The notes beneath the pieces are model-generated. The model was given only the letters and a program-made list of their open reading frames with translations, had not been told where the DNA came from and did not search any database. Positions 1 to 64,000 of a DNA stretch of 64,000 nucleotides are shown here, in pieces. The stretch is from Neobacillus sp. DY30 (GTDB lineage: Bacteria > Bacillota > Bacilli > Bacillales > Cytobacillaceae): positions 2,050,001-2,114,000 of the forward strand of contig NZ_CP126093.1 of NCBI RefSeq assembly GCF_030123065.1, written 5' to 3'. The position numbers and the translations under genes were made by a program. The first letter of the stretch is position 1. The number at the start of each line of letters is the position of its first letter.

Positions 1-151
1 CATTGAAGAAGGCAAGCTGGCGGATTTAGCTGTGCTAGATCGAAACTTATTCGAGATTCCAGCTGTGGAAATCTTAAAAGCAAAAGTTCAATTAACCTTA
101 AGTGATGGAAAAATTGTTTATTCCGATCAACCGGTTATAGTAAAAAAATAA
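1..151 (+). CDS. Amidohydrolase family protein, C-terminal end (partial)
   Basis: Only the last 49 codons are in the window; the start lies upstream. The tail reads [15 protein letters not shown] and, further on, [11 protein letters not shown]. This is the typical C-terminal beta-sandwich signature of YtcJ-like metal-dependent amidohydrolases, in which the polypeptide returns to the composite beta domain next to the TIM barrel. The family hydrolyses amide or related bonds, but the substrate cannot be told because the metal-binding part is missing. An intrinsic terminator follows 13 bp after the stop, so this is the end of a transcription unit. It lies just outside the tRNA-Arg island and is probably resident chromosome. 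Confidence 0.75.
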
Positions 152-164
152 TAATTAGTTGAAA

Positions 165-200
165 AGCCCTGTTGATTATGAAAGCAGGGCTATTTTTATT
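165..200 (+). terminator. Rho-independent terminator
   Basis: Perfect 7-bp stem AGCCCTG / CAGGGCT with a 13-nt loop, followed by a T-rich stretch. It ends the amidohydrolase transcript before the TetR gene. Confidence 0.85.
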
Positions 201-272
201 GGTATTTTTAGACTTAACGGGGAATTCATTATATAATTTAATGAATGATAGGTAGTTTTGGAGGATATTCGG

Positions 273-854
273 ATGACAAAGGATAAGATAATCGCAGCGG
301 CAATGGCGCTTTTTGCGAAAAATGGATATGAAGGAACCGCTTTATCTGACATTGCAAAGGAAGTTGGCATCCGCAAACCATCCATTTATAATCATTTTAA
401 AAGTAAAGAAGAGATCTTCTTAAAGATTTACGAGGATATATTATGGTTGCATGTTAAAAAAATAGAGAAGCTAATGGACGAGATTAAAGACCATCCTCCA
501 AAAGATCAGCTTTATCAAATTCTTATGCTTACATGTCAGTATTATCTTGATTACCAGGAGCAGTCCACTTTCCTGAATAGGGCTACTTTTTTCGCTCCAG
601 AAGGGTTAAAGGAAGAAATACAAAACCAATTTATGGCTGCAGAAGAGAAAATGTCCGAGATTTTAAGGAAAATTCTGAATGAGGGAATGGAAAGCAAGGA
701 AATTCGAGAAGGGAACATAGAAGATTTTATCATGTCCTTTTATTGTTTAATTGATGGAATCTTTATTGAATTTTCCTATTATGGTGCGGAAAAAATGATT
801 CCAAGAATCCCGAACATTTGGAAGAACTTTTGGTACGGATTAAAGAATGATTAA
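273..854 (+). CDS. TetR/AcrR family transcriptional regulator
   Basis: A 193-residue protein. Residues 1-50 form a classical TetR helix-turn-helix: AAAMALFAKNGYEGTALSDI, then AKEVGIRKPSIYNHFKSKEE. The rest is a helical ligand-binding and dimerisation domain. The start chosen is ATG 273, because GGAGG at 260-264 is 8 nt upstream; a longer reading from TTG 258 would overlap this ribosome site. Members of this family repress neighbouring efflux or catabolic genes and are released by small hydrophobic ligands. No obvious target gene lies on the right, where the tRNA-Arg fragment begins. It could regulate genes upstream of the window or itself. Confidence 0.85.
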   Translation: MTKDKIIAAAMALFAKNGYEGTALSDIAKEVGIRKPSIYNHFKSKEEIFLKIYEDILWLHVKKIEKLMDEIKDHPPKDQLYQILMLTCQYYLDYQEQSTFLNRATFFAPEGLKEEIQNQFMAAEEKMSEILRKILNEGMESKEIREGNIEDFIMSFYCLIDGIFIEFSYYGAEKMIPRIPNIWKNFWYGLKND

Positions 855-950
855 TGAGCGCACCGATGTTAGATTCATACCTGAATGAATTTAAATATTA
901 TGCCGGAAACTTAGCTGTTTCATAAATACAACTATTACAAATAAAACAGA

Positions 951-977
951 AAAAACCCTTGCTAAGCAAGGGTTTTT
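951..977. terminator. Bidirectional terminator, probably the original tRNA-Arg terminator
   Basis: Stem AAACCCTTG / CAAGGGTTT with loop CTAAG, A-rich on the left and T-rich on the right. It lies directly 3' of the minus-strand tRNA-Arg fragment at 981-1027. This is where the terminator of the undisrupted tRNA-Arg gene would have been before island insertion. Confidence 0.7.
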
Positions 978-979
978 GT

Positions 980-1056
980 ACGTCCCGAAGAGGATTCGAA
1001 CCTCCGACCTACAGTTTAGGAAACTGTCCGTTATGGTCCGGTGAGCTACTCGTTAT
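980..1056 (-). repeat. Left attachment-site repeat: 3' fragment of tRNA-Arg(CCT)
   Basis: Positions 980-1027 are identical (48 bp) to 23485-23532. They cover the discriminator, 3' acceptor strand, T arm, variable region and anticodon arm of tRNA-Arg(CCT). From 1028 to about 1056 the D-arm and 5' acceptor side are degenerate (a GAGCTA core is still visible), so this copy cannot fold a functional tRNA. The two copies are in direct orientation and the intact tRNA is at the far end. This is the expected result of tyrosine-recombinase insertion into the 3' part of a tRNA gene. There is no gene between 855 and 1269. Confidence 0.8.
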
Positions 1057-1208
1057 GTAAAACGCTTATGTCATCGCATTGTCAGCGGATTGATTGACCG
1101 ATAGTGTCGACGTAAGTCCTACGGCTTTTTATTTTGTAACCTACATACGTATTTTGCCGAATAGTCAGCGAATTGTCAATACACGTCGTTTTGTACGTTT
1201 TTATTTTG

Positions 1209-1239
1209 TTTACATACGGAACGTTTGTTCGTATATAAT
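1209..1239 (+). promoter_or_regulatory. Promoter with LexA (SOS) box for the YolD-like gene
   Basis: TTTACA (1209-1214) and the -10 region TATATAAT (1232-1239) form a promoter with about 17-19 nt spacing. Between them lies GGAACGTTTGTTCG (1218-1231), which matches the Bacillus LexA consensus CGAAC-N4-GTTCG at all but the first base. LexA bound here would block RNA polymerase, so the downstream gene should be DNA-damage inducible. Confidence 0.7.
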
Positions 1240-1269
1240 AGTAATATTAAAACGAAGGAGTGATTCGAT

Positions 1270-1608
1270 ATGGCAATACGCGATAGGGGAAAAATCAAGT
1301 GGAATCCCGCATCATTTATGCCTGAAGGCTTCGCTATGACTCGCGAAATGTATAAGGACCAAATGCGCCAGGCTAAGCCGATACTGGACGAATATCAGAC
1401 GGAGGAGTTCGACCTGCGCATTAAGTACGCAATGGAATACAGACATGCGGTAAAGATATCGGTATGGTGTGACGGTTTCATAACGGACTATACTGGCGGC
1501 ATACAGCGCGTGGAACCTATTACGCATGAGCTGCGCCTTGAAGTTAATCCAGGCGAATATGAGCGCATCGCTTTCGATGATGTTACCGCAGTGAAGGTCG
1601 TAGATTGA
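1270..1608 (+). CDS. YolD-like family protein, SOS-boxed
   Basis: A 112-residue protein starting RDRGKIKWNPASFMPEG, the typical N-terminus of YolD-like proteins. The C-terminus folds as small beta strands ending in DDVTAVKVV. YolD proteins are found in Bacillus prophages and plasmids, usually beside a UvrX/UmuC-like Y-family polymerase, and are thought to act in damage-induced mutagenesis. No polymerase partner is present here. ATG 1270 has AAGGAG at 1255-1260, and a LexA box overlaps the promoter. Its place just inside the left att repeat fits a prophage-derived end of the island. Confidence 0.85.
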   Translation: MAIRDRGKIKWNPASFMPEGFAMTREMYKDQMRQAKPILDEYQTEEFDLRIKYAMEYRHAVKISVWCDGFITDYTGGIQRVEPITHELRLEVNPGEYERIAFDDVTAVKVVD

Positions 1609-1621
1609 GCGAAATAAAAAA

Positions 1622-1648
1622 GAGGATTACCCACGCAGGGTAATCCTC
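1622..1648. terminator. Bidirectional terminator between YolD-like gene and minus-strand gene
   Basis: Perfect 11-bp stem GAGGATTACCC / GGGTAATCCTC with a 5-nt loop. The A-run on its left becomes a T-run on the minus strand, so it best serves the convergent minus-strand gene. It probably also ends the YolD-like transcript. Confidence 0.85.
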
Positions 1649-1655
1649 CTATGTT

Positions 1656-2108
1656 CTATAGAGAAGTTGGGCAACCAAAAAAAGTCAGGTCGGGTTCGAG
1701 ATTCGGAGTTGTACTATTATTAACGAATTGTAAAATAACAAAGGTAATCAATTGATCGGCAGTTGGAGAAGGGTTGTTTCTGAGTGTTAATGAAAATTGT
1801 CTCGGAGTGGTTTCACCCGATACTAGACCCATTCCAGACATAATGACTTGACAAGAAGCATTTTCTTGGAAACAGATAACATTTTGAAAGCTTGTCGCAG
1901 TGAATGTGAAATTTCTAGGCGGAATCACGCCACTCGTATCGGTAAATGTTGCGGAAAATGTGGAGAAGTCAAGCCTATCTACACAAGCGTCAACGTTTAT
2001 TGTAAGATTTCCGCTTCTTGTCACATTATCTGCGAAAGTCATATTAATTGTACCGATTGTTGAGGTAATAGGCGTTGAACGTACGCCACAAGAACATCTA
2101 ATTCCCAT
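1656..2108 (-). CDS. Hypothetical protein, beta-rich with six cysteines
   Basis: A 150-residue protein that I do not recognise with confidence. It begins MGIRCSCGVRSTPI and is rich in Thr, Ser, Asn, Phe and Val in alternating patterns, as in a beta-sandwich or jelly-roll. Cysteines occur near the N-terminus (CSC), in the middle (DACVDR; ICFQENASCQ) and at the C-terminus (FFGCP). There is no signal peptide. ATG 2108 is preceded by AAGGATG about 9 nt upstream. Its size, composition and N-terminal cysteines recall spore-surface structural proteins of bacilli, such as endospore appendage subunits, but this is only a resemblance. Confidence 0.55.
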   Translation of the reverse strand: MGIRCSCGVRSTPITSTIGTINMTFADNVTRSGNLTINVDACVDRLDFSTFSATFTDTSGVIPPRNFTFTATSFQNVICFQENASCQVIMSGMGLVSGETTPRQFSLTLRNNPSPTADQLITFVILQFVNNSTTPNLEPDLTFFGCPTSL

Positions 2109-2566
2109 CGTTACACATCCTTAACTATTAATTTACTTCTATTGTATTTTTACTTGGAGAAGCCCGTGTGTGTTAACGTCATTACAACGATACCTACCGG
2201 GGGTATATAATAAACTACGTGGAACAGTCGGTAGACCGCCAAAGAAAAATGAAATTTAACTTTAATAATGTAATTTCTAATTTAAACACTTCCTAGCTGT
2301 AATAAGGTGCTTAGGAGGTGTTTTATTATTTTGTGAGTTATTTCAAGATTTTCAATATAAGAAGAGGTGGACAGTAATGAAAAACTTATTAAAAATAACA
2401 GAAGTTGCATTATCTTAACTGATTGGGAATTGTATAAATTATCAGATAAAATATGTGTGTGGTGGGAGGGATTATGAGTGGTAGACCAGAAAGAAATATA
2501 AAAAATTAATTAAATCCTAATGGAGGCATATTTTTAATTAATTGATTTACTAAAGGGGGAGAATCC
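2109..2566. other. Intergenic stretch with an orphan terminator
   Basis: No convincing gene. An intrinsic terminator lies at 2285-2328 (stem AACACTTCCTA / TAGGAGGTGTT, then TTTTATT), without a recognisable gene in front of it. Two tiny frames follow ribosome-site-like sequences: a 13-codon frame at 2377 (MKNLLKITEVALS) and an 11-codon frame at 2474 (MSGRPERNIKN). They look like gene remnants. Confidence 0.5.
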
Positions 2567-3127
2567 TTGTACGATAAGAAAAAAAGAGACAAATTAAGTA
2601 AATTTATGAGCTATATTCTAAGACACAATCCAGCTGAATTTGGGCTAACACATGATTTTGAAGGATTTGTTCCACTTGTAGAATTTATTAGTGCCGTTCA
2701 AAAAGAAAAGCAATGGGAGGATATTAATCAGGAGGTAATTGAACAGGTTGTCCGTGAATGTGAAAAGCAGAGATATGAAATCGTTGGAGCAAACATCCGT
2801 GCGAGATATGGGCACAGCAAGACAAATGTTTCATATCATCCAAGCGTGCCACCGAATATTTTGTATCACGGTACTAACAGTAATGCTATCTCTGATATCC
2901 TTCGAACAGGAGTACAGCCTATGAATAGGCAATATGTGCATCTCTCGGAAACAACTAAATTTGCCTCACTCGCTGGCAAACGTCGAGGTGAGTTGGTGCT
3001 GGTTGTAGTAGATGCTCAAAGGGCTCACAATGCGGGAGTGAAGTTTTATCCTGCAGGAGGTGAGGTGTGGCTTAGCGAAGCTATTCCTCCGCAATTTATC
3101 AAATATAATAAGCAGGACCAGTTGTAA
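2567..3127 (+). CDS. kptA: RNA 2'-phosphotransferase, KptA/Tpt1 family
   Basis: A 186-residue protein with the family motifs in order: LSKFMSYILRHNP near the N-terminus, IRARYGHS near residue 80, LYHGT near residue 103, VHLSE near 125, and a beta-rich end with GELVLVVVDA and GGEVWLSEAIPP. Tpt1/KptA enzymes transfer an internal RNA 2'-phosphate to NAD+, giving ADP-ribose 1'',2''-cyclic phosphate. They finish tRNA splicing in eukaryotes; bacteria have no such splicing, so the physiological role is unknown. The length is normal. The start is TTG 2567 with AAAGGGGGAG about 8 nt upstream. It stands alone, followed by a site-B repeat and an Imm50 gene. Confidence 0.9.
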   Translation: MYDKKKRDKLSKFMSYILRHNPAEFGLTHDFEGFVPLVEFISAVQKEKQWEDINQEVIEQVVRECEKQRYEIVGANIRARYGHSKTNVSYHPSVPPNILYHGTNSNAISDILRTGVQPMNRQYVHLSETTKFASLAGKRRGELVLVVVDAQRAHNAGVKFYPAGGEVWLSEAIPPQFIKYNKQDQL

Positions 3128-3171
3128 AAGGACATTTTTATGTCATCCTCTGGGAAATATTAGATCAGCCT

Positions 3172-3215
3172 TCTTCAAGTAACGGGGCAGTTTAGCCGAA
3201 GAAGGAATGGTAAAA
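3172..3215. repeat. Dispersed repeat, site B (intact)
   Basis: AACGGGGCAG (3181-3190) followed by TTTAGCCGAAGAAGG, then TAAAAT as a possible -10. This is an uninterrupted copy of the sequence that the IS1111-type elements split elsewhere. It lies just upstream of the Imm50 gene and could hold its promoter. Confidence 0.65.
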
Positions 3216-3257
3216 TAGAATAAACAAATTGAGTGTAATTTATGGGGGCTGAAGAAT

Positions 3258-3635
3258 ATGTGGAATGATTATTTTAGTGATGACAAATTCATCTCAATGA
3301 TATACACCAATATACCTCCTTTGATAAACCTTCGAATTGAAAAGATTGAAATTTCCCGTGAAGGAGATAGGATAACAATAGGTTTTGATTTGCCTACTTT
3401 CCCAGATAAACCACCAAAAAAGTGGCTTGAAAGAGGCTATTCAACTGCTTTTATTGAAATAGACTTCTTTGACATAAAAGAAGTTAATATAAAATCAATT
3501 GAAAATACATATAGAGGCGATATTGAAATCAAAAAAGATGTTGAAACCGATATTTTTATCGTCAAAATAATCGGTACAGTTGAAACATTAATAAAAGCAG
3601 GTGCTGGTATTATTCAATCTGTTAAAGGATATTAA
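3258..3635 (+). CDS. Imm50 family immunity protein
   Basis: A 125-residue protein of the Imm50 type. It has the opening MWNDYFSDDKFISMIY, the core LPTFPDKPPKKWLERGY, and FIEIDFFDIKEVNIKSIENT. Imm50 proteins are predicted cytoplasmic antitoxins against polymorphic toxins, and are often found as orphans without a toxin. ATG 3258 has GGGGG about 9 nt upstream. No toxin gene is adjacent. It is bounded by site-B repeats at 3172 and 3641, like a single-gene cassette, and its low GC content fits acquired DNA. Confidence 0.75.
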   Translation: MWNDYFSDDKFISMIYTNIPPLINLRIEKIEISREGDRITIGFDLPTFPDKPPKKWLERGYSTAFIEIDFFDIKEVNIKSIENTYRGDIEIKKDVETDIFIVKIIGTVETLIKAGAGIIQSVKGY

Positions 3636-3640
3636 ATTTT

Positions 3641-3690
3641 TCTTGTTGGACTAACGGGTCAGTTTAGTTGAACAAGTAGATGTGATTTTA
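3641..3690. repeat. Dispersed repeat, site B (intact, best copy)
   Basis: CTAACGGGTCAG followed by TTTAGTTGAACAAGTAG (3651-3678). This is the cleanest intact version of the target in which both IS1111-type copies are inserted; the AG at 3661-3662 corresponds to the insertion core. Confidence 0.7.
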
Positions 3691-3727
3691 TGTTGTCTTT
3701 GAATCATGAAGTGCTTAACATTAAAAA

Positions 3728-3746
3728 GCTAGGAATCGTTCCTAGC
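3728..3746 (-). terminator. Terminator of the DUF3231 gene
   Basis: Stem GCTAGGAA / TTCCTAGC with a 3-nt loop. It is preceded on the plus strand by AAAAA, which gives a U-run on the minus-strand transcript. Confidence 0.7.
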
Positions 3747-3767
3747 GTCCAGTTTCTGAAATATTAT

Positions 3768-4784
3768 TTATTTCCCTTTTCCGTTGGCAAGCGATTCTCG
3801 GTCACTTGCTGTTGGAGGCTGCTCTAACCATCCATTTTTTATCATTAGGTTTGCTCCGTCTTCTCCAAATTTTAAAAGTTCTAAAATTAGTCGTAAGTAA
3901 TCGGCACCTATATCTCTTCTTGAATTGACACTCATAGCAGAGCCGTAAAATGATAGGGATAATTGTGTAGACAATTGAATTTGGTACATCATATATTTAT
4001 CTGAAAAGGTCATAGAAGTAGAATTTGTGATCATCGATTGCCAAGAAATAGGTGAATTTAATTTATCTTCCTTAAACACCGAGTCAAATATTTTTATGTG
4101 TTTATTGGCAATTTCAAGTCCCCTCATGAAATGTTGACGAATCTCTTTTGATTGGGTTACTTGAATGAATCCCACTTTTAAAGCAGCATGTAGATGCATT
4201 TTTAGCATATTGAAACTAATATCTCCAATTTCAATAGCATTCAGCGGACGACGATCTCCCAACCATCCCGTTAAAAAACTTTGATGCTTTACAAAATCAA
4301 TTGAATCGGGTGGTGAAATAATAGGAGGTCGTGTAAAAAGTCCTTTTGAAAGCATCAAATCAATGGATTGATCAAAAAGCTCCATCGTTTCGGACATGCA
4401 GGTTATGTAATACTTCCGCAAGTCAGAACGAATTGAATTACTAACAGACAAAGCATATCCAGTCATCCCTTGCAAAGTCATGATATAAATATAATTTAGG
4501 TAGAAAGGGTCTTGAAAAAGACGAGGTGCGTGGATGTTTACGTCGTCTTCTTCCGTAAACCCAAGTGGAATAGGGTAATTTTCTTTCGACATGAATTCTG
4601 TAATTTTTTTGACATGCTTTTTGGATAATTCAAGGGAAGTTTGGTAGATCGATTTGACTTCATGATCTTCGATATGTTCGAGTGCATAACGAAAGAAACA
4701 AATGGACATTGTCTCAAAAATGTATTGAGTCCAAAGGCTTGCAATTTCTGGAGCAGTTAATCGAATTGGGTTATTTGTCTTCAA
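3768..4784 (-). CDS. DUF3231 family protein, two-domain ferritin-like, probably spore-associated
   Basis: A 338-residue protein of two homologous helical halves of about 165 residues. Each half begins with a line such as LTAPEIASLWTQYIFETM or IEIGDISFNMLKMHLHAAL and ends with an LLSKGLFTRPP- or MIKNGWLEQPP-like segment. This is the DUF3231 pattern, related in fold to CotF-type ferritin-like spore proteins. Bacillaceae often carry several copies; a role at the spore surface is inferred, and no enzymatic activity is established. The start is TTG 4784 with GGAGGATAA about 5 nt upstream. It is monocistronic, with its own terminator. Confidence 0.85.
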   Translation of the reverse strand: MKTNNPIRLTAPEIASLWTQYIFETMSICFFRYALEHIEDHEVKSIYQTSLELSKKHVKKITEFMSKENYPIPLGFTEEDDVNIHAPRLFQDPFYLNYIYIMTLQGMTGYALSVSNSIRSDLRKYYITCMSETMELFDQSIDLMLSKGLFTRPPIISPPDSIDFVKHQSFLTGWLGDRRPLNAIEIGDISFNMLKMHLHAALKVGFIQVTQSKEIRQHFMRGLEIANKHIKIFDSVFKEDKLNSPISWQSMITNSTSMTFSDKYMMYQIQLSTQLSLSFYGSAMSVNSRRDIGADYLRLILELLKFGEDGANLMIKNGWLEQPPTASDRESLANGKGK

Positions 4785-4896
4785 GATTTATCCTCCAATA
4801 AGCGAAATTCTAAAGTGTTTTTATTGTTCTCTCAGAGAATGAAAAATATGTTAAAAATCGGAAAACTTCAACCATCATATTTCTATTGTGAAAAAT

Positions 4897-4965
4897 TGTA
4901 CTTAAGCTAACGGGTGCAATAGTTAAAGATAATGATCGCTGCTGGGGCGGTCTTTTTTCTTATTG
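4897..4965. repeat. Dispersed repeat, site A (terminator half), left flank of the IS110 element
   Basis: GTACTTAAGCTAACGGGTGC, then a hairpin GATCGC-TGCTGG-GGCGGTC and TTTTTT. The matching site B half (GCTAACGGGACAG at 6564-6576) lies on the other side of the IS110 element, so the insertion split an A-B pair. Confidence 0.65.
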
Positions 4966-5090
4966 TACTACCATGAAAATTAACTTCTGTTAGAACCGAA
5001 AAATGGCAATACTTAAATAAACGCAGCTCATTCATCTTTTTAAAAGGGGAGAGCGTCTGATCTTTGGCGGTTATATACTTGTTTAATGGA

Positions 5091-6308
5091 TTAGGAAGCT
5101 TCTGTTATTGTAACCGAATAGCCTAAGTTTTCTAGCCTACGAACCGAATGGCGTACAATAGATACCTGTCTTTGTTTATCAAAGTAGTCTTCGCCTAAGT
5201 CTACATACATTTCTTTTCTAATTAACAGGTAATATGCAATCCGCAATATTGCATGTGCAACTACTATTGCTGCTCTTTTGTTTCCTTTTCGTCCTGCTGT
5301 TCGTCGATATAGTGCACCTAGATAGTTTTTAGAACCTCTCACTGATTGAGCTGCTTCAGTTAATGCTGATCTTAAATACTTATTTCCTTTTTTCGATCTA
5401 GTTGATTTTCTTTTTCCAGCACTTTCGTTATGTCCAGGTACGAGAGCTGCCCACGAACAAAGATGTGCCGCAGTTGGAAATTGTTTTTTAACATCAGTAC
5501 CGATTTCAGCTAGAATTTGTTCAGCCATTCTTCTGGCGATTCCAGGTATCGAATCTAGTCTTTCAATATCTTCTTCATAAGTGCTAACTCGTTCGGCTAT
5601 TTCTTGATCTAGCATTTCAATTTGCTCAGTTAGAAAATCAATGTGGGTTAAAATCGTCTTGAGCATTAAGCGTTGATGTGGGTTTACATAGCCCTGAAGT
5701 GCTAATTCAAGTTGTTCTTTTTTCTTTTTCATTGTACGACGAGCGAAGTTTGCTAGTTTCTCAGGATCATCTTCGCCATCAGCGATAGCTCGAAGCATAT
5801 CCTTTGAGGAAACCCCCATAATATCAGAAACGACAGAGCCTAGTTTGATGTTGGCTCCTTCTAAAACTTTTTGAATCCGATTATGTTGTCTTGCACGTTC
5901 TTCTATAATACTACGGCGATAACGAACAAGTTCTCGCAGCTCTCTTTGAGTTCGATTTGGAATGAAACTCGCTTTGAGTAGACCATGGCGAAGAAGTTGT
6001 GCAATCCATTCGGCATCTTTAACGTCGGTCTTACGACCTGGGAGTGCCTTCATGTGTTGGGCGTTTACAACTAGAAACTCAATCCCTTCAGATTCTAGTA
6101 AGTTGACTATAGGTTTCCAATAAACACTCGTGCTTTCCATTGCTACATGTGTACAACCATGTTCTTTAACCCAGTCGATTAACTTGAGTAGAAAAACTGT
6201 TTTAGTAGAAAACGTTTGAATCTCCTTTCCATCAGGTGTCATAATACACGCAGTGATATTATCTTTATGAACATCCATACCACATGCTCTTTCAATGATT
6301 ACATCCAT
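5091..6308 (-). CDS. IS110 family transposase
   Basis: A 405-residue transposase with the N-terminal RuvC-like DEDD domain (GMDVHKD near residue 10, [10 protein letters not shown] near 57, [19 protein letters not shown] near 91-110) and the C-terminal Tnp_20 domain ([36 protein letters not shown] with the candidate catalytic serine). IS110 enzymes recombine a circular element intermediate with a short target chosen by an element-encoded RNA. Full length with no frameshift, so probably active. ATG 6308 has AAAGGAAG about 9 nt upstream. Confidence 0.9.
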
Positions 6309-6319
6309 TGAAATTCTTC

Positions 6320-6540
6320 CTTTCTAGGCTTATAAATTGGAGGCTGGTGCAACAATCAGAATAAGGATTAATCTACCATGAGTGCTTCCCGTAAGGGAGC
6401 GACAGTTTGTGGTGCACCGTGGTCGTTGGAGTCAGACTAACGGATGGGCTCTATGGCACCATAGTACATCGACCTTCCTCTCCAGCCTTAGGACAAGTAT
6501 GGACGGATTCAATACATTTTCATTCTTTGTGATGAAGAGC
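6320..6540 (-). ncRNA. Candidate bridge RNA region of the IS110 element
   Basis: In IS110-group elements the guide RNA is encoded in the noncoding left end upstream of the transposase. Here that stretch has clear hairpins, for example GCTCCC / GGGAAGC around 6384-6400, and CTATGG / CCATAG around 6451-6463. On the RNA strand it contains CCGTTAG (about 6437-6443), which matches the site B sequence at the right junction. The RNA ends are not determined, and a seven-base match alone is weak. Confidence 0.45.
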
Positions 6541-6563
6541 TGTTTTTTAGTGATTCATGGATG

Positions 6564-7021
6564 GCTAACGGGACAGTTTAATAGAATAAAGAGTTTTACC
6601 ATAACTAGGTTAATAACATTAAGGATTATCATATGGGGAATATAAATTTGTTGGAGATAAGATTAAAAGTATTTCAGCTTTAGCTTGGAATCCTTTTTAA
6701 AGTATAATTTATTCGTTTATTGAAGTATTCGTAAAACCGCACTTATTTAATAATACAAATAAATTTAATATCAGTTTCATCTTATTCCCTTTAGTACTTA
6801 AGATACTTAAATATAAATATGATACAAGTGGTGTTCACCGATCTGGGAGAATGATTTTTGATAAAGCGGTTAATTTCCTTGTGATTAGAGTAGATTCTAC
6901 TAAATTATCCTTGTTAGAATCAAAAAGCTGTATCAAAAGAATTGACACACATAAATATGTAATATAACATATACCTATGATTACTATGCATAGAAATAGT
7001 ATGTATTGGAGGGAGACTGTT
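6564..7021. other. Site B repeat and gene-poor DNA
   Basis: An intact site B (GCTAACGGGACAGTTTAATA, 6564-6583) is followed by about 430 bp without a convincing gene. A frame near 6647-6699 (FVGDKIKSISALAWNPF and a stop) looks like the tail of a lost gene. The PadR promoter must lie before 7008 but no clear -35/-10 pair stands out. Confidence 0.45.
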
Positions 7022-7366
7022 ATGAAGATTAGTAAAGAGTTGCTAAAAGGTAGTACCACTACTCTTATTTTAAGCCTACTTAATTCAAAACCAATGTATG
7101 GCTATGAAATTATTAAAGAGTTGGAAATGAAGTCTGAGGGAATTTTTAGTTTTAAAGAAGGAACGATTTATCCCATCCTGCACACCCTTGAAGATAAAGG
7201 ACTGATTATTTCTTATTGGGAAGAAGGCCACGGGAAGAGAAAGAGAAAATATTATAATATCAATGGAAAAGGTAAGGAATTTATAAAGGAAAAAAAAGAA
7301 GAATGGTCAATCTTTAAGACTGCAGTGGACGAAGTGTTGAAAGGAGAGAAAATCGTATGGGATTAG
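7022..7366 (+). CDS. PadR family transcriptional regulator
   Basis: A 114-residue PadR winged helix: LLKGSTTTLILSLLNSKPMY, GYEIIKELEMKSEGIFSFKE, then GTIYPILHTLEDKGLI and the basic wing EGHGKRKRKYYNI. ATG 7022 has GGAGGGAG about 7 nt upstream and is preferred over an upstream ATG at 6977. Its last 10 bases overlap the next gene, so the two are translationally coupled. In Firmicutes, PadR genes are commonly paired with membrane proteins bearing an N-terminal HAAS/permease-prefix domain, and control that operon. The same arrangement is seen here. Confidence 0.9.
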   Translation: MKISKELLKGSTTTLILSLLNSKPMYGYEIIKELEMKSEGIFSFKEGTIYPILHTLEDKGLIISYWEEGHGKRKRKYYNINGKGKEFIKEKKEEWSIFKTAVDEVLKGEKIVWD

Positions 7367-8625
7367 AAAACGATTTTGAAGTATATATTAAAGAATTGTG
7401 TAAACAAATAAGAAATAAAGATGTACACTCTAGTATAAAACTTGAAATAAGTGATCATCTTCAGACACTTAAAGAGGAAGCCTTGCTTGCTGGACTCTCA
7501 GAAGAAGAGGCAATCGATCAAGCATTGGCTCGTATGGGAGATGTAAAGTTGCTTGGAAAGCAGCTTAACGAGACCCATAAAGCCCCAATGGATATCAAAA
7601 CCATACTTCCAGTAATGACAGCTTCACTGTTTGGATTACTAGTAATGTATTATTTACAATTTCATTCTACTTTTACAGAGATTCAGGATATGAAAGTATT
7701 TAATAAAAGTCTTATCTTTTACTTGTTAGGAATTCTGCTGATGCTAAGCTTGTCTACGTTTGATTATAGAAAGTTATTAAAGTTCTCCAAACACCTATAT
7801 GCGGGAACGGTCCTAATTCTATTAATAACTGTTCTTTTTGGTGTTAGAGTCGATGGTGTTCCTTTTTTAATCTTAGGTTTTGCCAATATTAATTTTACCG
7901 AGATTACTCCTTTTCTCCTTGTTATGTCCTTTGCTGGAATCTTTCATTCTTGGAATTGGAATGATTCTCGAAAATCTTGGCTTGGAGTAGGTATTCTGGC
8001 ATTACCTATCTTATTGTTATTAACAACAAGTGCCATAGCAACTTCTATCATTTGTATTATTGGCTGCACAGCCATTATGTTTGGATCTAGAGCCAGTCTT
8101 AAACAAGCAATAACATTCGCAGCAGCTGCCTCTATATGGCCAATCTTCAACCTGTTGGTTCTATCTCAAAATTATACATCGATCGATACCAAGGATATTA
8201 AAAAATTAGGCGCATCTGATTTTATTGGAAATAGTCTTAATCTAACCCCAAATTTAATTTCTGAAGTACATACAGATTTTATATTCACGTACATCATCTA
8301 TTCATTTGGCTGGTTAGCCGCGATTATTGCTTTCGTATTGGTTGTGTTTTTTATTTGGAGAATATTGAGTGCTGCGAAAAGCGTTAATTTCATTTATGGT
8401 AAAATGCTGGCTATAGGGTTGGCAGTAACCTTTGCTAGCCAATTTATACTAAGCATCCTGACAAACCTGGGCTTATCACCTTTACCTGGTGTAGCCATGC
8501 CATTCATGAGCTTTGGAGGCTCACATATATTGTTGGAGATGATTGCAGTAGGTCTGATTTTAAGCATATTCAGAAGACTAAAAGCAGCTGATATACTCTG
8601 GTTGGACGTAAAAAATAATACCTAA
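7357..8625 (+). CDS. FtsW/RodA/SpoVE-like membrane protein with N-terminal HAAS-type prefix
   Basis: A 422-residue protein. Residues 1-75 are a soluble HAAS/permease-prefix helix bundle (FEVYIKELCKQI; LSEEEAIDQALARMGDVKLL). About 9-10 membrane segments then follow in SEDS order. SEDS hallmarks remain: SEVHTDFIFTYI near residue 305 and LPGVAMPFMSFGGSHILLEM near residue 380. SEDS proteins polymerise peptidoglycan glycan strands with a partner class B PBP. This one is more divergent than FtsW or RodA, so activity is inferred. It is co-transcribed with the overlapping padR gene, a pairing that suggests conditional wall synthesis. Confidence 0.8.
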   Translation: MGLENDFEVYIKELCKQIRNKDVHSSIKLEISDHLQTLKEEALLAGLSEEEAIDQALARMGDVKLLGKQLNETHKAPMDIKTILPVMTASLFGLLVMYYLQFHSTFTEIQDMKVFNKSLIFYLLGILLMLSLSTFDYRKLLKFSKHLYAGTVLILLITVLFGVRVDGVPFLILGFANINFTEITPFLLVMSFAGIFHSWNWNDSRKSWLGVGILALPILLLLTTSAIATSIICIIGCTAIMFGSRASLKQAITFAAAASIWPIFNLLVLSQNYTSIDTKDIKKLGASDFIGNSLNLTPNLISEVHTDFIFTYIIYSFGWLAAIIAFVLVVFFIWRILSAAKSVNFIYGKMLAIGLAVTFASQFILSILTNLGLSPLPGVAMPFMSFGGSHILLEMIAVGLILSIFRRLKAADILWLDVKNNT

Positions 8626-8647
8626 ACTATTATAGTGATATTCCCTT

Positions 8648-8690
8648 AATTCCCCTCTTCGTAATATAAAAAAGGGGAATTATTTTTTTT
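8648..8690 (+). terminator. Rho-independent terminator of the padR/ftsW-like operon
   Basis: Stem AATTCCCCT / AGGGGAATT followed by A and eight T. Confidence 0.9.
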
Positions 8691-8896
8691 CATTTTAGGA
8701 TGCGTAAATTAGTTTAAGTGTAATAACTTCAAAATATCAAAAAATAACAGATGACTATGCCAATCATTTTTGACCCAGTATAAGTCTACTATGCATTAAA
8801 GAATGACTACTTTCTTATTACACATTCCTGCACCTTTACTTCCATAACCGCAGCAATCTATTTATGTATAAAAATTAGTTCTTATACATATTTTTC

Positions 8897-9196
8897 ATGC
8901 AATATGTTTCATTCAGTTTAATAAACATACTGCCAAAACATACATTCATTAAATGCCAACAACATAATGGAATTATTCTTATCGTGATTGGTATCATCTT
9001 TTTTCTCATTTCAAAGTGGTTATGGAAAAAGGGAGACCCCAAAGAGACCTTTATGGAAGCAATAGGAGATTTAATATCAGATTTAATAGGCTGGCAGTTA
9101 CCTGTTGTCTTTTCTGGAATAAAAGCGTGGTCATTATTTATATGGTTTATTGGGTTAGTATCAGTATTATTTGGAGTGGTATTGATTATATTCTAA
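8897..9196 (+). CDS. Small membrane protein, hypothetical
   Basis: A 99-codon frame with two strong membrane segments (IILIVIGIIFFLISKWLW and LFIWFIGLVSVLFGVVLIIF) separated by a short soluble part. I do not recognise the family. The start is uncertain: ATG 8897 has no good ribosome site, and the first 24 residues look less natural than the rest. The true start may be internal, or the gene may be 5'-truncated. A site-A-like sequence (AACGGGTGC) follows the stop by 6 bp. Confidence 0.5.
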   Translation: MQYVSFSLINILPKHTFIKCQQHNGIILIVIGIIFFLISKWLWKKGDPKETFMEAIGDLISDLIGWQLPVVFSGIKAWSLFIWFIGLVSVLFGVVLIIF

Positions 9197-9221
9197 TGCA
9201 ATAACGGGTGCAATAATTTAG
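9195..9221. repeat. Dispersed repeat, short site A core
   Basis: ATAACGGGTGCAATAATTTA directly after the stop of the preceding small gene. It has the core of site A, but no terminator hairpin follows. The next gene starts 14 bp later. Confidence 0.5.
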
Positions 9222-9234
9222 GAGAGAATTTCAA

Positions 9235-9444
9235 GTGAATGACAAAATTATGGAAACATCTATTGCAGAACTATACTCAAGACTTGCGGTAGCCCCTTTA
9301 TATATTATCCAACTGATATTTTGTATAGGCTACTTAATTTTCACACGAAAAGACAAAGGGATTTTTGTGTTTATATTTAAAATTTATTCCATTTTTATAA
9401 TTGTTAATTATCTTGTTGCACTTTATTATCGTTTCTTTCACTAA
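9235..9444 (+). CDS. Small membrane protein, hypothetical
   Basis: 69 residues with two predicted membrane helices (APLYIIQLIFCIGYLIF and IFKIYSIFIIVNYLVALYY) joined by a short charged loop (TRKDKG). The start is GTG 9235 with TAGGAGAG about 8 nt upstream. There is no recognisable family. It is bounded on both sides by AACGGGT repeat cores and fits the single-gene cassette pattern of this region. Confidence 0.6.
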   Translation: MNDKIMETSIAELYSRLAVAPLYIIQLIFCIGYLIFTRKDKGIFVFIFKIYSIFIIVNYLVALYYRFFH

Positions 9445-9510
9445 CGGGTAGCAAGAGTTAAGGATGGGATCGCTGCGGCGATCTTTTTTCTTGTTGAGCT
9501 AACGGGGCAG
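9440..9510. repeat. Dispersed repeat: complete site A plus left half of site B
   Basis: Site A: CTAACGGGTAGCAAGAG, then a perfect terminator GATCGC-TGCG-GCGATC with TTTTTT. It is followed at once by TTGTTGAGCTAACGGGGCAG, the left half of site B. The IS1111-type copy begins after the AG at 9509-9510, and the right half of site B (GTTAGTTGAATAAG) is at 11345 onward. Confidence 0.75.
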
Positions 9511-9627
9511 CATTCCTGTAATGAATGAAAATGAGATTTGAACAAAAAAATAACCTCTTGGTAGAATGAGAGAGTCCTAAGCCGGCAAGCAAAAAGGATA
9601 AACTCAATAAAACCAGGAGGATATGAA

Positions 9628-10923
9628 ATGAATTATAACCAAAATGAAAAGATTGCTCAAATTACTTCTCAAACTCTAATTATAGGCGTTGATATCGCGA
9701 AATTCAAACATGTGGCACGGGCACAGGACTACAGAGGAATAGAATTCGGATCACCTTGTTATTTTGAGAATACTAAGCAAGGATTTGAAGTGTTTCTCGA
9801 GTGGATCTTTCATTTAAAGGAAGATCAGGCCATGGAAAAAGTGATAGTAGGTATGGAACCTACTGGCCACTATTGGCTAAATCTAGCTCATATACTAAAA
9901 GAAAATAATATAAAGTTTGTCGCAGTGAACCCGTTACATGTAAAGAAAAGTAAGGAACTTGATGACAACTCACCGACTAAGAACGATGTGAAAGATGCTA
10001 AAGTCATCGCACAGCTGGTCAAGGATGGGAGATACGCTGAACCAACGATTCCACAAGGTGTTTATGCAGAACTCCGCGTGGCGAAAAAAATGCGTGATCT
10101 CTTAACTGACGACCTTCAAACGGTACAAGGTCAGATTCACAACTGGCTAGATCGCTATTTTCCTGAGTTTTTAACAGTCTTTAAGAGTTGGGAAGGGAAA
10201 GCAGCCTTGCAATTTTTAAGGCTAGGAGCCCTACCGTATGAACTAATTCATTTCACGGATCAGTACTTATTGGATCATTTACGAAAAGCAGTTAGTCGGA
10301 GTGTAGGACTAAACAAAATACTAGAGTTAAAACAAGCAGCTAGAGAGTCCATCGGACTATGCCAAGGTTCTAATATGGCCAAATTAGAACTAGCGACTCT
10401 GCTTGATAAATATGACTTGATACAAGAGAAGTTCGTAGAACTTGATAATAAGATTGATAACCTAATTGAACATATCCCTGGCGTTCAACAAATGTTAGCT
10501 ATTAAGGGAGTAGGGAGAGATACGGTTGCCGGCTTCTTTGCGGAAGTTGGAAATCTTCAAGACTATAATCACCCTAGACAAATCATAAAGCTAGCTGGAT
10601 TGAGCTTGAAGGAGAACACCTCTGGCAAGCATAAAGGACAAACAAAAATCACAAAACGAGGTAGGAAGAAGCTGAGGGCTCTCCTCTTCAGGGTTTGTAT
10701 GATCATGGTCGCGAAGAATTCGGCCTTTAATGCATTGCATACCTATTATACTCAACGCCCGGATAATCCACTCAAGAAAATGCAGTCTCTGATTGCCTTA
10801 TGCAATAAGTTAATACGTTTATTCTTTGCCATTGGTAAGAAACAATTTGAGTTTAGTGAAGAGCGAATGTTAAAGGATATTCCTCATATGAGAGCAAACA
10901 TAGAAGTTGAAAAAGCAGCTTAA
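9628..10923 (+). CDS. IS1111-type IS110 family transposase, copy 1
   Basis: 431 residues. DEDD domain: IIGVDIAKFKHVARA near residue 18, VGMEPTGHYWLNLAH near 73, and SPTKNDVKDAKVIAQLVKDG near 110. Tnp_20 domain: HIPGVQQMLAIKGVGRDTVA near residue 277, and LAGLSLKENTSGKHKGQTKI with the candidate catalytic serine. By eye it is over 90 percent identical to copy 2 (15493-16788). It is intact, with GGAGG 8 nt before ATG 9628. It cuts and joins DNA as a circular intermediate at sites specified by the element's own RNA. Confidence 0.92.
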   Translation: MNYNQNEKIAQITSQTLIIGVDIAKFKHVARAQDYRGIEFGSPCYFENTKQGFEVFLEWIFHLKEDQAMEKVIVGMEPTGHYWLNLAHILKENNIKFVAVNPLHVKKSKELDDNSPTKNDVKDAKVIAQLVKDGRYAEPTIPQGVYAELRVAKKMRDLLTDDLQTVQGQIHNWLDRYFPEFLTVFKSWEGKAALQFLRLGALPYELIHFTDQYLLDHLRKAVSRSVGLNKILELKQAARESIGLCQGSNMAKLELATLLDKYDLIQEKFVELDNKIDNLIEHIPGVQQMLAIKGVGRDTVAGFFAEVGNLQDYNHPRQIIKLAGLSLKENTSGKHKGQTKITKRGRKKLRALLFRVCMIMVAKNSAFNALHTYYTQRPDNPLKKMQSLIALCNKLIRLFFAIGKKQFEFSEERMLKDIPHMRANIEVEKAA

Positions 10924-10964
10924 TTCAGTTGAAACAGTAAAGTAGAAAAGAGTTTTAGTTTTAA

Positions 10965-11164
10965 AAGTCTCGTACATTTGAAGCACGGATTAGTCAGCAA
11001 AGCAACTAAACATCGGGCAATGACCCTGTGGGGCAGCATGACTGACATCCACCTCATGGAAAGGTTGGACGAAGGAATTTGAGAGCGAAGACTCTGTGAG
11101 ACATGGGAGGGTTGACCTCCATGAGATATGTGGACATCCACCAGTGCGATCATATTTTTACTCA
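10965..11164 (+). ncRNA. Candidate bridge/seek RNA of IS1111-type copy 1
   Basis: The 3' noncoding region keeps about 200 bp almost unchanged between the two IS copies, although the bases around it have drifted. It has clear hairpins: CATGGGAGG / CCTCCATG at 11102-11123 and GTGG-ACAT-CCAC at 11130-11141. A loop at 11003-11036 holds CAACTAAAC, the reverse complement of the site B right half, and GGGGCAG, identical to the site B left half at 9504-9510. The two segments are separated by a small GGG/CCC hairpin. This is the layout expected of a target-binding loop. The RNA ends are unknown. Confidence 0.7.
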
Positions 11165-11344
11165 TTTACCATTTTTTGCAAATGCGTGGCTAAAGAGCAA
11201 CAGTCTTTTTTTCTTCGAAAGCCCAAATTTATCCTTACGAGATAAATCCAACCATAGTAGCGAGCATTTACTCAAAAATAACATTCTATAAAATACTGAG
11301 AAAGCTGGAGAAAACGTGAGTTTTCACTTTGTTTATTGAGGGAG

Positions 11345-11608
11345 GTTAGTTGAATAAGATGATAGATGTAATCCTTTGGGATTAAATGTTTTGCTTTGTT
11401 AGAACGATAAATTAATTGGTATCTATAATGACTAGTTACAAGGAAGTCAATTTTAAGCTTTACTTAATACAAAATGAAGTTTTCTGGAATGATTATTTGC
11501 GTTGAGCAATCATAAGAATTAGTTGAGTCTCTACCTTGCTCAAATTTATGAAGAATATCTACTTATTGAGTTAAACGGGAACGTAGAAAAAAGGGATGTG
11601 AAATAGAA
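11345..11608. other. Right half of site B and gene-poor DNA
   Basis: GTTAGTTGAATAAG (11345-11358) completes the target interrupted by IS copy 1. The remaining DNA has no convincing gene. A degenerate site A/B core (AGTTAAACGGGAACG) is at 11570-11584. Confidence 0.5.
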
Positions 11609-11686
11609 ATGGAGAAAAAATTATTATCTATTGGATTACAAATTTTAGTTTTATATTCGTTTGTATTAATTTGTTTATTTAAATAA
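11609..11686 (+). CDS. Putative 25-residue hydrophobic peptide
   Basis: ATG 11609 to TAA 11686. It encodes MEKKLLSIGLQ followed by a hydrophobic stretch ending LICLFK, one predicted membrane helix. AAGGGATGTG lies about 9 nt upstream, which favours translation. No family is recognised. It may be a small membrane peptide or a decayed gene; the next frame, also broken, starts 4 bp after it. Confidence 0.35.
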   Translation: MEKKLLSIGLQILVLYSFVLICLFK

Positions 11687-11690
11687 AGGT

Positions 11691-11839
11691 ATGGACTTAA
11701 TTGAAAAAGAATTTGGGAAAAGGGCAATCATTCGTGGGGGGGGATTTATCTTTTTCAACCATCAGATGCCATCAAGGTCATACACAAATGCAAAGAACTT
11801 GGACTGAACATACTTGGCTCAATTTATCAGAATATTTAA
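11691..11839 (+). pseudogene. Frameshifted fragment of a small hypothetical protein
   Basis: Frame 1 from ATG 11691 reads MDLIEKEFGKRAIIRGG and then runs into a tract of eight G. In another frame the continuation reads IYLFQPSDAIKVIHKCKELG and ends at TAA 11839. Joining the two halves gives a sensible globular protein start, so a frameshift in the poly-G tract is likely. The fragment is also short, suggesting a 3' truncation. Sequencing error or slippage at the tract are alternatives. Confidence 0.5.
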
Positions 11840-11862
11840 AATATTCAAAGGGGGAATGATTT

Positions 11863-12393
11863 TTGAAAAAGAATATTTTTAGTTTTATACTTGTTATTAT
11901 TTCAATTTTTCTGTTAAGTATTGGGATTTATCAAGGAATTAAAATTCACAAATTAGGAATTAAAAATCACAAATTAGCTTCAAGCTTAGAAGAAAAAGCA
12001 ATAAAAGAAGTAAAAGCAAAAGCAGAAATAAAAGCACAAAAAAAAGAAATAGCAGAAATTAAACAAAAAGTAGAAGATATGGAATTTGGAGATAAACTTT
12101 GGGATATGATTTATAATGCAAAAATTGATGTAATAAAAAATGAAACAACCTTCATAAAAAGTTATACAATGATAAATACCAGTGGTAAAGCATTAAAGGA
12201 TGTATTTATTGATTATTTTATTTATGATAAAAATGGAGTTAAAATTGCTAAATCAACTATGGTTTATACTGAACATATTGGAATTGGTCAAAAGTTTACA
12301 ATGACAGCAGATGTAAGTGCAATTCAAGGTAGAGATATTGAATTAAATTATGTAACTTGGGATTATGCCGAAGGAACAGATATTACGAATTAA
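11863..12393 (+). CDS. Membrane-anchored coiled-coil protein, hypothetical
   Basis: 176 residues. The order is an N-terminal membrane helix (IFSFILVIISIFLLSIGIYQ), a Lys/Glu/Ala-rich coiled coil at about residues 35-80, and a C-terminal beta domain with FIKSYTMINTSGKALKDVFI and KSTMVYTEHIGIGQKFTMTA. The latter resembles FxLYD-like extracellular beta-sandwich domains. The start is TTG 11863 with AAAGGGGGAATG about 7 nt upstream. The protein is expected to be anchored in the membrane with the beta domain outside. The function is unknown. A site A repeat with a terminator follows. Confidence 0.6.
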   Translation: MKKNIFSFILVIISIFLLSIGIYQGIKIHKLGIKNHKLASSLEEKAIKEVKAKAEIKAQKKEIAEIKQKVEDMEFGDKLWDMIYNAKIDVIKNETTFIKSYTMINTSGKALKDVFIDYFIYDKNGVKIAKSTMVYTEHIGIGQKFTMTADVSAIQGRDIELNYVTWDYAEGTDITN

Positions 12394-12404
12394 AATATTG
12401 TGAA

Positions 12405-12500
12405 GTTTTGTACTTAAACTATAGGGTGCGATTGTTCAATAAGAACAGTCGCTTTTCTTGTTCCGCTAACGAGGCAGGTTAGTTGAAGTAGAATTATGGG
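12405..12500. repeat. Dispersed repeat: complete A-B pair, uninterrupted
   Basis: Site A: TACTTAAACTATAGGGTGCG, with terminator hairpin GCGATTGTTC / GAACAGTCGC and TTTTCTTG. Site B follows directly: GCTAACGAGGCAGGTTAGTT (12465-12484). This shows the undisturbed A-B order between two accessory genes. Confidence 0.7.
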
Positions 12501-12538
12501 TAATTGTAGTAAAATGTTTTTATTAGGGGGAATGTGTT

Positions 12539-13102
12539 GTGAAACATAGAAAAGAAAAAGACCTAGTGACTAATGAAATGACTGAGGATGATATCTGGAA
12601 CTTTCTTATGAAACATTTAGATGAATATAAATCCCCAACAGAAAACAAAAGAAAAGACCAAATGACTAAGGACGATATCTGGAACGCAGTTATTAAAATG
12701 ATGGGCAAATATGACTTCCCAACAGAAAACCAAATTGCTAATGAAGTATTTATTGTTTTTAATTACTATTCAGAAATGGAAAGTGGAGGTCACGAAAGTT
12801 TGTTCACTTGGTTCTCATGGCATATTGAGAAAGTAGGAATAACCAATTACTTGAAGGAACTTACAGGTATTCTTGAAAAAATTGGTGCTTATGATTATTC
12901 AAAAATTGAAAAAGAATATGGTGAAGAATTATGGAAACTATTCAAAGCATTGGAAAATAATGATAATGAAGAAGAGGATTTTTCTAGTATTCTCAGGAAA
13001 GCGAATAATGAATATAAAAAACTCGATGGGAAATTGGGTGATTTATTAGAAACTTATTTTGTTAGTATTTATACTGAATTGATTGAAGTAGTTGAAGATT
13101 AA
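12539..13102 (+). CDS. DMP19/DUF4375-family protein with N-terminal internal duplication
   Basis: 187 residues. Residues 65-187 match the DUF4375 (DMP19-like) pattern: VFIVFNYYSEMESGGHESLF, YLKELTGILEKIGAYDY, LLETYFVSIYTELIEVVED. DMP19 of Neisseria is a DNA-mimic protein that antagonises a DNA-binding regulator; the Bacillus homologues are uncharacterised. Residues 14-39 and 42-67 are a tandem duplication around TEDDIWN / TKDDIWN and SPTEN / FPTEN. The start is GTG 12539 with TAGGGGGAAT about 7 nt upstream. It is strongly acidic. It sits between site B (12465) and site A (13111). Confidence 0.7.
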   Translation: MKHRKEKDLVTNEMTEDDIWNFLMKHLDEYKSPTENKRKDQMTKDDIWNAVIKMMGKYDFPTENQIANEVFIVFNYYSEMESGGHESLFTWFSWHIEKVGITNYLKELTGILEKIGAYDYSKIEKEYGEELWKLFKALENNDNEEEDFSSILRKANNEYKKLDGKLGDLLETYFVSIYTELIEVVED

Positions 13103-13104
13103 GT

Positions 13105-13165
13105 CGTTCTTCAACAAACGGGTAGCAAGAGTGAAATAAAGCAACGCATTCAAGATGCGCTGCTT
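13105..13165. repeat. Dispersed repeat, site A with terminator
   Basis: CAACAAACGGGTAGCAAGAG, then hairpin GCAACGCAT / ATGCGCTGC with a T-rich tail. It ends the DMP19-type gene, and may also serve the convergent recombinase gene. Confidence 0.65.
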
Positions 13166-13174
13166 TATTCATTT

Positions 13175-14020
13175 TTAAAAATACTTCATATATAATTGCT
13201 GCCTGATGCTTCCGCTTAACTGGGCATATATCCGGGTGGTTTCACTTTTTTCATGACCTAATAGGCTTTGAATAACATCTAGAGGTGCTCCATTATTCAA
13301 TAAATGGGTTGCATAGCTGTGCCTTAGTTGGTGCGGATGAATTTCTTTGTTAATGCTGGCGCGGTTTGAAATCCGCTTAATAATGTATCGCATCTGGGCA
13401 ATGCTCATTCGATGAGGATCCCGTTCCGTGACAAAAATAGCAGTGTCCCTGTCTTCGCGATTATCTAGGTATCGTTTTAACCAAATTTCGCTGCGGATAT
13501 TGAAATAGACCTCCCGTTCCTTATCGCCTTTACCTCTGATAATGGCGGATCGGTTCGACCAATTAATTCTGCCTCTATCTAAGGAAACAATTTCTCCTAT
13601 TCGGCATCCAGTGGAGAACATGAATTCAAACAGAGCCTTTTCCATTGGGGTGCAGCAGGCTTCCCGTAAATGCTCAATTTCCATTTCGGTCAGAAATTTA
13701 GGTATTCTTTTCCCGGTTTTAGGTTCTTTAATTTTAGCTGCTGGGTTTTTGGGGATATGCCCTTCTTCATGAGACCATCGAAATAATGATTTCATAAAAC
13801 GAATTCGATGAGCCAAACTTGCAGGCTTAAGGCTTTCACTTGATTTTGCTAAATAAGCTTTTAATTGAACCGTAGTGATCGTATCAAGTTGAACATCATT
13901 AATAAAGCGTATAAGTAAGCCGGACTGTAGTTTATATGCTTTTAATGTTTGCGGCGAAAATCCTTCAATACGTTTATCAGATTCATACGTTTCCCAAGCT
14001 TGTGACAATAACAAGTTCAT
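13175..14020 (-). CDS. Tyrosine recombinase / integrase, XerC/XerD-like
   Basis: 281 residues. The N-terminal SAM-like core-binding domain (RIEGFSPQTLKAYKLQSGLL) is about residues 5-90. In the catalytic domain, TGCRIGEIVSLD holds the first Arg, KGDKER the Lys, HPHQLRHSYATHLL the His-x-x-Arg, LLGHEKSETT the second His, and TRIYAQL the Tyr nucleophile. All catalytic residues are present, so it is probably active. Its role is unknown: it lies in the middle of the tRNA-Arg island, not next to either att repeat. It could therefore be a resident Xer-like enzyme of a nested element. Confidence 0.88.
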   Translation of the reverse strand: MNLLLSQAWETYESDKRIEGFSPQTLKAYKLQSGLLIRFINDVQLDTITTVQLKAYLAKSSESLKPASLAHRIRFMKSLFRWSHEEGHIPKNPAAKIKEPKTGKRIPKFLTEMEIEHLREACCTPMEKALFEFMFSTGCRIGEIVSLDRGRINWSNRSAIIRGKGDKEREVYFNIRSEIWLKRYLDNREDRDTAIFVTERDPHRMSIAQMRYIIKRISNRASINKEIHPHQLRHSYATHLLNNGAPLDVIQSLLGHEKSETTRIYAQLSGSIRQQLYMKYF

Positions 14021-14090
14021 CTCTCCCTAAAAATTCTATTTTTCAGGAATTATTGACCTGATTCACGAAATTGAAACGGAGGTTCTTATT

Positions 14091-14130
14091 AAGCTAAAGG
14101 TGCAGTTTAGTGGAAGAAGGGATTATAGTA
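14091..14130. repeat. Dispersed repeat, site B (intact)
   Basis: AAGCTAAAGGTGCAG followed by TTTAGTGGAAGAAGG, then TATAGTAAAAT as a possible -10. It precedes a gene remnant at 14208-14405. Confidence 0.6.
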
Positions 14131-14207
14131 AAATAAGGCTGGTTATTGATAAAAATCTAAGTTATATGACTTATTAGCAACCAGTCGTGATAATATTGGT
14201 TATTTAA

Positions 14208-14405
14208 ATCGAAGGTTATTTACATCAAGTTCTACTTACTGGTAAAAAGTGTCCCAAACAACAGTTAGAGCAAAAATATCTGCAAGCAAAAGAGTTAACC
14301 TATGAGATAAAAGACCTTCCTAATGTGTTTTGTAGGTTTCACAATTTTGAGCCAATTCCTTATGACTGCGATATAAAAGTCGAGTTTGTTATTGATACCA
14401 TATAG
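14208..14405 (+). pseudogene. Remnant of a hypothetical gene
   Basis: An open stretch of 65 codons without a start codon. It contains GYLHQVLLTGKKCPKQQLEQ and, near the end, FCRFHNFEPIPYDCDIKVEF before TAG. Composition is protein-like, but in-frame stops cut it off upstream. A site B lies before it and a degenerate site A after it (AAGCTAACGAAACCGTATAG at 14430-14449, then terminator ACACCT / AGGTGT with TTTTTT). It looks like a decayed cassette gene of unknown function. Confidence 0.4.
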
Positions 14406-14429
14406 ATAGAGTTTATTCACCTTCTTATT

Positions 14430-14484
14430 AAGCTAACGAAACCGTATAGCAAGACAACAGACACCTAAAATAGGTGTATTTTTT
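14430..14484. repeat. Dispersed repeat, degenerate site A with terminator
   Basis: AAGCTAACGAAACCGTATAG, then hairpin ACACCT-AAAAT-AGGTGT and ATTTTTT. It has the same core-plus-terminator layout as the other site A copies. Confidence 0.55.
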
Positions 14485-14557
14485 ATGGAAGTATATTCAA
14501 TTCATAAAGTGTCGAAAATATTTAATATGTCTAAGGTCCGTTGGAGTGGATTTATAA

Positions 14558-15124
14558 ATGGAATATAAAGAAAATGTAAAAAAGATGATTGACGATAATA
14601 CCAATCAGGCCCAAGAAATAATACAACAAAAAATTGAGATTTGGTCCAATCATGTAGTCTTCTCAGGTTTATGGTGGTTTGGGGTAGTACTATCCATTAT
14701 ACCTTGGCTTATTTGGATAAAATACAGAAAAAAGGATAGTACCGACCGTATTTTATATGCTGGTTTTTACGTAATCATTGTATCACTTTGTTTGGATGTG
14801 GTAGGAGATCAATTTGGTTTTTGGCATTATAGATTTAATGTAATGCCTGTACTTCCAACTTATTTTCCTTGGGATATTACATTAATGCCAATATCCGTCA
14901 TGTTTATTCTGCAAATTAAACCTGCTTTTAATCCAGTTATAAAAGCAATATTGTTTGCACTTTTTTCTGCGTATATAGCCGAACCATTCTTTCATTGGAT
15001 GGGCGTTTATGTTCTAACTGGATGGAAATATTCCTATTCCTTCCCTATACAGATCATAATATATTTAATTGCACATTACCTTAGTAGAAGAGAAAGATTT
15101 TCCCCGTTTTATATCAAGAAGTAA
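14558..15124 (+). CDS. CBO0543-family integral membrane protein
   Basis: 188 residues. A soluble N-terminal part of about 30 residues is followed by five or six membrane segments, with the characteristic DQFGFWHYRFNVMPVLPTYF and LPISVMFIL-like region and the ending WKYSYSFPIQIIIYLIAHYL. This matches the CBO0543 family, common in Bacillaceae and clostridia and of unknown function. ATG 14558 has TTGGAGTGG about 9 nt upstream. A second member lies at 62317-62754. It is isolated between repeat copies. Confidence 0.75.
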   Translation: MEYKENVKKMIDDNTNQAQEIIQQKIEIWSNHVVFSGLWWFGVVLSIIPWLIWIKYRKKDSTDRILYAGFYVIIVSLCLDVVGDQFGFWHYRFNVMPVLPTYFPWDITLMPISVMFILQIKPAFNPVIKAILFALFSAYIAEPFFHWMGVYVLTGWKYSYSFPIQIIIYLIAHYLSRRERFSPFYIKK

Positions 15125-15141
15125 CTAAAGATATTATTAAT

Positions 15142-15165
15142 AGTCCTTCAAGGGCTCTTTTTGTT
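15142..15165 (+). terminator. Terminator after the CBO0543-family gene
   Basis: Short stem AGTCC / GGGCT with TTCAA loop, followed by CTTTTTG. Confidence 0.6.
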
Positions 15166-15207
15166 TGCTTTTTAATGAAAGTGACAAGCAACTAACGAAT
15201 ATCTCTA

Positions 15208-15275
15208 GTGATAAAACAGAGCTGTCATAAAAGGCAGTCTTTTTTATTGAGCTAACGGGCAGCATTCCTGTAATA
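15208..15275. repeat. Dispersed repeat with solo IS1111 left end
   Basis: A terminator-like segment (CTGTC / GGCAG, then TTTTTTA) is followed by TTGAGCTAACGGGCAG, the left half of site B. Then comes CATTCCTGTAATAAAAC instead of the normal TTTAGTTG. The first 12 bases after the AG equal the left end of the IS1111-type copies, so this looks like the scar of a deleted copy. Confidence 0.5.
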
Positions 15276-15296
15276 AAACAAAGTTTGTGAAAAAAT

Positions 15297-15374
15297 GTAC
15301 TTAAACAAACGGGTGCAATAGTTAAAGATGAGATCGCTGCGGCGGTCTTTTTGCTTGTTCAGCTAACGAAGCAG
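15297..15374. repeat. Dispersed repeat: complete site A plus left half of site B
   Basis: TTAAACAAACGGGTGCAATA, a terminator GATCGC-TGC-GGCGGTC with TTTTTG, then CAGCTAACGAAGCAG. IS copy 2 begins after the AG at 15373-15374. The right half of site B (TTTAGTTCAACAAG) resumes at 17211. Confidence 0.75.
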
Positions 15375-15492
15375 CATTCCTGTAATGAATGAAAATGGGG
15401 TTTGAACAAAAAAAGAACCTCTTGGTAGAATGAGAGAGTCCTAGAGCTGGCCAGCAAAAAAGGACAATCCCCAAATACCAGGAGGTCTTAAC

Positions 15493-16788
15493 ATGAATTA
15501 TAACCAAAATGAAAAGATTGCTCAAATTACTTCTAGGACATTAATTATAGGTGTTGATATTGCGAAATTCAAGCATGTCGCACGTGCACAGGACTACAGA
15601 GGAATGGAGTTTGGTTCCCCTTGTTATTTTGATAATACCAAGGAAGGATTTCAACTGTTTCTTAATTGGATCAATCAATTAAAACTGGAACAACACATGG
15701 AAAAAGCGATCGTAGGGATGGAACCTACTGGCCACTATTGGCTAAACCTAGCTCATATTCTAAAAGAAAATCAAATAAAGTTTGTCGCTGTGAACCCATT
15801 ACATGTAAAGAAGAGTAAGGAACTTGACGATAATTCACCGACTAAAAACGATGTGAAAGACGCTAGAGTCATCGCTCAGTTGGTCAAGGACGGGAGATAT
15901 GCTGAACCGACGATACCACAAGGTGTTTATGCAGAACTTCGTGTGGCGAAAAAAATACGTGATCTCCTAACTGATGACCTTCAAACGGTACAAGGCCAGA
16001 TTCACAACTGGCTAGATCGCTATTTTCCTGAGTTTCTAACCGTCTTTAAGAGTTGGGAAGGAAAAGCAGCGTTGCAATTTTTAAGGTTAGGAGCATTACC
16101 AAATGAACTGATCAATTTCTCTGATCAGTACTTATTAGACCATCTACGGAAAGCAGTTAGCCGTAGTGTAGGAATAAACAAAATACAAGAGTTAAAAAAA
16201 GCAGCTAAAGAGTCCATCGGACTTTGCCAAGGTTCAACTATGGCCAAATTAGAACTGGCCACTCTGCTTGATAAATATGACTTGATACAAGAGAAGTTCG
16301 AAGAACTAGATCAGAAGATAGATAACTTGATTGAACATATACCTGGTGTCCAGCAAATGTTAGCCATCAAGGGCGTGGGGAGAGATACGGTTGCCGGCTT
16401 CTTTGCAGAAGTGGGAGATCTACAAGAGTATTCGCACCCGAGACAAATCATAAAGTTAGCTGGATTAAGCTTGAAAGAGAATACTTCTGGCAAGCATAAA
16501 GGGCAAACAAGGATCACTAAAAGGGGGAGGAAGAAGTTAAGGGCTCTCCTCTTCAGAGTGAGTATGATTATGGTCGCGAAGAACTCGGCCTTTAAAGCGC
16601 TGCATGTCTATTACACGCAGCGTCCGGACAATCCTCTAAAGAAAATGCAGTCTCTGATTGCATTGTGTAATAAGCTAATACGTATATTTTTTGCCATTGG
16701 AAAGAAACAATTTGAGTTTAGTGAAGAGAGAATGTTACAGGATATCCCTCATATGAGAGCAAACATAGAAGTTGAAAAAGCAGCGTAA
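15493..16788 (+). CDS. IS1111-type IS110 family transposase, copy 2
   Basis: 431 residues, the same length and motifs as copy 1: GVDIAKFKHVARA, GMEPTGHYWLNLAH, KNDVKDARVIAQLVKDG, and ENTSGKHKGQTRITKRGRKK. Differences are spread through the protein, with many synonymous changes in the DNA, so both copies appear to have been under selection. GGAGG lies 7-8 nt before ATG 15493. It is expected to act with the RNA encoded at 16830-17030. Confidence 0.92.
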   Translation: MNYNQNEKIAQITSRTLIIGVDIAKFKHVARAQDYRGMEFGSPCYFDNTKEGFQLFLNWINQLKLEQHMEKAIVGMEPTGHYWLNLAHILKENQIKFVAVNPLHVKKSKELDDNSPTKNDVKDARVIAQLVKDGRYAEPTIPQGVYAELRVAKKIRDLLTDDLQTVQGQIHNWLDRYFPEFLTVFKSWEGKAALQFLRLGALPNELINFSDQYLLDHLRKAVSRSVGINKIQELKKAAKESIGLCQGSTMAKLELATLLDKYDLIQEKFEELDQKIDNLIEHIPGVQQMLAIKGVGRDTVAGFFAEVGDLQEYSHPRQIIKLAGLSLKENTSGKHKGQTRITKRGRKKLRALLFRVSMIMVAKNSAFKALHVYYTQRPDNPLKKMQSLIALCNKLIRIFFAIGKKQFEFSEERMLQDIPHMRANIEVEKAA

Positions 16789-16829
16789 TTCAGTAAGAGC
16801 AGTAGGTAGAAAAGGATTTTAGATGTTAT

Positions 16830-17030
16830 AAGTCTCGGACATTTGAAGCACGGATTAGTCAGCAAAGCAACTAAACTTCGGGCAAGGATCCTGTGGAGCA
16901 GCATGACTGACATCCACCTCATGGAAAGGTTGGACGAAGGAATTTGAGAGCGAAGACTCTGTGAGGCATGGGAGGGTTGACCTCCATGAGAAATGTGGAC
17001 ATCCACCAGTGCGATCATATTTTTACTCAT
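16830..17030 (+). ncRNA. Candidate bridge/seek RNA of IS1111-type copy 2
   Basis: Counterpart of the copy 1 RNA, with the same hairpins. The presumed target loop again has CAACTAAAC (16868-16876), but the second guide is GGAGCAG (16895-16901) instead of GGGGCAG. The left flank of this insertion is GAAGCAG instead of GGGGCAG. The G-to-A change in the guide follows the target, and the one remaining difference would be a G-U wobble. The DNA between the guides (CGGGCAAGGATCC) differs from copy 1 but can still pair. Confidence 0.7.
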
Positions 17031-17293
17031 CCACCATTTTTTGTAAGTGTGTGGCTAATGTGATATCAGTCTTTTTGCTTCAAAGACCCAAATTTATCCT
17101 GACGAGATAAATCCAACCAAAGTAGCGAGCTGTAAACTCTAAAATAACAATCTATAAAATACTGAGAATACTGGAGAAAACGTGAGTTTTCACTTTGTTT
17201 ATTGAGGGAGTTTAGTTCAACAAGTTGGATCAAATGCCATTTCTTTTTATGTTTCTTTTGAAACCCTTTCAGATATTTCAAAATAAATCCTCG

Positions 17294-17318
17294 GAGGTGC
17301 ACTGGCACCTCTTTTTTT
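17294..17318 (+). terminator. Strong terminator upstream of bioY
   Basis: Stem GAGGTGC-ACTG-GCACCTC followed by seven T. No gene of its own is recognisable upstream, so it may be what is left of a lost gene. Confidence 0.85.
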
Positions 17319-17321
17319 GGG

Positions 17322-17386
17322 TTGACAAATTTTTTAAATATAAATATAGTTTAATTGTTAACTAAATATAAAAATTAGTTTACATT
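17322..17386 (+). promoter_or_regulatory. bioY promoter with BirA (biotin repressor) operator
   Basis: TTGACA (17322-17327), 17 nt, then TATAGT (17345-17350), a near-consensus SigA promoter. At 17355-17386 lies TTGTTAACTAA, then 9-10 nt, then TTAGTTTACA, an imperfect inverted repeat of the BirA operator type seen before bio genes in Firmicutes. Biotin-loaded BirA would repress bioY. Confidence 0.8.
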
Positions 17387-17402
17387 CGAAAGGGAGAAAC
17401 AG

Positions 17403-17981
17403 ATGACAAATCCACAATTGAAATTAAGAATGATGATTGTGACAGCACTTTTTGCTGCAATCATTGGCGTAATGGCTCAAATTACAATTCCACTTCCGCT
17501 CGTTCCAATTACAGGACAAACCCTTGCCATTGGCTTAGCAGCAACAATCCTAGGTTCTCGTTATGGAACCTTATCGGTCATTTTATATTTAATTATTGGT
17601 TCTGCAGGAGTACCTGTATTCGCTGAATTTTCAGGTGGAATTTCAAAGCTTATCGGACCCACTGGAGGTTATTTAGTTGGCTTCCTTCCAGCTACCTTCC
17701 TAATCGGATGGTTTATGGAAAAAACAGCCTTCAACTTCAAGAATGCTGTGATTGCTAATAGTATTGGAATGCTCGTTACTTTGGCATTCGGCACTGCTTG
17801 GCTAAAGATTGCTGCCGAGCTTTCTTGGACAGCTGCTTTTGCAGGAGGATTTACTCCGTTTATCATTGTTGGATTAATCAAGGCTGCCCTTGCTTCGTGG
17901 ATTGGTGTCTTAATTCGAAACCGATTAACTTCTGCTAGGCTATTGTTTTCAGAAAAAAAAGACCAAACAAAATCAGCCTAA
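17403..17981 (+). CDS. bioY: Biotin transporter BioY (ECF S component)
   Basis: 192 residues with six predicted membrane helices. BioY signatures are QITIPLPLVPITGQTLAIG, GSRYGTLSVILYLIIGSAGV, and GPTGGYLVGFLPATFLIGW. BioY binds biotin with high affinity and works with the ECF energising module (EcfA1, EcfA2, EcfT), encoded elsewhere. ATG 17403 has AAAGGGAG about 7 nt upstream. A BirA operator overlaps the transcription start region, so uptake is induced on biotin limitation. It is monocistronic. Confidence 0.93.
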   Translation: MTNPQLKLRMMIVTALFAAIIGVMAQITIPLPLVPITGQTLAIGLAATILGSRYGTLSVILYLIIGSAGVPVFAEFSGGISKLIGPTGGYLVGFLPATFLIGWFMEKTAFNFKNAVIANSIGMLVTLAFGTAWLKIAAELSWTAAFAGGFTPFIIVGLIKAALASWIGVLIRNRLTSARLLFSEKKDQTKSA

Positions 17982-18094
17982 AAAATTTTAATGTTTGTAA
18001 TTTATGCTTCAGATCCATCGCAGGGAAAGGCTAATAAACTCTTAATTCTGCCGTAAATGTGTTCCAATCCGTGCAAATAAAGCTTTATTATTTA

Positions 18095-18180
18095 TGCAAC
18101 TAACTGGTGCGATTCTTCAATAACGAGGGGTCGCTTTTTTTATTGAAGTAACGACGCAGGATAGCTTAATAAGAGATGTT
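18095..18180. repeat. Dispersed repeat: A-B pair
   Basis: CAACTAACTGGTGCGATTCT with a hairpin ending GGGTCGCTTTTTTT, then TTGAAGTAACGACGCAGGAT (site B, divergent), then TTATAATGTTAAAAT as a possible -10 before the gene at 18225. Confidence 0.6.
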
Positions 18181-18224
18181 AAGATTATAATGTTAAAATT
18201 GAAATCAATAAGTGAGGAGAAATA

Positions 18225-18312
18225 ATGAAATTTTATATTGCATCAAGCTTTAAAAATATAGATAGGGTTAGGTATGTTAGTGAAAAATTAAAAGAAAAAG
18301 GGTATAACATAT
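18225..18312 (+). pseudogene. N-terminal fragment of a nucleoside 2-deoxyribosyltransferase-like gene
   Basis: ATG 18225 with AGTGAGGAG upstream begins MKFYIASSFKNIDRVRYVSE and KLKEKGYN, the conserved first strand and helix of the deoxyribosyltransferase-like family. After about 28 codons the similarity stops, and the sequence runs into unrelated DNA and then a piece of pobA. The family identification rests on a short stretch. Confidence 0.5.
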
Positions 18313-18375
18313 TGAAGGAAATTTATCTTGTTTTCATTTTACCTAGAAAAGCCCTATTTAAAGCGCTTTTTCTAG

Positions 18376-18773
<398 letters not shown>

Positions 18774-18787
18774 AATGAAAATCAACT

Positions 18788-18823
18788 GCTGCTTCCTAAA
18801 GCTTAAGGAGCCAGCTTTTTTAT
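18788..18823 (+). terminator. Terminator of the former pobA unit
   Basis: Imperfect stem GCTGCTTCCT / AAGGAGCCAGC followed by six T. Confidence 0.65.
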
Positions 18824-19177
18824 TTTGGCTTTTGAAAAAGACTATAGATGGGCTGATGAGGACAGTGAAAGGAAATTTTTTCCGATTTATGTCCTCATGA
18901 AAGGCTGATTAGGAAAGATTATGTAATTTCTTCAGTTTATTATTATTATGGAAACACATGAGGATTGTTAGTGTACGGTCTTAAAGAAAAACTAAAAATA
19001 TTTTTGATTGTTGCCTATAGCGAAACTAGCTGATTGTTCGTGGGCAAAAACCACTCTATTATAACTTTAGAAAATATATTTCAGAAAGGGAGGAGAATTA
19101 GCATAACCGTAAGAAAATTTCTATTCATTTTTGTATGCGTTTACAGATTATAATAATTAAGTTTGGAGCTGATAATT
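18824..19177. other. Upstream region of the aromatic-acid transporter
   Basis: About 350 bp without a gene. It must carry the promoter of the transporter, but no clear -35/-10 pair or operator stands out. TATAATAATT at 19150 is a possible -10, though it is close to the ribosome site. Confidence 0.4.
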
Positions 19178-20542
19178 ATGCGTACAGTAAACCCTTCTGA
19201 GGTTGTTGCTGCAAGTAAATTTAACCGCTTTCATCTTCTTGTTTATCTTTGGTGCTTTTATGCCATTATGTTTGATGGGTTTGATATTGCAATGTTTGGA
19301 GTCAGTTTGCCTTGGCTGATGGAGGAATGGAATTTATCACCGGTTCAGGCAGGGGCCGTAGGAAGTTATTCGCTGGTGGGCATGATGGTGGGTGCGTTTA
19401 TTTTTGGCCCTTTGGCTGATAAAATCGGCAAGAAAAAGGTTTTAGGTATTTGTATGATTCTATTCAGTGTCTTCACTCTTGGGGCAGGGCTGGCACCTAA
19501 TACAACATTTTTTACGGTCATGCGTTTTATTGCTTCTCTTGGAATGGGCGGTTTAATGCCAATGGTTATTTCCACGATGACAGAGTATTCACCCAAGAAA
19601 AACAGAGCATTAATCGTTGCTACAATGTATTGCGGATACTCTCTTGGAGGAATCCTGGCAAACCTTATCGGAATGTATCTGGTGCCATCTACTGATTGGA
19701 GAGTCATCTACTGGATTGGAGTTATTCCATTTTTTACCTTACCATTCTTTTTTAAGTATTTTCCTGAATCCCTTTCATTTAATGTCATCAAGAAAAAAAC
19801 AGACGAGCTTGCATCCGTCCTAAATCGGGTTGACCCTGGTGGTAATTATAAAAATTCGGATTCCTATCAATTTTCAAATGGTCAAAAAGCTTACAAAGGA
19901 TCAACGGTTAAAAAGATATTTGAAAATAATCGTACGGTAAGCACGATTGCGATTTGGTTTGCCGTCTTTAGCTGCCTGCTGATGGTTTATGGTCTAAATA
20001 CTTGGCTGCCTAAGATCATGCAGCAGTCAGGTTATGGTATGACTTCAAGCTTATCTTTTAATCTTGTGTTATGCTGCGGTCAAGTGCTTGGTTCCTTATT
20101 TGGCGGATATTTAGCCGAGAAAATTGGACATAAGCGCATTCTCATCAGTCTTTATATATTAGGCGCAGTGTGCTTTGTATCCTTAAGTATCACTTCTAAC
20201 CTATTTCTTCTATATATCTTGATTATGATTGGCGGGGCATGTACAGTCGGTAATATGAATCTGGCGAACCCATACATTGCGGAGTATTATCCCCCAGAGG
20301 CCCGCGCAACGGGTATGGGCTGGGCCCTTGGATTTGGCCGGATTGGTGCCATTTTAGCACCAACATTGATTGCCTATATTCTCGCCATCGGGATTGCACC
20401 GCAACACGCGTTTATTGCCTTTGCTATCCCAAGTATTGTCGGAGCTATCTCTCTATTAATTGTTAATGAAAAGTATGGCAGCTTTGATAAATTAACTGAA
20501 GAAAAGGCTGCGATGAAGATGAAAGCACCAGTTAATGCTTAA
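19178..20542 (+). CDS. Aromatic acid:H+ symporter (AAHS family MFS transporter)
   Basis: 454 residues with 12 membrane helices. AAHS/BenK/PcaK signatures are FDGFDIAMFGVSLPWLMEEW near residue 30, GPLADKIGKKKVLG in the loop between helices 2 and 3, GMGGLMPMVISTMTEYSP, and the late GGYLAEKIGHKR. These proton-coupled carriers import benzoate, 4-hydroxybenzoate or similar acids. ATG 19178 has TTTGGAG about 9 nt upstream and is preferred over TTG 19163, which would overlap it. With the pobA remnant and the dioxygenase downstream it marks an aromatic-catabolic module. Confidence 0.9.
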   Translation: MRTVNPSEVVAASKFNRFHLLVYLWCFYAIMFDGFDIAMFGVSLPWLMEEWNLSPVQAGAVGSYSLVGMMVGAFIFGPLADKIGKKKVLGICMILFSVFTLGAGLAPNTTFFTVMRFIASLGMGGLMPMVISTMTEYSPKKNRALIVATMYCGYSLGGILANLIGMYLVPSTDWRVIYWIGVIPFFTLPFFFKYFPESLSFNVIKKKTDELASVLNRVDPGGNYKNSDSYQFSNGQKAYKGSTVKKIFENNRTVSTIAIWFAVFSCLLMVYGLNTWLPKIMQQSGYGMTSSLSFNLVLCCGQVLGSLFGGYLAEKIGHKRILISLYILGAVCFVSLSITSNLFLLYILIMIGGACTVGNMNLANPYIAEYYPPEARATGMGWALGFGRIGAILAPTLIAYILAIGIAPQHAFIAFAIPSIVGAISLLIVNEKYGSFDKLTEEKAAMKMKAPVNA

Positions 20543-20575
20543 TTAGAAAGGTCCTTTGTAATAAATAAAAAAACG

Positions 20576-20602
20576 CCTTCCGGTTTGCTTTATTCCGGAA
20601 GG
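20576..20602. terminator. Hairpin after the transporter gene
   Basis: Stem CCTTCCGG / CCGGAAGG with an A-run on its left. In the plus direction the T-run is weak, so it may work mainly for minus-strand transcription or only partially. Confidence 0.5.
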
Positions 20603-20618
20603 AAAACTGCGTATTTTT

Positions 20619-20818
20619 TATACATAGGCTGTGTTAATGGTTATTGTTGATTTTGTCCAATGTTGATTGGAGCGGAAGGCGCGAGACTCCTGCGGGCGGT
20701 AGGGGACAGGGGAGACCCCGCAGGTGCTAAAGCGCCGAGGAGGCTCCCCGTACCGCCCGCGGAAAGCGAAACGCCTGGAGCGCAAATCAACAAGCAAGTT
20801 TAACACAGCCTATACATA
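20619..20818. repeat. MITE-like 200-bp inverted-repeat element
   Basis: Terminal inverted repeats: TAGGCTGTGTTAA at the left and TTAACACAGCCTA at the right. The interior is GC-rich and palindromic (GGAGCGGAAGGCGCGAGACT, CTCCTGCGGG ... CCCGCAGG ... AGCGCC). This kind of element is seen between genes in many Bacillus genomes. It is noncoding and lies 17 bp before the dioxygenase start, and its GC content clearly exceeds that of its neighbours. Confidence 0.75.
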
Positions 20819-20835
20819 AAAAGGAGGACGACTAC

Positions 20836-22185
20836 GTGATCAAGAAAACATTGAATGAAAAGGCTTTTCATTTGTTAAAAGAAAAGATGGAACAAGGTCT
20901 ATTGCCTCAATGGGTCATTACCGATCCAGATATTTATGATTTGGAAATTGAAAAGATTTATGGACATACATGGCAATTCCTCGGCCATGAAACAGAAATT
21001 AAGGAGCCTGGCAGCTATGTAACACGCTGGATGGTGAATGATCCTGTTCTTCTTGTCAGGACACGTCAAGGGGATGTCAAAGCATTTCTAAATTCCTGTA
21101 CCCACCGCGGGACACAGCTGTGCACGGCTGACCGCGGGAATAAAAAAACCTTTACGTGCCCGTACCATGGATGGAGCTACAATCTTGAAGGTGAACTAGT
21201 CGGTATCGTTGCAGGAAATAAGGTTTATGGAGAGGAAATGGACAAGTCAGAGTGGGGGCTTCGTCCGATTCCGCAAGTGGCAAGCTATCAGGGAATGATC
21301 TTTGGGAATCTGGACCCGAACGCTGAATCTTTAGAAGATTATCTTGGCGAGATGAAATGGTATTTTGATATTCTACTAGGCAGAAGCGGCGGCATGGAGG
21401 TAAGGGGACTGCCGCAGCGATGGGTGGCAAAAGCCAATTGGAAAGCGACAGCCGAAAACTTTGCTGCCGACCCGTATCATGTACAGACGACTCACCGTTC
21501 CACGGTTGAAATGGGAATCAGCCCGGAAGATCCTCTTTATGCAGGATATGGGCATCAAGTTGTCATGAAAAATGCCCATGGAATCAATGTCATTACCTCA
21601 AAAACGGGGAAAGCAAGAGTTCCTTTCCAAGGTACTCCCGAGTCAATGTGGCCATTGTTTGAAAAACATTTGACTCCTGAGCAGCTCGACATACAGTCAA
21701 AGGTGACGGTTTTTGTAGGCGGTGTTTATCCTAATCTTTCATTTGTCAGCCCGATTCACGGAACAGAAGGGCATTTACATAATTACTTAAACTTCCGAAT
21801 GTGGAGGCCGATTGCACCTGACCGGGTGGAGGTTTGGTGCTGGTTTTTAATCGATAAAGCTGCTCCAGAAGAATATAAGGAAGACGCCTATCGCGGTTAT
21901 CTTGGTTCGTTTGGTCCGAGCGGAACGTTGGAACAGGATGATACAGAAACATGGGCACGGATTGTGGAAGTAAGTAAAGGGTTGATGATGCGGGATAAAG
22001 AACTGAATTATAACAGTGTCAGCAACTATTTGATGGGATATTCCCATGTGAAACCAGATGAGAATTTCCCTGGACCGGGAACAGCGTATCCAACGACCTA
22101 TATTGATACCTTATCACGAAAAATGCATGAGCATTGGCTTGAACTAATATCAAAAGACATGTTTGAGAAGGAGGTAAGCCGATGA
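20836..22185 (+). CDS. Aromatic ring-hydroxylating dioxygenase, alpha (Rieske) subunit
   Basis: 449 residues. The Rieske domain has Cys88-Thr-His90 (SCTHRGTQLC) and Cys108-Pro-Tyr-His111 (TCPYHGWSYN), ligating a [2Fe-2S] cluster. The catalytic domain has ENFAADPYHVQTTH with Asp212, His215 and His220. His215 and His220 would bind mononuclear iron together with a later acidic residue (candidate in LEQDDTETW), and Asp212 would relay electrons. Such oxygenases cis-dihydroxylate benzoate- or biphenyl-type rings. The start is GTG 20836 with AAGGAGG about 8 nt upstream. It overlaps the beta subunit by 4 bp. Substrate unknown. Confidence 0.92.
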   Translation: MIKKTLNEKAFHLLKEKMEQGLLPQWVITDPDIYDLEIEKIYGHTWQFLGHETEIKEPGSYVTRWMVNDPVLLVRTRQGDVKAFLNSCTHRGTQLCTADRGNKKTFTCPYHGWSYNLEGELVGIVAGNKVYGEEMDKSEWGLRPIPQVASYQGMIFGNLDPNAESLEDYLGEMKWYFDILLGRSGGMEVRGLPQRWVAKANWKATAENFAADPYHVQTTHRSTVEMGISPEDPLYAGYGHQVVMKNAHGINVITSKTGKARVPFQGTPESMWPLFEKHLTPEQLDIQSKVTVFVGGVYPNLSFVSPIHGTEGHLHNYLNFRMWRPIAPDRVEVWCWFLIDKAAPEEYKEDAYRGYLGSFGPSGTLEQDDTETWARIVEVSKGLMMRDKELNYNSVSNYLMGYSHVKPDENFPGPGTAYPTTYIDTLSRKMHEHWLELISKDMFEKEVSR

Positions 22186-22706
22186 GCTTGAACGTCCAAA
22201 ACAAAGTAACAGCTGATATTCATTTGGAAATAACCAACCTTCTTAACATGGAAGCTTATTATTTGGATAACCGAAAATATAAAGAGTGGCTTGAGCTTTT
22301 GGCAGATACCATTACCTACAGAATGCCGCTGCGTGAAACCGTGGAAGGTGTTGGTGTTTCCAATATTGCCGAGGATTCTGCCTTTTTCGAGGAAACGAAG
22401 ACTTCGTTGAGAACAAGGGTCAATCGATTATATACGAAATCCGCCTGGGTCGAAAACCCATCAACTAGACAGCGTCATTTTATTACCAACATTTATGTTG
22501 AAGCGACTGCTGATCCGGATGAATACAAAGTACGGAGTTATTTCCTTTTCATGCGCAGCAGAGCATCTACTTCAGATATTGAGCAAATGTTTGGCGAACG
22601 CCATGACATCATTAGAAAAATCGATAACGAATGGAAAATTTGTTCGCGAACCATCTATCCTGATCAATCCGTTATTACCACGATGAACATGAGTATGTTT
22701 TTATAA
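22182..22706 (+). CDS. Aromatic ring-hydroxylating dioxygenase, beta subunit
   Basis: 174 residues of the NTF2/SnoaL-like fold: EAYYLDNRKYKEWLELLADT, ITYRMPLRETVEG, LRTRVNRLYTKSAWVENPST, and RHFITNIYVEA. Beta subunits are structural and form the alpha3beta3 mushroom. ATG 22182 overlaps the alpha stop (ATGA-type coupling) with GGAGG 7 nt upstream, so equimolar synthesis is expected. No ferredoxin, reductase or diol dehydrogenase gene follows; electron-transfer partners must come from elsewhere. Confidence 0.92.
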   Translation: MSLNVQNKVTADIHLEITNLLNMEAYYLDNRKYKEWLELLADTITYRMPLRETVEGVGVSNIAEDSAFFEETKTSLRTRVNRLYTKSAWVENPSTRQRHFITNIYVEATADPDEYKVRSYFLFMRSRASTSDIEQMFGERHDIIRKIDNEWKICSRTIYPDQSVITTMNMSMFL

Positions 22707-23485
22707 AAATGCTTTGTTCATTTTTAATTGTCACTAGGACGGGGGTATGCGTATTTGAAGTTTTAAAATTTAATCCCTTATTGTAATCTAGATTATCTTG
22801 ACATTTCCTTATTTCTGGTGGTCACAGTTTCGCTGGTACTACCTCAATATATAAGCTAGAGTTTAAGAAGATATGCTGTTTAGAGCGCATTTTTTCACTA
22901 TCTAATGGGGGACACTTTGGGGACAAATTTGGGCAAACTGTTCCCAATATCAAAGACTGAATCATAAAGAGACTTAATAAAAACCTTGTTATATCAATAC
23001 TTTCATAATTAAACTGTTATAATCATAAAGTATAACTATCATTGACAGAGTGAGCTCACATAAAGCCCTGATATTAACCAGGGCTTTTCTTTTTATTTTG
23101 AATACGGTACATGTTATTTGGATTTTAAAGAAGCTGAATACGTCTGTCCACTGAATTAATTTTGTTGGAAATCCTCCCCAAACAGCCCCCAAAACCTCCC
23201 CCAAATGGTTGGGGGGAAAAACATGATTATACAGGTAGAAATAAAAGAAAAAACCCTAGAAGCGTTGATATAACGCGGTTTCTAGGGTCTTTATGAATGC
23301 TCTTTACAGAGCATTTCAATTAACGTGAGTAGAACTCAACTAGCAGTTATGTTTGTAAATCCATTCATGAGGGAACAATTTTTTAATTTTTACATTTGCG
23401 GCAGATTTGCGGCAATGAAGAATCATATAAAATAAAAAACCTTGCCGCACATCCTAAATAGGTTGATTTGACAAGGTTTTTGTTA
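22707..23485. other. Right end of the island, noncoding
   Basis: About 780 bp without a convincing gene. It has two good hairpin terminators: AAGCCCTG / CAGGGCTT with TTTTCTTTTT (23063-23095), and ACCCTAGAA / TTCTAGGGT (23253-23288). A third, AAACCTTG / CAAGGTTT (about 23437-23483), lies directly 3' of the tRNA-Arg and now serves as its terminator. No integrase gene remains at this end. Confidence 0.55.
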
Positions 23486-23532
23486 CGTCCCGAAGAGGAT
23501 TCGAACCTCCGACCTACAGTTTAGGAAACTGT
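23485..23532. repeat. Right attachment-site repeat within tRNA-Arg(CCT)
   Basis: 48 bp identical to 980-1027 and in the same orientation. They define the probable crossover region of the island. Confidence 0.8.
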
Positions 23533-23559
23533 TGCTCTATCCTGCTGAGCTATCGGGAC
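23486..23559 (-). tRNA. tRNA-Arg (anticodon CCT)
   Basis: A full cloverleaf on the minus strand: acceptor GTCCCGA / TCGGGAC with discriminator G, D arm GCTC / GAGC, anticodon arm ACAGT-TTCCTAA-ACTGT (anticodon CCT), and T arm GGAGG-TTCGAAT-CCTCT. CCA is not encoded. It decodes AGG. The 3' part was restored by the inserted element; the displaced original 3' part is at 980-1027. Confidence 0.95.
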
Positions 23560-23627
23560 ACTTTTATTGGGAACGTTACTTATTATAAATAGTTAATCTA
23601 AAAAGGTCAATAAGTAAATACCCAGAA

Positions 23628-24335
23628 CTAACCAAGTCTTTTTTTACGGAAAATGAACCAAACGATTAGGCTAAGGGAAATTAATAAAAACTCCATTGAA
23701 AGGATGTACAAGGGATACGGACCTAAAAGATCCAAAAGGCTGGGACTCTTTGGTTTATGGCTTAAAAACATATAATTTCCGTCGACTGCTTTATTGATAA
23801 GCATAATGATTGGCATTAATACATTCAAAAAGACGAACAATTTTACAACCGATAAAATGGTTGGTCGGTAGCCTACCACCCAGGTGAAATAAAAGACAAC
23901 CCAAATGTCCATTAAATGGGTATAGAAAAAATGAAAAAAGCGAAAATGCGGGAAGTCAAAATTCAATAATGGTGTAAAGATTGCTTGAGATGCTCCCAAT
24001 AAGGCTGTGAATAACAATATTTCATATAAGACCTTTTTCCTCGTTAACAATAATAGCACCGATAATACCAGGCTGATACTGCACAATTCTAATGGAATGG
24101 CATGACTGACATCCCAAATGCCATTAACCGTCATCCAAATATGGTACGTTACTTCTATTAATAGTAGAGATAACCCTGCCGTTACCTCTGCCTTTTTCCA
24201 CTTTTTATCCCTAAGAGAATCCCTATTAAAATAAATTAAAACAGAACCAAGAAAAAGAAGGGCAATAATCATAAAATGGCTGATAGAAAACATTTCAAAA
24301 TTAAATTCCTTATAACTGCCTCCAAACCATCCCAT
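23628..24335 (-). CDS. YwaF/TIGR02206 family integral membrane protein
   Basis: 235 residues with about seven membrane helices. Family features are HIWMTVNGIWDVSHAIPLEL (charged/aromatic motif between helices), FDFPHFRFFHFFYTHLMDIW, and GPYPLYILSMEFLL. Function unknown. ATG 24335 (MGWFGGSYKEF) has AAAGGGTGA about 7 nt upstream and is preferred over a 21-residue longer version. It is divergent from mutS, with the two promoters in about 160 bp. In B. subtilis other genes (cotE, ymcA) precede mutS, so gene order has changed here. Confidence 0.85.
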   Translation of the reverse strand: MGWFGGSYKEFNFEMFSISHFMIIALLFLGSVLIYFNRDSLRDKKWKKAEVTAGLSLLLIEVTYHIWMTVNGIWDVSHAIPLELCSISLVLSVLLLLTRKKVLYEILLFTALLGASQAIFTPLLNFDFPHFRFFHFFYTHLMDIWVVFYFTWVVGYRPTILSVVKLFVFLNVLMPIIMLINKAVDGNYMFLSHKPKSPSLLDLLGPYPLYILSMEFLLISLSLIVWFIFRKKRLG

Positions 24336-24497
24336 GAGGTTCACCCTTTTCGATTTAGTACTATAAATTATATGCAAGTATCTAGTAACAACGAACATTA
24401 TCGTTAAAAGAAATTTCTACCTCATCTAAGTTTAACTGATATATGATATAATAGTTTGTCGAAGATACACGAATTGATTAAACATGTGGAGGTCATT

Positions 24498-27092
24498 ATG
24501 GCTGGTTATACGCCGATGATACAGCAATACTTAACCGTGAAGGCAGATTATCAGGATGCCTTTTTATTTTTTCGCTTAGGCGATTTCTATGAAATGTTCT
24601 TTGACGATGCGATTAAAGCATCACAAGAATTAGAGATAACATTAACTAGCAGAGAGGGCGGTACAGAAGATCGCATCCCAATGTGCGGAGTACCCTATCA
24701 TTCTGCACCAAACTATATTGAACAGCTTATTTCAAAAGGCTATAAAGTGGCGATATGCGAGCAGATGGAAGACGCCAAGCAAACCAAAGGCATGGTAAGA
24801 CGGGAAGTTGTCCAGCTTATCACACCTGGTACGGTAATGGATGGCAAGTCGTTAACGGATAAAGAAAATAACTACATTGCCTCGATTTCTTATTTTGATG
24901 ATCAAACCTATGGTTTTGCTTATACCGATCTTTCAACGGGTGAAAGCAAAGTCACACAGCTGTCAGCTAATTTTGATGAAGTATTAAATGAACTTGCTGT
25001 TTTAAGTACAAAAGAAGTGGTTGTGGCAAGCAGTTTTGATGCTGAATTGCAACGGAAAATGCGGGAACGTGATGTACTGGCCATTTCATTTGAGGATAAT
25101 AGTTCAATAGAGATTAATTTTTCGAATCTCTTGGATAACCTCAATCAAGATAAGCTAAAACAAAGTGCTGCCAGGTTATTTCACTATTTGTACCGTTCCC
25201 AAAAGCGAAGTCTTGACCACCTGCAGCCTGTGACTACTTATCAAATCCATCAATATATGAAGATTGATTACTACTCAAAAAGAAATCTTGAATTGACAGA
25301 AACCATTCGTTCTAAAGGCAAGAAAGGTTCCTTACTGTGGCTGTTGGATGAAACAATGACAGCAATGGGCGGCCGGATGCTGAAAACGTGGATTGATCGT
25401 CCCTTACTTTCACGCGAAGACATTGAGCACCGTCAAACGATTGTAGAAGTATTGATGAACAAGTATTTCGAACGCCAGGAGCTGCGGGAAAAGTTAATCG
25501 AAGTTTATGATTTGGAGCGGCTCGCAGGACGTGTGGCCTTTGGAAATGTAAATGCCCGTGATCTCGTTCAATTAAAGCGTTCATTAATGCAGATTCCATA
25601 CCTAAAACAAATTCTTGAGGGCATGGAACATGAAGTGGTTAAACAGATTGCCGACTCACTTGATCCTTGTGAAGAAGTAACTGATTTATTAGAGCAGGCC
25701 ATTGTTGATAATCCTCCTCTTTCACTAAAAGAAGGGAATATCATTCGTGACGGATACCATGATCAGTTAGATCAATATCGTTATGCCAGCCGAAACGGCA
25801 AAACCTGGATTGCCCAGCTTGAACGTGAAGAGCGGGAAAAGACGGGGATAAAGTCTCTGAAGGTAGGGTTTAACAGAGTATTTGGTTACTATATTGAGGT
25901 TACGCGTGCAAACCTTCATCTGTTAACAGAAGGGCAGTATGAACGTAAACAAACCTTAACCAATGCGGAACGTTTTATTACCCCAGATTTGAAAGAAAAA
26001 GAAGCATTAATATTAGAAGCGGAAGAAAAATGCGGGGAGCTTGAATATGAACTGTTTACGGAAATTCGTGAGATTGTCAAAGAACATATTCCGCGCCTGC
26101 AGGCTGCTGCAAAAGCAGTAAGTGATCTGGATGTTCTCCAGTGCTTTGCAGAAGTGAGTGAAAACCGCCGCTATGTAAAACCACAGTTTTCTACAGAGGG
26201 TAAAGTGGTTATAAAAGAAGGCAGACATCCTGTGGTAGAAAAGGTGTTGAATGCACAGGAGTATGTAGCGAACGACTGCTTTATGGACAGCGATCGTGAG
26301 GTTCTTCTCATCACGGGTCCAAACATGAGCGGTAAAAGTACGTACATGCGTCAAATTGCCTTAACTGCCATTTTAGCGCAGATTGGCTGTTATGTACCGG
26401 CAGATGAGGCAGTGCTGCCGATTTTTGACCAAGTATTTACGCGTATTGGAGCAGCGGACGATTTGATTTCCGGCCAAAGTACGTTCATGGTCGAAATGCT
26501 GGAAGCCAGAAATGCTCTTACCAATGCAACGCAAAACAGTTTAATTCTATTTGATGAAATTGGCCGCGGTACTTCTACCTATGATGGGATGGCACTGGCG
26601 CAGGCAATTATTGAATACATCCATAAACATATTGGTGCCAAAACATTGTTTTCCACTCATTACCATGAATTAACCGTTCTTGATGGCGAGTTAGACAAAT
26701 TAAAGAACATCCATGTCAGCGCGATTGAGCACAATGGCAAGCTAGTATTCCTTCATAAAATAAAAGAAGGACCGACGGATAAGAGTTACGGAATACACGT
26801 TGCTCAATTAGCAGAGCTTCCGAAGGAATTAATCCATCGGGCCAATGAAATTTTATCGGCACTCGAAAAACCAGATGTACAACCTGTGGCTGTTAAAAGT
26901 GCAGTGAAGGAAATCGAGGAACAGCCAGCACAGCTGTCGTTCTTTGATGAACCGAGAGAGCCCAAGAAACAAGAGCTTTCTTCAAAAGAAAAGAAAGTTT
27001 TAGATAAAATGAAAGAAACTGATCTATTAGACATTACACCGCTTCAAGCGATTAATTTATTGTACGAGCTTCAGAAGAAGTTGAAAAACTAG
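24498..27092 (+). CDS. mutS: DNA mismatch repair protein MutS
   Basis: 864 residues beginning [12 protein letters not shown], as in B. subtilis. Mismatch-contact motif GDFYEMF is at about residues 33-39. The connector, clamp and lever domains follow, and the C-terminal ATPase has Walker [10 protein letters not shown] (about 612), STFMVEM, Walker [14 protein letters not shown], and STHYHEL. MutS binds mispairs and loops and recruits MutL. ATG 24498 has GTGGAGG about 6 nt upstream, so the longer reading from TTG 24456 is rejected. It is followed by mutL 12 bp later and is co-transcribed with it. Confidence 0.97.
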
Positions 27093-27104
27093 GAGGTGAC
27101 TCGT

Positions 27105-28991
27105 TTGGGTAAGATTATCCAGCTAGATGATGCACTATCCAATAAGATTGCAGCAGGTGAGGTAGTCGAACGTCCTGCTTCTGTTGTAAAAGAATTAGTA
27201 GAGAATGCGATTGATGCTGGCAGTACGGTCATTGAAATAGAAGTAGAAGAAGCAGGGCTGGCGAAGATTCGAATTACGGATAATGGAAACGGCATTGAAG
27301 AAGAAGACGTCTTACTTGCCTTCCAACGTCATGCCACAAGTAAAATTAAGAATGAAAATGACTTATTCCGGATTCGTACCCTTGGGTTTCGCGGGGAAGC
27401 TCTGCCGAGTATCGCTTCCGTTTCACGTTTGGAGATGAAGACCTCAACTGGTGATGGTGCCGGGAATCGTGTGGTCATTGAAGGCGGCAAGGTAGAAGTA
27501 TATGAGAAAGCGTCAAGCAGACGCGGAACGGATATTACGATCACCGATTTGTTTTTTAACACACCAGCACGCTTAAAGTATATGAAAACCATTCATACGG
27601 AGCTTGGGAATATTACGGATGTGGTGAACCGACTTGCACTCTCCCATCCAGAAGTTGCGTTCCGCTTAATTCATAACGAACGTAAGCTGCTGCAAACAAA
27701 CGGTAATGGTGATGTCCGCCAAGTGCTGGCGTCCATTTATGGAATGGCGATCGCCAAACAGCTTGTACCGATATCAGGAAAATCACTAGATTACAAGATT
27801 AGCGGCTATGCCTCCATGCCTGAGGTAACGAGGGCGTCTAGAAACTATATTTCTACAATGATCAATGGCCGTTTTATCAAAAATTATGCCCTAGCCAAAG
27901 CAATTCAGGAAGGATACCATACGTTACTTCCTATCGGAAGATTTCCGATTGTGCTCCTCAATATCGAAATGGACCCATTATTGGTGGATGTCAATGTACA
28001 CCCATCTAAAATGGAGGTACGCATCAGTAAGGAAGCAGAACTAAATGAATTAGTCACAGATATCATCAAAAATGAGTTTAAATCGAAGGTTTTAATTCCA
28101 TCTGCTTATACGCAAGAAAAAAAAGAGAAACCAAAGTCTGAACAGACTGCGTTAATTCTTGATGAACGGACGAATGATACGCCGGTTAGTAAAGAAATCA
28201 CATGGGAACGGCCAGCCTTTGCAAATAACACCATTCAAGAAAAGACGGAACCTTTAAAGGTAAATTATGAACTCCTGCAGCCAAGAGTAGAAGTGGAAAA
28301 TGACCATCAAGATTGGGAATTCGAAGAACCCGAACTCGAACCCGAACAGGAACCAATTGAAACAGTAAAGTATACTGAAGCTACGCACGAGGATGACAAA
28401 ACAGAAAGCAGAATCCCTCGTTTATACCCTATTGGTCAAATGCACGGCACGTATATCTTTGCTCAAAATGAAAATGGGTTATATATTATCGACCAGCATG
28501 CGGCACAGGAACGGCTGAAATATGAGTATTACCGTGAGAAGGTGGGGCAGGTCCATGCGGAGCTCCAGGAATTGCTCGTTCCCATTACGCTGGACTATTC
28601 TACGGACGAATACCTGAAAATTAACGAAAATCGTGTAGAATTGGAAAAGGTCGGAATATTTCTTGAGGAATTCGGATTGAACAGCTATATTATTCGTTCC
28701 CATCCGCAGTGGTTCCCTAAAGGTGAAGAAAAGCAACTTATCGAAGAGATGATTGAGCAGCTCCTATCGATGAAAAAGGTGGATATCAAAAAGTTGCGTG
28801 AGGAAGCTGCGATTATGATGAGCTGTAAAGCTTCCATTAAAGCAAATCGTCATTTGCGCAATGATGAAATCCAGGCATTACTGGATGACTTAAGAAAAGC
28901 TTCGGATCCCTTCACCTGTCCGCATGGAAGACCGATTATCGTTCATTATTCGTCGTATGAAATGGAAAAAATGTTTAAACGGGTAATGTAA
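27105..28991 (+). CDS. mutL: DNA mismatch repair endonuclease MutL
   Basis: 628 residues. The N-terminal GHKL ATPase has [23 protein letters not shown] and [10 protein letters not shown]. An acidic linker (about residues 370-430) leads to a C-terminal endonuclease domain with [12 protein letters not shown] and zinc-site motifs SCKASIKA and CPHGRPI. This is the nicking type of MutL used by bacteria without MutH. The start chosen is TTG 27105 (MGKIIQLDD) because AGGAGGT ends 7 nt before it; GTG 27096 lies inside that ribosome site. Operon with mutS. Confidence 0.96.
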
Positions 28992-29000
28992 GCTTGTATC

Positions 29001-29036
29001 GAGTGTTTTCTTTTTATAAGAAAGCACTCTTTTTTT
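29001..29036 (+). terminator. mutSL terminator
   Basis: Stem GAGTG.TTTTC / GAAAG.CACTC followed by seven T. Confidence 0.9.
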
Positions 29037-29098
29037 ATAGGCTTTGTTCAATATGGTATTAATTTTTAGGCTTTGTTAAATAGTATTGTTGTTTTTCA
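29037..29098. repeat. Decayed MITE ends
   Basis: Two partial copies of TAGGCTTTGTT (29038-29048 and 29069-29079), similar to the TAGGCTGTGTTAA end of the element at 20619. Probably remnants of MITE-type insertions. Confidence 0.4.
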
Positions 29099-29099
29099 G

Positions 29100-29172
29100 G
29101 AAAAAAATATGGGAACGTCTGATTTGGACCTTCCCGTTCTTATTTCGTTAAAGCACCCGTTAATGAAATAAG
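29100..29172 (-). repeat. Dispersed repeat, site A type with terminator, minus strand
   Basis: Read on the minus strand: TTTCATTAACGGGTGCTTTA flanked by TTATTTC / GAAATAA, then GGGAA / TTCCC and a T-run. It lies directly 3' of the VOC gene, the same relation as the site A copies have to other accessory genes. Confidence 0.55.
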
Positions 29173-29192
29173 GTAATTTATTTATTATAATC

Positions 29193-29564
29193 CTACCAGT
29201 GTACTTGAAGTTTATTACCATTTGGATCATAAAAGTGGAAAAAGGAATGACCATTATCTTCTTTTATATCCTCGACCTTAACTTGATTATCATTTAAGTG
29301 TTGATGAAATTTAGATAATTCTGGACTTGTAAAGCCAATGCTAAATTCTTGTTCATTATCAATTGTAAAATGTGCAAATGTTTCATCTTCGGTAGGAACT
29401 AAGATAAGTAAGAAAGGTCCTTCATTTACTTTTAAAATTGCAAGTTCCTCAGTATTGTTTAGTAACTGGAGCCCTAATACATCTCTATACCATTGTGCAG
29501 ACAGTTCTAAATCTTTTACAGGAATTCTAATATAATGTACTTGTTCAATAAATGATTTACTCAT
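29193..29564 (-). CDS. VOC family protein (glyoxalase/bleomycin-resistance fold)
   Basis: 123 residues with the paired beta-alpha-beta-beta-beta modules of the vicinal oxygen chelate fold: HYIRIPVKDLELSAQWYRDV and LGLQLL at the N-terminus, and HSFFHFYDPNGNKLQVHW at the C-terminus. Possible metal ligands are the first His and a late acidic or His position. The reaction cannot be predicted. ATG 29564 has AAAGGAGAG about 5 nt upstream. The gene is inserted between mutL and the YsnF region on the opposite strand and is bounded by a site A repeat, so it is probably accessory. Confidence 0.8.
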   Translation of the reverse strand: MSKSFIEQVHYIRIPVKDLELSAQWYRDVLGLQLLNNTEELAILKVNEGPFLLILVPTEDETFAHFTIDNEQEFSIGFTSPELSKFHQHLNDNQVKVEDIKEDNGHSFFHFYDPNGNKLQVHW

Positions 29565-29785
29565 AGCCTTCTCTCCTTTATTTAATCCGGTATATCAAAT
29601 AGTTCCCTTTCTATATACCTTTTTCCTTCCGATTATTGAATTAACCTGCCCTTTAACGGAACAATAATCTTCCATACCTCTTTACTAAAAATCAAAAATG
29701 AAAAAAATATTCAGAATAGGACTTATATTTGGCTGGTGGATAGTGTAAAATTACACTATAAGAGGGAGATAAAGGAGGTGGCCGA

Positions 29786-30238
29786 ATGTTTGTATTTGGC
29801 ATCTTAAGCACTTTTTTACCTATTGTTATCATTATTTTTGTAATCGTTTATGCTGCGAAAAACAAAGAAATGGGGGGAGAAGCAGTGATACGTCATCTTT
29901 ATACGTATTTAGTTTTGTTTGCAACACTTATGATGGTGATTGGCGGGGGGATTTCGATTTTTATGGCCGCGGCAGATTTAGTCAGTCCGCCGGGCTACTA
30001 TCAAAACTTTGAAGATTTTAAACAGGTTTACCATGATGGCAAGGTTCCAACAGAGGAAAGCCAAAAGTTATCAGATGATGAAATTCGTGAAAGATATGAC
30101 CAAATGGTAAAAGATGAAAAGAACCGTGCTAGAGAAAATGCGAAAAACCAAATTATTAAAAGCTTAGGATTTATTGTTATCCCACTTCCAATTTTTCTTT
30201 ATTTTAACAATATGAGAAAGCGTCAAAGTGAAATTTAA
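29786..30238 (+). CDS. Hypothetical membrane protein
   Basis: 150 residues. The N-terminal helix is ILSTFLPIVIIIFVIVYAA, the second LYTYLVLFATLMMVIGGGIS, then a charged region of about 70 residues (KLSDDEIRERYDQMVKDEKN), and a third helix GFIVIPLPIFLYF with a basic tail. The charged part probably faces outside or forms a cytoplasmic coil. I do not recognise a named family. ATG 29786 has AAAGGAGGTGG about 5 nt upstream, an excellent site, so the gene is real. Confidence 0.7.
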   Translation: MFVFGILSTFLPIVIIIFVIVYAAKNKEMGGEAVIRHLYTYLVLFATLMMVIGGGISIFMAAADLVSPPGYYQNFEDFKQVYHDGKVPTEESQKLSDDEIRERYDQMVKDEKNRARENAKNQIIKSLGFIVIPLPIFLYFNNMRKRQSEI

Positions 30239-30566
30239 AGGTAATGGCAAGAGTACCCTCATTCCCAACGGGTACAGTTATATATCATAAAACTTAATAA
30301 TATAGGGAAGATGACTATCAAAATGCATGTAAAACGATAGTCATTTTTTATTGGAATTTAGGAATTTCAGGTATATTTAATTAATAATTACAGTCGTCTA
30401 TATTGTTCGATAAAAGTTAATAAAAAATGGGTTATAGAAGTTTTTTTGGGTGATATTTTCAAATAATAAGTTTGAAGAGGTTTTCTTAATCCATAAGAAT
30501 AAAAATACCTATTGAGTAGATTATATAAAGGCATTACTTTAAAACAATTTGCGAGGAGGAATTCTT
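30239..30566. other. Intergenic stretch with terminator, upstream of the YsnF-type gene
   Basis: A terminator at 30311-30350 (stem ATGACTATC / GATAGTCAT, then six T) serves the preceding gene. The next 200 bp must hold the promoter of the YsnF-type gene. No clean SigB-type GTTTAA / GGGTAT pair is visible, although YsnF of B. subtilis is a general-stress protein. Confidence 0.5.
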
Positions 30567-31139
30567 ATGGGTAACATTTTTGATATGTTTGGTGATGATT
30601 CACAAAATACAAATAATCAAGACAGCAAAAATAATTCAGGAACTCAAGGAAACAATGCTAGCTCAAGCACTCAAGGAAACAATGCTAGCTCAAGCACTCA
30701 AGGAACCAATGCTAGCTCAAGCACTCAAGATAATCAAACGAACGGCTCCCTAGAGCTACATAAGGAAGAGCTAGACATTACGAAAAATAAGGTCGATGCT
30801 GGTGAAGTTGTCCTTTCAAAAGATGTTGTAGAAGAACAAAAAACTGTAGAAGTTCCTGTTATGCATGAGGAAGTTGTGATAAAGAGAACGCCAGTGAACG
30901 AACGTAGTAATGCAACGATAAGTTCTGAGGAGACCATCCATATTCCTGTCAGTCAGGAGCAAGTTCAGGTAAACAAATATACGGTAACAACTGAGGAAGT
31001 CTCAGCTTCCAAACGCCAAGTTGAGGAAACACAGCAAGTTCAGGAAACTCTTAGACGTGAAACGGCAAATGTTAATACAACTGGAAGTGTTGACTTTGTT
31101 TCTGATACAACAGGTTTTGAAGATATAAATAACAGCTAA
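30567..31139 (+). CDS. YsnF/AvaK-type (DUF2382) protein, longer paralogue
   Basis: 190 residues. The N-terminal 60 residues are a low-complexity Asn/Ser/Gln linker with three copies of a 9-residue unit (GNNASSSTQ). The DUF2382 domain follows: LELHKEELDITKNKVDAGEV, then VEVPVMHEEVVIKRTPVNER, then IHIPVSQEQVQVNKYTVTTE. DUF2382 proteins are stress-associated in bacilli; biochemical function is unknown. ATG 30567 has GAGGAGG about 7 nt upstream. It is followed by a terminator and a shorter paralogue. Confidence 0.85.
   Translation: MGNIFDMFGDDSQNTNNQDSKNNSGTQGNNASSSTQGNNASSSTQGTNASSSTQDNQTNGSLELHKEELDITKNKVDAGEVVLSKDVVEEQKTVEVPVMHEEVVIKRTPVNERSNATISSEETIHIPVSQEQVQVNKYTVTTEEVSASKRQVEETQQVQETLRRETANVNTTGSVDFVSDTTGFEDINNS
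30648..30728 (+). repeat. 27-bp tandem repeat, three units, in the YsnF-type gene
   Basis: Units at 30648-30674, 30675-30701 and 30702-30728, differing at one base, each encoding one GNNASSSTQ or GTNASSSTQ unit. Each contains GCTAGC. Repeat number could vary by slippage, changing linker length in frame. Confidence 0.85.
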
Positions 31140-31146
31140 TAATAAT

Positions 31147-31184
31147 AACACCTTTTCACCCTCCATAATGAAAAGGTGTTTTCA
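31147..31184 (+). terminator. Terminator between the two YsnF-type genes
   Basis: Stem AACACCTTTTC / GAAAAGGTGTT followed by TTCACTCTTTT. Confidence 0.8.
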
Positions 31185-31206
31185 CTCTTTTCCTTGGAGG
31201 AGGATT

Positions 31207-31632
31207 ATGGTGTCTGAGCAGTCTGAAAAGGCAAATATCCACAATGATGATTTAACAATCAAATTACATAAGGAAGAACTGCAGGTAAGTAAAAAGTGGA
31301 TAGATACAGCTAACGTTACGGTTTATAAGAAAATTTATACTGAAGAGAAGCAAATTTCGGTTCCTGTCCGCCGTGAGGAGTTAATCATTGAGAAAAAGGT
31401 AGTAAATTCAGATGGGGCAACTAATAATGATATTGAAACCATTTGTATTCCTATAAGGGAAGATCGTATTGAGGTTACTTTACATCCAACTCTGCTTGAG
31501 GATGTAGAAATATATAAGAACCAATATGAAGAAATAAAAGAGGTTATAGAAACTCTCCAGGAAGAAAAAGTTCATATTGAAACTATAGGTGACATAAAGG
31601 TAACCGTTAATAATCCATTATCAACGACATAA
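31207..31632 (+). CDS. YsnF/AvaK-type (DUF2382) protein, shorter paralogue
   Basis: 141 residues, essentially one DUF2382 domain: IKLHKEELQVSKKWIDTANV, then ISVPVRREELIIEKKVVNSD, then ICIPIREDRIEVTLHPTLLE. It lacks the Ser/Asn linker of its neighbour. ATG 31207 has GGAGGAGG about 4-9 nt upstream and is preferred over the more upstream ATG at 31168, which lies in a terminator stem. It is a tandem paralogue of 30567-31139 by old duplication; the two share the domain but are well diverged. Confidence 0.85.
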   Translation: MVSEQSEKANIHNDDLTIKLHKEELQVSKKWIDTANVTVYKKIYTEEKQISVPVRREELIIEKKVVNSDGATNNDIETICIPIREDRIEVTLHPTLLEDVEIYKNQYEEIKEVIETLQEEKVHIETIGDIKVTVNNPLSTT

Positions 31633-31678
31633 ATGAAGAATTTCAGCCTTTTTAAAAAAATTAAAGTAATGAAAAATA

Positions 31679-31709
31679 AACTGGCTCTTAAGTGAACTGA
31701 GCCAGTTTA
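31679..31709. terminator. Bidirectional terminator between the YsnF-type gene and mreBH
   Basis: Perfect stem AAACTGGCTC / GAGCCAGTTT with T-rich flanks on both strands; serves two convergent genes. Confidence 0.85.
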
Positions 31710-31732
31710 TTTACCTATTCATTAATTACTCA

Positions 31733-32740
31733 TTACTTCACTGCAGCTGGCAGTTTATGCATGTATTTAAGGGCCTTTCCCGTTCCGATTGCAACGGATT
31801 CTAGCGGGTTCGGAGCGAGTTGTACCGGAACAAAAATCTCTTTGCTCAGCCATTCTTCCATCCCTTTCATTAATGCACCTCCGCCAGTTAAAATCACACC
31901 GCGATCGACGATATCACCGCTCAATTCAGCAGGACAATCCTCAAGGGTTGCCCGAATCGCTTCTAGGATATGAGATAATGATTCTTTTAACGCATTGCGA
32001 ATTTCGTAGGATGATAGTGTCACGGTTTTAGGCAAACCTGTCACTAGATCACGTCCGCGAACCTCCATGGTAAGTTCTTCGTGATCAATTAACGCATAAC
32101 CAATTTCCATTTTAATATTCTCAGCAGTTCGTTCACCGATTAATACATTATATTCTTTTCGGACATATTGAATGATTTCTTCATCAAGACGGTCGCCGCC
32201 AATTTTAATAGAATGGCAGGACACAACCCCGCCGAAAGATATAATCGCTACCTCTGTATTACCTCCGCCAATATCGACAACCACATTAGCTACCGGCTCG
32301 TCCACAGGCATTCCCGCACCAATAGCAGCGGCAACGGGTTCTTCAATTAACTGGATTTTTTTTGCGCCGGCATTTCTCACGGCGTCTTGAATCGCTCGTC
32401 TTTCCACACTTGTTGATCCGGACGGTGTACAGATTACGACATTTGGCTTACGAACGGCAAAGCCAACTGATTTAGAAGCTTTTCGCATGATATGCTTCAA
32501 AAGCTCTGTAGTAAGGTCATAATCTGCAATAACGCCTTCTTTTAATGGCCGGATGGCAACAATTTTTTCAGGCGTTTTTCCAATCATTTCTTTTGCTTCT
32601 GTTCCAAAAGCAACAACTTTTTTCGTTTCTGTATCAATCGCTACCACAGAAGGTTCATTCACTGCGATTCCTTTATTTTTACTATAAACTAATATATTTG
32701 CTGTTCCTAAATCGATTCCAATTTCAAAGTTTGATAACAT
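31733..32740 (-). CDS. mreBH: Rod-shape-determining protein MreBH (MreB-family actin)
   Basis: 335 residues, the length of B. subtilis MreBH. Actin-fold motifs: phosphate-1 [20 protein letters not shown], connector [19 protein letters not shown], phosphate-2 [20 protein letters not shown], and adenosine motif [14 protein letters not shown]. It polymerises along the membrane and directs wall hydrolases and synthesis during elongation. The opening and interior match MreBH better than MreB or Mbl. ATG 32740 has AGGTGA about 6 nt upstream, a weak site. A SigI-like promoter precedes it. Transcription is opposite to the flanking genes. Confidence 0.92.
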
Positions 32741-32810
32741 TCCAATTCACCTAATTTCCTATTTTTCGACAACTTGCCACGCTGACTAGCTATCTTTCTA
32801 CAAAATAAGC

Positions 32811-32840
32811 TACGATTAAGACTACCATGAGTTTGGGGGT
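32811..32840 (-). promoter_or_regulatory. Possible SigI-type promoter of mreBH
   Basis: On the minus strand, TTTTACCCCCAAAC is followed after about 20 nt by CGTAG. B. subtilis SigI promoters have a CCCCC-containing -35 and a CGAA-like -10, and mreBH belongs to that heat-inducible regulon. The -35 is convincing; spacing and -10 are less so. The remaining intergenic DNA (32741-33060) shows nothing else clear. Confidence 0.45.
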
Positions 32841-33060
32841 AAAACGCTTTTTGTAAATGAAACGTTATGTGAATGTAAAGATGTAAAAGAAATAACTTTA
32901 TTGAGACAAAAATGGAATAAAATAAATCCTTTGTAAAAACATGCATAGAAAAGTTAATTTTTGATTATACTTATTTGATGTTCAACTGCTTTTAATGTTA
33001 TATATTAGGATGTAAGTGTGACTTGGTTCCTGCCATCACGGAAATTGAGAAAAGGGCAGT

Positions 33061-34026
33061 GTGAAGATCTTGGATTCAAAACAGAAATTATTAGTCATTA
33101 TTGGACCAACGGCAGTTGGTAAAACAAAGTTAAGCATTGAACTGGCCAAACTGTATAATGGCGAAATTATCAGCGGTGATTCCATGCAGATTTACCGCAG
33201 TATGGATATCGGAACTGCGAAAATAAAACCTGAGGAAATGGAAGAAATTCCTCACCATTTGATTGATATTAAAGAGCCGGATGAGAGTTTTTCTGTTGCG
33301 GAATTCCAGCAGCTGGTGCGGGAAAAAATAACAGACATTGCTTCAAAAGGCAAGCTGCCTATCATCGTTGGCGGGACTGGCTTATATATTCAATCAGTCA
33401 TCTATGATTATCAGTTTTCTGAGGCTCCTGCCGATGAAGCGTTTCGGCTGCAGCTTGAAGAGAGGGCAAAGGAAATTGGCAATGAAGCTTTGCATCAGGA
33501 GTTAACGAAAGTAGATCCTGAGAGTGCCAGCCAAATTCATCCGAATAATGTAAGAAGGGTGATAAGGGCACTTGAAATTTTTCATTGTACTGGTAAGATT
33601 ATGAGTGACTATCAAAATAATCAACAGCCTGACCTTCTTTATGAAACTGCACTGATCGGTTTAACGATGGAGAGGGAAAAACTTTATGAACGGATTAATA
33701 TGCGAGTCGACATGATGATAGCGGAAGGTCTGCTTGACGAAGTCAGTATGTTACACAAGCAGGGGCTGAGAGATTGTCAATCCATTCAGGCTATAGGCTA
33801 TAAGGAAATCTATGATTATTTGGATGGGAAGGTTAGTCTAGAGATTGCTGTTGAAAATTTAAAACAAAATTCAAGACGATATGCAAAAAGACAGCTAACT
33901 TGGTTTCGCAATAAAATGGAAGTAAAATGGTTTGACATGACAGATGTCGTAAATTTGTCAAAAAAAATAACCGAAATTTCACATTACATTGAAGGAAAGC
34001 TACAAGTAAAATCGAATACATATTAG
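33061..34026 (+). CDS. miaA: tRNA dimethylallyltransferase MiaA
   Basis: 321 residues. P-loop [19 protein letters not shown] near residue 12, [17 protein letters not shown] near 38, [30 protein letters not shown] near 100, [14 protein letters not shown], and the C-terminal [17 protein letters not shown]. It transfers a dimethylallyl group to A37 of tRNAs reading UNN codons; MiaB then thiomethylates it. The start is GTG 33061 with AAAGGGCAG upstream; TTG 33070 is a possible alternative. It is followed by hfq 26 bp later, as in other bacilli. Confidence 0.95.
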
Positions 34027-34052
34027 TAGAGATAAAAGAGGAGGATATACAA

Positions 34053-34283
34053 ATGAAAACCACGATTAACATTCAGGACCAATTTTTAAACCAGTGCCGT
34101 AAGGATAATACCCATGTAACGGTATTCTTATTAAACGGATTCCAATTACGAGGCCAAATTAAAGGCTTTGATAATTTTACTGTCCTTTTTGAATCGGAAG
34201 GAAAACAGCAGCTGGTTTACAAGCACGCCATTTCAACCTTTGCACCACAAAGAAATGTTCAGCTTGACCTGGATGCCCAATAA
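34053..34283 (+). CDS. hfq: RNA chaperone Hfq
   Basis: 76 residues. Sm1 motif: [20 protein letters not shown] and [20 protein letters not shown]. Sm2 motif: [12 protein letters not shown]. The hexameric ring binds small RNAs and A/U-rich mRNA; in bacilli its effect on sRNA regulation is limited. ATG 34053 has GAGGAGG about 8 nt upstream. Probably cotranscribed with miaA; a strong terminator follows. Confidence 0.97.
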
Positions 34284-34298
34284 TCACCTTTATCATCT

Positions 34299-34330
34299 GA
34301 GTCCATGGAATCCATGGACTCTTTTTTATT
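34299..34330 (+). terminator. Terminator of miaA-hfq
   Basis: Stem GAGTCCATGG / CCATGGACTC with AAT loop and six T. Confidence 0.92.
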
Positions 34331-34521
34331 TTTAATAATGAATTGTAAATATGATGAATACATATAAATGAAGGAGTATTGCTTGGGAAGCGCATAGAAG
34401 GATTAGAGTGAACTTTATTAGCAATTTCCTCTCGTTATTTGTCAAAATGAGCAATTATTTTTTCAAGTCAACGATAAAAGCTGCCTAACGTATACTGTTT
34501 GCAGAATGAGAGGTGAAGGCT

Positions 34522-35472
34522 TTGGATCAACCGATTCGCATGAAAAGTAATGGACAAATAACAGTATCCCTTAACTCGCAAAAGAGGAAGTCCTTAACGA
34601 AAGAGCTGCCTGTTCCTCCAGTTGTTCCAAAGGTTATTCCCCCGGAGCACTCGGCATTAAAGGAAATTGAAGAAGAGCTCGGGGCATTAGTGGGTATGGA
34701 AGAAATGAAACGAATGATAAAAGAAATTTATGCTTGGATTTATGTCAATAAAAAACGTGAAGAACTGGGACTGAAGGCTAGAAAACAAGCTCTTCATATG
34801 ATGTTTAAAGGGAATCCGGGAACAGGAAAAACAACAGTAGCACGATTAATTGGCAAGCTCTTTTTAAAAATGAATGTTCTGTCTAAAGGGCATCTAATTG
34901 AGGCGGAACGAGCGGACCTCGTGGGGGAATATATAGGACATACCGCACAAAAAACAAGAGATCTCATTAAGAAAGCGCAGGGGGGAATCCTGTTCATTGA
35001 TGAGGCGTATTCATTAGGACGAGGCGGGGAGAAGGATTTCGGAAAAGAAGCGATTGATACGCTCGTGAAACATATGGAGGATAAACAGCATGAATTTATT
35101 CTAATTTTGGCTGGATATTCCCGGGAGATGGATTATTTCTTAACACTAAACCCTGGGCTCCATTCCCGTTTCCCGCTCGTAATTGACTTTCCGAATTACA
35201 GTATTGAGCAATTGATGGAAATTGCAAGCCGCATGCTCGATGAGAGAGAATATTCTTTAAGTCATGAGGCGGAAAAGAAGCTGAAGGATCATTTAATTTG
35301 GGTCAAAGCGGTACTCAGTCCAAATAGCTTTTCGAATGGGCGATATGTTCGTAATATTATTGAAAAGTCCATTCGTGCTCAAGCGATGCGGCTCCTATTG
35401 CAAAACAGCTTTGACAAACATGAATTGATGACACTGCGAAGTAATGATTTAATCTTCGAAGAAGACTCATAG
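34522..35472 (+). CDS. spoVK: Stage V sporulation protein K (AAA+ ATPase)
   Basis: 316 residues, CbxX/CfxQ-type AAA+. Walker A is MMFKGNPGTGKTTVARLIGK near residue 93, Walker B GILFIDEAYSLGRGGEKDFG near 155, sensor and arginine finger regions ILAGYSREMDYFL and NPGLHSRFP, and lid SNGRYVRNIIEKSIRAQAMR. It is made in the mother cell and needed for spore maturation. The start chosen is TTG 34522, with AGAGGTG 6 nt upstream; GTG 34513 would overlap it. It stands alone between two terminators. Confidence 0.94.
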   Translation: MDQPIRMKSNGQITVSLNSQKRKSLTKELPVPPVVPKVIPPEHSALKEIEEELGALVGMEEMKRMIKEIYAWIYVNKKREELGLKARKQALHMMFKGNPGTGKTTVARLIGKLFLKMNVLSKGHLIEAERADLVGEYIGHTAQKTRDLIKKAQGGILFIDEAYSLGRGGEKDFGKEAIDTLVKHMEDKQHEFILILAGYSREMDYFLTLNPGLHSRFPLVIDFPNYSIEQLMEIASRMLDEREYSLSHEAEKKLKDHLIWVKAVLSPNSFSNGRYVRNIIEKSIRAQAMRLLLQNSFDKHELMTLRSNDLIFEEDS

Positions 35473-35480
35473 TACAAAAA

Positions 35481-35506
35481 AATCGACGGAACGTATTCCG
35501 TCGATT
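35481..35506. terminator. Bidirectional terminator between spoVK and the TRIC-type gene
   Basis: Perfect stem AATCGACGGAA / TTCCGTCGATT with CGTA loop, A-run on the left and TTTATT on the right. Confidence 0.88.
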
Positions 35507-35508
35507 TA

Positions 35509-36114
35509 TTAATGTGCACCTAGTCTTCTCGATGGCAGTTTCCAATGGAATGTATAAGAAACCACCCGTAGAGCTGTTATGAGTACAAATAAAGAGTATA
35601 ACTCCCATGGGCTTACGGCAACTTTTAACCCGATCATAAGACCTGCAAGTATCGCCCATACTGCGTATATTTCCGCTCTTAAAACGACTGGCTTTCTCCC
35701 AGCAAGTAAGTCGCGAATAATCCCTCCGCCAATTCCAGTTAAGACTGCAGCGACAATAACTGCGCTTATCGGATGATCCATATTGGCTGCGTAAATGGCA
35801 CCTTGAATGGCGAATGCAGATAAGCCGATGGCATCGAAAAAGTTTCCCCATTTTTGCCAATGACGCAAGAGATTATTTGGAAACAGAAACACAGCTGTAA
35901 TCGATAATAAGGCAATTTGAAAAAACATCCCTTGTTCCCATAGTGCGGAAACGGGGACACCAATTAATAAATTCCGAATTGCTCCGCCGCCAAAAGCAGT
36001 TACAATTCCTAATATATAAACCCCTAATATATCATACTCTTCTTCCATCGCAACAATGGCTCCGCTGACTGCAAAAGCAATCGTTCCAATAATACTTAAG
36101 ACATCCCATGTCAT
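35509..36114 (-). CDS. TRIC-type cation channel family protein (UPF0126)
   Basis: 201 residues with seven membrane helices arranged as two repeats of three plus one. Each repeat has the kinked motif GGGxxRxLL: FGGGAIRNLLIG near residue 42 and GGGIIRDLLAGRKP near residue 129. Prokaryotic TRIC channels form trimers conducting K+ and possibly other cations. ATG 36114 begins MTWDVLSIIGTIAFAVSGAI. Expressed opposite to the core genes on either side; it shares a divergent promoter region with hflX. Confidence 0.9.
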   Translation of the reverse strand: MTWDVLSIIGTIAFAVSGAIVAMEEEYDILGVYILGIVTAFGGGAIRNLLIGVPVSALWEQGMFFQIALLSITAVFLFPNNLLRHWQKWGNFFDAIGLSAFAIQGAIYAANMDHPISAVIVAAVLTGIGGGIIRDLLAGRKPVVLRAEIYAVWAILAGLMIGLKVAVSPWELYSLFVLITALRVVSYTFHWKLPSRRLGAH

Positions 36115-36289
36115 GTTCGTTTCCCCTCGATGAAAAAATACTTTTATTTTTTAATTCTCTGTAAACAATAAGATTTTAACACGGAAGTAAAATTAATCAA
36201 GATAAAAATTAAAAAATCCGCTTTAGATTAGGGGATTTTCATCATTTTTGGTATGATAAGGAAAGAATTTATGAAAAAGAGGTGTTGGT

Positions 36290-37558
36290 ATGGAACAAGA
36301 AGTGAGCTTAGAAAAAGCTATCTTAGTTGGCTGCCAAACGCAAACATTAGATGATAGTCGTTTCCAATATTCAATGGAAGAACTTGCTTCCTTAACAGAA
36401 ACCGCTAAGGGTGAAGTTCTGATGTCTGTTTCTCAAAAACGAGAGCGGATTCACCCTGCTCTATACATAGGAAAAGGGAAAGTAGAAGAATTAAAAGCCC
36501 TTGTCGATGAAGTCGAGGCTGACTTGGTAATATTTAACGATGAATTATCACCAAGCCAAAAAAGAAATCTCGCTTCTGAATTAAACGCCCGCATTATTGA
36601 CCGGACTCAGCTTATATTAGATATTTTTGCACAAAGAGCAAGATCAAAAGAGGGTAAACTTCAGGTGGAATTGGCACAGCTTCAATACTTATTGCCGCGT
36701 CTTGCCGGTCAAGGAACCGCTTTATCAAGATTAGGGGCTGGTATTGGAACAAGAGGGCCGGGGGAAACAAAGTTAGAATCTGACCGCCGTCATATCCGTC
36801 GAAGAATTGATGATATTAAGAACCAGCTAGGTGTAATTGTTCAGCACCGAGATCGTTACCGGGAAAGAAGAAAGAAAAACAAAACATTCCAAATCGCGAT
36901 TGTTGGTTATACGAATGCAGGTAAATCCACACTTTTTAACCGACTTTCCGAAGCAGATTCTTATGAAGAAAATCAATTATTCGCAACCTTGGATCCAATG
37001 ACACGCAAACTTGTTTTACCAAGCGGGTATCAAACCTTAATAACAGATACAGTTGGATTCATTCAAGACTTGCCAACAGCGCTGATTGCCGCCTTCCGTT
37101 CGACTCTAGAAGAGGTGAAAGAAGCGGACCTTCTTTTGCATGTAGTCGATATGGCCAATGCGGATTATTTCCAGCATGAAAAAACAGTTAATAAACTGCT
37201 TGAAGACTTAGAAGTAAAAGACATTCCGCAGATTACTGTTTATAATAAGAGAGATATTAAACATCCTGACTTTGTACCAACAACGAACACGCCTCTAATC
37301 TTCATAAGCGCCTATGATAAAGAGGACCGCAATGAACTAAAAAGAAAAATCGAAAAAGTCATCATTGAAATGATGGATCAATATCATGTGAGTATTCCTT
37401 CAACAGAGGGGAAACTGCTCGCACAATTAAAGAATGAAACGATTGTCAGGGAACTTGTCTTTGATGAAGTAAAAGAGCTTTATCAATGTCGAGGATTTTC
37501 TCTTCCTGACCACCAAATTTCCGGACAATTAGAGAAATATAAAACTAGAATGGAGTAA
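36290..37558 (+). CDS. hflX: GTPase HflX
   Basis: 422 residues. The N-terminal glycine-rich HflX domain has [20 protein letters not shown] and [19 protein letters not shown]; the linker has [19 protein letters not shown]. The G domain has [20 protein letters not shown] (about residue 200), [21 protein letters not shown], and NKRD. HflX binds ribosomes and splits stalled 70S particles on stress. ATG 36290 has AAGAGGTG about 6 nt upstream. It is followed by ynbB after 4 bp, so one operon. Confidence 0.95.
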
Positions 37559-37562
37559 CAGC

Positions 37563-38834
37563 ATGTTTCAACAGTTAAGAAATGGGGAAAAGCTTCAACA
37601 GATCACTAAGAGTGTAGAGCAGCAAATTGCCTCCATACATAAAGGAATCGACGAAAGAATTGAATCCAATCAATTTCGAGTATTGAAAAGTTACCAAAAG
37701 CACCGAGTCAGTGATTCTCATTTTATCCCTTCGACAGGGTACGGGTATGACGATATTGGCAGAGATACATTAGAATTGATTTATGCAGATGTGTTTGGCG
37801 GTGAGGCGGGCTTAGTCCGTCCTCAAATTATCTCTGGAACACATGCAATTTCAATAGCGTTATTTGGGATTTTGCGTCCTGGAGACGAACTGCTTTATAT
37901 TACCGGGAAACCGTACGATACCCTGGAAGAAATTGTCGGCATCCGGGGGAATGGTGTTGGTTCCTTAAAGGAATTTGGGATTTCTTATGATAGTGCAGCA
38001 CTAACAGAAGAAGGAAGAATTGACTGGGATGTCGTTGCCTCTAAAATCAAAAGTAATACGAAAATGATTGGAATACAACGTTCAAAAGGGTATGCAACCC
38101 GCCCATCTTTCACAATCGCTGAAATCAAAGAAATGATCTCCTTTGTAAAAGAAATAAAAGAAGATGTCGTGGTTTTTGTGGACAACTGTTACGGGGAATT
38201 TGTTGAAGAATTAGAGCCATGTCATGTAGGTGCTGATTTAATGGCGGGGTCACTAATTAAAAACCCAGGTGGAGGAATTGCGAAAACAGGCGGGTATATC
38301 GTAGGTAAAAAACAATACGTAGAAGCCTGTTCGTATCGCATGACATCACCAGGTATCGGTGCAGAAGCTGGAGCTTCACTCTACAGCCTGCAGGAGATGT
38401 ATCAAGGTTTCTTTTTAGCGCCGCATGTAGTCGGACAAGCATTGAAGGGTGCTGTTTTTACATCAGCACTATTAGAAAAATTAGGAATGAATTCATCACC
38501 GAAGTGGGATGCAAATCGCACGGATTTAATTCAATCTGTTCAATTTGATGATAAAGAAAAAATGATTGCCTTTTGCCAGGCGATTCAGTTTGCCTCGCCA
38601 ATTAATTCACATGTTACTGCGTATCCGGCATATATGCCAGGGTATGAGGACGATGTAATTATGGCGGCTGGAACGTTTATTCAAGGAGCGAGTATTGAAT
38701 TAACTGCTGATGGCCCGATTAGACCCCCATATGTGGCCTATGTCCAAGGTGGGTTAACCTATTCACATGTTAAAATGGCCGTTTGTATTGCTGTAGATTC
38801 TTTAATCGAGAAAAAATTGATTGAATTAAACTAG
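37563..38834 (+). CDS. ynbB: PLP-dependent YnbB/aluminium-resistance family protein
   Basis: 423 residues, fold type I aminotransferase-like. HFIPSTGYGYDDIGRDTLEL near the N-terminus, RPQIISGTHAISIALFGILR near 84, VVVFVDNCYGEFVEELEPCH (cofactor-binding Asp), and LMAGSLIKNPGGGIAKTGGY with the candidate PLP lysine. The family is annotated as methionine gamma-lyase or aluminium resistance protein, but the true reaction is unsettled. It always sits between hflX and glnR in bacilli. ATG 37563 begins MFQQLRNGEKL, 4 bp after the hflX stop. Confidence 0.9.
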   Translation: MFQQLRNGEKLQQITKSVEQQIASIHKGIDERIESNQFRVLKSYQKHRVSDSHFIPSTGYGYDDIGRDTLELIYADVFGGEAGLVRPQIISGTHAISIALFGILRPGDELLYITGKPYDTLEEIVGIRGNGVGSLKEFGISYDSAALTEEGRIDWDVVASKIKSNTKMIGIQRSKGYATRPSFTIAEIKEMISFVKEIKEDVVVFVDNCYGEFVEELEPCHVGADLMAGSLIKNPGGGIAKTGGYIVGKKQYVEACSYRMTSPGIGAEAGASLYSLQEMYQGFFLAPHVVGQALKGAVFTSALLEKLGMNSSPKWDANRTDLIQSVQFDDKEKMIAFCQAIQFASPINSHVTAYPAYMPGYEDDVIMAAGTFIQGASIELTADGPIRPPYVAYVQGGLTYSHVKMAVCIAVDSLIEKKLIELN

Positions 38835-38891
38835 GGCAAAATGCAAAGGATAACGAAAGCAGTTTTCCTTTCTTTTTTAATGAAAAAACCA

Positions 38892-38942
38892 TGTAAGAAA
38901 AGCTAACATAAGATTGACATCTTTTCTGACACGAAATATAAT
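38892..38942 (+). promoter_or_regulatory. glnRA promoter with two GlnR operators
   Basis: Operator 1 TGTAAGAAAAGCTAACA (38892-38908) is a perfect TGTNA-N7-TNACA. Operator 2 TGACATCTTTTCTGACA (38915-38931) has one deviation. The SigA promoter is TTGACA (38914-38919), 17 nt, TATAAT (38937-38942). Operator 2 overlaps -35 and spacer, so GlnR, activated by feedback-inhibited glutamine synthetase, would block transcription. Confidence 0.92.
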
Positions 38943-38978
38943 AGCATTATAAATCAGCAAAAGGAGAGGAGAAATTAA

Positions 38979-39380
38979 ATGAGTGGAAAAGAATTACGCC
39001 GCTCAATGCCACTATTTCCAATTGGAACGGTCATGCAGCTAACAGAATTAACAGCTAGACAAATCCGTTACTATGAAGAGCACGAATTGATTTCTCCAGC
39101 TAGAACAGATGGGAATAGAAGACTCTTTAGCTTAAACGATATTGATAGACTATTAGAAATTAAGGATCTCATTGATCAAGGAATAAATATGGCTGGTATT
39201 AAACAGCTGTTATTGGTCAGAGAACAACAGGCGAATGTTATCCAGCAGCAGGCTGAAAAAGCCAAGCAGGAATTAACAGACGAACAGTTAAGGAATTTAC
39301 TCCGTCAAGAATTACAGCAGGCTGGAAGATTCAATCGTTCGTCACTAAGGCAAGGGGATATGTCACGATTTTTTCACTAA
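38979..39380 (+). CDS. glnR: Glutamine synthetase repressor GlnR
   Basis: 133 residues, MerR-type. The winged helix is [40 protein letters not shown], then the dimerisation helix [20 protein letters not shown]. The C-terminal tail ([20 protein letters not shown]) is the autoinhibitory segment that contacts glutamine synthetase in B. subtilis. It represses glnRA and ureABC-type operons when nitrogen is in excess. ATG 38979 has AGGAGAGG about 8-9 nt upstream. Autoregulated through the two operators before it. Confidence 0.96.
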
Positions 39381-39402
39381 TTAAATTTTGGAGGTAATAA
39401 AG

Positions 39403-40737
39403 ATGGCAAAGTTTACTAGAGAAGATATTAAGCGGTTGGCAGCAGAGGAAAATGTTAAATTTATTCGTTTACAATTTACTGATATTCTAGGAACTATCAA
39501 AAACGTTGAGATTCCTATCAGTCAGTTAGAAAAAGCTCTTGATAATAAAATGATGTTTGACGGTTCTTCTATCGAAGGTTTCGTACGTATCGAAGAATCT
39601 GATATGTATCTATATCCAGATTTAAACACTTGGGTGGTATTCCCGTGGACAGCTGAAAAAGGAAAAGTAGCACGTTTAATCTGTGATATCTATACGGCAG
39701 AAGGACAGCCATTTGATGGAGATCCTCGTAACAACTTAAGAAGAGTATTAAAGGAAATGGAAGAGTTAGGTTTCACGAACTTTAACTTAGGACCTGAGCC
39801 AGAATTCTTCTTGTTCAAATTAGACCAAAAAGGTGAGCCAACACTAGAGTTGAACGACCAAGGCGGTTACTTCGATTTCGCACCAACAGATTTAGGTGAA
39901 AACTGCCGTCGTGATATCGTACTAGAATTAGAAGAAATGGGCTTTGAAATTGAAGCTTCTCACCACGAAGTAGCACCAGGACAACATGAAATTGACTTTA
40001 AATATGCGGACGCGTTAACAGCTTGTGACCAAATCCAAACATTTAAATTAGTAGTAAAAACAATTGCTCGTAAGCACGGTTTACACGCTACGTTTATGCC
40101 AAAACCATTATACGGAGTGAACGGTTCCGGAATGCACATGAATCTTTCATTATTTAAAGATGGCGCTAATTCATTCTACGAGCCAACTGGTGATTTAGAA
40201 ATGAGTGATACAGCTCGTCAATTCATCGCTGGTATCTTAAAGCACGCACCAAGCTTTACGGCGGTAACGAATCCAACAGTAAACTCTTATAAGCGTCTAG
40301 TTCCTGGCTATGAAGCACCTTGCTATGTTGCATGGTCTGCTAGAAACCGTTCACCATTAATTCGTATCCCTGCTTCTCGCGGCTTAAGTACTCGTGTAGA
40401 GGTAAGAAGCGTTGACCCAGCTGCTAACCCATACCTAGCAATGGCTGTTCTATTAAAAGCTGGCTTAGATGGAATCAAGAACAAATTAACTCCTCCAGCT
40501 CCAGTTGACCGCAACATCTATGTAATGAGCAAAGAAGAAAGAATCGAAGAAGGAATCATCGATCTTCCAGCAACTCTAGCTCAAGCATTAGACCTATTAA
40601 AGTCTGATGAAGTGATTATATCTGGTTTAGGAGAGCACATCTTCGAACACTTTATTGAAGCAAAAGAAATCGAATGGGATATGTTCCGCACCGTTGTTCA
40701 CCCTTGGGAACGCGAACAATATATGAGCATGTACTAA
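39403..40737 (+). CDS. glnA: Glutamine synthetase, type I-alpha
   Basis: 444 residues, the usual length. Beta-grasp domain [39 protein letters not shown] contains Arg62, which in B. subtilis senses glutamine feedback; [14 protein letters not shown] and [15 protein letters not shown] carry metal and substrate ligands; [17 protein letters not shown] follows. It makes glutamine from glutamate, ammonia and ATP, and its feedback-inhibited form activates GlnR. The adenylylation site of type I-beta enzymes is absent. ATG 39403 has TTGGAGG about 8 nt upstream. Confidence 0.97.
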
Positions 40738-40745
40738 AATTAAGT

Positions 40746-40783
40746 AACCTGGTTTGGACGCGAGTCCTTACCGGGTTTTTTTA
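40746..40783 (+). terminator. glnRA terminator
   Basis: Stem AACCTGG / CCGGGTT with an 18-nt loop, then six T. Confidence 0.8.
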
Positions 40784-40878
40784 TGTTATAACAATTCATG
40801 ATGACCGTTTTTTGAGTAAAAATAGAAAAGTGGTAATCATGGAGGGTTCAGATGACAGAATTTTAGGGAATGCGAAAA

Positions 40879-40917
40879 TAGAAAAAACCCAGGATGGATA
40901 ATCTTCCAATCTGGGCT
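40879..40917 (-). terminator. Terminator of the DUF4257 gene
   Basis: On the minus strand, GCCCAGATTGG pairs loosely with CCATCCTGGG and is followed by TTTTTTC. Confidence 0.65.
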
Positions 40918-40924
40918 ATTGCGT

Positions 40925-41224
40925 TCATGATTCTTTTTCTTTATTTTCGGTGAGTGATCTAAAATTAGTTAGTATAATATCACCACTAATTCCAGCAAGG
41001 GCCGATAGAAAAACAGTTTCAACCATTGAATTTGGAGTTGTGTAAATCATTATGAGGAGAGCTGAGACAGCACCTAGAAGCAACTCTTCTAAAAAACCTA
41101 AATAGATAAACCTCTTTGTTTTCCTGGGCATAATTATTTTTCCGTGCTTTCGAACATGCCCGACAATCCCAACTGTACCACCAATAACCATCGAGAAAAT
41201 AATGTCATTCAACACTTTTTCCAC
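40925..41224 (-). CDS. DUF4257 family membrane protein
   Basis: 99 residues with about three membrane segments (IIFSMVIGGTVGIVGHV; LLLGAVSALLIMIYTT; TVFLSALAGISGDIIL), separated by a basic loop HGKIIMPRKTKRF. This matches the DUF4257 pattern, found beside glnA in some bacilli. Function unknown. ATG 41224 begins MEKVLNDIIFS with AAGGAGTGTGG upstream. The 260 bp before it (to 41483) hold no gene and only a likely promoter. Confidence 0.8.
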   Translation of the reverse strand: MEKVLNDIIFSMVIGGTVGIVGHVRKHGKIIMPRKTKRFIYLGFLEELLLGAVSALLIMIYTTPNSMVETVFLSALAGISGDIILTNFRSLTENKEKES

Positions 41225-41483
41225 ACTCCTTAAGCCTAGTTTTTTGGACCTAAGGTAAAATCATGGTGTAATACCATTATACAAATAGTGGAAACTAGTT
41301 AGAATGAGTAAATATACACATTTTTGTATGAAATGCAAGAAAATTATAAAATAATATTAAAATTGTAGTATTGATTCGGACAAGGCAAGATGAAATAAAG
41401 GGGTTATAGTCTAAATAGGACATCCAATCGGCCACTGATGATTACTACTATCAATCAGGTCTAAATGAAGCATGATAAAAAAA

Positions 41484-41512
41484 GAGTACAATTCGTAACT
41501 CGAATTGTACTC
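41484..41512. terminator. lexA terminator
   Basis: Perfect 12-bp stem GAGTACAATTCG / CGAATTGTACTC with 5-nt loop; the A-run on the left gives a U-run for lexA. Confidence 0.92.
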
Positions 41513-41519
41513 TTTAAGA

Positions 41520-42143
41520 TTAATGTATATGTCGATAAACCCCAATTACTTTTCCAAGAATAGAAACATTCCTTAAGATAATCGGATCCATGGTTGAGTT
41601 TTCAGGCTGTAAGCGAATATAATCTTTTTCCTTAAAAAATCTTTTACAGGTCGCTTCATCTTCCTCAGTCATCGCCACAACGATATCTCCATTGTTCGCA
41701 GTTGGCTGCTGTCTTACGATTACGTAATCTCCATCGAGAATTCCAGCTTCTATCATACTCTCACCCATGATCTCTAGCATAAATACTTGCTCGTCTGCAG
41801 GTGCTAGACTTTCAGGAAGTGGAAAGAACTCTTCAACGTTTTCGATGGCGGTAATTGGAAGACCTGCAGTTACTTTACCCACAACCGGTACATTGACAAC
41901 ATTATTTCTTGGGATATGAGCAGTTTCATCTACTTCTAGGATTTCAATCGCTCTTGGTTTAGTAGGATCTCGTCTAATTAGTCCTTTGCTTTCCAAACGT
42001 GCTAGATGACCGTGGACGGTAGAACTAGAGGCAAGTCCTACTGCTTCACCAATTTCTCGAACGGATGGCGGATACCCTTTCTTCTTTACTTCCCCTTTAA
42101 TAAACTCAAGGATATCCTGCTGGCGCTTAGATATTTTTGTCAT
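41520..42143 (-). CDS. lexA: LexA, SOS transcriptional repressor
   Basis: 207 residues. The winged helix has [20 protein letters not shown] and [20 protein letters not shown]. The cleavage site is Ala-Gly in [12 protein letters not shown]. The catalytic Ser is in [10 protein letters not shown] and the Lys in EATCKRF. RecA filaments stimulate self-cleavage, releasing SOS genes. Divergent from yneA, with LexA boxes between them. ATG 42143 is the start; the protein resembles B. subtilis LexA (DinR) throughout. Confidence 0.97.
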
Positions 42144-42204
42144 ATAGATACACCTCGCCCTATGTAATATTTACCTTTATTATAGCATGTTCGTATATTT
42201 TATA

Positions 42205-42284
42205 CAAACATAAGTTCGAATTTTTATTGACAACAAACAGGTGTTCGAACTATAATGAAAACAAATAAAACGAACATACATTCT
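42205..42284. promoter_or_regulatory. Three LexA boxes in the lexA/yneA divergent promoter region
   Basis: CAAACATAAGTTCG (42205-42218), CAAACAGGTGTTCG (42234-42247) and CGAACATACATTCT (42271-42284), against the consensus CGAAC-N4-GTTCG. A further half-site GTTCG is at 42190. TTGACA (42227-42232) and TATAAT (42251-42256), with 18 nt spacing, form the yneA promoter, which overlaps box 2. The arrangement gives SOS control of both lexA and yneA-yneB-ynzC. Confidence 0.9.
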
Positions 42285-42300
42285 GAATAGGGGTTATAGT

Positions 42301-42624
42301 ATGAAAAAAATATGGGACAGATACTCTTATGCGATTTTATTAATCATCTTGAGCTGCTTAGTAGCTTTTAGTTTATCATTGCGTTTTAATACGGAAGAAA
42401 CAGAAACCTTCCTTACTATTACTGTTTCGGAAGGGGACTCTATTTGGAAAATCTCTAACCAATATTCCAGCCAGCATTCTTTCTCGAATGATGAATTTAT
42501 CAGCTGGGTTAAGCACCATAATGAAATTGAGGGAGATAAGATTTTCCCTGGGGAAGAACTAATTATACCAGTAAACTATGAAGTTGGGTCTATGACTGAA
42601 TATGCCAGCGCTGCAGGGGAATAA
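42301..42624 (+). CDS. yneA: Cell division suppressor YneA
   Basis: 107 residues. The N-terminal membrane helix is YAILLIILSCLVAFSLSLRF, followed by a LysM domain (ITVSEGDSIWKISNQYSSQH through GEELIIPV). During the SOS response YneA is exported and delays septation without inhibiting FtsZ assembly directly, then is proteolysed. ATG 42301 has TAGGGG about 7 nt upstream. First gene of an SOS operon with yneB and perhaps ynzC. Confidence 0.93.
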   Translation: MKKIWDRYSYAILLIILSCLVAFSLSLRFNTEETETFLTITVSEGDSIWKISNQYSSQHSFSNDEFISWVKHHNEIEGDKIFPGEELIIPVNYEVGSMTEYASAAGE

Positions 42625-43293
<669 letters not shown>

Positions 43294-43411
43294 GCCATTT
43301 GCTTGTCAGATGGTCTATTTTTTAGTAAAATCAGTCTTTAAGTGTGACTGTGTTTAGAGGGATATCAACTGACTTGGTACACAGTCTAAGTCTTTGAAAG
43401 GAGGGTCCTAA

Positions 43412-43642
43412 ATGCTCTCAAAAGAAAAAATGGCGAGAATTAATGAGCTTGCGAGAAAAGCAAAAGCAACTGGATTAACAGAAGCTGAAGCGAAGGAACA
43501 ATCAAAATTAAGAAGCGAGTATTTGACCACATTCCGCAATTCTATGCTGGATACATTAACAAATACAAAAATCATTGACCCTGAGGGAAATGACGTAACG
43601 CCAGAAAAAATTAAACAAAGAAAAAAATATAATCTTCATTAA
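43412..43642 (+). CDS. ynzC: YnzC (DUF896) family protein
   Basis: 76 residues, DUF896: [40 protein letters not shown], and [15 protein letters not shown] helical hairpin dimer in the solved B. subtilis homologue. Third gene of the yneA operon in B. subtilis and SOS-induced there. Here 118 bp and a weak hairpin (43292-43322) separate it from yneB. ATG 43412 has AAAGGAGGG about 7 nt upstream. A terminator GGAAAAC / TTTTCC with T-run follows (43646-43672). Confidence 0.93.
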
Positions 43643-43738
43643 TCCAGGAAAACATTTTTGTTTTCCTTTTTACATATTGCGTAACAACCTGTGTCAAAAT
43701 ATAATGAAGTGAAATAATTTGTTTAGTAGTCAAATTAA

Positions 43739-43768
43739 TTGTTGAATTAATGTGAAGAGAGCTATAAT
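43739..43768 (+). promoter_or_regulatory. Likely tkt promoter
   Basis: TTGTTG (43739-43744), 18 nt, TATAAT (43763-43768), about 55 bp before the tkt start. Confidence 0.55.
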
Positions 43769-43822
43769 ATAAAGGTTGTTATTATTTTTTTTTATCCTAG
43801 AGAATCAGGAGTGATGTAAACA

Positions 43823-45829
43823 ATGTTTGATACTATTGATGCTTTGTCGGTAACCTCTATTCGTACGCTTTCAATTGATATGATTGAAAAAGCAAACTCA
43901 GGACATCCTGGAATGCCAATGGGTGCAGCACCAATGACCTATGCTTTATGGACTCGTTTCATGAACCACAATCCAAAGAACCCAGAGTGGTTTAACCGTG
44001 ATCGTTTTGTATTATCAGCAGGCCATGGATCTGCTTTATTATACAGCATGCTTCATTTATCTGGTTATAATCTATCAATAGATGACTTGAAGCAATTCCG
44101 TCAATGGGGAAGTAAAACTCCAGGACACCCTGAGTACGGTCATACTGAAGGGGTAGAAGCTACAACTGGTCCACTTGGACAAGGTATTGCTATGGCAGTA
44201 GGTATGGCAATGGCAGAGCGTCATACTGCTAGTGTCTACAATAAGGACAATTATGAACTTGTGAACCATTATACATATAGTATTTGTGGTGATGGAGATT
44301 TAATGGAAGGTGTTTCAGCTGAGGCAGCGTCACTAGCTGGACACTTAAAATTAGGTCGATTAGTGGTTTTATATGATTCAAATGATATTTCACTTGATGG
44401 TGATTTGGACAAATCCTTCTCAGAAAGCGTTAAGGAACGTTTCTTATCATACGGCTGGCAATACCTGCGCGTAGAAGATGGAAATAATTTAGAAGAAATC
44501 TCTAAAGCCCTTGAAGAGGCTCGAAATGACCTTGACCGTCCAACGATGATTGAAGTTAGAACAGTTATCGGATATGGTTCACCAAACCGTGCAGGTACTT
44601 CTGGCGTCCATGGTTCTCCGCTTGGAGCTGACGAATTAAAGCTTACAAAAGAAGCTTATAAATGGACTTTTGAAGAAGATTTCCATGTTCCACAGGAAGT
44701 TTATGACCACTTCCAAAACCTTATCGTTGAAAACGGAACGAAGAAAGAAAAAGAATGGAATGACCTTTTTGCACAGTATAAAAAGGAATATCCTGAATTA
44801 GCAGATCAATTAGAAAAAGTATTGAAGAACGAATTACCAGAAGGCTGGGATAAGGATATTCCTGTATACAGCGAAGGAAAAAGTTTAGCTAGCCGTGCAT
44901 CATCTGGTGAAGCTCTTAACGGCATTGCGAAAAACTTACCAATATTTATTGGTGGTTCTGCTGACCTTGCTGGTTCAAACAAAACTATGATTAAAGGTAC
45001 TGGCGATTTCATGCCAGGAAGCTATGAAGGCCGTAATATCTGGTTCGGTGTCCGTGAATTTGCAATGGGTGCTGCCATGAACGGTATTGCATTACATGGC
45101 GGAGTGAAGATCTTTGGAGGAACATTCTTTGTATTCTCAGATTACCTTCGTCCAGCAATCCGCTTGGCTGCGTTAATGGGCTTACCAGTAACATACGTAT
45201 TCACTCATGACAGTATTGCTGTTGGTGAAGATGGTCCAACGCATGAGCCTGTAGAACAGCTTGCAGCATTACGTGCAATGCCAGGTCTTTCAATTATCCG
45301 TCCAGCAGATGGAAATGAAACGGCTGCAGCATGGAAACTAGCAGTTGAATCTACAAACAAACCGACTGCGTTAGTATTAACACGTCAAGACCTGCCAACA
45401 TTAAAAGGAACTGACAAAAACGCATACGAAGGCGTTTCAAAAGGAGCATATGTGGTTTCTCCTTCTGAAAGAGAGACTCCTGATGCATTACTATTAGCAA
45501 CTGGTTCTGAAGTAAGTTTAGCTGTTGAAGCACAAGCTGCTCTAGCTGGCGAAGGTATTCATGTTTCTGTTGTAAGCATGCCATCATGGGATCGCTTTGA
45601 ACAGCAATCACAAGAATACAAGAACTCAGTACTTCCTAAGAACGTTAAGAAGCGTCTTGGAATTGAAGTTGGTTCTTCGTTCGGCTGGCACAAATACACA
45701 GGCGATGAAGGGGATGTCCTAGCAATCGATACATTCGGGGCTTCTGCACCTGGAGAAAAGATTATGGAAGAGTACGGCTTCAGCGTTAGCAATGTAGTTG
45801 CACGTGTAAAAGCATTACTTCAAAAATAA
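43823..45829 (+). CDS. tkt: Transketolase
   Basis: 668 residues, full length. Opening [29 protein letters not shown], thiamine-diphosphate motif [20 protein letters not shown] near residue 155 (GDG with metal ligands), and the pyrimidine-domain segment [20 protein letters not shown] near 460. It transfers two-carbon units in the pentose phosphate pathway. ATG 43823 has AGGAGTG about 9 nt upstream. Located after ynzC as in B. subtilis, as its own transcription unit. Confidence 0.97.
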
Positions 45830-45844
45830 AATGATTAACTTTAA

Positions 45845-45874
45845 GGGAACGGCAAATAGCCGTTCTCTTTTTTT
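45845..45874 (+). terminator. tkt terminator
   Basis: Stem GGGAACGGC / GCCGTTCTC (one G-U) with AAATA loop and seven T. Confidence 0.9.
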
Positions 45875-45972
45875 GTCAGCAATATGATTTTATTGACCGC
45901 GGGAAGATTGTAGAGTTTTATATTATTCCAAATATTAGTGGGATATAATAAAATTTGTAAGAAACTTATGAA

Positions 45973-45981
45973 TTCGACAAT
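45973..45981 (-). promoter_or_regulatory. Candidate Spo0A box upstream of sirA
   Basis: ATTGTCGAA on the minus strand differs from the Spo0A consensus TTTGTCGAA at one position. It lies about 90 bp before the sirA start. SirA synthesis is induced by Spo0A~P in B. subtilis, which supports the site, but one 9-bp match is modest evidence. Confidence 0.45.
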
Positions 45982-46073
45982 AATAGTGATATTTTTTGCC
46001 GATAAAAGACAAATGTTTCGATAGTGCATATTTTATAATTGATAGAAAGGGATTTAACGAAGGAGAGATCGTG

Positions 46074-46514
46074 GTGAGACATTATCAGCTTTATTTAATA
46101 GAAGATGAATTTGCCGCCCATTACTTCGGAAGAGAGCGTATGTTTTTTCAGCTTTTTCATGAACATGACAAAGCAGAAGGTGAACTTAAATTTATCACGA
46201 ATAAACAAATAACGTATATAACAAAGTCGATAGAGGTTTTAAAAATCCATAGATTAATACAGAAACAGCTTGGAAAAAAGAAAGGATTTCGTGCTGAACA
46301 TGGTACATACTCGATTGAGTTAAGTGGAAAACTAAGCACAGCGAAACTAAGGGTATTTCAGGATTTAATCACGATTGAGGCTTCAGGCACTTATGAAGCA
46401 GAAACTATATTCTTTGAAGTGTTGAGAAAATGTGAATCCTCTTTCATGGCATTAGACCTCGACCATCAGAGATTTGGCTGGTTAAAGCCTATTAAAGAGA
46501 GAAAATATGTCTAA
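46074..46514 (+). CDS. sirA: Sporulation inhibitor of replication SirA
   Basis: 146 residues, close to B. subtilis SirA (148). Opening RHYQLYLIEDEFAAHYFGRE, and conserved end IEASGTYEAETIFFEVLRKC, DLDHQRFGWLKPIKERKYV. It binds DnaA domain I and stops new replication rounds on entry into sporulation. The start is GTG 46074 with AGGAG 8 nt upstream; GTG 46071 is equally possible by sequence but closer. A longer reading from 45996 adds residues unlike the family. It lies between tkt and yneF, as expected. Confidence 0.9.
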   Translation: MRHYQLYLIEDEFAAHYFGRERMFFQLFHEHDKAEGELKFITNKQITYITKSIEVLKIHRLIQKQLGKKKGFRAEHGTYSIELSGKLSTAKLRVFQDLITIEASGTYEAETIFFEVLRKCESSFMALDLDHQRFGWLKPIKERKYV

Positions 46515-46591
46515 TCTTTTAAAAGAGAATATTGTATATTCCCGTTTAATTTAGTACACTGTATGGTAGACAACATGAAGGAGGAAGTTTA

Positions 46592-46813
46592 ATGGGTACA
46601 GGTTTATGGATTCTAGTAGTTGTACTAGCATTAGTAGCTGGTGTAGCGCTGGGATTTTTCATTGCTCGAAGATACATGATGGATTACTTAAAGAAAAATC
46701 CGCCAATTAATGAGCAAATGTTAAAAATGATGATGATGCAAATGGGTATGAAACCTTCTCAAAAGAAGATCAACCAAATGATGTCAGCAATGAACAAACA
46801 ACAAGGAAAATAA
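46592..46813 (+). CDS. yneF: YneF (UPF0154) family membrane protein
   Basis: 73 residues. The N-terminal membrane helix is [20 protein letters not shown], then [20 protein letters not shown] and a Met-rich amphipathic tail ([20 protein letters not shown]). Conserved in Firmicutes, function unknown. ATG 46592 has GGAGGAAG about 6 nt upstream. Terminator at 46825-46856 (AACCATTTTATC / GATAAGATGGTT, then T-run). Confidence 0.93.
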
Positions 46814-46964
46814 TAGATGAACTAAAACCATTTTATCCTTAGATAAGATGGTTTTTTTATTTGTTCAGAAAATTATTATTTTAATAAAATATATTGAAAT
46901 ATGGGATAAATAGGTACATAATAGTTACGCTATGAACAACTACATATATAAAGGGGCATTTATT

Positions 46965-47435
46965 ATGAAAAAGGTTTTATCACTTATTTTAATTTTACTT
47001 CTTGCATTAACAGCTTGCGGCACGGCAGAAAAAGAGGAAACTGCTTCTCCTGAAGAAAAGAAAACAGAAGAGGACACCAATGCTGCTAAAGAAAATACAA
47101 CAACTACAAGAGAGTTAACAGCTGAAGATGAGAAGTTCAGTAAATTAATAGTAGAGAAAAAATATGATGAAGTCGTGAAGGAGACCATTTCTTTAAAGAC
47201 TGAATCACAAAAAGACTTCTATTATATCGGGTCAGCATTTATTAAAACGAATGAAAATCAAACAAAGACCTATGATCCAGCCGATTTGACTGCGATGAAA
47301 ACAGATTATCAGGTAATCGTAAATTATATAAACAGAGTCAAGCTTGTTCCTGATGAAATCAAAGCTGAAGTTGACGGATTAAAAACGGCTGCAGAAGCAA
47401 AAGTAGCAGAAGCGGATAAACAATTAACAAAATAA
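46965..47435 (+). CDS. Putative lipoprotein, hypothetical
   Basis: 156 residues. Type II signal peptide MKKVLSLILILLLALTAC with lipobox LTAC, so it is lipidated at Cys18 and anchored outside. A Glu/Thr/Lys-rich linker of about 40 residues precedes a helical domain (EKFSKLIVEKKYDEVVKETI; VIVNYINRVKLVPDEIKAEV). No named family recognised. ATG 46965 has AAGGGG about 8 nt upstream and is preferred because it directly starts the signal peptide. A strong terminator follows at 47445-47475 (AGCACTCATT / AATGAGTGCT). Confidence 0.8.
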   Translation: MKKVLSLILILLLALTACGTAEKEETASPEEKKTEEDTNAAKENTTTTRELTAEDEKFSKLIVEKKYDEVVKETISLKTESQKDFYYIGSAFIKTNENQTKTYDPADLTAMKTDYQVIVNYINRVKLVPDEIKAEVDGLKTAAEAKVAEADKQLTK

Positions 47436-47600
47436 TCATGGCTTAGCACTCATTACAATGAGTGCTATTTTTATATATGGAAAAAAGTGTCTAAATCTTT
47501 ATTATTTTATTAATATTTGATAAAATATACCTTCGGGTGGGATGAAATATTTTTTGAAAATAATAAAAAGATAAGGTCAAATATTTTTCGGGGGAAAATT

Positions 47601-49352
47601 ATGAGAGTATTTTTAGACTTAGGATGGTTTTTTAAGCAAGAGAAAAAAGCTTATCTATCCGGAATCGTAATTCTACTGTTTGTAGCATTACTGCAACTAA
47701 TACCGCCAAAGGTCATTGGAGTGATCGCCGATCATATTCATGATGGCACGTTGACAAAAGGAGTACTCCTGGAGTGGATGGTGATATTAGTCGGAGCCGG
47801 AATCGGTATGTATGTGTTGAGGTATTTTTGGCGGATTATGATTTTTGGTTCGGCAGTTAAACTGAGCCGGCAGTTAAGAAATAACTTATATGAACACTTT
47901 ACAAACATGTCTCCTTCGTTTTACCAGAAAAGGAGAACAGGGGATTTAATGGCACATGCAACAAATGACCTTCAGGCGATCCAACAGACCGCTGGGCTTG
48001 GAGTCTTAACATTAGTAGATTCGCTTTCAACAGGCGGAACAGTGATTTTAGCGATGGCTTTTACCATAAGTTGGAAATTAACGTTGATTTGTTTAATCCC
48101 AATGCCTCTTATGGTCATCTTAACAAATTGGTTTGGCACCATGCTCCACCGTACTTTCCACAAGGCGCAGGAAGCGTTTTCTGACTTAAATGATAAAACA
48201 CAGGAAAGTATTTCAGGGATTAAGGTGATTAAAACCTTTGGTCAGGAAAAAGAAGACATTGAAGATTTTCGAAAGCAATCAGAAGACGTCGTACAAAAAA
48301 ACATCGTGGTTGCAAAAATAGATTCCTTATATGATCCTACAATTTCAATCATAGTAGGCATTTCGTTCTTCCTTTCGATACTATTTGGTTCCAAATATGT
48401 GTTAGCAGGGGAAATGTCGATTGGTGAATTAATTTCCTTTACGACCTATTTAGGACTATTAATCTGGCCAATGCTTGCCTTCGGCTGGTTATTTAATATC
48501 GTCGAACGCGGCCGCGCCTCCTACGACCGTGTGGCAGCGCTGCTTCGTGAAAAGTCGGATATTACCGACAAAAGTGGTGCCTTGGAATTAGTACCTAGCG
48601 GCGGGATCACCTATGACATTAAGAAGTTCACGTTCCCAGGTGAAAAAGAACCCATGTTAAAGAATATCTCCTTTACGATTAATAGAGGAGAAACACTTGG
48701 CATTGTAGGGAAAACAGGCGCAGGTAAAACAACACTGTTAAAACTTCTCATTCGTGAATTTGAAGACTATGAAGGGGAAATTACCTTCGGAGGTCATACG
48801 CTCCAAGAGTATAAGCTGGAGAAATTACGTGAGGCGATTGGCTATGTTCCACAGGACCACTTCTTATTTTCGGCGAGTGTTGCTGAAAATATTGCCTTCA
48901 CAAACCCTCAAATTTCAAAAGAAGAAATCTATGACGCTGCAAGGCTAGCTAGTATTCATGAAGATATCCTTCGTTTCACGGAAGGATATCAAACGGTTGT
49001 TGGTGAGAGGGGGGTATCACTGTCAGGCGGTCAGAAACAGAGAATTTCGATTGCGCGTGCGCTGTTGATGAATCCTGAAGTGCTGGTACTGGATGATTCT
49101 ATTTCTGCTGTTGATGCCAAGACAGAAGAGGCCATTCTTTCTTCATTAAGGCAGAATCGTGAAGGGAAAACGACGATTATTACTTCGCACCGTTTGAGCG
49201 CCATTCAACACGCAAACTTAATCCTTGTCCTTGATGAAGGTGAAGTCATGGAGCGGGGAACGCATGAAGAGCTAATGACAAAGGGTGGCTGGTATAAGGA
49301 AATGTATATACGTCAGCAGCTAGAGGAGTTGGTTGAGCATGGAGGACATTAA
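47601..49352 (+). CDS. ABC exporter half-transporter, YheI/BmrC-like subunit
   Basis: 583 residues. A six-helix exporter domain (about 1-300) and a nucleotide-binding domain: Walker A IVGKTGAGKTTLLKLL, Q-loop YVPQDHFLFSAS, signature VSLSGGQKQRISIARALL, Walker B VLVLDDSISAVD, H-loop TSHRLS. The catalytic Glu after Walker B is Asp, as in the degenerate subunit of heterodimeric exporters such as BmrC. The start is ATG 47601 with GGGGGAAAA about 6 nt upstream; an earlier TTG at 47517 lacks a ribosome site. Its partner gene follows after 1 bp. Confidence 0.9.
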   Translation: MRVFLDLGWFFKQEKKAYLSGIVILLFVALLQLIPPKVIGVIADHIHDGTLTKGVLLEWMVILVGAGIGMYVLRYFWRIMIFGSAVKLSRQLRNNLYEHFTNMSPSFYQKRRTGDLMAHATNDLQAIQQTAGLGVLTLVDSLSTGGTVILAMAFTISWKLTLICLIPMPLMVILTNWFGTMLHRTFHKAQEAFSDLNDKTQESISGIKVIKTFGQEKEDIEDFRKQSEDVVQKNIVVAKIDSLYDPTISIIVGISFFLSILFGSKYVLAGEMSIGELISFTTYLGLLIWPMLAFGWLFNIVERGRASYDRVAALLREKSDITDKSGALELVPSGGITYDIKKFTFPGEKEPMLKNISFTINRGETLGIVGKTGAGKTTLLKLLIREFEDYEGEITFGGHTLQEYKLEKLREAIGYVPQDHFLFSASVAENIAFTNPQISKEEIYDAARLASIHEDILRFTEGYQTVVGERGVSLSGGQKQRISIARALLMNPEVLVLDDSISAVDAKTEEAILSSLRQNREGKTTIITSHRLSAIQHANLILVLDEGEVMERGTHEELMTKGGWYKEMYIRQQLEELVEHGGH

Positions 49353-49353
49353 G

Positions 49354-51147
49354 ATGGAAGAAAAAGAGCAGCTGACTGAAACCGAGCAAAAAAAGGTTTT
49401 ATTTCGCCTATTATCCTATACGAAACCGCATAAAAAGACAATTATCCTTGCATTCAGTCTATTGGTAATAACCACATTAGGTGAGTTAGCAGCCCCGATT
49501 CTTGTAAAAATCTTTATTGATGATTACTTAACACCAGGAAACTTAGTTTTTCAACCACTGTTCATTCTAGGGGCAAGCTATTTAGGAATTCAAATTGTAA
49601 AATCACTATTGTTGTTTTTTCAATTAGTAAAGTTTCAGGAGATTGCGTTAAAAATTATTCAACAGCTGCGGGTTGATATCTTTTCGAAGGTGCAGTCACT
49701 TGGACTGAAATATTTTGACCAAACACCGGCAGGAAGTATTGTTTCTAGGATTACGAACGATACCGAAGCGATTAAAGATATGTTTGTTACCGTACTTTCG
49801 ACCTTTATACAAAGCGGATTTTTATTAACAGGTATTTTCATAACCATGTTTATTTTAGATGTAAAATTGGCACTATTCTGTTTGATTTTTATACCTTTAA
49901 TTCTGCTTGTTATGAGTTTGTACCGTAAATTTAGTTCACGTTTTTATTTGGATATGCGCGAAAGACTCAGTCAATTGAATGCGAAGCTGAGTGAATCGCT
50001 GCAGGGAATGAGTATTATTCAGGTATTCCGTCAGGAGAAGCGACTTCGCAAAGAGTTCGAAGACATCAATGAAAAGCACTATAACGCGGGTATGAAAAAT
50101 ATTAAAATTGACGGGTTACTGCTGCGGCCTGCAGTAGACTTGATTTTTATTTTAGGACTAATCATCGTCTTAAATTATTTTGGTATCACTTCATTGGACA
50201 GTCCGGTTGAAATCGGTGTGCTGTATGCGTTTGTCAATTATCTGGAGCGTTTCTTTGAACCAGTCAATAATATGATGATGCGATTATCCTTATATCAGCA
50301 AGCCATTGTGGCTGGGGCACGTGTTTTTAGAATCTTGGATATGCAAGAATTGGCACCGGGACAACTTGAAGAAAGTAATCTATCAATCGAAGAGGGAAGA
50401 ATTGAATTTAAGAATTTAACCTTTTCTTACGATGGGCAGCGAGATGTATTAAAAAATATATCCTTTACAGCACATCCTGGAGAAACGGTTGCACTCGTCG
50501 GACATACGGGAAGCGGGAAAAGTTCGATTATTAATCTATTAATGAGATTTTATGAATACGAGAAGGGCGATATTTTAATCGATGGTAAATCGATTCGTGA
50601 TTTTTCGAAGGGTGAGTTACGAGATAAGATGGGGCTAGTCCTGCAGGATCCTTTCTTGTTTTATGGAACCGTTAGAGATAATATTACACTTCATAATCAT
50701 CATTTAACAGATGAGCAGGTGGAGGAAGCCGCTAAATTTGTTCAGGCACATACATTTATCGAAAAGCTGGAAGATTCCTATCATCATAAAGTGGTAGAAC
50801 GAGGATCAACTTTTTCAAGTGGACAGCGGCAATTAATTGCCTTTGCAAGGACGATTGCTGCCAATCCGAAGATCCTTGTCCTTGATGAAGCAACCGCTAA
50901 TATTGATACTGAAACTGAAGAAGCCATTCAAACAGCTCTAGCAAAAATGAGAAAAGGGCGGACGACGATTGCCATTGCCCATCGGTTATCGACGATTCAG
51001 GACGCTAACTTAATTCTCGTCTTGCACCAAGGAGAAATTGTGGAAAGAGGAACACATCAAGAGTTATTGGCACTCGGCGGGCTCTACCATAAAATGTTCC
51101 TATTGCAAAATGGGGCTGTTGAACGTTTAGAAGATGTTATGCATTAG
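49354..51147 (+). CDS. ABC exporter half-transporter, YheH/BmrD-like subunit
   Basis: 597 residues. Exporter helices (about 30-320), then a nucleotide-binding domain with Walker A ALVGHTGSGKSSIINLLMRF, Q-loop LVLQDPFLFYGT, signature FSSGQRQLIAFAR (deviating from LSGGQ), Walker B ILVLDEATANID with the catalytic Glu, and H-loop IAHRLS. It complements its partner: the deviant signature here faces the Asp-containing site of the first subunit, giving one degenerate and one competent ATP site. ATG 49354 has GGAGG 8 nt upstream, inside the end of the first gene. Terminator at 51157-51184. Confidence 0.9.
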   Translation: MEEKEQLTETEQKKVLFRLLSYTKPHKKTIILAFSLLVITTLGELAAPILVKIFIDDYLTPGNLVFQPLFILGASYLGIQIVKSLLLFFQLVKFQEIALKIIQQLRVDIFSKVQSLGLKYFDQTPAGSIVSRITNDTEAIKDMFVTVLSTFIQSGFLLTGIFITMFILDVKLALFCLIFIPLILLVMSLYRKFSSRFYLDMRERLSQLNAKLSESLQGMSIIQVFRQEKRLRKEFEDINEKHYNAGMKNIKIDGLLLRPAVDLIFILGLIIVLNYFGITSLDSPVEIGVLYAFVNYLERFFEPVNNMMMRLSLYQQAIVAGARVFRILDMQELAPGQLEESNLSIEEGRIEFKNLTFSYDGQRDVLKNISFTAHPGETVALVGHTGSGKSSIINLLMRFYEYEKGDILIDGKSIRDFSKGELRDKMGLVLQDPFLFYGTVRDNITLHNHHLTDEQVEEAAKFVQAHTFIEKLEDSYHHKVVERGSTFSSGQRQLIAFARTIAANPKILVLDEATANIDTETEEAIQTALAKMRKGRTTIAIAHRLSTIQDANLILVLHQGEIVERGTHQELLALGGLYHKMFLLQNGAVERLEDVMH

Positions 51148-51156
51148 ATAAGAAAA

Positions 51157-51184
51157 AATCCTGGCAAATTGCCAGGATTTTTTA
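51157..51184. terminator. Terminator between the ABC operon and ynzD
   Basis: Stem AATCCTGGC / GCCAGGATT with AAATT loop; A-run left and T-run right, so it serves both convergent units. Confidence 0.88.
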
Positions 51185-51364
51185 CTATAGACTCGCCACT
51201 CGGTGAGATTTCTTTATATACTTTCGATTATATTCATTTAATAGGTGGTCTAATTCCTGGCTATAGCGAATCGCAATGGAGGAAGTCAGGCCGTTGGTGA
51301 CCGCGACTTGAATTAATTCAGCACGCTTTTTTTCAATTAGTGCAATAAGTTCTTGTTTAATCAT
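51185..51364 (-). CDS. ynzD: Spo0E-like aspartyl-phosphate phosphatase YnzD
   Basis: 59 residues. Two helices with the family signature SQELDHLLNEY, preceded by MIKQELIALIEKKRAELIQV and VTNGLTSSIAIRY. Spo0E-type phosphatases dephosphorylate Spo0A~P and restrain sporulation. In B. subtilis ynzD lies between yneF and ccdA, as here apart from the inserted lipoprotein and ABC genes. ATG 51364 has AAAGGA about 8 nt upstream on the minus strand. Confidence 0.88.
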   Translation of the reverse strand: MIKQELIALIEKKRAELIQVAVTNGLTSSIAIRYSQELDHLLNEYNRKYIKKSHRVASL

Positions 51365-51625
51365 CGCCGTGGTCCTTTCCGGAGTACTCCAATAATAGAA
51401 AACATTGATAGTTATTCTCTACCAATGTTTTACTAGTATAACCTAAGATGGGAATAAATACAAAGATATTTGTAAAAAAATATCCAAATAATGTTGGAAA
51501 TTACTAGAAATATAGATGAAATGTGTATTCGCTTCTGCCGACACAAAATATTCATGTTAATCATTATCTTTTAGGGGGAAGTTTTGCTAAAATGAAGGAG
51601 TATCGACTATAGTGGGAGTGTTAAT

Positions 51626-52333
51626 ATGACGGATGTAAATATATTTTTAGCTCTAGGTGCGGGCTTTTTAAGTTTTATCTCACCATGCTGTTTACCACTT
51701 TATCCTGCATTTCTATCGTATATCACGGGGATGTCTGTAGGGGAGTTAAAAACTGATAATGCCATGCTTCAAAAGCGGAGCCTTCTACATACTATTTTCT
51801 TCCTTTTAGGGTTTTCGGCGATCTTCATCGCAATTGGTTTTGGCACCTCCTTTGTAGGAAGCTTCTTCCTCGAGTACAAAGATCTCATTCGTCAGCTTGG
51901 CGGTATATTTATTGTGCTATTTGGTTTAATTATTGTAGGAGTATTTAAACCAGAGTTCTTAATGAAAGATCGGAAATTGGAATTTAAAAATCGACCTTCA
52001 GGTTATTTTGGATCAGCGCTTATTGGAATGGCCTTCGCGGCCGGCTGGACTCCATGTACAGGTCCAATTCTTTCGGCGGTTATAGCATTGGCTGCCACAA
52101 ACCCTGGTTCAGGAGTACTGTACATGACTGCATATTCTCTTGGATTTGCTATACCGTTTTTAATCTTATCTTTCTTCGTCGGTCGAATGAAATGGATTCG
52201 CAAAAACAGTGGAAAGATTATGAAATTCGGCGGTTATATTATGATTGCAATGGGTATCATCCTGTTTTTTGACTGGATGACAAAAATCATTGAGGTGTTC
52301 TCATTAATGTTTGGTGGATTTACTGGATTCTAA
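51626..52333 (+). CDS. ccdA: Cytochrome c biogenesis protein CcdA
   Basis: 235 residues with six membrane helices. The thiol-active cysteines are in [20 protein letters not shown] (helix 1) and [20 protein letters not shown] (helix 4). CcdA passes electrons from cytoplasmic thioredoxin to extracytoplasmic thiol proteins (ResA, StoA) for cytochrome c maturation and spore cortex formation. ATG 51626 has GTGGGAGTG about 6-9 nt upstream. The 260 bp before it hold no gene. Confidence 0.95.
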
Positions 52334-52370
52334 TCATGAAAGCTGTATTTTTTAATAGGGGATGGAACCT

Positions 52371-52844
52371 ATGAACTTCGTTGTTGTTTCTTCAATTGGA
52401 GCGGTATTTATGGGGATATTGGCTTTATTTGTCCGTATGAAAGCTGCTAAGAAACCTACAAATGCAAAGAAAATTATCCTGCCGCCTGTTTTTATGTCGA
52501 GCGGGGCATTAATGTATGTAGTACCACAATTTCGATTAACTGGTATGGAAATCATTGAGGTCGTCACTTTGGGAATGCTATTTTCGATTCTCTTAATTAA
52601 AACATCTAAATTTGAAATCCGTGAAAACGAAATCTATCTAAAACGCTCAAAAGCTTTTATTTACATTCTAGCAGGGTTATTAGTGGTGAGGCTTGGATTG
52701 AAGACGATTCTAAGTGCAACCATTGATTACGGTGAACTTAGCGGTATGTTTTTCTTGCTGGCATTTAGTATGATAGTGCCGTGGCGGGTTGCGATGTATA
52801 TTGATTACAAAAAGCTATATAGGCAGCTTCATGGTCAACACTGA
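52371..52844 (+). CDS. ccdC: CcdC family membrane protein (YneJ)
   Basis: 157 residues with about four membrane helices. Family features: ALFVRMKAAKKPTNAKKIIL, PPVFMSSGALMYVVPQFRLT, SKFEIRENEIYLKRSKAFIY and VPWRVAMYIDYKKLYRQL. It accompanies ccdA in bacilli, though B. subtilis ccdC mutants still make cytochrome c. ATG 52371 has TAGGGGATG about 6 nt upstream; ATG 52362 is within that site. The yneI response-regulator gene that separates ccdA and ccdC in B. subtilis is missing. Terminator at 52860-52897. Confidence 0.88.
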   Translation: MNFVVVSSIGAVFMGILALFVRMKAAKKPTNAKKIILPPVFMSSGALMYVVPQFRLTGMEIIEVVTLGMLFSILLIKTSKFEIRENEIYLKRSKAFIYILAGLLVVRLGLKTILSATIDYGELSGMFFLLAFSMIVPWRVAMYIDYKKLYRQLHGQH

Positions 52845-52892
52845 CACTGCTATATAAATACGCTCAGGGCAATGGATAGCTCTGAGCGTTTT

Positions 52893-53375
52893 TTAATATC
52901 GATATCTTTTGATTTTATCAAACAAATACTGTACTCCATATAAAAGATAGGCTTTATAGTGTAAGTAGAAGAAAAACTGAATATGATTTAATCGCCCCAG
53001 ATTAATAATTTTAAACTTTTTAAGAACATCAATAATAACGAAGGCAAACAGTCCATCAGAAATTACATTAAGTAACGTAAACTTCTTAAAGTTTCCGTTT
53101 GAGATTTTAAGAAGCCACATTGAAAAAGGCGCATATGGACCCACACTAAAATGAAGTTCATCTCTTATAAATGATTTTTTCTTATCGTAAAACTTCCACC
53201 AATTCCGCTTGTGTCCATATAAATGATTCATGATCTCGAAAATAATAATAAACACACCCGAAAAAGAATATCGTTTAAAATCACGCTTTCCTATAAATAA
53301 TAAGGATAACCATGGAATCAATATGATCAATAGGTTAAATATTTTGTGTCTCTTAGTTGCCGAACGTTTTGCCAT
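52893..53375 (-). CDS. Hypothetical membrane protein
   Basis: 160 residues with about four hydrophobic segments (IFNLLIILIPWLSLLFIG; FSGVFIIIFEIMNHLYG; FTLLNVISDGLFAFVIIDVL; IQFFFYLHYKAYLLYGVQYL), and a basic N-terminus MAKRSATKRHK. The middle (FIRDELHFSVGPYAPFSMWL) is distinctive. I do not recognise a named family, though its size and layout recall CBO0543-type proteins. ATG 53375 has TTGGGGTGA about 8 nt upstream; GTG 53384 is an alternative. It lies between ccdC and yneK on the opposite strand. Confidence 0.7.
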   Translation of the reverse strand: MAKRSATKRHKIFNLLIILIPWLSLLFIGKRDFKRYSFSGVFIIIFEIMNHLYGHKRNWWKFYDKKKSFIRDELHFSVGPYAPFSMWLLKISNGNFKKFTLLNVISDGLFAFVIIDVLKKFKIINLGRLNHIQFFFYLHYKAYLLYGVQYLFDKIKRYRY

Positions 53376-53455
53376 CCTAATCACCCCAAACTGCTATTTG
53401 ACTCCTTTTTAAAATATCCAAATTTATGAAAAAAAACCGCCAAATTTTAGACGGT

Positions 53456-53884
53456 TTAGAATAAATGCTCATATGGAGCTACATCAATTCGATTTTCAAA
53501 CAGTTTTTTACGTAAAAATTTATGATCTCTTTTCGGTGTGGCTTGAATGTAACCGCGAATAACGAGCTCTTCTGTAATTTTTGGGACTTTTTCATTTAGA
53601 GCAAGTTCGCCAATCTTACCAGCTATTTTATGCCTAGCAACATCGCGGAATAATTCGGGAACCGGGCTGACCAAATCTTCTAGAAGAGCTTTCTCTTCGT
53701 CACCCCACAAATGACGGGATTCATTCACATAGTATTCTTCCCAGTCCATTACGGATTTTCCATCGTCTTTTGGCATTCTCTTAAGAAACTTACGAAACAT
53801 AAAAAATCCGCCAATTGCCATAGCCCCGGCAAAGGCAAAAATCCATATTAAAATAAACCAAAGAAACCAACCTGTTAATTGCAT
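53456..53884 (-). CDS. yneK: DUF2621 family membrane protein (YneK)
   Basis: 142 residues. One N-terminal membrane helix, GWFLWFILIWIFAFAGAMAI, then a soluble domain: MPKDDGKSVMDWEEYYVNES, RHLWGDEEKALLEDLVSPVP, IAGKIGELALNEK, and GYIQATPKRDHKFLRKKL. It closely follows B. subtilis YneK over its whole length. Function unknown. The start chosen is ATG 53884 (MQLTGWF); GTG 53899 would add five residues. Small hairpin AAACCG / CGGTTT at its end (53434-53457) with T-run on its strand. Confidence 0.88.
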   Translation of the reverse strand: MQLTGWFLWFILIWIFAFAGAMAIGGFFMFRKFLKRMPKDDGKSVMDWEEYYVNESRHLWGDEEKALLEDLVSPVPELFRDVARHKIAGKIGELALNEKVPKITEELVIRGYIQATPKRDHKFLRKKLFENRIDVAPYEHLF

Positions 53885-54101
53885 TGTTTTCACCCACACG
53901 ATACTATTTTCATCTATTTATTATAGTCTGTAATATGGTGAAAAGACAAGCCATTGCCTTTATTATGAAGGAAAAGCGGGTATAAAAGAGGGGGCAATAA
54001 TTGTCGGAAAAATGACAAAATACCCACCTCTATTGATTATTCCTATTTTCCATAGTATTATGATTACAAATGCTAGTTATCTTTTTTACAATAATAATTC
54101 T

Positions 54102-54198
54102 GGGGCTGAATGGGGTACTGGTGTCCTCCACAGTCTTCAAAACTGCTTGAGACCTGCGTGCCAGGTCTGGTGGGTTCGATTCCCACGCAGTCCCGCCA
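54102..54198 (+). tRNA. selC: tRNA-Sec (selenocysteine, anticodon TCA)
   Basis: 97 nt with encoded CCA. Acceptor GGGGCTG / CAGTCCC with one G-U pair, long D stem (TGGGG / CCTCCA), anticodon arm with loop CTTCAAA (anticodon TCA), long variable arm GACCTG-CGTGC-CAGGTC, and T arm GTGGG-TTCGATT-CCCAC. The long acceptor and variable arms, the TCA anticodon and overall similarity to bacterial selC identify it as tRNA-Sec. The partner genes selA, selB and selD are not in this window. A tyrosine recombinase gene starts 139 bp downstream. Confidence 0.92.
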
Positions 54199-54336
54199 AA
54201 ATAAGATTTTCAATCATTTACATAATTTCTCACCTCCACAGTCTTTTGTGTATTTTGAACGACACTGTGTGTGACCGAGAAGCTAAAACTGTGTGTGTTC
54301 AGAGCCTTCAAATTATTATATTTGGAGGTTTTTTAT

Positions 54337-55290
54337 ATGCGTAAAAGTGTTAGAAAACATGGAAGAGTAATTACAACGAGAACTATCAATGAAAGCTTTA
54401 CAATGTGTGAGATGTTTGAGAGGTTTATGTGGTTTAAACAGTCTGAGGGTTTAGCACCTCGTACTATTGAAGAATATGAGATTCACTTTAAATGGCTATT
54501 GGATTATCTACAACAAGACTTAACAAGTGAACAAATGACACTTAAGGTGTTTCTTGATTGGATTGATTTCATGTTGAATGATATGGGTCTTCAACCAACT
54601 ACCGTAAACATTCGTGTAAGAACAATGAGAGCATTTCTACGATGGTGTTATCTGGAGAATCTTATTGGTACTCCAATTCACGAGCGGTTTAAACCAATGA
54701 AAACAGCAGAAGACACAATTGAAGCTTTAACTGTTACTGAAATAAAGACTTTGTTAAACGCTTTTGATGAATCAACTTTTGTTGGTTTTAGAGATAAAGT
54801 TATGGTAATGGTTCTACTTGATTCAATGGTTCGTATATCCTAACTATTAGCAATGAAGAGGAGAAACGTTGACTTCAAAGCTGGGGTTATTAAGCTGGAA
54901 GCTATGAATACGAAAACAAGGAAAGCACGTGAAGTACCTGTTTCAAGTAAGACTATGAAGCTACTCAAGGAGTATATTATTGAATCAGAGGATTTTGGAG
55001 AAGACCTTCTTTTTTTGACTTATGACGGTAGGGAAATGGTTTCTAATACTTGGAGGACTAGACTTCATGATGTGGCACATCTTACTGGTATAAAAAAAGC
55101 TGTCAGACCTCATGTTTTAAGACATACAGGAGCATTGCTCTATATCATGAACGGTGGTGACCCTTTTAGTTTACAAAAGATACTTGGTCATACAGACATG
55201 AGTATGACAAGAAAGTATATTCAAATGACAAACATGGATGTTAAACGACAGCATAATTCCTTTAGTCCATTGAAAAATGTTTTTAGGTAA
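54337..55290 (+). pseudogene. Tyrosine recombinase / integrase, interrupted by one nonsense codon
   Basis: 318 codons in one frame with a single TAA at 54841-54843. N-terminal core-binding domain: SEGLAPRTIEEYEIHFKWLL, TTVNIRVRTMRAFLRWCYLE. Catalytic domain: LLDSMVRIS with the first Arg just before the stop, then RPHVLRHTGALLYIMNGGD (His-x-x-Arg), KILGHTDMSMTRKYI (His and Tyr). The stop replaces what is normally Glu in the RxxE motif, a GAA-to-TAA change. Everything after is intact. It is TAA, not TGA, so selenocysteine readthrough does not explain it. ATG 54337 has TTTGGAGG about 8 nt upstream. Probably the integrase of an element inserted at selC. Confidence 0.85.
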
Positions 55291-55322
55291 AGCTTCCAAT
55301 TACTTGGGGGCTTTTTTCATTT
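55289..55322 (+). terminator. Terminator of the integrase gene
   Basis: Imperfect stem AAGCTTCC / GGGGGCTT followed by six T. Confidence 0.6.
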
Positions 55323-55660
55323 TATAAATCATTCAATCACTTACAATTATTCGTAATGTGAAAAAACAATTGCTCATTTTCGGACACAAATCCGTTGAGC
55401 CACACTTTTTTAAGATATACAATCCAATAATCAATGCTAAATAAAATTCGGTTCTTATCAAAATGATTTTAAAATTACCTTAAAAAAGGGGTATTCTGCT
55501 CCCACGATCCGCTGTATTATAATTGCGTGCGAATCCATTCAGAAACCTGTTATTTGAGATGATTTCACGTGTGAATTGGCGTGTTTGCTTTACAAAAAGG
55601 ATTTCCCCTATTCTTCCTTGAATATAGTTTTAGAAGATAAAATTGGTGGTGAAAGAGTAT
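55291..55660. other. Intergenic stretch after the integrase
   Basis: About 370 bp without a gene, containing the first copy of a 47-51-bp repeat (55488-55534; core CCCACGATCCGCTGT) that recurs at 56296-56346. No clear promoter for the next gene was identified. Confidence 0.5.
55488..55534. repeat. Short dispersed repeat C, copy 1
   Basis: GGGGTATTCTGCTCCCACGA continuing to GCGTGCGAAT; it aligns with 56296-56346 with a few small gaps. Confidence 0.55.
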
Positions 55661-56257
55661 ATGTTATCTAATATCTCAAAGGCTTTAAACGAAGGTCAAT
55701 TTTCGAGTGATATATATCTAAGTTTAGATGGATTACAGGTAGATGATGATAAACTATTACTCACAATTATAGTTACAGATGACAATGATGAAAAACTCCA
55801 AGAATGGGAAGTGACCTGTACAGGTCTTAGAAATCATAAACTAGATGTTAATTTTTTTGAAGAATTTGAAGTGTTAGATGAACACATTTTTCTATGGGAG
55901 TTCAACTATAACACAGCGGATTTGTTTTTTAAGGGAAATATTAATGATATTAACGGAGTTATCGGAGAATTATTTATAATTCATTCAAACCTAGCGAAAG
56001 GTCAAATACCTCTTGAAAAGTATTTAAATATCAATTATTACAATGTGGATATAAGGCATTTATTAAGTCAAGGAGAGGGGTTATTCAGTAAAGGACCAGT
56101 TAATTTAATAAAGGTGTACGAAAAGGTATTGTCAGAGAATGGCTATAAAACATCTATTATTGAGTATCCTACCAAAGGAAGTACCGTATATAAAATATTT
56201 GTTTTTGGAGATTCATACGTTGTGGCTAAAGATTTCCAGGCTTTTCAAGTTTTGTAG
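55661..56257 (+). CDS. Hypothetical protein
   Basis: 198 residues, acidic and soluble, with alternating beta strands: FSSDIYLSLDGLQVDDDKLL, LTIIVTDDNDEKLQEWEVTC, LWEFNYNTADLFFKGNINDI, and the ending VFGDSYVVAKDFQAFQVL. No named family is recognised. Its size, acidity and place among orphan cassette genes are compatible with an immunity-type protein, but that is only context. ATG 55661 has GGTGGTGAAAG upstream; starts at 55643 are possible. Confidence 0.6.
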   Translation: MLSNISKALNEGQFSSDIYLSLDGLQVDDDKLLLTIIVTDDNDEKLQEWEVTCTGLRNHKLDVNFFEEFEVLDEHIFLWEFNYNTADLFFKGNINDINGVIGELFIIHSNLAKGQIPLEKYLNINYYNVDIRHLLSQGEGLFSKGPVNLIKVYEKVLSENGYKTSIIEYPTKGSTVYKIFVFGDSYVVAKDFQAFQVL

Positions 56258-56261
56258 ATGT

Positions 56262-56290
56262 CTATATTGAACTAACAGGTGCATTACAGC
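56262..56290. repeat. Dispersed repeat, site A core
   Basis: TTGAACTAACAGGTGCATTA directly after the preceding stop. It is followed by repeat C rather than by an obvious terminator. Confidence 0.5.
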
Positions 56291-56295
56291 AACAA

Positions 56296-56346
56296 GGGGT
56301 AATATTATTCCCCCACGATCTGCTGTTATTAATGTTACGTGTGAAT
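56296..56346. repeat. Short dispersed repeat C, copy 2
   Basis: GGGGTAATATTATTCCCCCA, then CGATCTGCTGTTATTAATGT and ACGTGTGAAT; homologous to 55488-55534. Confidence 0.55.
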
Positions 56347-56403
56347 ATAAAGATATTCAATATAATTGCACTCCTAAACCAGAAAAAGAAGGAGGTATAA
56401 TTT

Positions 56404-57291
56404 TTGCAAAATATACAGGTTATTGAAAAATTAAACCTTGAACAGATAGCTGGTGAACATGACACACATAATATTAGTATTGACTTTGATGGAAATTTGA
56501 TTTTGCTAACGTCGACTATACGCGAGGGAAACCATCATCATACAATTTTTCAACATACAAAATGGGGGGTGCAAAAAATAAACATTCCTCCTTCACAAGA
56601 GCCTTTTCACTATGCACAGCCATTAGGTAACTATTGGCTTCTTGTAAACGCACGTGTAAGTAATAATAAAACGCATAATGCTTTTGTTTACGATGAAAAT
56701 CAGAATTTGATGTCATCCTTTCATATGGGAGATGGAATAGAGGATGTTCAAACTACAAAGAATAATGAAATTTGGGTGAGTTATTTTGATGAAGGAGTAT
56801 TTGGAAGTTCTATTGGAGCAAGCGGATTACTTTGCTTTGATAAAAATGGGATACAGATATTTGACTTCGTAAAATTTGTACAAACTCCTAGTAACAATGA
56901 AATCCCTTTTATTGATGACTGTTATTCTTTGAATGTTTCTTCAAATGAAACTGTATATTTGTACTATTATTCGGACTTCCCTTTGTTAGCAATTCATAAT
57001 AAGACAGGTTATGAGTTAGTAAATGATAACCTGTTAAAAAAATCGCCAATTGTAGGAAGCAAAGCCTTTTCAATTTGGAAAGATTATATCCTATTCGGTC
57101 ATGGTTATAAAAATAAAGGGCAAATACATCTTTATACATCACAAACAAAGACCATCCAAAGCTATATTCCAGTGAATGATGAGAATGATATAATTGACTA
57201 TGATTATGCAATTGGAAGAAAGCACAGGCTTTTTTTAGTTTGTAAAAATACTGTGTACCTACTTAATATTCAAGATTTAATTGATGAGTAA
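56404..57291 (+). CDS. Beta-propeller-like hypothetical protein
   Basis: 295 residues built of repeated four-strand units of about 45 residues. Characteristic pieces are ISIDFDGNLILLTSTIREGN, GIEDVQTTKNNEIWVSYFDE, and SGLLCFDKNGIQIFDF; the turns NLNS/DFDGN and DKNG recur as in six- or seven-bladed propellers. No signal peptide, so cytoplasmic. Function unknown; such proteins can be scaffolds or hydrolase-like. The start is TTG 56404 with AAGGAGG about 8 nt upstream. Confidence 0.65.
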   Translation: MQNIQVIEKLNLEQIAGEHDTHNISIDFDGNLILLTSTIREGNHHHTIFQHTKWGVQKINIPPSQEPFHYAQPLGNYWLLVNARVSNNKTHNAFVYDENQNLMSSFHMGDGIEDVQTTKNNEIWVSYFDEGVFGSSIGASGLLCFDKNGIQIFDFVKFVQTPSNNEIPFIDDCYSLNVSSNETVYLYYYSDFPLLAIHNKTGYELVNDNLLKKSPIVGSKAFSIWKDYILFGHGYKNKGQIHLYTSQTKTIQSYIPVNDENDIIDYDYAIGRKHRLFLVCKNTVYLLNIQDLIDE

Positions 57292-57338
57292 TGCTGTTTT
57301 CTTTTTGAGGAACGTGTGCTTTAATTCCACATCAAATG

Positions 57339-57385
57339 GACTGTTTTGGCAGTCTTTTAGCTAAAGCGTTTCTGTAATAAGCGGG
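57339..57385. repeat. Dispersed repeat, degenerate A-B boundary with terminator
   Basis: Hairpin GACTG-TTTTGG-CAGTC with TTTT, then AGCTAAAGCGTTTCTGTAAT, which resembles the site B left half followed by the IS1111 left end (CATTCCTGTAAT). Confidence 0.45.
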
Positions 57386-57427
57386 AACGCTTTCACATGA
57401 ATGGTTAGGGATTGGAGATAATTATAG

Positions 57428-58069
57428 ATGAGGTATTTTGATTACTTAGAAATAAATCAAAAAGAATTTGTCACACAATTAGAACGTCTTTTTACTGTGT
57501 ATAAAGTACAACCCGTTGGCAACGGGTACATTGATTGTATTGTGATGAAGAATGACTTCAAAGAGTTTATTAAAGAAATAACGGCTATAGGGATTCTTAT
57601 TACTGATGTTTCTTGGTGGTGTTATGTAAAGCCAACCGAGGATAATGAATCTACTGAATGCCCACACGGCATGGGAGGACCAGAATCAGAATATTATGAA
57701 GGTTGGTTTAGTGAATTGCAAAATGACTTTTTTGAAGCAGATGTAGAATTCTCAAATAAGGCATCTAATGTTTATGAAATATATTCAAAAATACTCGATT
57801 TATTGAAAAAAATTGGACCTTTTGAAATTGAGTTTAAAAAGACTTCTATACATCTTTTGAATAAATCTTCCTTCGGAGGAATTCATCCAAAAAAGAAATG
57901 GTTGGATTTTAATTTAGTAACAAATCATCAAATTGAACACGAGAAGATTACTAAAATTGAACAAGTTTCAAAAAACAGATTTCACAATAACTTTAGATTT
58001 CATAGTGAAGACGAACTAAATCAAGAGTTTTTAGTTCTTTTAAAAGAATCATATCTATTAATGAGTTAG
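57428..58069 (+). CDS. DUF5655-domain protein, two-domain
   Basis: 213 residues. The C-terminal half (about 120-213) fits DUF5655: FEIEFKKTSIHLLNKSSFGG, IHPKKKWLDFNLVTNHQI, EKITKIEQVSKNRFHNNFRF. This domain is often fused to DNA-binding or restriction-like proteins and may be a small ligand- or nucleic-acid-binding module. The N-terminal half (FDYLEINQKEFVTQLERLFT; DVSWWCYVKPTEDNESTECP HGMGGP) is a separate unrecognised domain. ATG 57428 has TTGGAG upstream. It is followed 24 bp later by a small membrane protein gene. Confidence 0.65.
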   Translation: MRYFDYLEINQKEFVTQLERLFTVYKVQPVGNGYIDCIVMKNDFKEFIKEITAIGILITDVSWWCYVKPTEDNESTECPHGMGGPESEYYEGWFSELQNDFFEADVEFSNKASNVYEIYSKILDLLKKIGPFEIEFKKTSIHLLNKSSFGGIHPKKKWLDFNLVTNHQIEHEKITKIEQVSKNRFHNNFRFHSEDELNQEFLVLLKESYLLMS

Positions 58070-58093
58070 TTAGAGAAAGGATATTTATTACCA

Positions 58094-58390
58094 ATGAACA
58101 GCATTTTCTTTGGAATTATTTCTGGTATAATATTTGGCTTATTATCTGTACTACTAATGCTCCCGATCAAATTTGAAGATAAACTTATTGCTATTATTGG
58201 TTCATTTATTAATCGTTTTACGATTGGTTTCTTAATATCAGTAACTGTTCTTCCTATGTATGGTTGGACAAAAGGAATTTTGATAGGGTTGTTAATTAGC
58301 CTCCCAGACGCACTTATTACAAAAGCCTATTTACCAATTATTGGTTTGGGAGTAATCGGAGGAGCTATTATTGGAGGCTTTATTGGCTAA
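58094..58390 (+). CDS. Small Gly-rich membrane protein, hypothetical
   Basis: 98 residues with three or four membrane helices: IFFGIISGIIFGLLSVLLML, FTIGFLISVTVLPMYG, GILIGLLISLPDAL and LGVIGGAIIGGFIG. The last resembles a glycine-zipper segment. No named family recognised with confidence. ATG 58094 has AAAGGAT upstream at a slightly long distance. Probably cotranscribed with the DUF5655 gene. Confidence 0.6.
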   Translation: MNSIFFGIISGIIFGLLSVLLMLPIKFEDKLIAIIGSFINRFTIGFLISVTVLPMYGWTKGILIGLLISLPDALITKAYLPIIGLGVIGGAIIGGFIG

Positions 58391-58500
58391 AGTAGTGTCA
58401 ATCAGCTTTTCGTATAGAAAAACTTATTAAGAACCATGCACTAGAAAAAATATAAATCATATATAGGTGATATCCCGTTTGAATGCTTGAGGAGGATATT

Positions 58501-59598
58501 ATGAAACCTATGTTACCTAGTGAAAAATATTTCGGTAATTTAGAACTAGTTTATGCATTTTATGGGGCTATGCCTACAGGTGTTACTGTTTCAGAAACCG
58601 GTCGTATTTTCATTTGCTTTCCGAAATGGGGAGACGATGTTAAATTTACGGTGGGGGAAATTGTTGAGGATAAATTGCAGCCTTATCCTAATTTACAAAC
58701 CAATTTGGTTAATCCCGAGAATATCACAATGACTTTCATCAGTGTCCAAAGTGTAGTTGCTGATGGAAGGGGAACGCTTTGGATATTAGATACAGCTGCA
58801 CTCAATTTTTCTGAACCTATTAAAGGGGGGGCAAAATTAGTCGCTGTTGATTTAGAAACCAATACAATAAGAAAAGTATATACTTTTACAGAAGATGTTG
58901 TCCTGCCTACAACTTATCTGAATGATGTCCGTTTTGATTTTCGTGTTGGAAAAGCAGGTTATGCCTATATAACGGATTCTTCTTCAAGAGGACCTGGAGC
59001 TATTATCGTCTTAGATTTATCAAATGGAAACGCGTTTAGACGGTTAAATGGAGCAAATTCAACTTCACCCGATCCCTATTTTTTACCGAAGGTAGAAGGT
59101 CAAATTTTAATGAATCGAAACAAAGACGGTTCAACTTCTCCATTTAGATTGGCGTCTGACAGTCTTGCGATTTCTCCCGATGGAAAGATATTATTTTTTG
59201 CTCCACTAACCAGTCGTCATTTGTTCTCAATCCCAACAGAAGCCCTGAGAGACAGAACGATACCGGAAATGGATTTACCTTATCATGTGGAGTATTGGGG
59301 AGAAAAAGGTGCGTCTGATGGAATGATCACGGATGCAAAGGGAACTGTTTATGCGGGGGATTATGAAAACAACAGTATCCGTAAGGTATTGCCAAATGGC
59401 ATAATGGAAACTATCGCACATGATCCGAGAATTTTGTGGCCGGATACTTTTTCAATTGGTCCGGATCAATATTTGTATGTCATTGTGAACCAATTACATC
59501 GACAGCCTAGATTTCATTATGGAAAAGACTTACGACAGAAACCATATAGTTTACTTCGTATCAAAATTGATGAATTTCCTGCTCCGACCTTTTCATAA
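58501..59598 (+). CDS. Major royal jelly / yellow family protein (beta-propeller)
   Basis: 365 residues. MRJP signature segments are MPTGVTVSETGRIFICFPKW, DGRGTLWILDTAALNFSEPI, YLNDVRFDFRVGKAGYAYIT, and SDSLAISPDGKILFFAPLTS, with late repeats DAKGTVYAGDYENNSIRKVL. The fold is a six-bladed propeller; bacterial members are annotated as related to dopachrome-converting enzymes, but their substrates are unknown. No signal peptide is present. ATG 58501 has GAGGAGG about 6 nt upstream; ATG 58483 would overlap that site. Convergent with the spore-coat cluster. Confidence 0.88.
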   Translation: MKPMLPSEKYFGNLELVYAFYGAMPTGVTVSETGRIFICFPKWGDDVKFTVGEIVEDKLQPYPNLQTNLVNPENITMTFISVQSVVADGRGTLWILDTAALNFSEPIKGGAKLVAVDLETNTIRKVYTFTEDVVLPTTYLNDVRFDFRVGKAGYAYITDSSSRGPGAIIVLDLSNGNAFRRLNGANSTSPDPYFLPKVEGQILMNRNKDGSTSPFRLASDSLAISPDGKILFFAPLTSRHLFSIPTEALRDRTIPEMDLPYHVEYWGEKGASDGMITDAKGTVYAGDYENNSIRKVLPNGIMETIAHDPRILWPDTFSIGPDQYLYVIVNQLHRQPRFHYGKDLRQKPYSLLRIKIDEFPAPTFS

Positions 59599-59704
59599 TA
59601 AAATTAGTCAATTAATTGATTTCATTATATAGTGTAAACAAACACGAGTAAGCAAGAAGTATTAACTTTATTTACTTCTGCCAAAACAACTCAAAATGGT
59701 TTAA

Positions 59705-59738
59705 TAGGAACAGTTTAATTGGTGTTAAACTGTTCCTA
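59705..59738. terminator. Bidirectional terminator between the MRJP gene and the yra cluster
   Basis: Perfect 14-bp stem TAGGAACAGTTTAA / TTAAACTGTTCCTA with 6-nt loop, followed by a T-run at 59742-59748. Confidence 0.9.
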
Positions 59739-59746
59739 GAAATTTT

Positions 59747-60052
59747 TTATAATGTCGGTAAGTTCAATGCTGTATTGATATTTTTTAAATCCAAACTGAT
59801 CTGTTCGTTTGTATCCCAAGCATGGTACCATCCTTTTTCTACCATATATGCGGATATTTGTTCATGCATATCAAGTGCTTCCACTAAATGGCGAGTGAGC
59901 ATTTCTTTAATTTCCGGTGTTCCTGATTCTGTTACTGCCATGGCATAATTTCTAACTCCACTTTTAGCTGAAATCAGTAGGTCCATTGCAACGACTTGAT
60001 CCGATAGTCCGTCCATGCCAGTTAAAGTTTCTATGATTGGATTCATGTTCAT
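59747..60052 (-). CDS. yraD: CotF-like spore coat protein YraD
   Basis: 101 residues with the CotF ferritin-like signature: DQVVAMDLLISAKSGVRNYA, MAVTESGTPEIKEMLTRHLV, ALDMHEQISAYMVEKGWYHA. It forms half of a four-helix bundle and probably pairs with the small YraE next to it. Order and products match the yraG-yraF-adhB-yraE-yraD cluster of B. subtilis, expressed late in sporulation. ATG 60052 has AGGAGATG upstream. Last gene of the cluster. Confidence 0.88.
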   Translation of the reverse strand: MNMNPIIETLTGMDGLSDQVVAMDLLISAKSGVRNYAMAVTESGTPEIKEMLTRHLVEALDMHEQISAYMVEKGWYHAWDTNEQISLDLKNINTALNLPTL

Positions 60053-60064
60053 TCATCTCCTAAT

Positions 60065-60259
60065 TTACTGCTTAGCGTTGGAAAGGATAGAAGCATATTC
60101 TTGTAATTGTCTCGTAGATACATCAATGTCTTGCTGCATAATATCTTTTAAAAGCTGATCTGTAACTAACGCTTTCATCGTTTTGGATTTAGTTAAACAA
60201 GTGGTCTTAAATGCAGCCATCTCATGGACCTCAAGAACTTCATGTAAGGCGTAGTTCAT
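60065..60259 (-). CDS. yraE: Small spore coat protein YraE
   Basis: 64 residues, one helical hairpin: LHEVLEVHEMAAFKTTCLTK and SKTMKALVTDQLLKDIMQQD. It corresponds to the N-terminal half of CotF-type coat proteins, complementing YraD. It overlaps no neighbour; 12 bp separate it from yraD and 17 bp from adhB. ATG 60259 has AAGGAGG about 6-8 nt upstream. Confidence 0.85.
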   Translation of the reverse strand: MNYALHEVLEVHEMAAFKTTCLTKSKTMKALVTDQLLKDIMQQDIDVSTRQLQEYASILSNAKQ

Positions 60260-60276
60260 TTTTTATACCTCCTTCC

Positions 60277-61413
60277 TTAAGGTTTCAACACGACTTTTAT
60301 ACAATCATCCATTTTTGTGTCAAAAATCTCATAGCCACGCTTTGCTTCACTAAGTGGAAGTACATGACTTACGACATCTCCTGGATCAATTTTTCCGGTC
60401 GTAACTAATTCAAACATATATGGCATATAGTGGATGACAGGTGCTTGACCGGAGCGGATATTGATATTTCGCTGCATAATATCTCCAAAAGGGAAACCAT
60501 TATATCTGCCGCCGTAAACGCCAGTAACTTGAATTGTCCCGCCTTTACGCACTGCTTGTGAAGCCATGATAAACGCACTTAATGCTCCGCCTTGAAGCTT
60601 CATTCCGCTTGCAAGGAACTCCAAATCAGTCATTTTACCGTCCATACCAACTGCATCAATGACAACATCAGCGCCGCCTTTGGTGATTTCCTTCAGGTAA
60701 CTTCCTACATTCTCATGGTCCTCAAAGTTAACAATTTCTACTTTGTTGGTGCGCTTGGCGTGCTGCAGGCGATAATTGACATAATCAACTGCAATGACTC
60801 GCTTTGCCCCTTTTAACCAACAGAATTTTTGAGCAAAAAGACCAACGGGACCACATCCAAGAACAATAACTGTATCTCCACCCTTTACGCCTGCATTGTC
60901 AACAGTCCAAAAACCAGTAGTCATCGCATCGGCAATAACGGTTAACTTTTCATCTGGTTCTTCACAAGTCTCTGGAATTTTAAAATGAGTAAAGTTGGCA
61001 AATGGCACTCTTAAATATTCAGCTTGCCCACCTGGATAGCCCCCCGTCGTACCAGAATATCCGAAATAGGCACCCATATCACCATTATCATTAGAATTAT
61101 CACATTGGCTTTCCAAATGGTTTTTACAAAAAAAGCATTCACCGCATGCTATATTAAAGGGAATAATTACTCGATCTCCCTTTTTTAGTTTAGTCACACC
61201 CGGGCCAACTTCTTCGACGATTCCCATTGGTTCATGGCCAATAACATAGTTTTCTTGAAGGTTAGGAATCATGCCATGGATTAAATGTAAATCAGAACCA
61301 CATATAGCTGTACTCGTTACTTTAATAATCATGTCATCTGGTTTTTCAATCTTTGGATCTGGAACTTCTTTGACTACAACATTTTTAATACCTTGATACG
61401 TTACCGCCTTCAT
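60277..61413 (-). CDS. adhB: Zinc-dependent alcohol dehydrogenase AdhB
   Basis: 378 residues, medium-chain dehydrogenase. Catalytic zinc ligands are Cys in STAICGSDLHLIHG and the GHEPMGIVEEVG histidine; the structural zinc lobe is NIACGECFFCKNHLESQCDN; NAD(P)-binding is GDTVIVLGCGPVGLFAQKFC. An extra loop near residue 115 (GDMGAYFGYSGTTGGYPGGQ) is typical of formaldehyde-dehydrogenase-like members. Substrate unknown. It lies inside the spore-coat cluster, as in B. subtilis, suggesting a function in the spore. ATG 61413 follows yraF by 18 bp. Confidence 0.92.
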   Translation of the reverse strand: MKAVTYQGIKNVVVKEVPDPKIEKPDDMIIKVTSTAICGSDLHLIHGMIPNLQENYVIGHEPMGIVEEVGPGVTKLKKGDRVIIPFNIACGECFFCKNHLESQCDNSNDNGDMGAYFGYSGTTGGYPGGQAEYLRVPFANFTHFKIPETCEEPDEKLTVIADAMTTGFWTVDNAGVKGGDTVIVLGCGPVGLFAQKFCWLKGAKRVIAVDYVNYRLQHAKRTNKVEIVNFEDHENVGSYLKEITKGGADVVIDAVGMDGKMTDLEFLASGMKLQGGALSAFIMASQAVRKGGTIQVTGVYGGRYNGFPFGDIMQRNINIRSGQAPVIHYMPYMFELVTTGKIDPGDVVSHVLPLSEAKRGYEIFDTKMDDCIKVVLKP

Positions 61414-61431
61414 TGGTTACAGCCTCCAGTG

Positions 61432-61800
61432 TTAGTGTTCATCAGGTGTCCGGTCAAACATACCTTTTCTATTGGTCTCAACAGGAAATAGATTCATTTT
61501 GCCAATCATCAAAGTATTGTTGGCAGAGAGTTGGTCTAATTGATATTGTTCACTTAATTCGTATGGATGGAACCATTTTTTACTAATCATTAATTCTGTA
61601 ATTTCTTGGTGCATGGCAATTCCTTGCATTAACTGGTTTCGTAAGAGGGTTCTAACATCAGGTGACGCGGACTCCGTTAATGCAACCGCAATATTGCGCA
61701 CACCTTCCTTGGCACGAAGAAGTAAATCCATCGCAAATGTGGTATCTGCTAACTCTGGTACGTGTAGCGAGTTTATAGGGTCTAAATAGTCATTGTTCAA
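61432..61800 (-). CDS. yraF: CotF-like spore coat protein YraF
   Basis: 122 residues. CotF signature: [62 protein letters not shown]-terminal tail of about 40 residues ([20 protein letters not shown]) extends beyond YraD. It is paralogous to YraD and probably pairs with YraG. ATG 61800 lies 16 bp after the yraG stop. Confidence 0.88.
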
Positions 61801-61816
61801 TGAATTTGCCTTCCTT

Positions 61817-62062
61817 TCAATTTATTATTGGTGTTGGCCGGTTTTGAGGAACAGGCGCTTCAAAAGGTGCACGTTGATAAATTGCCTGTAATTCTCCAAG
61901 TGCTTGCATGGATTGTTCAACATCTTTTTGCATTAGTGCTCTCAAATCATGATCAAATACCAGTCCTTGCATTAGTTTTGATTTCGCTAAGCAAAGGGTT
62001 TTGAAATTAATAACTTCATGTAAATCCAATGATTCATGATCGGCTAATTTTTGATTATCCAT
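61817..62062 (-). CDS. yraG: Small spore coat protein YraG
   Basis: 81 residues: [40 protein letters not shown], then a Pro-rich tail ([14 protein letters not shown]). Paralogue of YraE with an added tail. First gene of the cluster; the promoter should lie in 62063-62200, probably for a late sporulation sigma factor, but I could not assign one. ATG 62062 has AAGGAGG about 8-9 nt upstream. Confidence 0.87.
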
Positions 62063-62258
62063 TTCTAATTAACCTCCTTATTCGTTAATACAATCAAATG
62101 TATTGTTTCAAAAATAAGAGGGAAACATTCTTTAAGTTTTTTTTATAATTGGTATATTATCTTAAATGGTTGGATTATTTATAAAGCGGGGGAAATTCAT
62201 TTATTGTGATTGCTGAGGATGATTGCTGCTGCGGTTTTTTTCTTGTAGCAAAAAAAAT

Positions 62259-62284
62259 GTTCAACCAGAAATATCTGGTTGAAC
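62259..62284 (-). terminator. Terminator of the CBO0543-family gene
   Basis: Perfect stem GTTCAACCAG / CTGGTTGAAC with 6-nt loop, and an A-run on its left that gives U's on the minus strand. Just left of it (about 62213-62246) is a site-A-like fragment with a TGCTGCGG and T-run. Confidence 0.88.
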
Positions 62285-62316
62285 TTATACTCATATTGTT
62301 GATTATGAACCTCCAT

Positions 62317-62754
62317 CTAAGAAAAATCGTATTTATTATTGAAGAGACGTCTTATAACAGACATTGAAAATCTGACCAATAAAAAGGAAAAAGAAAGCGA
62401 ATAAAAAGTGGTTTTCCAATTCCACCCCTTTTTATATTTAACAAGCTGTGTGTTTTTTTCTAGCCATAGCTCAGTCATAGTCATGGGTACACTGAAATAC
62501 AGAACTTTTAAAAGGCACTGAAGGATGCGGGAATCAAACACCACACTTGTTTTAACTTGTTTTGGAAATCGGGTGGGATATTTAACATAACCAGTATTTA
62601 CAACAAGTTTATCGACCAATGATGCATAATAACTTTTTATAAAGAAAACAAAGAGCCAGTCCTTTGCGAGTGATTTTTTAATTAAGTAAATAAAGGAACT
62701 AATACCAAAGAAATATAGCAATTTTATAAGGTTTTTTTCAAATTTTCGACCCAT
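62317..62754 (-). CDS. CBO0543-family membrane protein with a probable internal deletion
   Basis: 145 residues. Family pieces are KKSLAKDWLFVFFIKSYYAS, VDKLVVNTGYVKYPTRFPKQ, FSVPMTMTELWLEKNTQLVK, and YKKGWNWKTTFYSLSFSFLL. Between SVVFD and VLYFSVPM the family normally has another membrane segment; only SRILQCLLK remains, so about 30 codons seem to be missing in frame. It may be non-functional. ATG 62754 has GGAGGCG about 7 nt upstream. Confidence 0.7.
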   Translation of the reverse strand: MGRKFEKNLIKLLYFFGISSFIYLIKKSLAKDWLFVFFIKSYYASLVDKLVVNTGYVKYPTRFPKQVKTSVVFDSRILQCLLKVLYFSVPMTMTELWLEKNTQLVKYKKGWNWKTTFYSLSFSFLLVRFSMSVIRRLFNNKYDFS

Positions 62755-62875
62755 GTTTAGCGCCTCCATAAGATAGGTTATCTCTGAGGCAGGTGGTTAT
62801 ACTTAGGACATTCGAAAATTAGATAAGTAAACAATGAATGAATAAACAAGGGTCTATTTTTTTATATAAAAACTT

Positions 62876-62925
62876 AAACAAAAGGGTGCGTTGATCAAAG
62901 AAGGATTAACGCTTTTTTTGTTGGC
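62876..62925. repeat. Dispersed repeat, site A with terminator; left flank of the group II intron
   Basis: TTAAACAAAAGGGTGCG, then hairpin GCGTTGATC / GATTAACGC and seven T, then GTTGGC. The intron starts immediately afterwards at GTGCC. Confidence 0.7.
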
Positions 62926-64000
62926 GTGCCCAGGCAAGCCGTTAATTGCTAACTGGTGGAAGTCCAGTCTAGGTAAGAACCAAGTCGCCTAGTAGCTGAC
63001 AGGCAGCTGGTGGAGTAATCCTAAGGTTGAAGCCCTGTGCCAGCAACTTTACAGGTTGTAACATAAAGTGAATCCTGCCGCCTCGTCAAGAGCAACCTGG
63101 AAACAGGACAAGGAGAAGTCGAGCCTTGCGACAAAGGGCGAAGACCATGGAAGGTGTGTAGAACTTGGAACAACACTCAAGAATCTCTCGGGGTATGGGG
63201 AACGACATGTAAAGAAAGTAAGTTTCGGAACTGGGGAGACCCTACTTTACCCTTACGGTTAAGGAAAGAGAAAGCCTATAAGCAATTGCGAAATGGTGGA
63301 CTGTAAAGAGGGAGTCGGAGGAGGTCATAGTACCAATGATTATCATGACAACACAACATGATGTAGGGAAGGACCTCTACTTTGTTCATGTGTTTAAAGG
63401 AGGTAAGAGTAAGTGAATGCTATGAAATTAGCTAACTACACCGATGTAAAAGCTCAAGAACTTTGGAAAACACTATATCTATGTGCCAAGGAGAATCCGA
63501 AACGTAAGTTTCATGCTTTATATGATAAAGTTTATCGACCTGATATATTACTAGAAGCCTGGAAGCGTGTAAAAAGAAAGAGAGGTAGTGGAGGAGTAGA
63601 CGGACAAACGATTGAAGAAATCGTTACTAACTACGGGGAAAGAAAATTCTTAAATGAGCTGTATACTCAGCTAAAAGAGAATAAATATAATCCAAGCCCT
63701 GTACTAAGAACGTATATTCCAAAAGAAAATGGAAAGAAGAGACCATTAGGGATTCCGACTATAAAAGATAGAGTGGTACAAATGGCAACAAAGTTGGTTA
63801 TTGAACCGATATTTGAAGCTGATTTTCAAGAATGTTCTTTTGGTTTTCGCCCAAAAAGAAATGCACACCAAGCAATGGCTAGCATAAGAGAGGCAAGCAA
63901 AAGAAGTTCATGGGTAGTGGACGTTGATATTCAAGGGTATTTTGACAACATAAACCAAGAAAAGTTGTTAAAATTAATAGAACAGAAAATCAATGACCGC
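62926..64000 (+). mobile_element. Group II intron, 5' part (continues past the window)
   Basis: It begins GTGCCCAGGCAAGCC and shows about 490 bp of GC-richer, highly structured domain I-III RNA sequence before a reverse transcriptase frame. It sits directly 3' of an intrinsic terminator, the favoured site of bacterial class C introns. The 3' end, domains V and VI and right exon are outside the window. Confidence 0.8.
63413..64000 (+). CDS. ltrA: Group II intron reverse transcriptase/maturase (3' end outside window)
   Basis: 196 codons visible, open to the window end. RT domain: ALYDKVYRPDILLEAWKRVK, GSGGVDGQTIEEI (RT0), YIPKENGKKRPLGIPTIKDR (RT1-2), FGFRPKRNAHQAM (RT2a-3), and VDVDIQGYFDNI (RT3, first catalytic Asp region). 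The YADD box and maturase domain lie beyond the window. The start is GTG 63413 with AAAGGAGG about 9 nt upstream; ATG 63422 is an alternative. The enzyme splices and mobilises the intron. Confidence 0.92.
   Translation, partial: MNAMKLANYTDVKAQELWKTLYLCAKENPKRKFHALYDKVYRPDILLEAWKRVKRKRGSGGVDGQTIEEIVTNYGERKFLNELYTQLKENKYNPSPVLRTYIPKENGKKRPLGIPTIKDRVVQMATKLVIEPIFEADFQECSFGFRPKRNAHQAMASIREASKRSSWVVDVDIQGYFDNINQEKLLKLIEQKINDR

Follow-up and report, generated by a model that had tools for sequence, protein, structure and literature searches.

Insertion sequences of the IS110 superfamily have been known since 2024 to be RNA-guided, and both the bridge or seek RNA mechanism and the order of its guides have been published (Siddiquee 2024, PMC11187229; Durrant 2024, PMC11208160; both drawn on here in excerpt). 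As excerpted from PMC11208160, IS621 of the IS110 group has a DEDD recombinase with a C-terminal PF02371 domain, an RNA with a target loop and a donor loop, a CT core, and guides that covary with their targets. The excerpts of PMC11187229 place the RNA of the IS1111 seekRNA elements ISEc11, ISKpn4, ISPst6 and ISPa11 downstream of the transposase gene, with the top-strand match 5' of the bottom-strand match; they give IS1111 transposases as 330–350 aa, and have some members targeting REP or attC sites. For the IS110 group, these excerpts put the RNA upstream of the gene, in most cases within the left end; PMC11187229 also mentions that the region is downstream in some IS110-type members, and that the two matches of the IS110-type ISEc21 stand in reverse order.

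The window, the whole stretch of 64,000 nucleotides analysed here, contains two copies of one such element, and we put at roughly 0.93 the probability that each copy carries its own recombinase gene and belongs to the RNA-guided insertion sequences of the IS110 superfamily. The copies are like IS621 in their recombinase domains, predicted target loop and candidate donor loop, core (AG on the given strand) and guide–target covariation, and like the IS1111 seekRNA elements in RNA position and guide order. Unlike the IS1111 group, they have transposases of 431 aa, and their sub-terminal inverted matches do not rise above chance at widths of 7–12 bp; unlike most IS110-group RNAs, and unlike ISEc21, theirs would lie downstream of the gene with the matches in the opposite order. 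Two points reach beyond the published principle: the retargeting found among their relatives, and the window copies' own targets, which are repeated, co-oriented sites within a gene array. The ends of both copies were set where similarity among relatives stops, giving the following layout.

9511..11344, + strand: IS copy 1, 1834 bp, ends set by comparison with relatives whose outer DNA is unrelated; left end (LE) CATTCCTGTAATG, right end (RE) TTTATTGAGGGAG, target duplication absent
9628..10923, + strand: DEDD transposase/recombinase of copy 1, 431 aa, PF01548 + PF02371
10983..11147, + strand: predicted bridge/seek-type RNA of copy 1, ends taken from the outer stem GCAC (10983-10986)/GTGC (11144-11147)
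9504..9510, + strand: target left half of copy 1, GGGGCAG
11345..11352, + strand: target right half of copy 1, GTTAGTTG
11003..11011, + strand: guide 1 of copy 1 (top-strand match), CAACTAAAC, in which CAACTAAA reads the right half TTTAGTTG
11030..11036, + strand: guide 2 of copy 1 (bottom-strand match), GGGGCAG, equal to the left half
11071..11080, + strand: putative donor-binding segment, GAAGGAATTT, AGGAAT complementary to LE ATTCCT, in a conserved loop
11103..11111, + strand: putative donor-binding segment, ATGGGAGGG, GGGAG in common with RE GAGGGAG
15375..17210, + strand: IS copy 2, 1836 bp
15493..16788, + strand: transposase of copy 2, 431 aa, 92% identity to copy 1
16848..17012, + strand: bridge/seek-type RNA of copy 2, predicted by sequence
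15368..15374, + strand: target left half of copy 2, GAAGCAG
17211..17218, + strand: target right half of copy 2, TTTAGTTC
16868..16876, + strand: guide 1 of copy 2, CAACTAAAC, as in copy 1
16895..16901, + strand: guide 2 of copy 2, GGAGCAG

Both transposases combine the N-terminal DEDD domain PF01548 with a C-terminal PF02371, the pair by which the IS110 superfamily is recognised. That of copy 1 scores 213 bits against NF033542 (cut-off 140); the protein resembles the solved IS621 and ISCro4 proteins in sequence, and a copy transposase shares 24% identity over 147 aa with IS4321, the sole ISfinder-type member compared. What marks the copies as RNA-guided is a non-coding region with two segments that match the two target strands. 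The initial annotation had called the elements IS1111-type, a label that holds for the RNA position and guide order and fails for the protein and the ends. The longer non-coding region lies downstream of the gene (421 bp against 117 bp upstream in copy 1), and the top-strand match is 5' of the bottom-strand match, as in IS1111, whereas in IS110 sensu stricto the longer region and the RNA are upstream. By contrast, the transposases exceed the 330–350 aa of IS1111, and of the sub-terminal inverted repeats of 7–17 bp that characterise that group none stood above chance at the widths compared, 7–12 bp: when the terminal 60 bp at either end of each copy were set against each other without gaps, between 93 and 192 of 200 shuffles gave inverted matches as good as the best real ones.

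All segments of the earlier reading were found where it had placed them in both copies, and in the order it proposed, with the complement of the right half (guide 1, from 11003) preceding a hairpin and then the left half itself (guide 2, from 11030). In copy 1 a stem GTCAG/CTGAC encloses the two guides with a small GGG/CCC hairpin between them; guide 2 is 7 nt with the AG core at its end, and the bases 3' of guide 1 face this core. The right side needed correction: each right flank matches the guide-1 prediction TTTAGTTG at 7/8 positions, with the mismatch at R1 in copy 1 and at R8 in copy 2; the proposed 'GTTTAGTTG' is one base too long for the flank. A G-to-A change shared by guide 2 and flank of copy 2 had also been claimed, and it recurs among the relatives at flank position L5, where A is present in 4/4 contexts with guide GGAGCAG compared to 8/59 with GGGGCAG (Fisher p = 0.0008). 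The two-copy change would by itself be weak evidence, because about half of the free target sites in the same genome (21/41) have A there. For the second difference, at L6, a G-U pair had been invoked. Guide G opposite flank A is indeed the commonest mismatch in the collected contexts (29 of 69 at L3–L7), and such an excess is what a tolerated rG:dT pair, as described for IS621 in the excerpts of PMC11208160, would give; against this, A is equally frequent at L6 of free sites (21/41).

To compare copies from relatives with their flanks, as the initial annotation had proposed, at least 197 distinct contexts were collected, one search contributing the best 80 of 580 matches and the others E cut-offs of 1e-100 and 1e-140. 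In many genomes part of the candidates was scored, and most of the listed places entered the collection; 24 of the 197 contexts were incomplete on automated extraction. Guide 2 was assessed in 179 contexts of 30 guide types, after dropping 18 with no usable left flank or guide; reading by eye supplied guide 2 in nine cases, guide 1 in seven and the left flank in two. The type-level mean match of guides to their own left flanks was 4.59/6 versus 2.37 (sd 0.20) when permuted, a value reached in 0/5000 permutations, and among elements of at least 60% identity (14 types) it was 4.50 versus 3.27 (0/5000). The correspondence is base by base: guide GGCCAG has flank GGCCAG in 2/2 contexts (L046, L125), GGGGAG has GGGGAG in 3/3, GGGAAG has GGGAAG in 2/3 (the remaining one AGGAAG), and GTGGCAG (L157, L133) and ATCGTAG (L236) are each repeated in their flanks. 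AAGAAAG is matched in 9/9 contexts, which come from two genomes; six of the nine are contig-broken, and those six may be only three insertions; L110/L115, L112/L114 and L120/L162 likewise share both flanks, each pair perhaps being one insertion. At L8 one type lacks a base and an own value could not be calculated, so the claim for guide 2 is confined to L3–L7.

Guide 1 predicts the right flank weakly. With its register left free by one base, and after exclusion of 23 incomplete contexts and of six that have a tandem neighbour, its own match was 5.14/8 versus 3.69 (0/3000 permutations; 168 contexts). Within the window's target class, 3/5000 permutations reach the observed value, and in the Shine-Dalgarno class described below R1 alone is well matched (24/29). 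The pattern that the initial annotation named as refuting it, unrelated flanks beside unchanged segments, is not general among the 179 contexts: L237 has the unrelated left flank, L101 has another copy's right end at the flank position, and the other misses are mostly one- or two-base differences. Together these data support the guide assignment, looser for guide 1 than for guide 2, and they provide natural base-level evidence on guide positions that is strong for L3–L7 and weaker on the right side.

Guide and flank might also be alike through having moved together, if the ends were misassigned and the matching flank belonged to the element; copies of one element are indeed bordered by nearly identical few bases. 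We regard this as highly improbable, since same-element copies in one genome differ in flank (TTGAAGAG, TTGAGGAG, ATGAGGAG and ATAAGGAG in L167–L173), free sites have both halves joined, and the loci without the L172 insertion are continuous in two related genomes (L243, L244), albeit with junction letters that are not identical. The corresponding empty-site search for L228 covered a genus of one genome.

The second RNA loop, a candidate donor loop, holds two segments that match the element's own ends in sequence. Ends and loop are nearly invariant among relatives: RE GAGGGAG occurs together with RNA [AG]TGGGAGG in 148/151 tabulated rows. In L236 and L174, RE GAAGGAG accompanies RNA ATAGGAGG, so that RE and RNA have changed jointly, whereas in L023 (RE GAGGCAG) and L145 (RE AAGGGAG) the RNA stays ATGGGAGG with no joint change.

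The thermodynamic stability of a single RNA was unconvincing, the fold being barely better than shuffles (z -1.28), and alignment covariation was therefore used. The consensus has 28 pairs, of which 14 show two-sided (compensatory) changes against 6.9 in shuffled alignments, and 96.2% of cells are paired against 88.1%; of the five structure measures, one, further pair types, was not above shuffles (26 versus 24.4; 127/500 reach 26). Such covariation supports the existence of the predicted RNA. A search of 9000–18500 gave zero Rfam matches at E up to 1, and therefore no curated Rfam family fits it. If the copies work as IS621 and ISEc11 do, the downstream region would be transcribed and the resulting RNA bound by the recombinase; the first loop would pair with both target strands around the AG core (CT on the other strand) and the second with a circular donor at its joined ends; strand exchange at the core would leave no target duplication.

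At least four target classes are in use among relatives that share these ends, namely array-site palindromes, a TATAAAA site adjoining terminators, a GAGGAG|GCTCG repeat, and Shine-Dalgarno-like sequences. The window copies belong to the first, their target being an imperfect palindrome with a consensus near GAACTAACGGGGCAG|GTTAGTTGAATAAG. It could thus be argued that the transposase recognises a folded hairpin, the RNA segments being a by-product or regulatory, all the more as IS1111 relatives target other foldable sites, attC and REP, in the excerpts of PMC11187229. This too we hold to be very unlikely: relatives that share ends and RNA scaffold use the targets AAGATAAGAAAG|TATAAAA and AAGGAG|G, which lack that palindrome, and the guide alters base by base along with them. 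The clade extends the bridge/seek RNA elements by a well-sampled Gram-positive branch and, its scaffold and ends being nearly fixed, already forms a data set on natural reprogramming.

The Shine-Dalgarno sequence is complementary to the 16S rRNA end. In this class the guides spell NAGGAG or AAGGGAG, L218 also reads GTGAAA on the right side, and a start codon follows just downstream in 21/29 contexts. On balance we lean towards a reading in which one Bacillales clade has been retargeted repeatedly (five class changes on the transposase tree), its Shine-Dalgarno guide copying the ribosome-binding sequence and RE GAGGGAG rebuilding a Shine-Dalgarno sequence before the gene. The rebuilt sequence would render the insertion tolerable, with the gene placed under the element's read-through. 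If the guide copies the ribosome-binding sequence, then genes with a strong one are potential landing sites, and a mobile element would have solved target choice by copying a widespread pre-gene signal. For this branch only, the pre-gene position might instead reflect selection against intragenic insertions, an explanation that we consider doubtful, though base rates speak for it. In flanking DNA, 480/3680 random positions, 204/738 AGGAG and 53/96 RAGGAGG occurrences have an open frame whose start codon lies 3–15 nt downstream. The observed 21/29 exceeds the AGGAG background (binomial p = 7e-7), but over the RAGGAGG figure its excess is only marginal (one-sided p = 0.045). Against selection stand the guides, which themselves spell NAGGAG or AAGGGAG, with GTGAAA on the right side as well in L218, and the orthologous empty sites of L172, which lie directly before a gene's start codon. 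A literature search, with preprints outside its scope, showed among the matches listed no paper on IS110 elements with Shine-Dalgarno or Bacillus array targets; PMC11616780, in the part seen, deals with attC.

The target sites of the window copies are repeated in co-oriented arrays in their own genome, with 41 free sites against 0 for a reversed control pattern, and those of the window lie in a gene array. Further array sites numbered 47/129, matches on the element's own junctions being left out. Two uninterrupted examples are close by.

12466..12487, + strand: target site without an insertion, CTAACGAGGCAGGTTAGTTGAA, within this array
14094..14115, + strand: uninterrupted target-like site, 2 mismatches

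We take the array sites to be unlike the attC core. The IS serves as a marker for the sites of this cassette-like array of co-oriented genes in Bacillaceae, which merits a study of its own. That an IS homes to a site repeated along a gene array is a feature shared with the IS1111-attC elements of integron cassette arrays (Tetu and Holmes 2008; Post and Hall 2009, via excerpts of PMC11187229). Unlike that case, the arrays here are in Bacillaceae, and the nearby recombinase (13175-14020) falls far below the integron-integrase cut-off (TIGR02249, 91 bits versus 265). With 207 bits against recomb_XerA_Arch (cut-off 220), it scores as XerA/XerC/XerD-like.

The ends of both elements were placed by comparison with relatives, in which the left end (CATTCCTGTAAT...) and the right end (...TTTATTGAGGGAG or ...TATAGAGGGAG) were conserved and the outer DNA was unrelated:

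9511-11344, IS copy 1
15375-17210, IS copy 2

Each encodes a transposase of 431 aa with PF01548 and PF02371 domains. Four full copies occur in the genome (one contig of 6.14 Mb; window at G000:C1:2050001-2114000), 100, 99, 95 and 92% identical to copy 1; several further copies, near 3121645-3122932, 3178319-3179610 and 3185175, are broken. Relatives were taken from the best matches listed at three levels (genus, 61 genomes; family, 193; order, 397) and from named loci (best 80 of 580); among these listed matches, 234 loci matched the transposase and provided 197 distinct contexts. A solitary remnant resembling a left end (GAGCTAACGGGCAG/CATTCCTGTAATAAAAC; slash, junction) lies at 15249-15280, 112 bp before the junction of copy 2; it consists of a target half and an IS end, the rest of the element being missing. 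In tandem or nested insertions at loci L120, L130, L162, L221 (right flank CATTCCTG...) and L101 (left flank ...TTGAGGGAG), one IS end adjoins the opposite end of another copy. The draft-genome contigs of L105, L106, L108 and L110-L115 break off at the guided target half immediately beyond the IS, with 7 or 13 bases left, and assembly breaks thus mark these insertions.

From ~60 to 225 bases past the stop codon, conservation was far above that of the preceding bases (for the section of the alignment covered), interrupted by variable patches that include the two segments proposed as guides in the initial annotation. For 20 divergent sequences, the RNAalifold consensus contained 28 pairs; in 14, both sides had changed. 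It beat slid versions every time and column shuffles on four of five structure measures, with 96.2% of cells paired versus 88.1% and 50 two-sided cells versus 13.8 (0 of 500 shuffles reaching either value); the fifth measure, further pair types, showed no excess over column shuffles (127 of 500 reached it). Read directly from the relatives' sequences, the outer stem was GCAC with GTGC in the window copies, GTGC with GCAC (sides swapped) in L165, L167, L198 and other members of the Shine-Dalgarno branch, GTAC with GTAC in L193, and GCTA with TAGC in L110. A GTCAG-CTGAC stem closes the first loop, in which guide 1, a GGG-CCC hairpin and guide 2 lie; the second loop contains GAAGGAAT and ATGGGAGGG, both matching the ends of the element itself. 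This two-loop arrangement of the predicted RNA is the bridge RNA layout.

The proposed covariation of guides with flanks was above permutation for both guides. For guide 2 and the left flank (shortened by a contig end in 7/179 contexts), all five positions L3-L7 agreed in 123/179 contexts, with concordances of 0.94, 0.96, 0.93, 0.89 and 0.77, respectively. The type-level mean match was 4.59 of 6 versus 2.37 permuted (0 of 5000), and 4.50 versus 3.27 among elements of at least 60% identity (0 of 5000). An element does not carry its flanks along from one locus to another, so this match is not a by-product of relatedness, except for contexts that represent a single insertion (as three pairs with both 20-nt flanks in common may). 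The correspondence of guide 1 with the right flank was weaker but present: 5.14 of 8 versus 3.69 permuted (0 of 3000), its register being free by one base in real and permuted data alike, and 4.84 of 7 versus 4.33 within the window's target class (3 of 5000). The G-to-A change at L5 that the initial annotation saw in guide 2 and left flank together also held up (4/4 versus 8/59 contexts, p = 0.0008). Guide G with flank A accounted for 29 of the 69 mismatches at L3-L7, which is compatible with rG:dT pairing; A is itself frequent at natural sites, being found in 21/41 free sites at L5 and likewise at L6.

For IS1111 elements, a seekRNA downstream of the transposase gene was shown, in which the match to the top strand lies 5' of that to the bottom strand, and one case in nature of an IS110 relative being redirected was described (Siddiquee 2024, PMC11187229); bridge RNAs were predicted for 93.0% of IS1111 elements, and guide/target covariation was reported on 5,511 pairs (Durrant 2024, PMC11208160). 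On these precedents the window copies belong to an already known principle, and their reading as further elements with a bridge/seek-type RNA is well supported. The label 'IS1111-type' fits the downstream RNA and the guide order, which are the same as in IS1111 elements (PMC11187229), but the window copies differ from the strict IS1111 group in transposase length and in missing sub-terminal repeats. Siddiquee also notes IS110-type members with a downstream region (PMC11187229), and these may include the clade of the window copies.

Elements that agree in their ends and RNA scaffold fell into four target classes, with two unclassed single cases (L236, L237).

Target classes, assigned by guide 2
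Class i: palindrome near AACGGGGCAG/GTTAGTTGAA; 129 contexts, window copies included
Class ii: GATAAGAAAG/TATAAAA, and AGGAAAG then TATAAAAT, TATGTAAT or TATATAAA; 12 contexts
Class iii: ACGAGGAG/GCTYG or GCTCA; 6 contexts, in repeats
Class iv (Shine-Dalgarno): left flanks AAGGAG (17), GAGGAG (8), TAGGAG (5), AGGGAG (3), GAAGAG, AAAGAG; 35 contexts

On a tree of 102 transposases, built by a quick method and with some long branches, the five labels needed five changes (least possible, four); a branch with SH-aLRT 98 separated class i from all others, and no branch did so for class iv. No earlier description of these classes, Shine-Dalgarno above all, was found in the literature searched on IS110 targets. 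The GATAAGAAAG/TATAAAA type lay directly behind T runs in all six contexts with enough left flank. The class ii elements L193, L215, L216, L110, L113 and L115 insert at one fixed AAGATAAGAAAG/TATAAAA site immediately after T runs, and in the first three the right-side DNA itself is similar among the copies.

In class iv the right flank began with G in 24/29 contexts, and R1 was the only guide 1 position well matched. A start codon 3-15 nt past the right junction, opening a frame of at least 40 codons, was found in 21/29 class iv contexts with enough sequence versus 8/115 in class i (Fisher p = 1e-12), 3/9 in class ii and 1/6 in class iii. Against the background in flanking DNA (random positions 480/3680, AGGAG 204/738, RAGGAGG 53/96), this position matches the expectation for a guide that reads RAGGAGG; a preference for gene starts beyond RAGGAGG itself did not emerge clearly (p = 0.045). 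Two related genomes have, at the locus orthologous to L172, continuous DNA immediately ahead of the same gene's ATG (ATAAAGGGGGAAC... and ATAAGGGGGAAG...). The right end GAGGGAG plus the flank's G restores a Shine-Dalgarno-like sequence, which would keep the gene translated.

The genome contained 41 target sites at ≤2 mismatches versus 0 for the reversed pattern; 36 of the 41 were on one strand, and 32 lay in four clusters (about 761-774, 2053-2064, 2884-2888 and 3117-3229 kb). Within the window, co-oriented sites (≤3 mismatches) occurred at 3179, 3651, 6565, 12466, 14094 and 18148, and the interrupted ones at 9499 and 15363. With matches on the element's own junctions omitted, one or more further sites lay nearby at 47/129 class i loci (80 sites in total, all in the element's orientation), versus 0/55 loci of the other classes and 0 for the reversed pattern. 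A XerA-like tyrosine recombinase is encoded inside the window array (13175-14020), and a second, 95% identical, at 3120665, flanked by sites at 3119655 and 3124869. Window positions 3179-18170 and the clusters near 761-774, 2884-2888 and 3117-3229 kb resemble cassette arrays, with co-oriented sites between small genes. In lifestyle there is a clear parallel to the IS1111-attC elements of integrons, which does not by itself make the array an integron. Some array sites have a second palindrome (AACGGGTGC...), and a terminator-like hairpin with Ts (GATCGCTGCGGC-T) lies upstream of both interrupted sites. Another IS110-family transposase, only distantly related (about 26% identity), is encoded at 5091-6308 on the minus strand; its element has a near-identical copy at 5741010 (99.9% over 1610 bp), and one of its borders comes after a hairpin and T run resembling those of the array sites.
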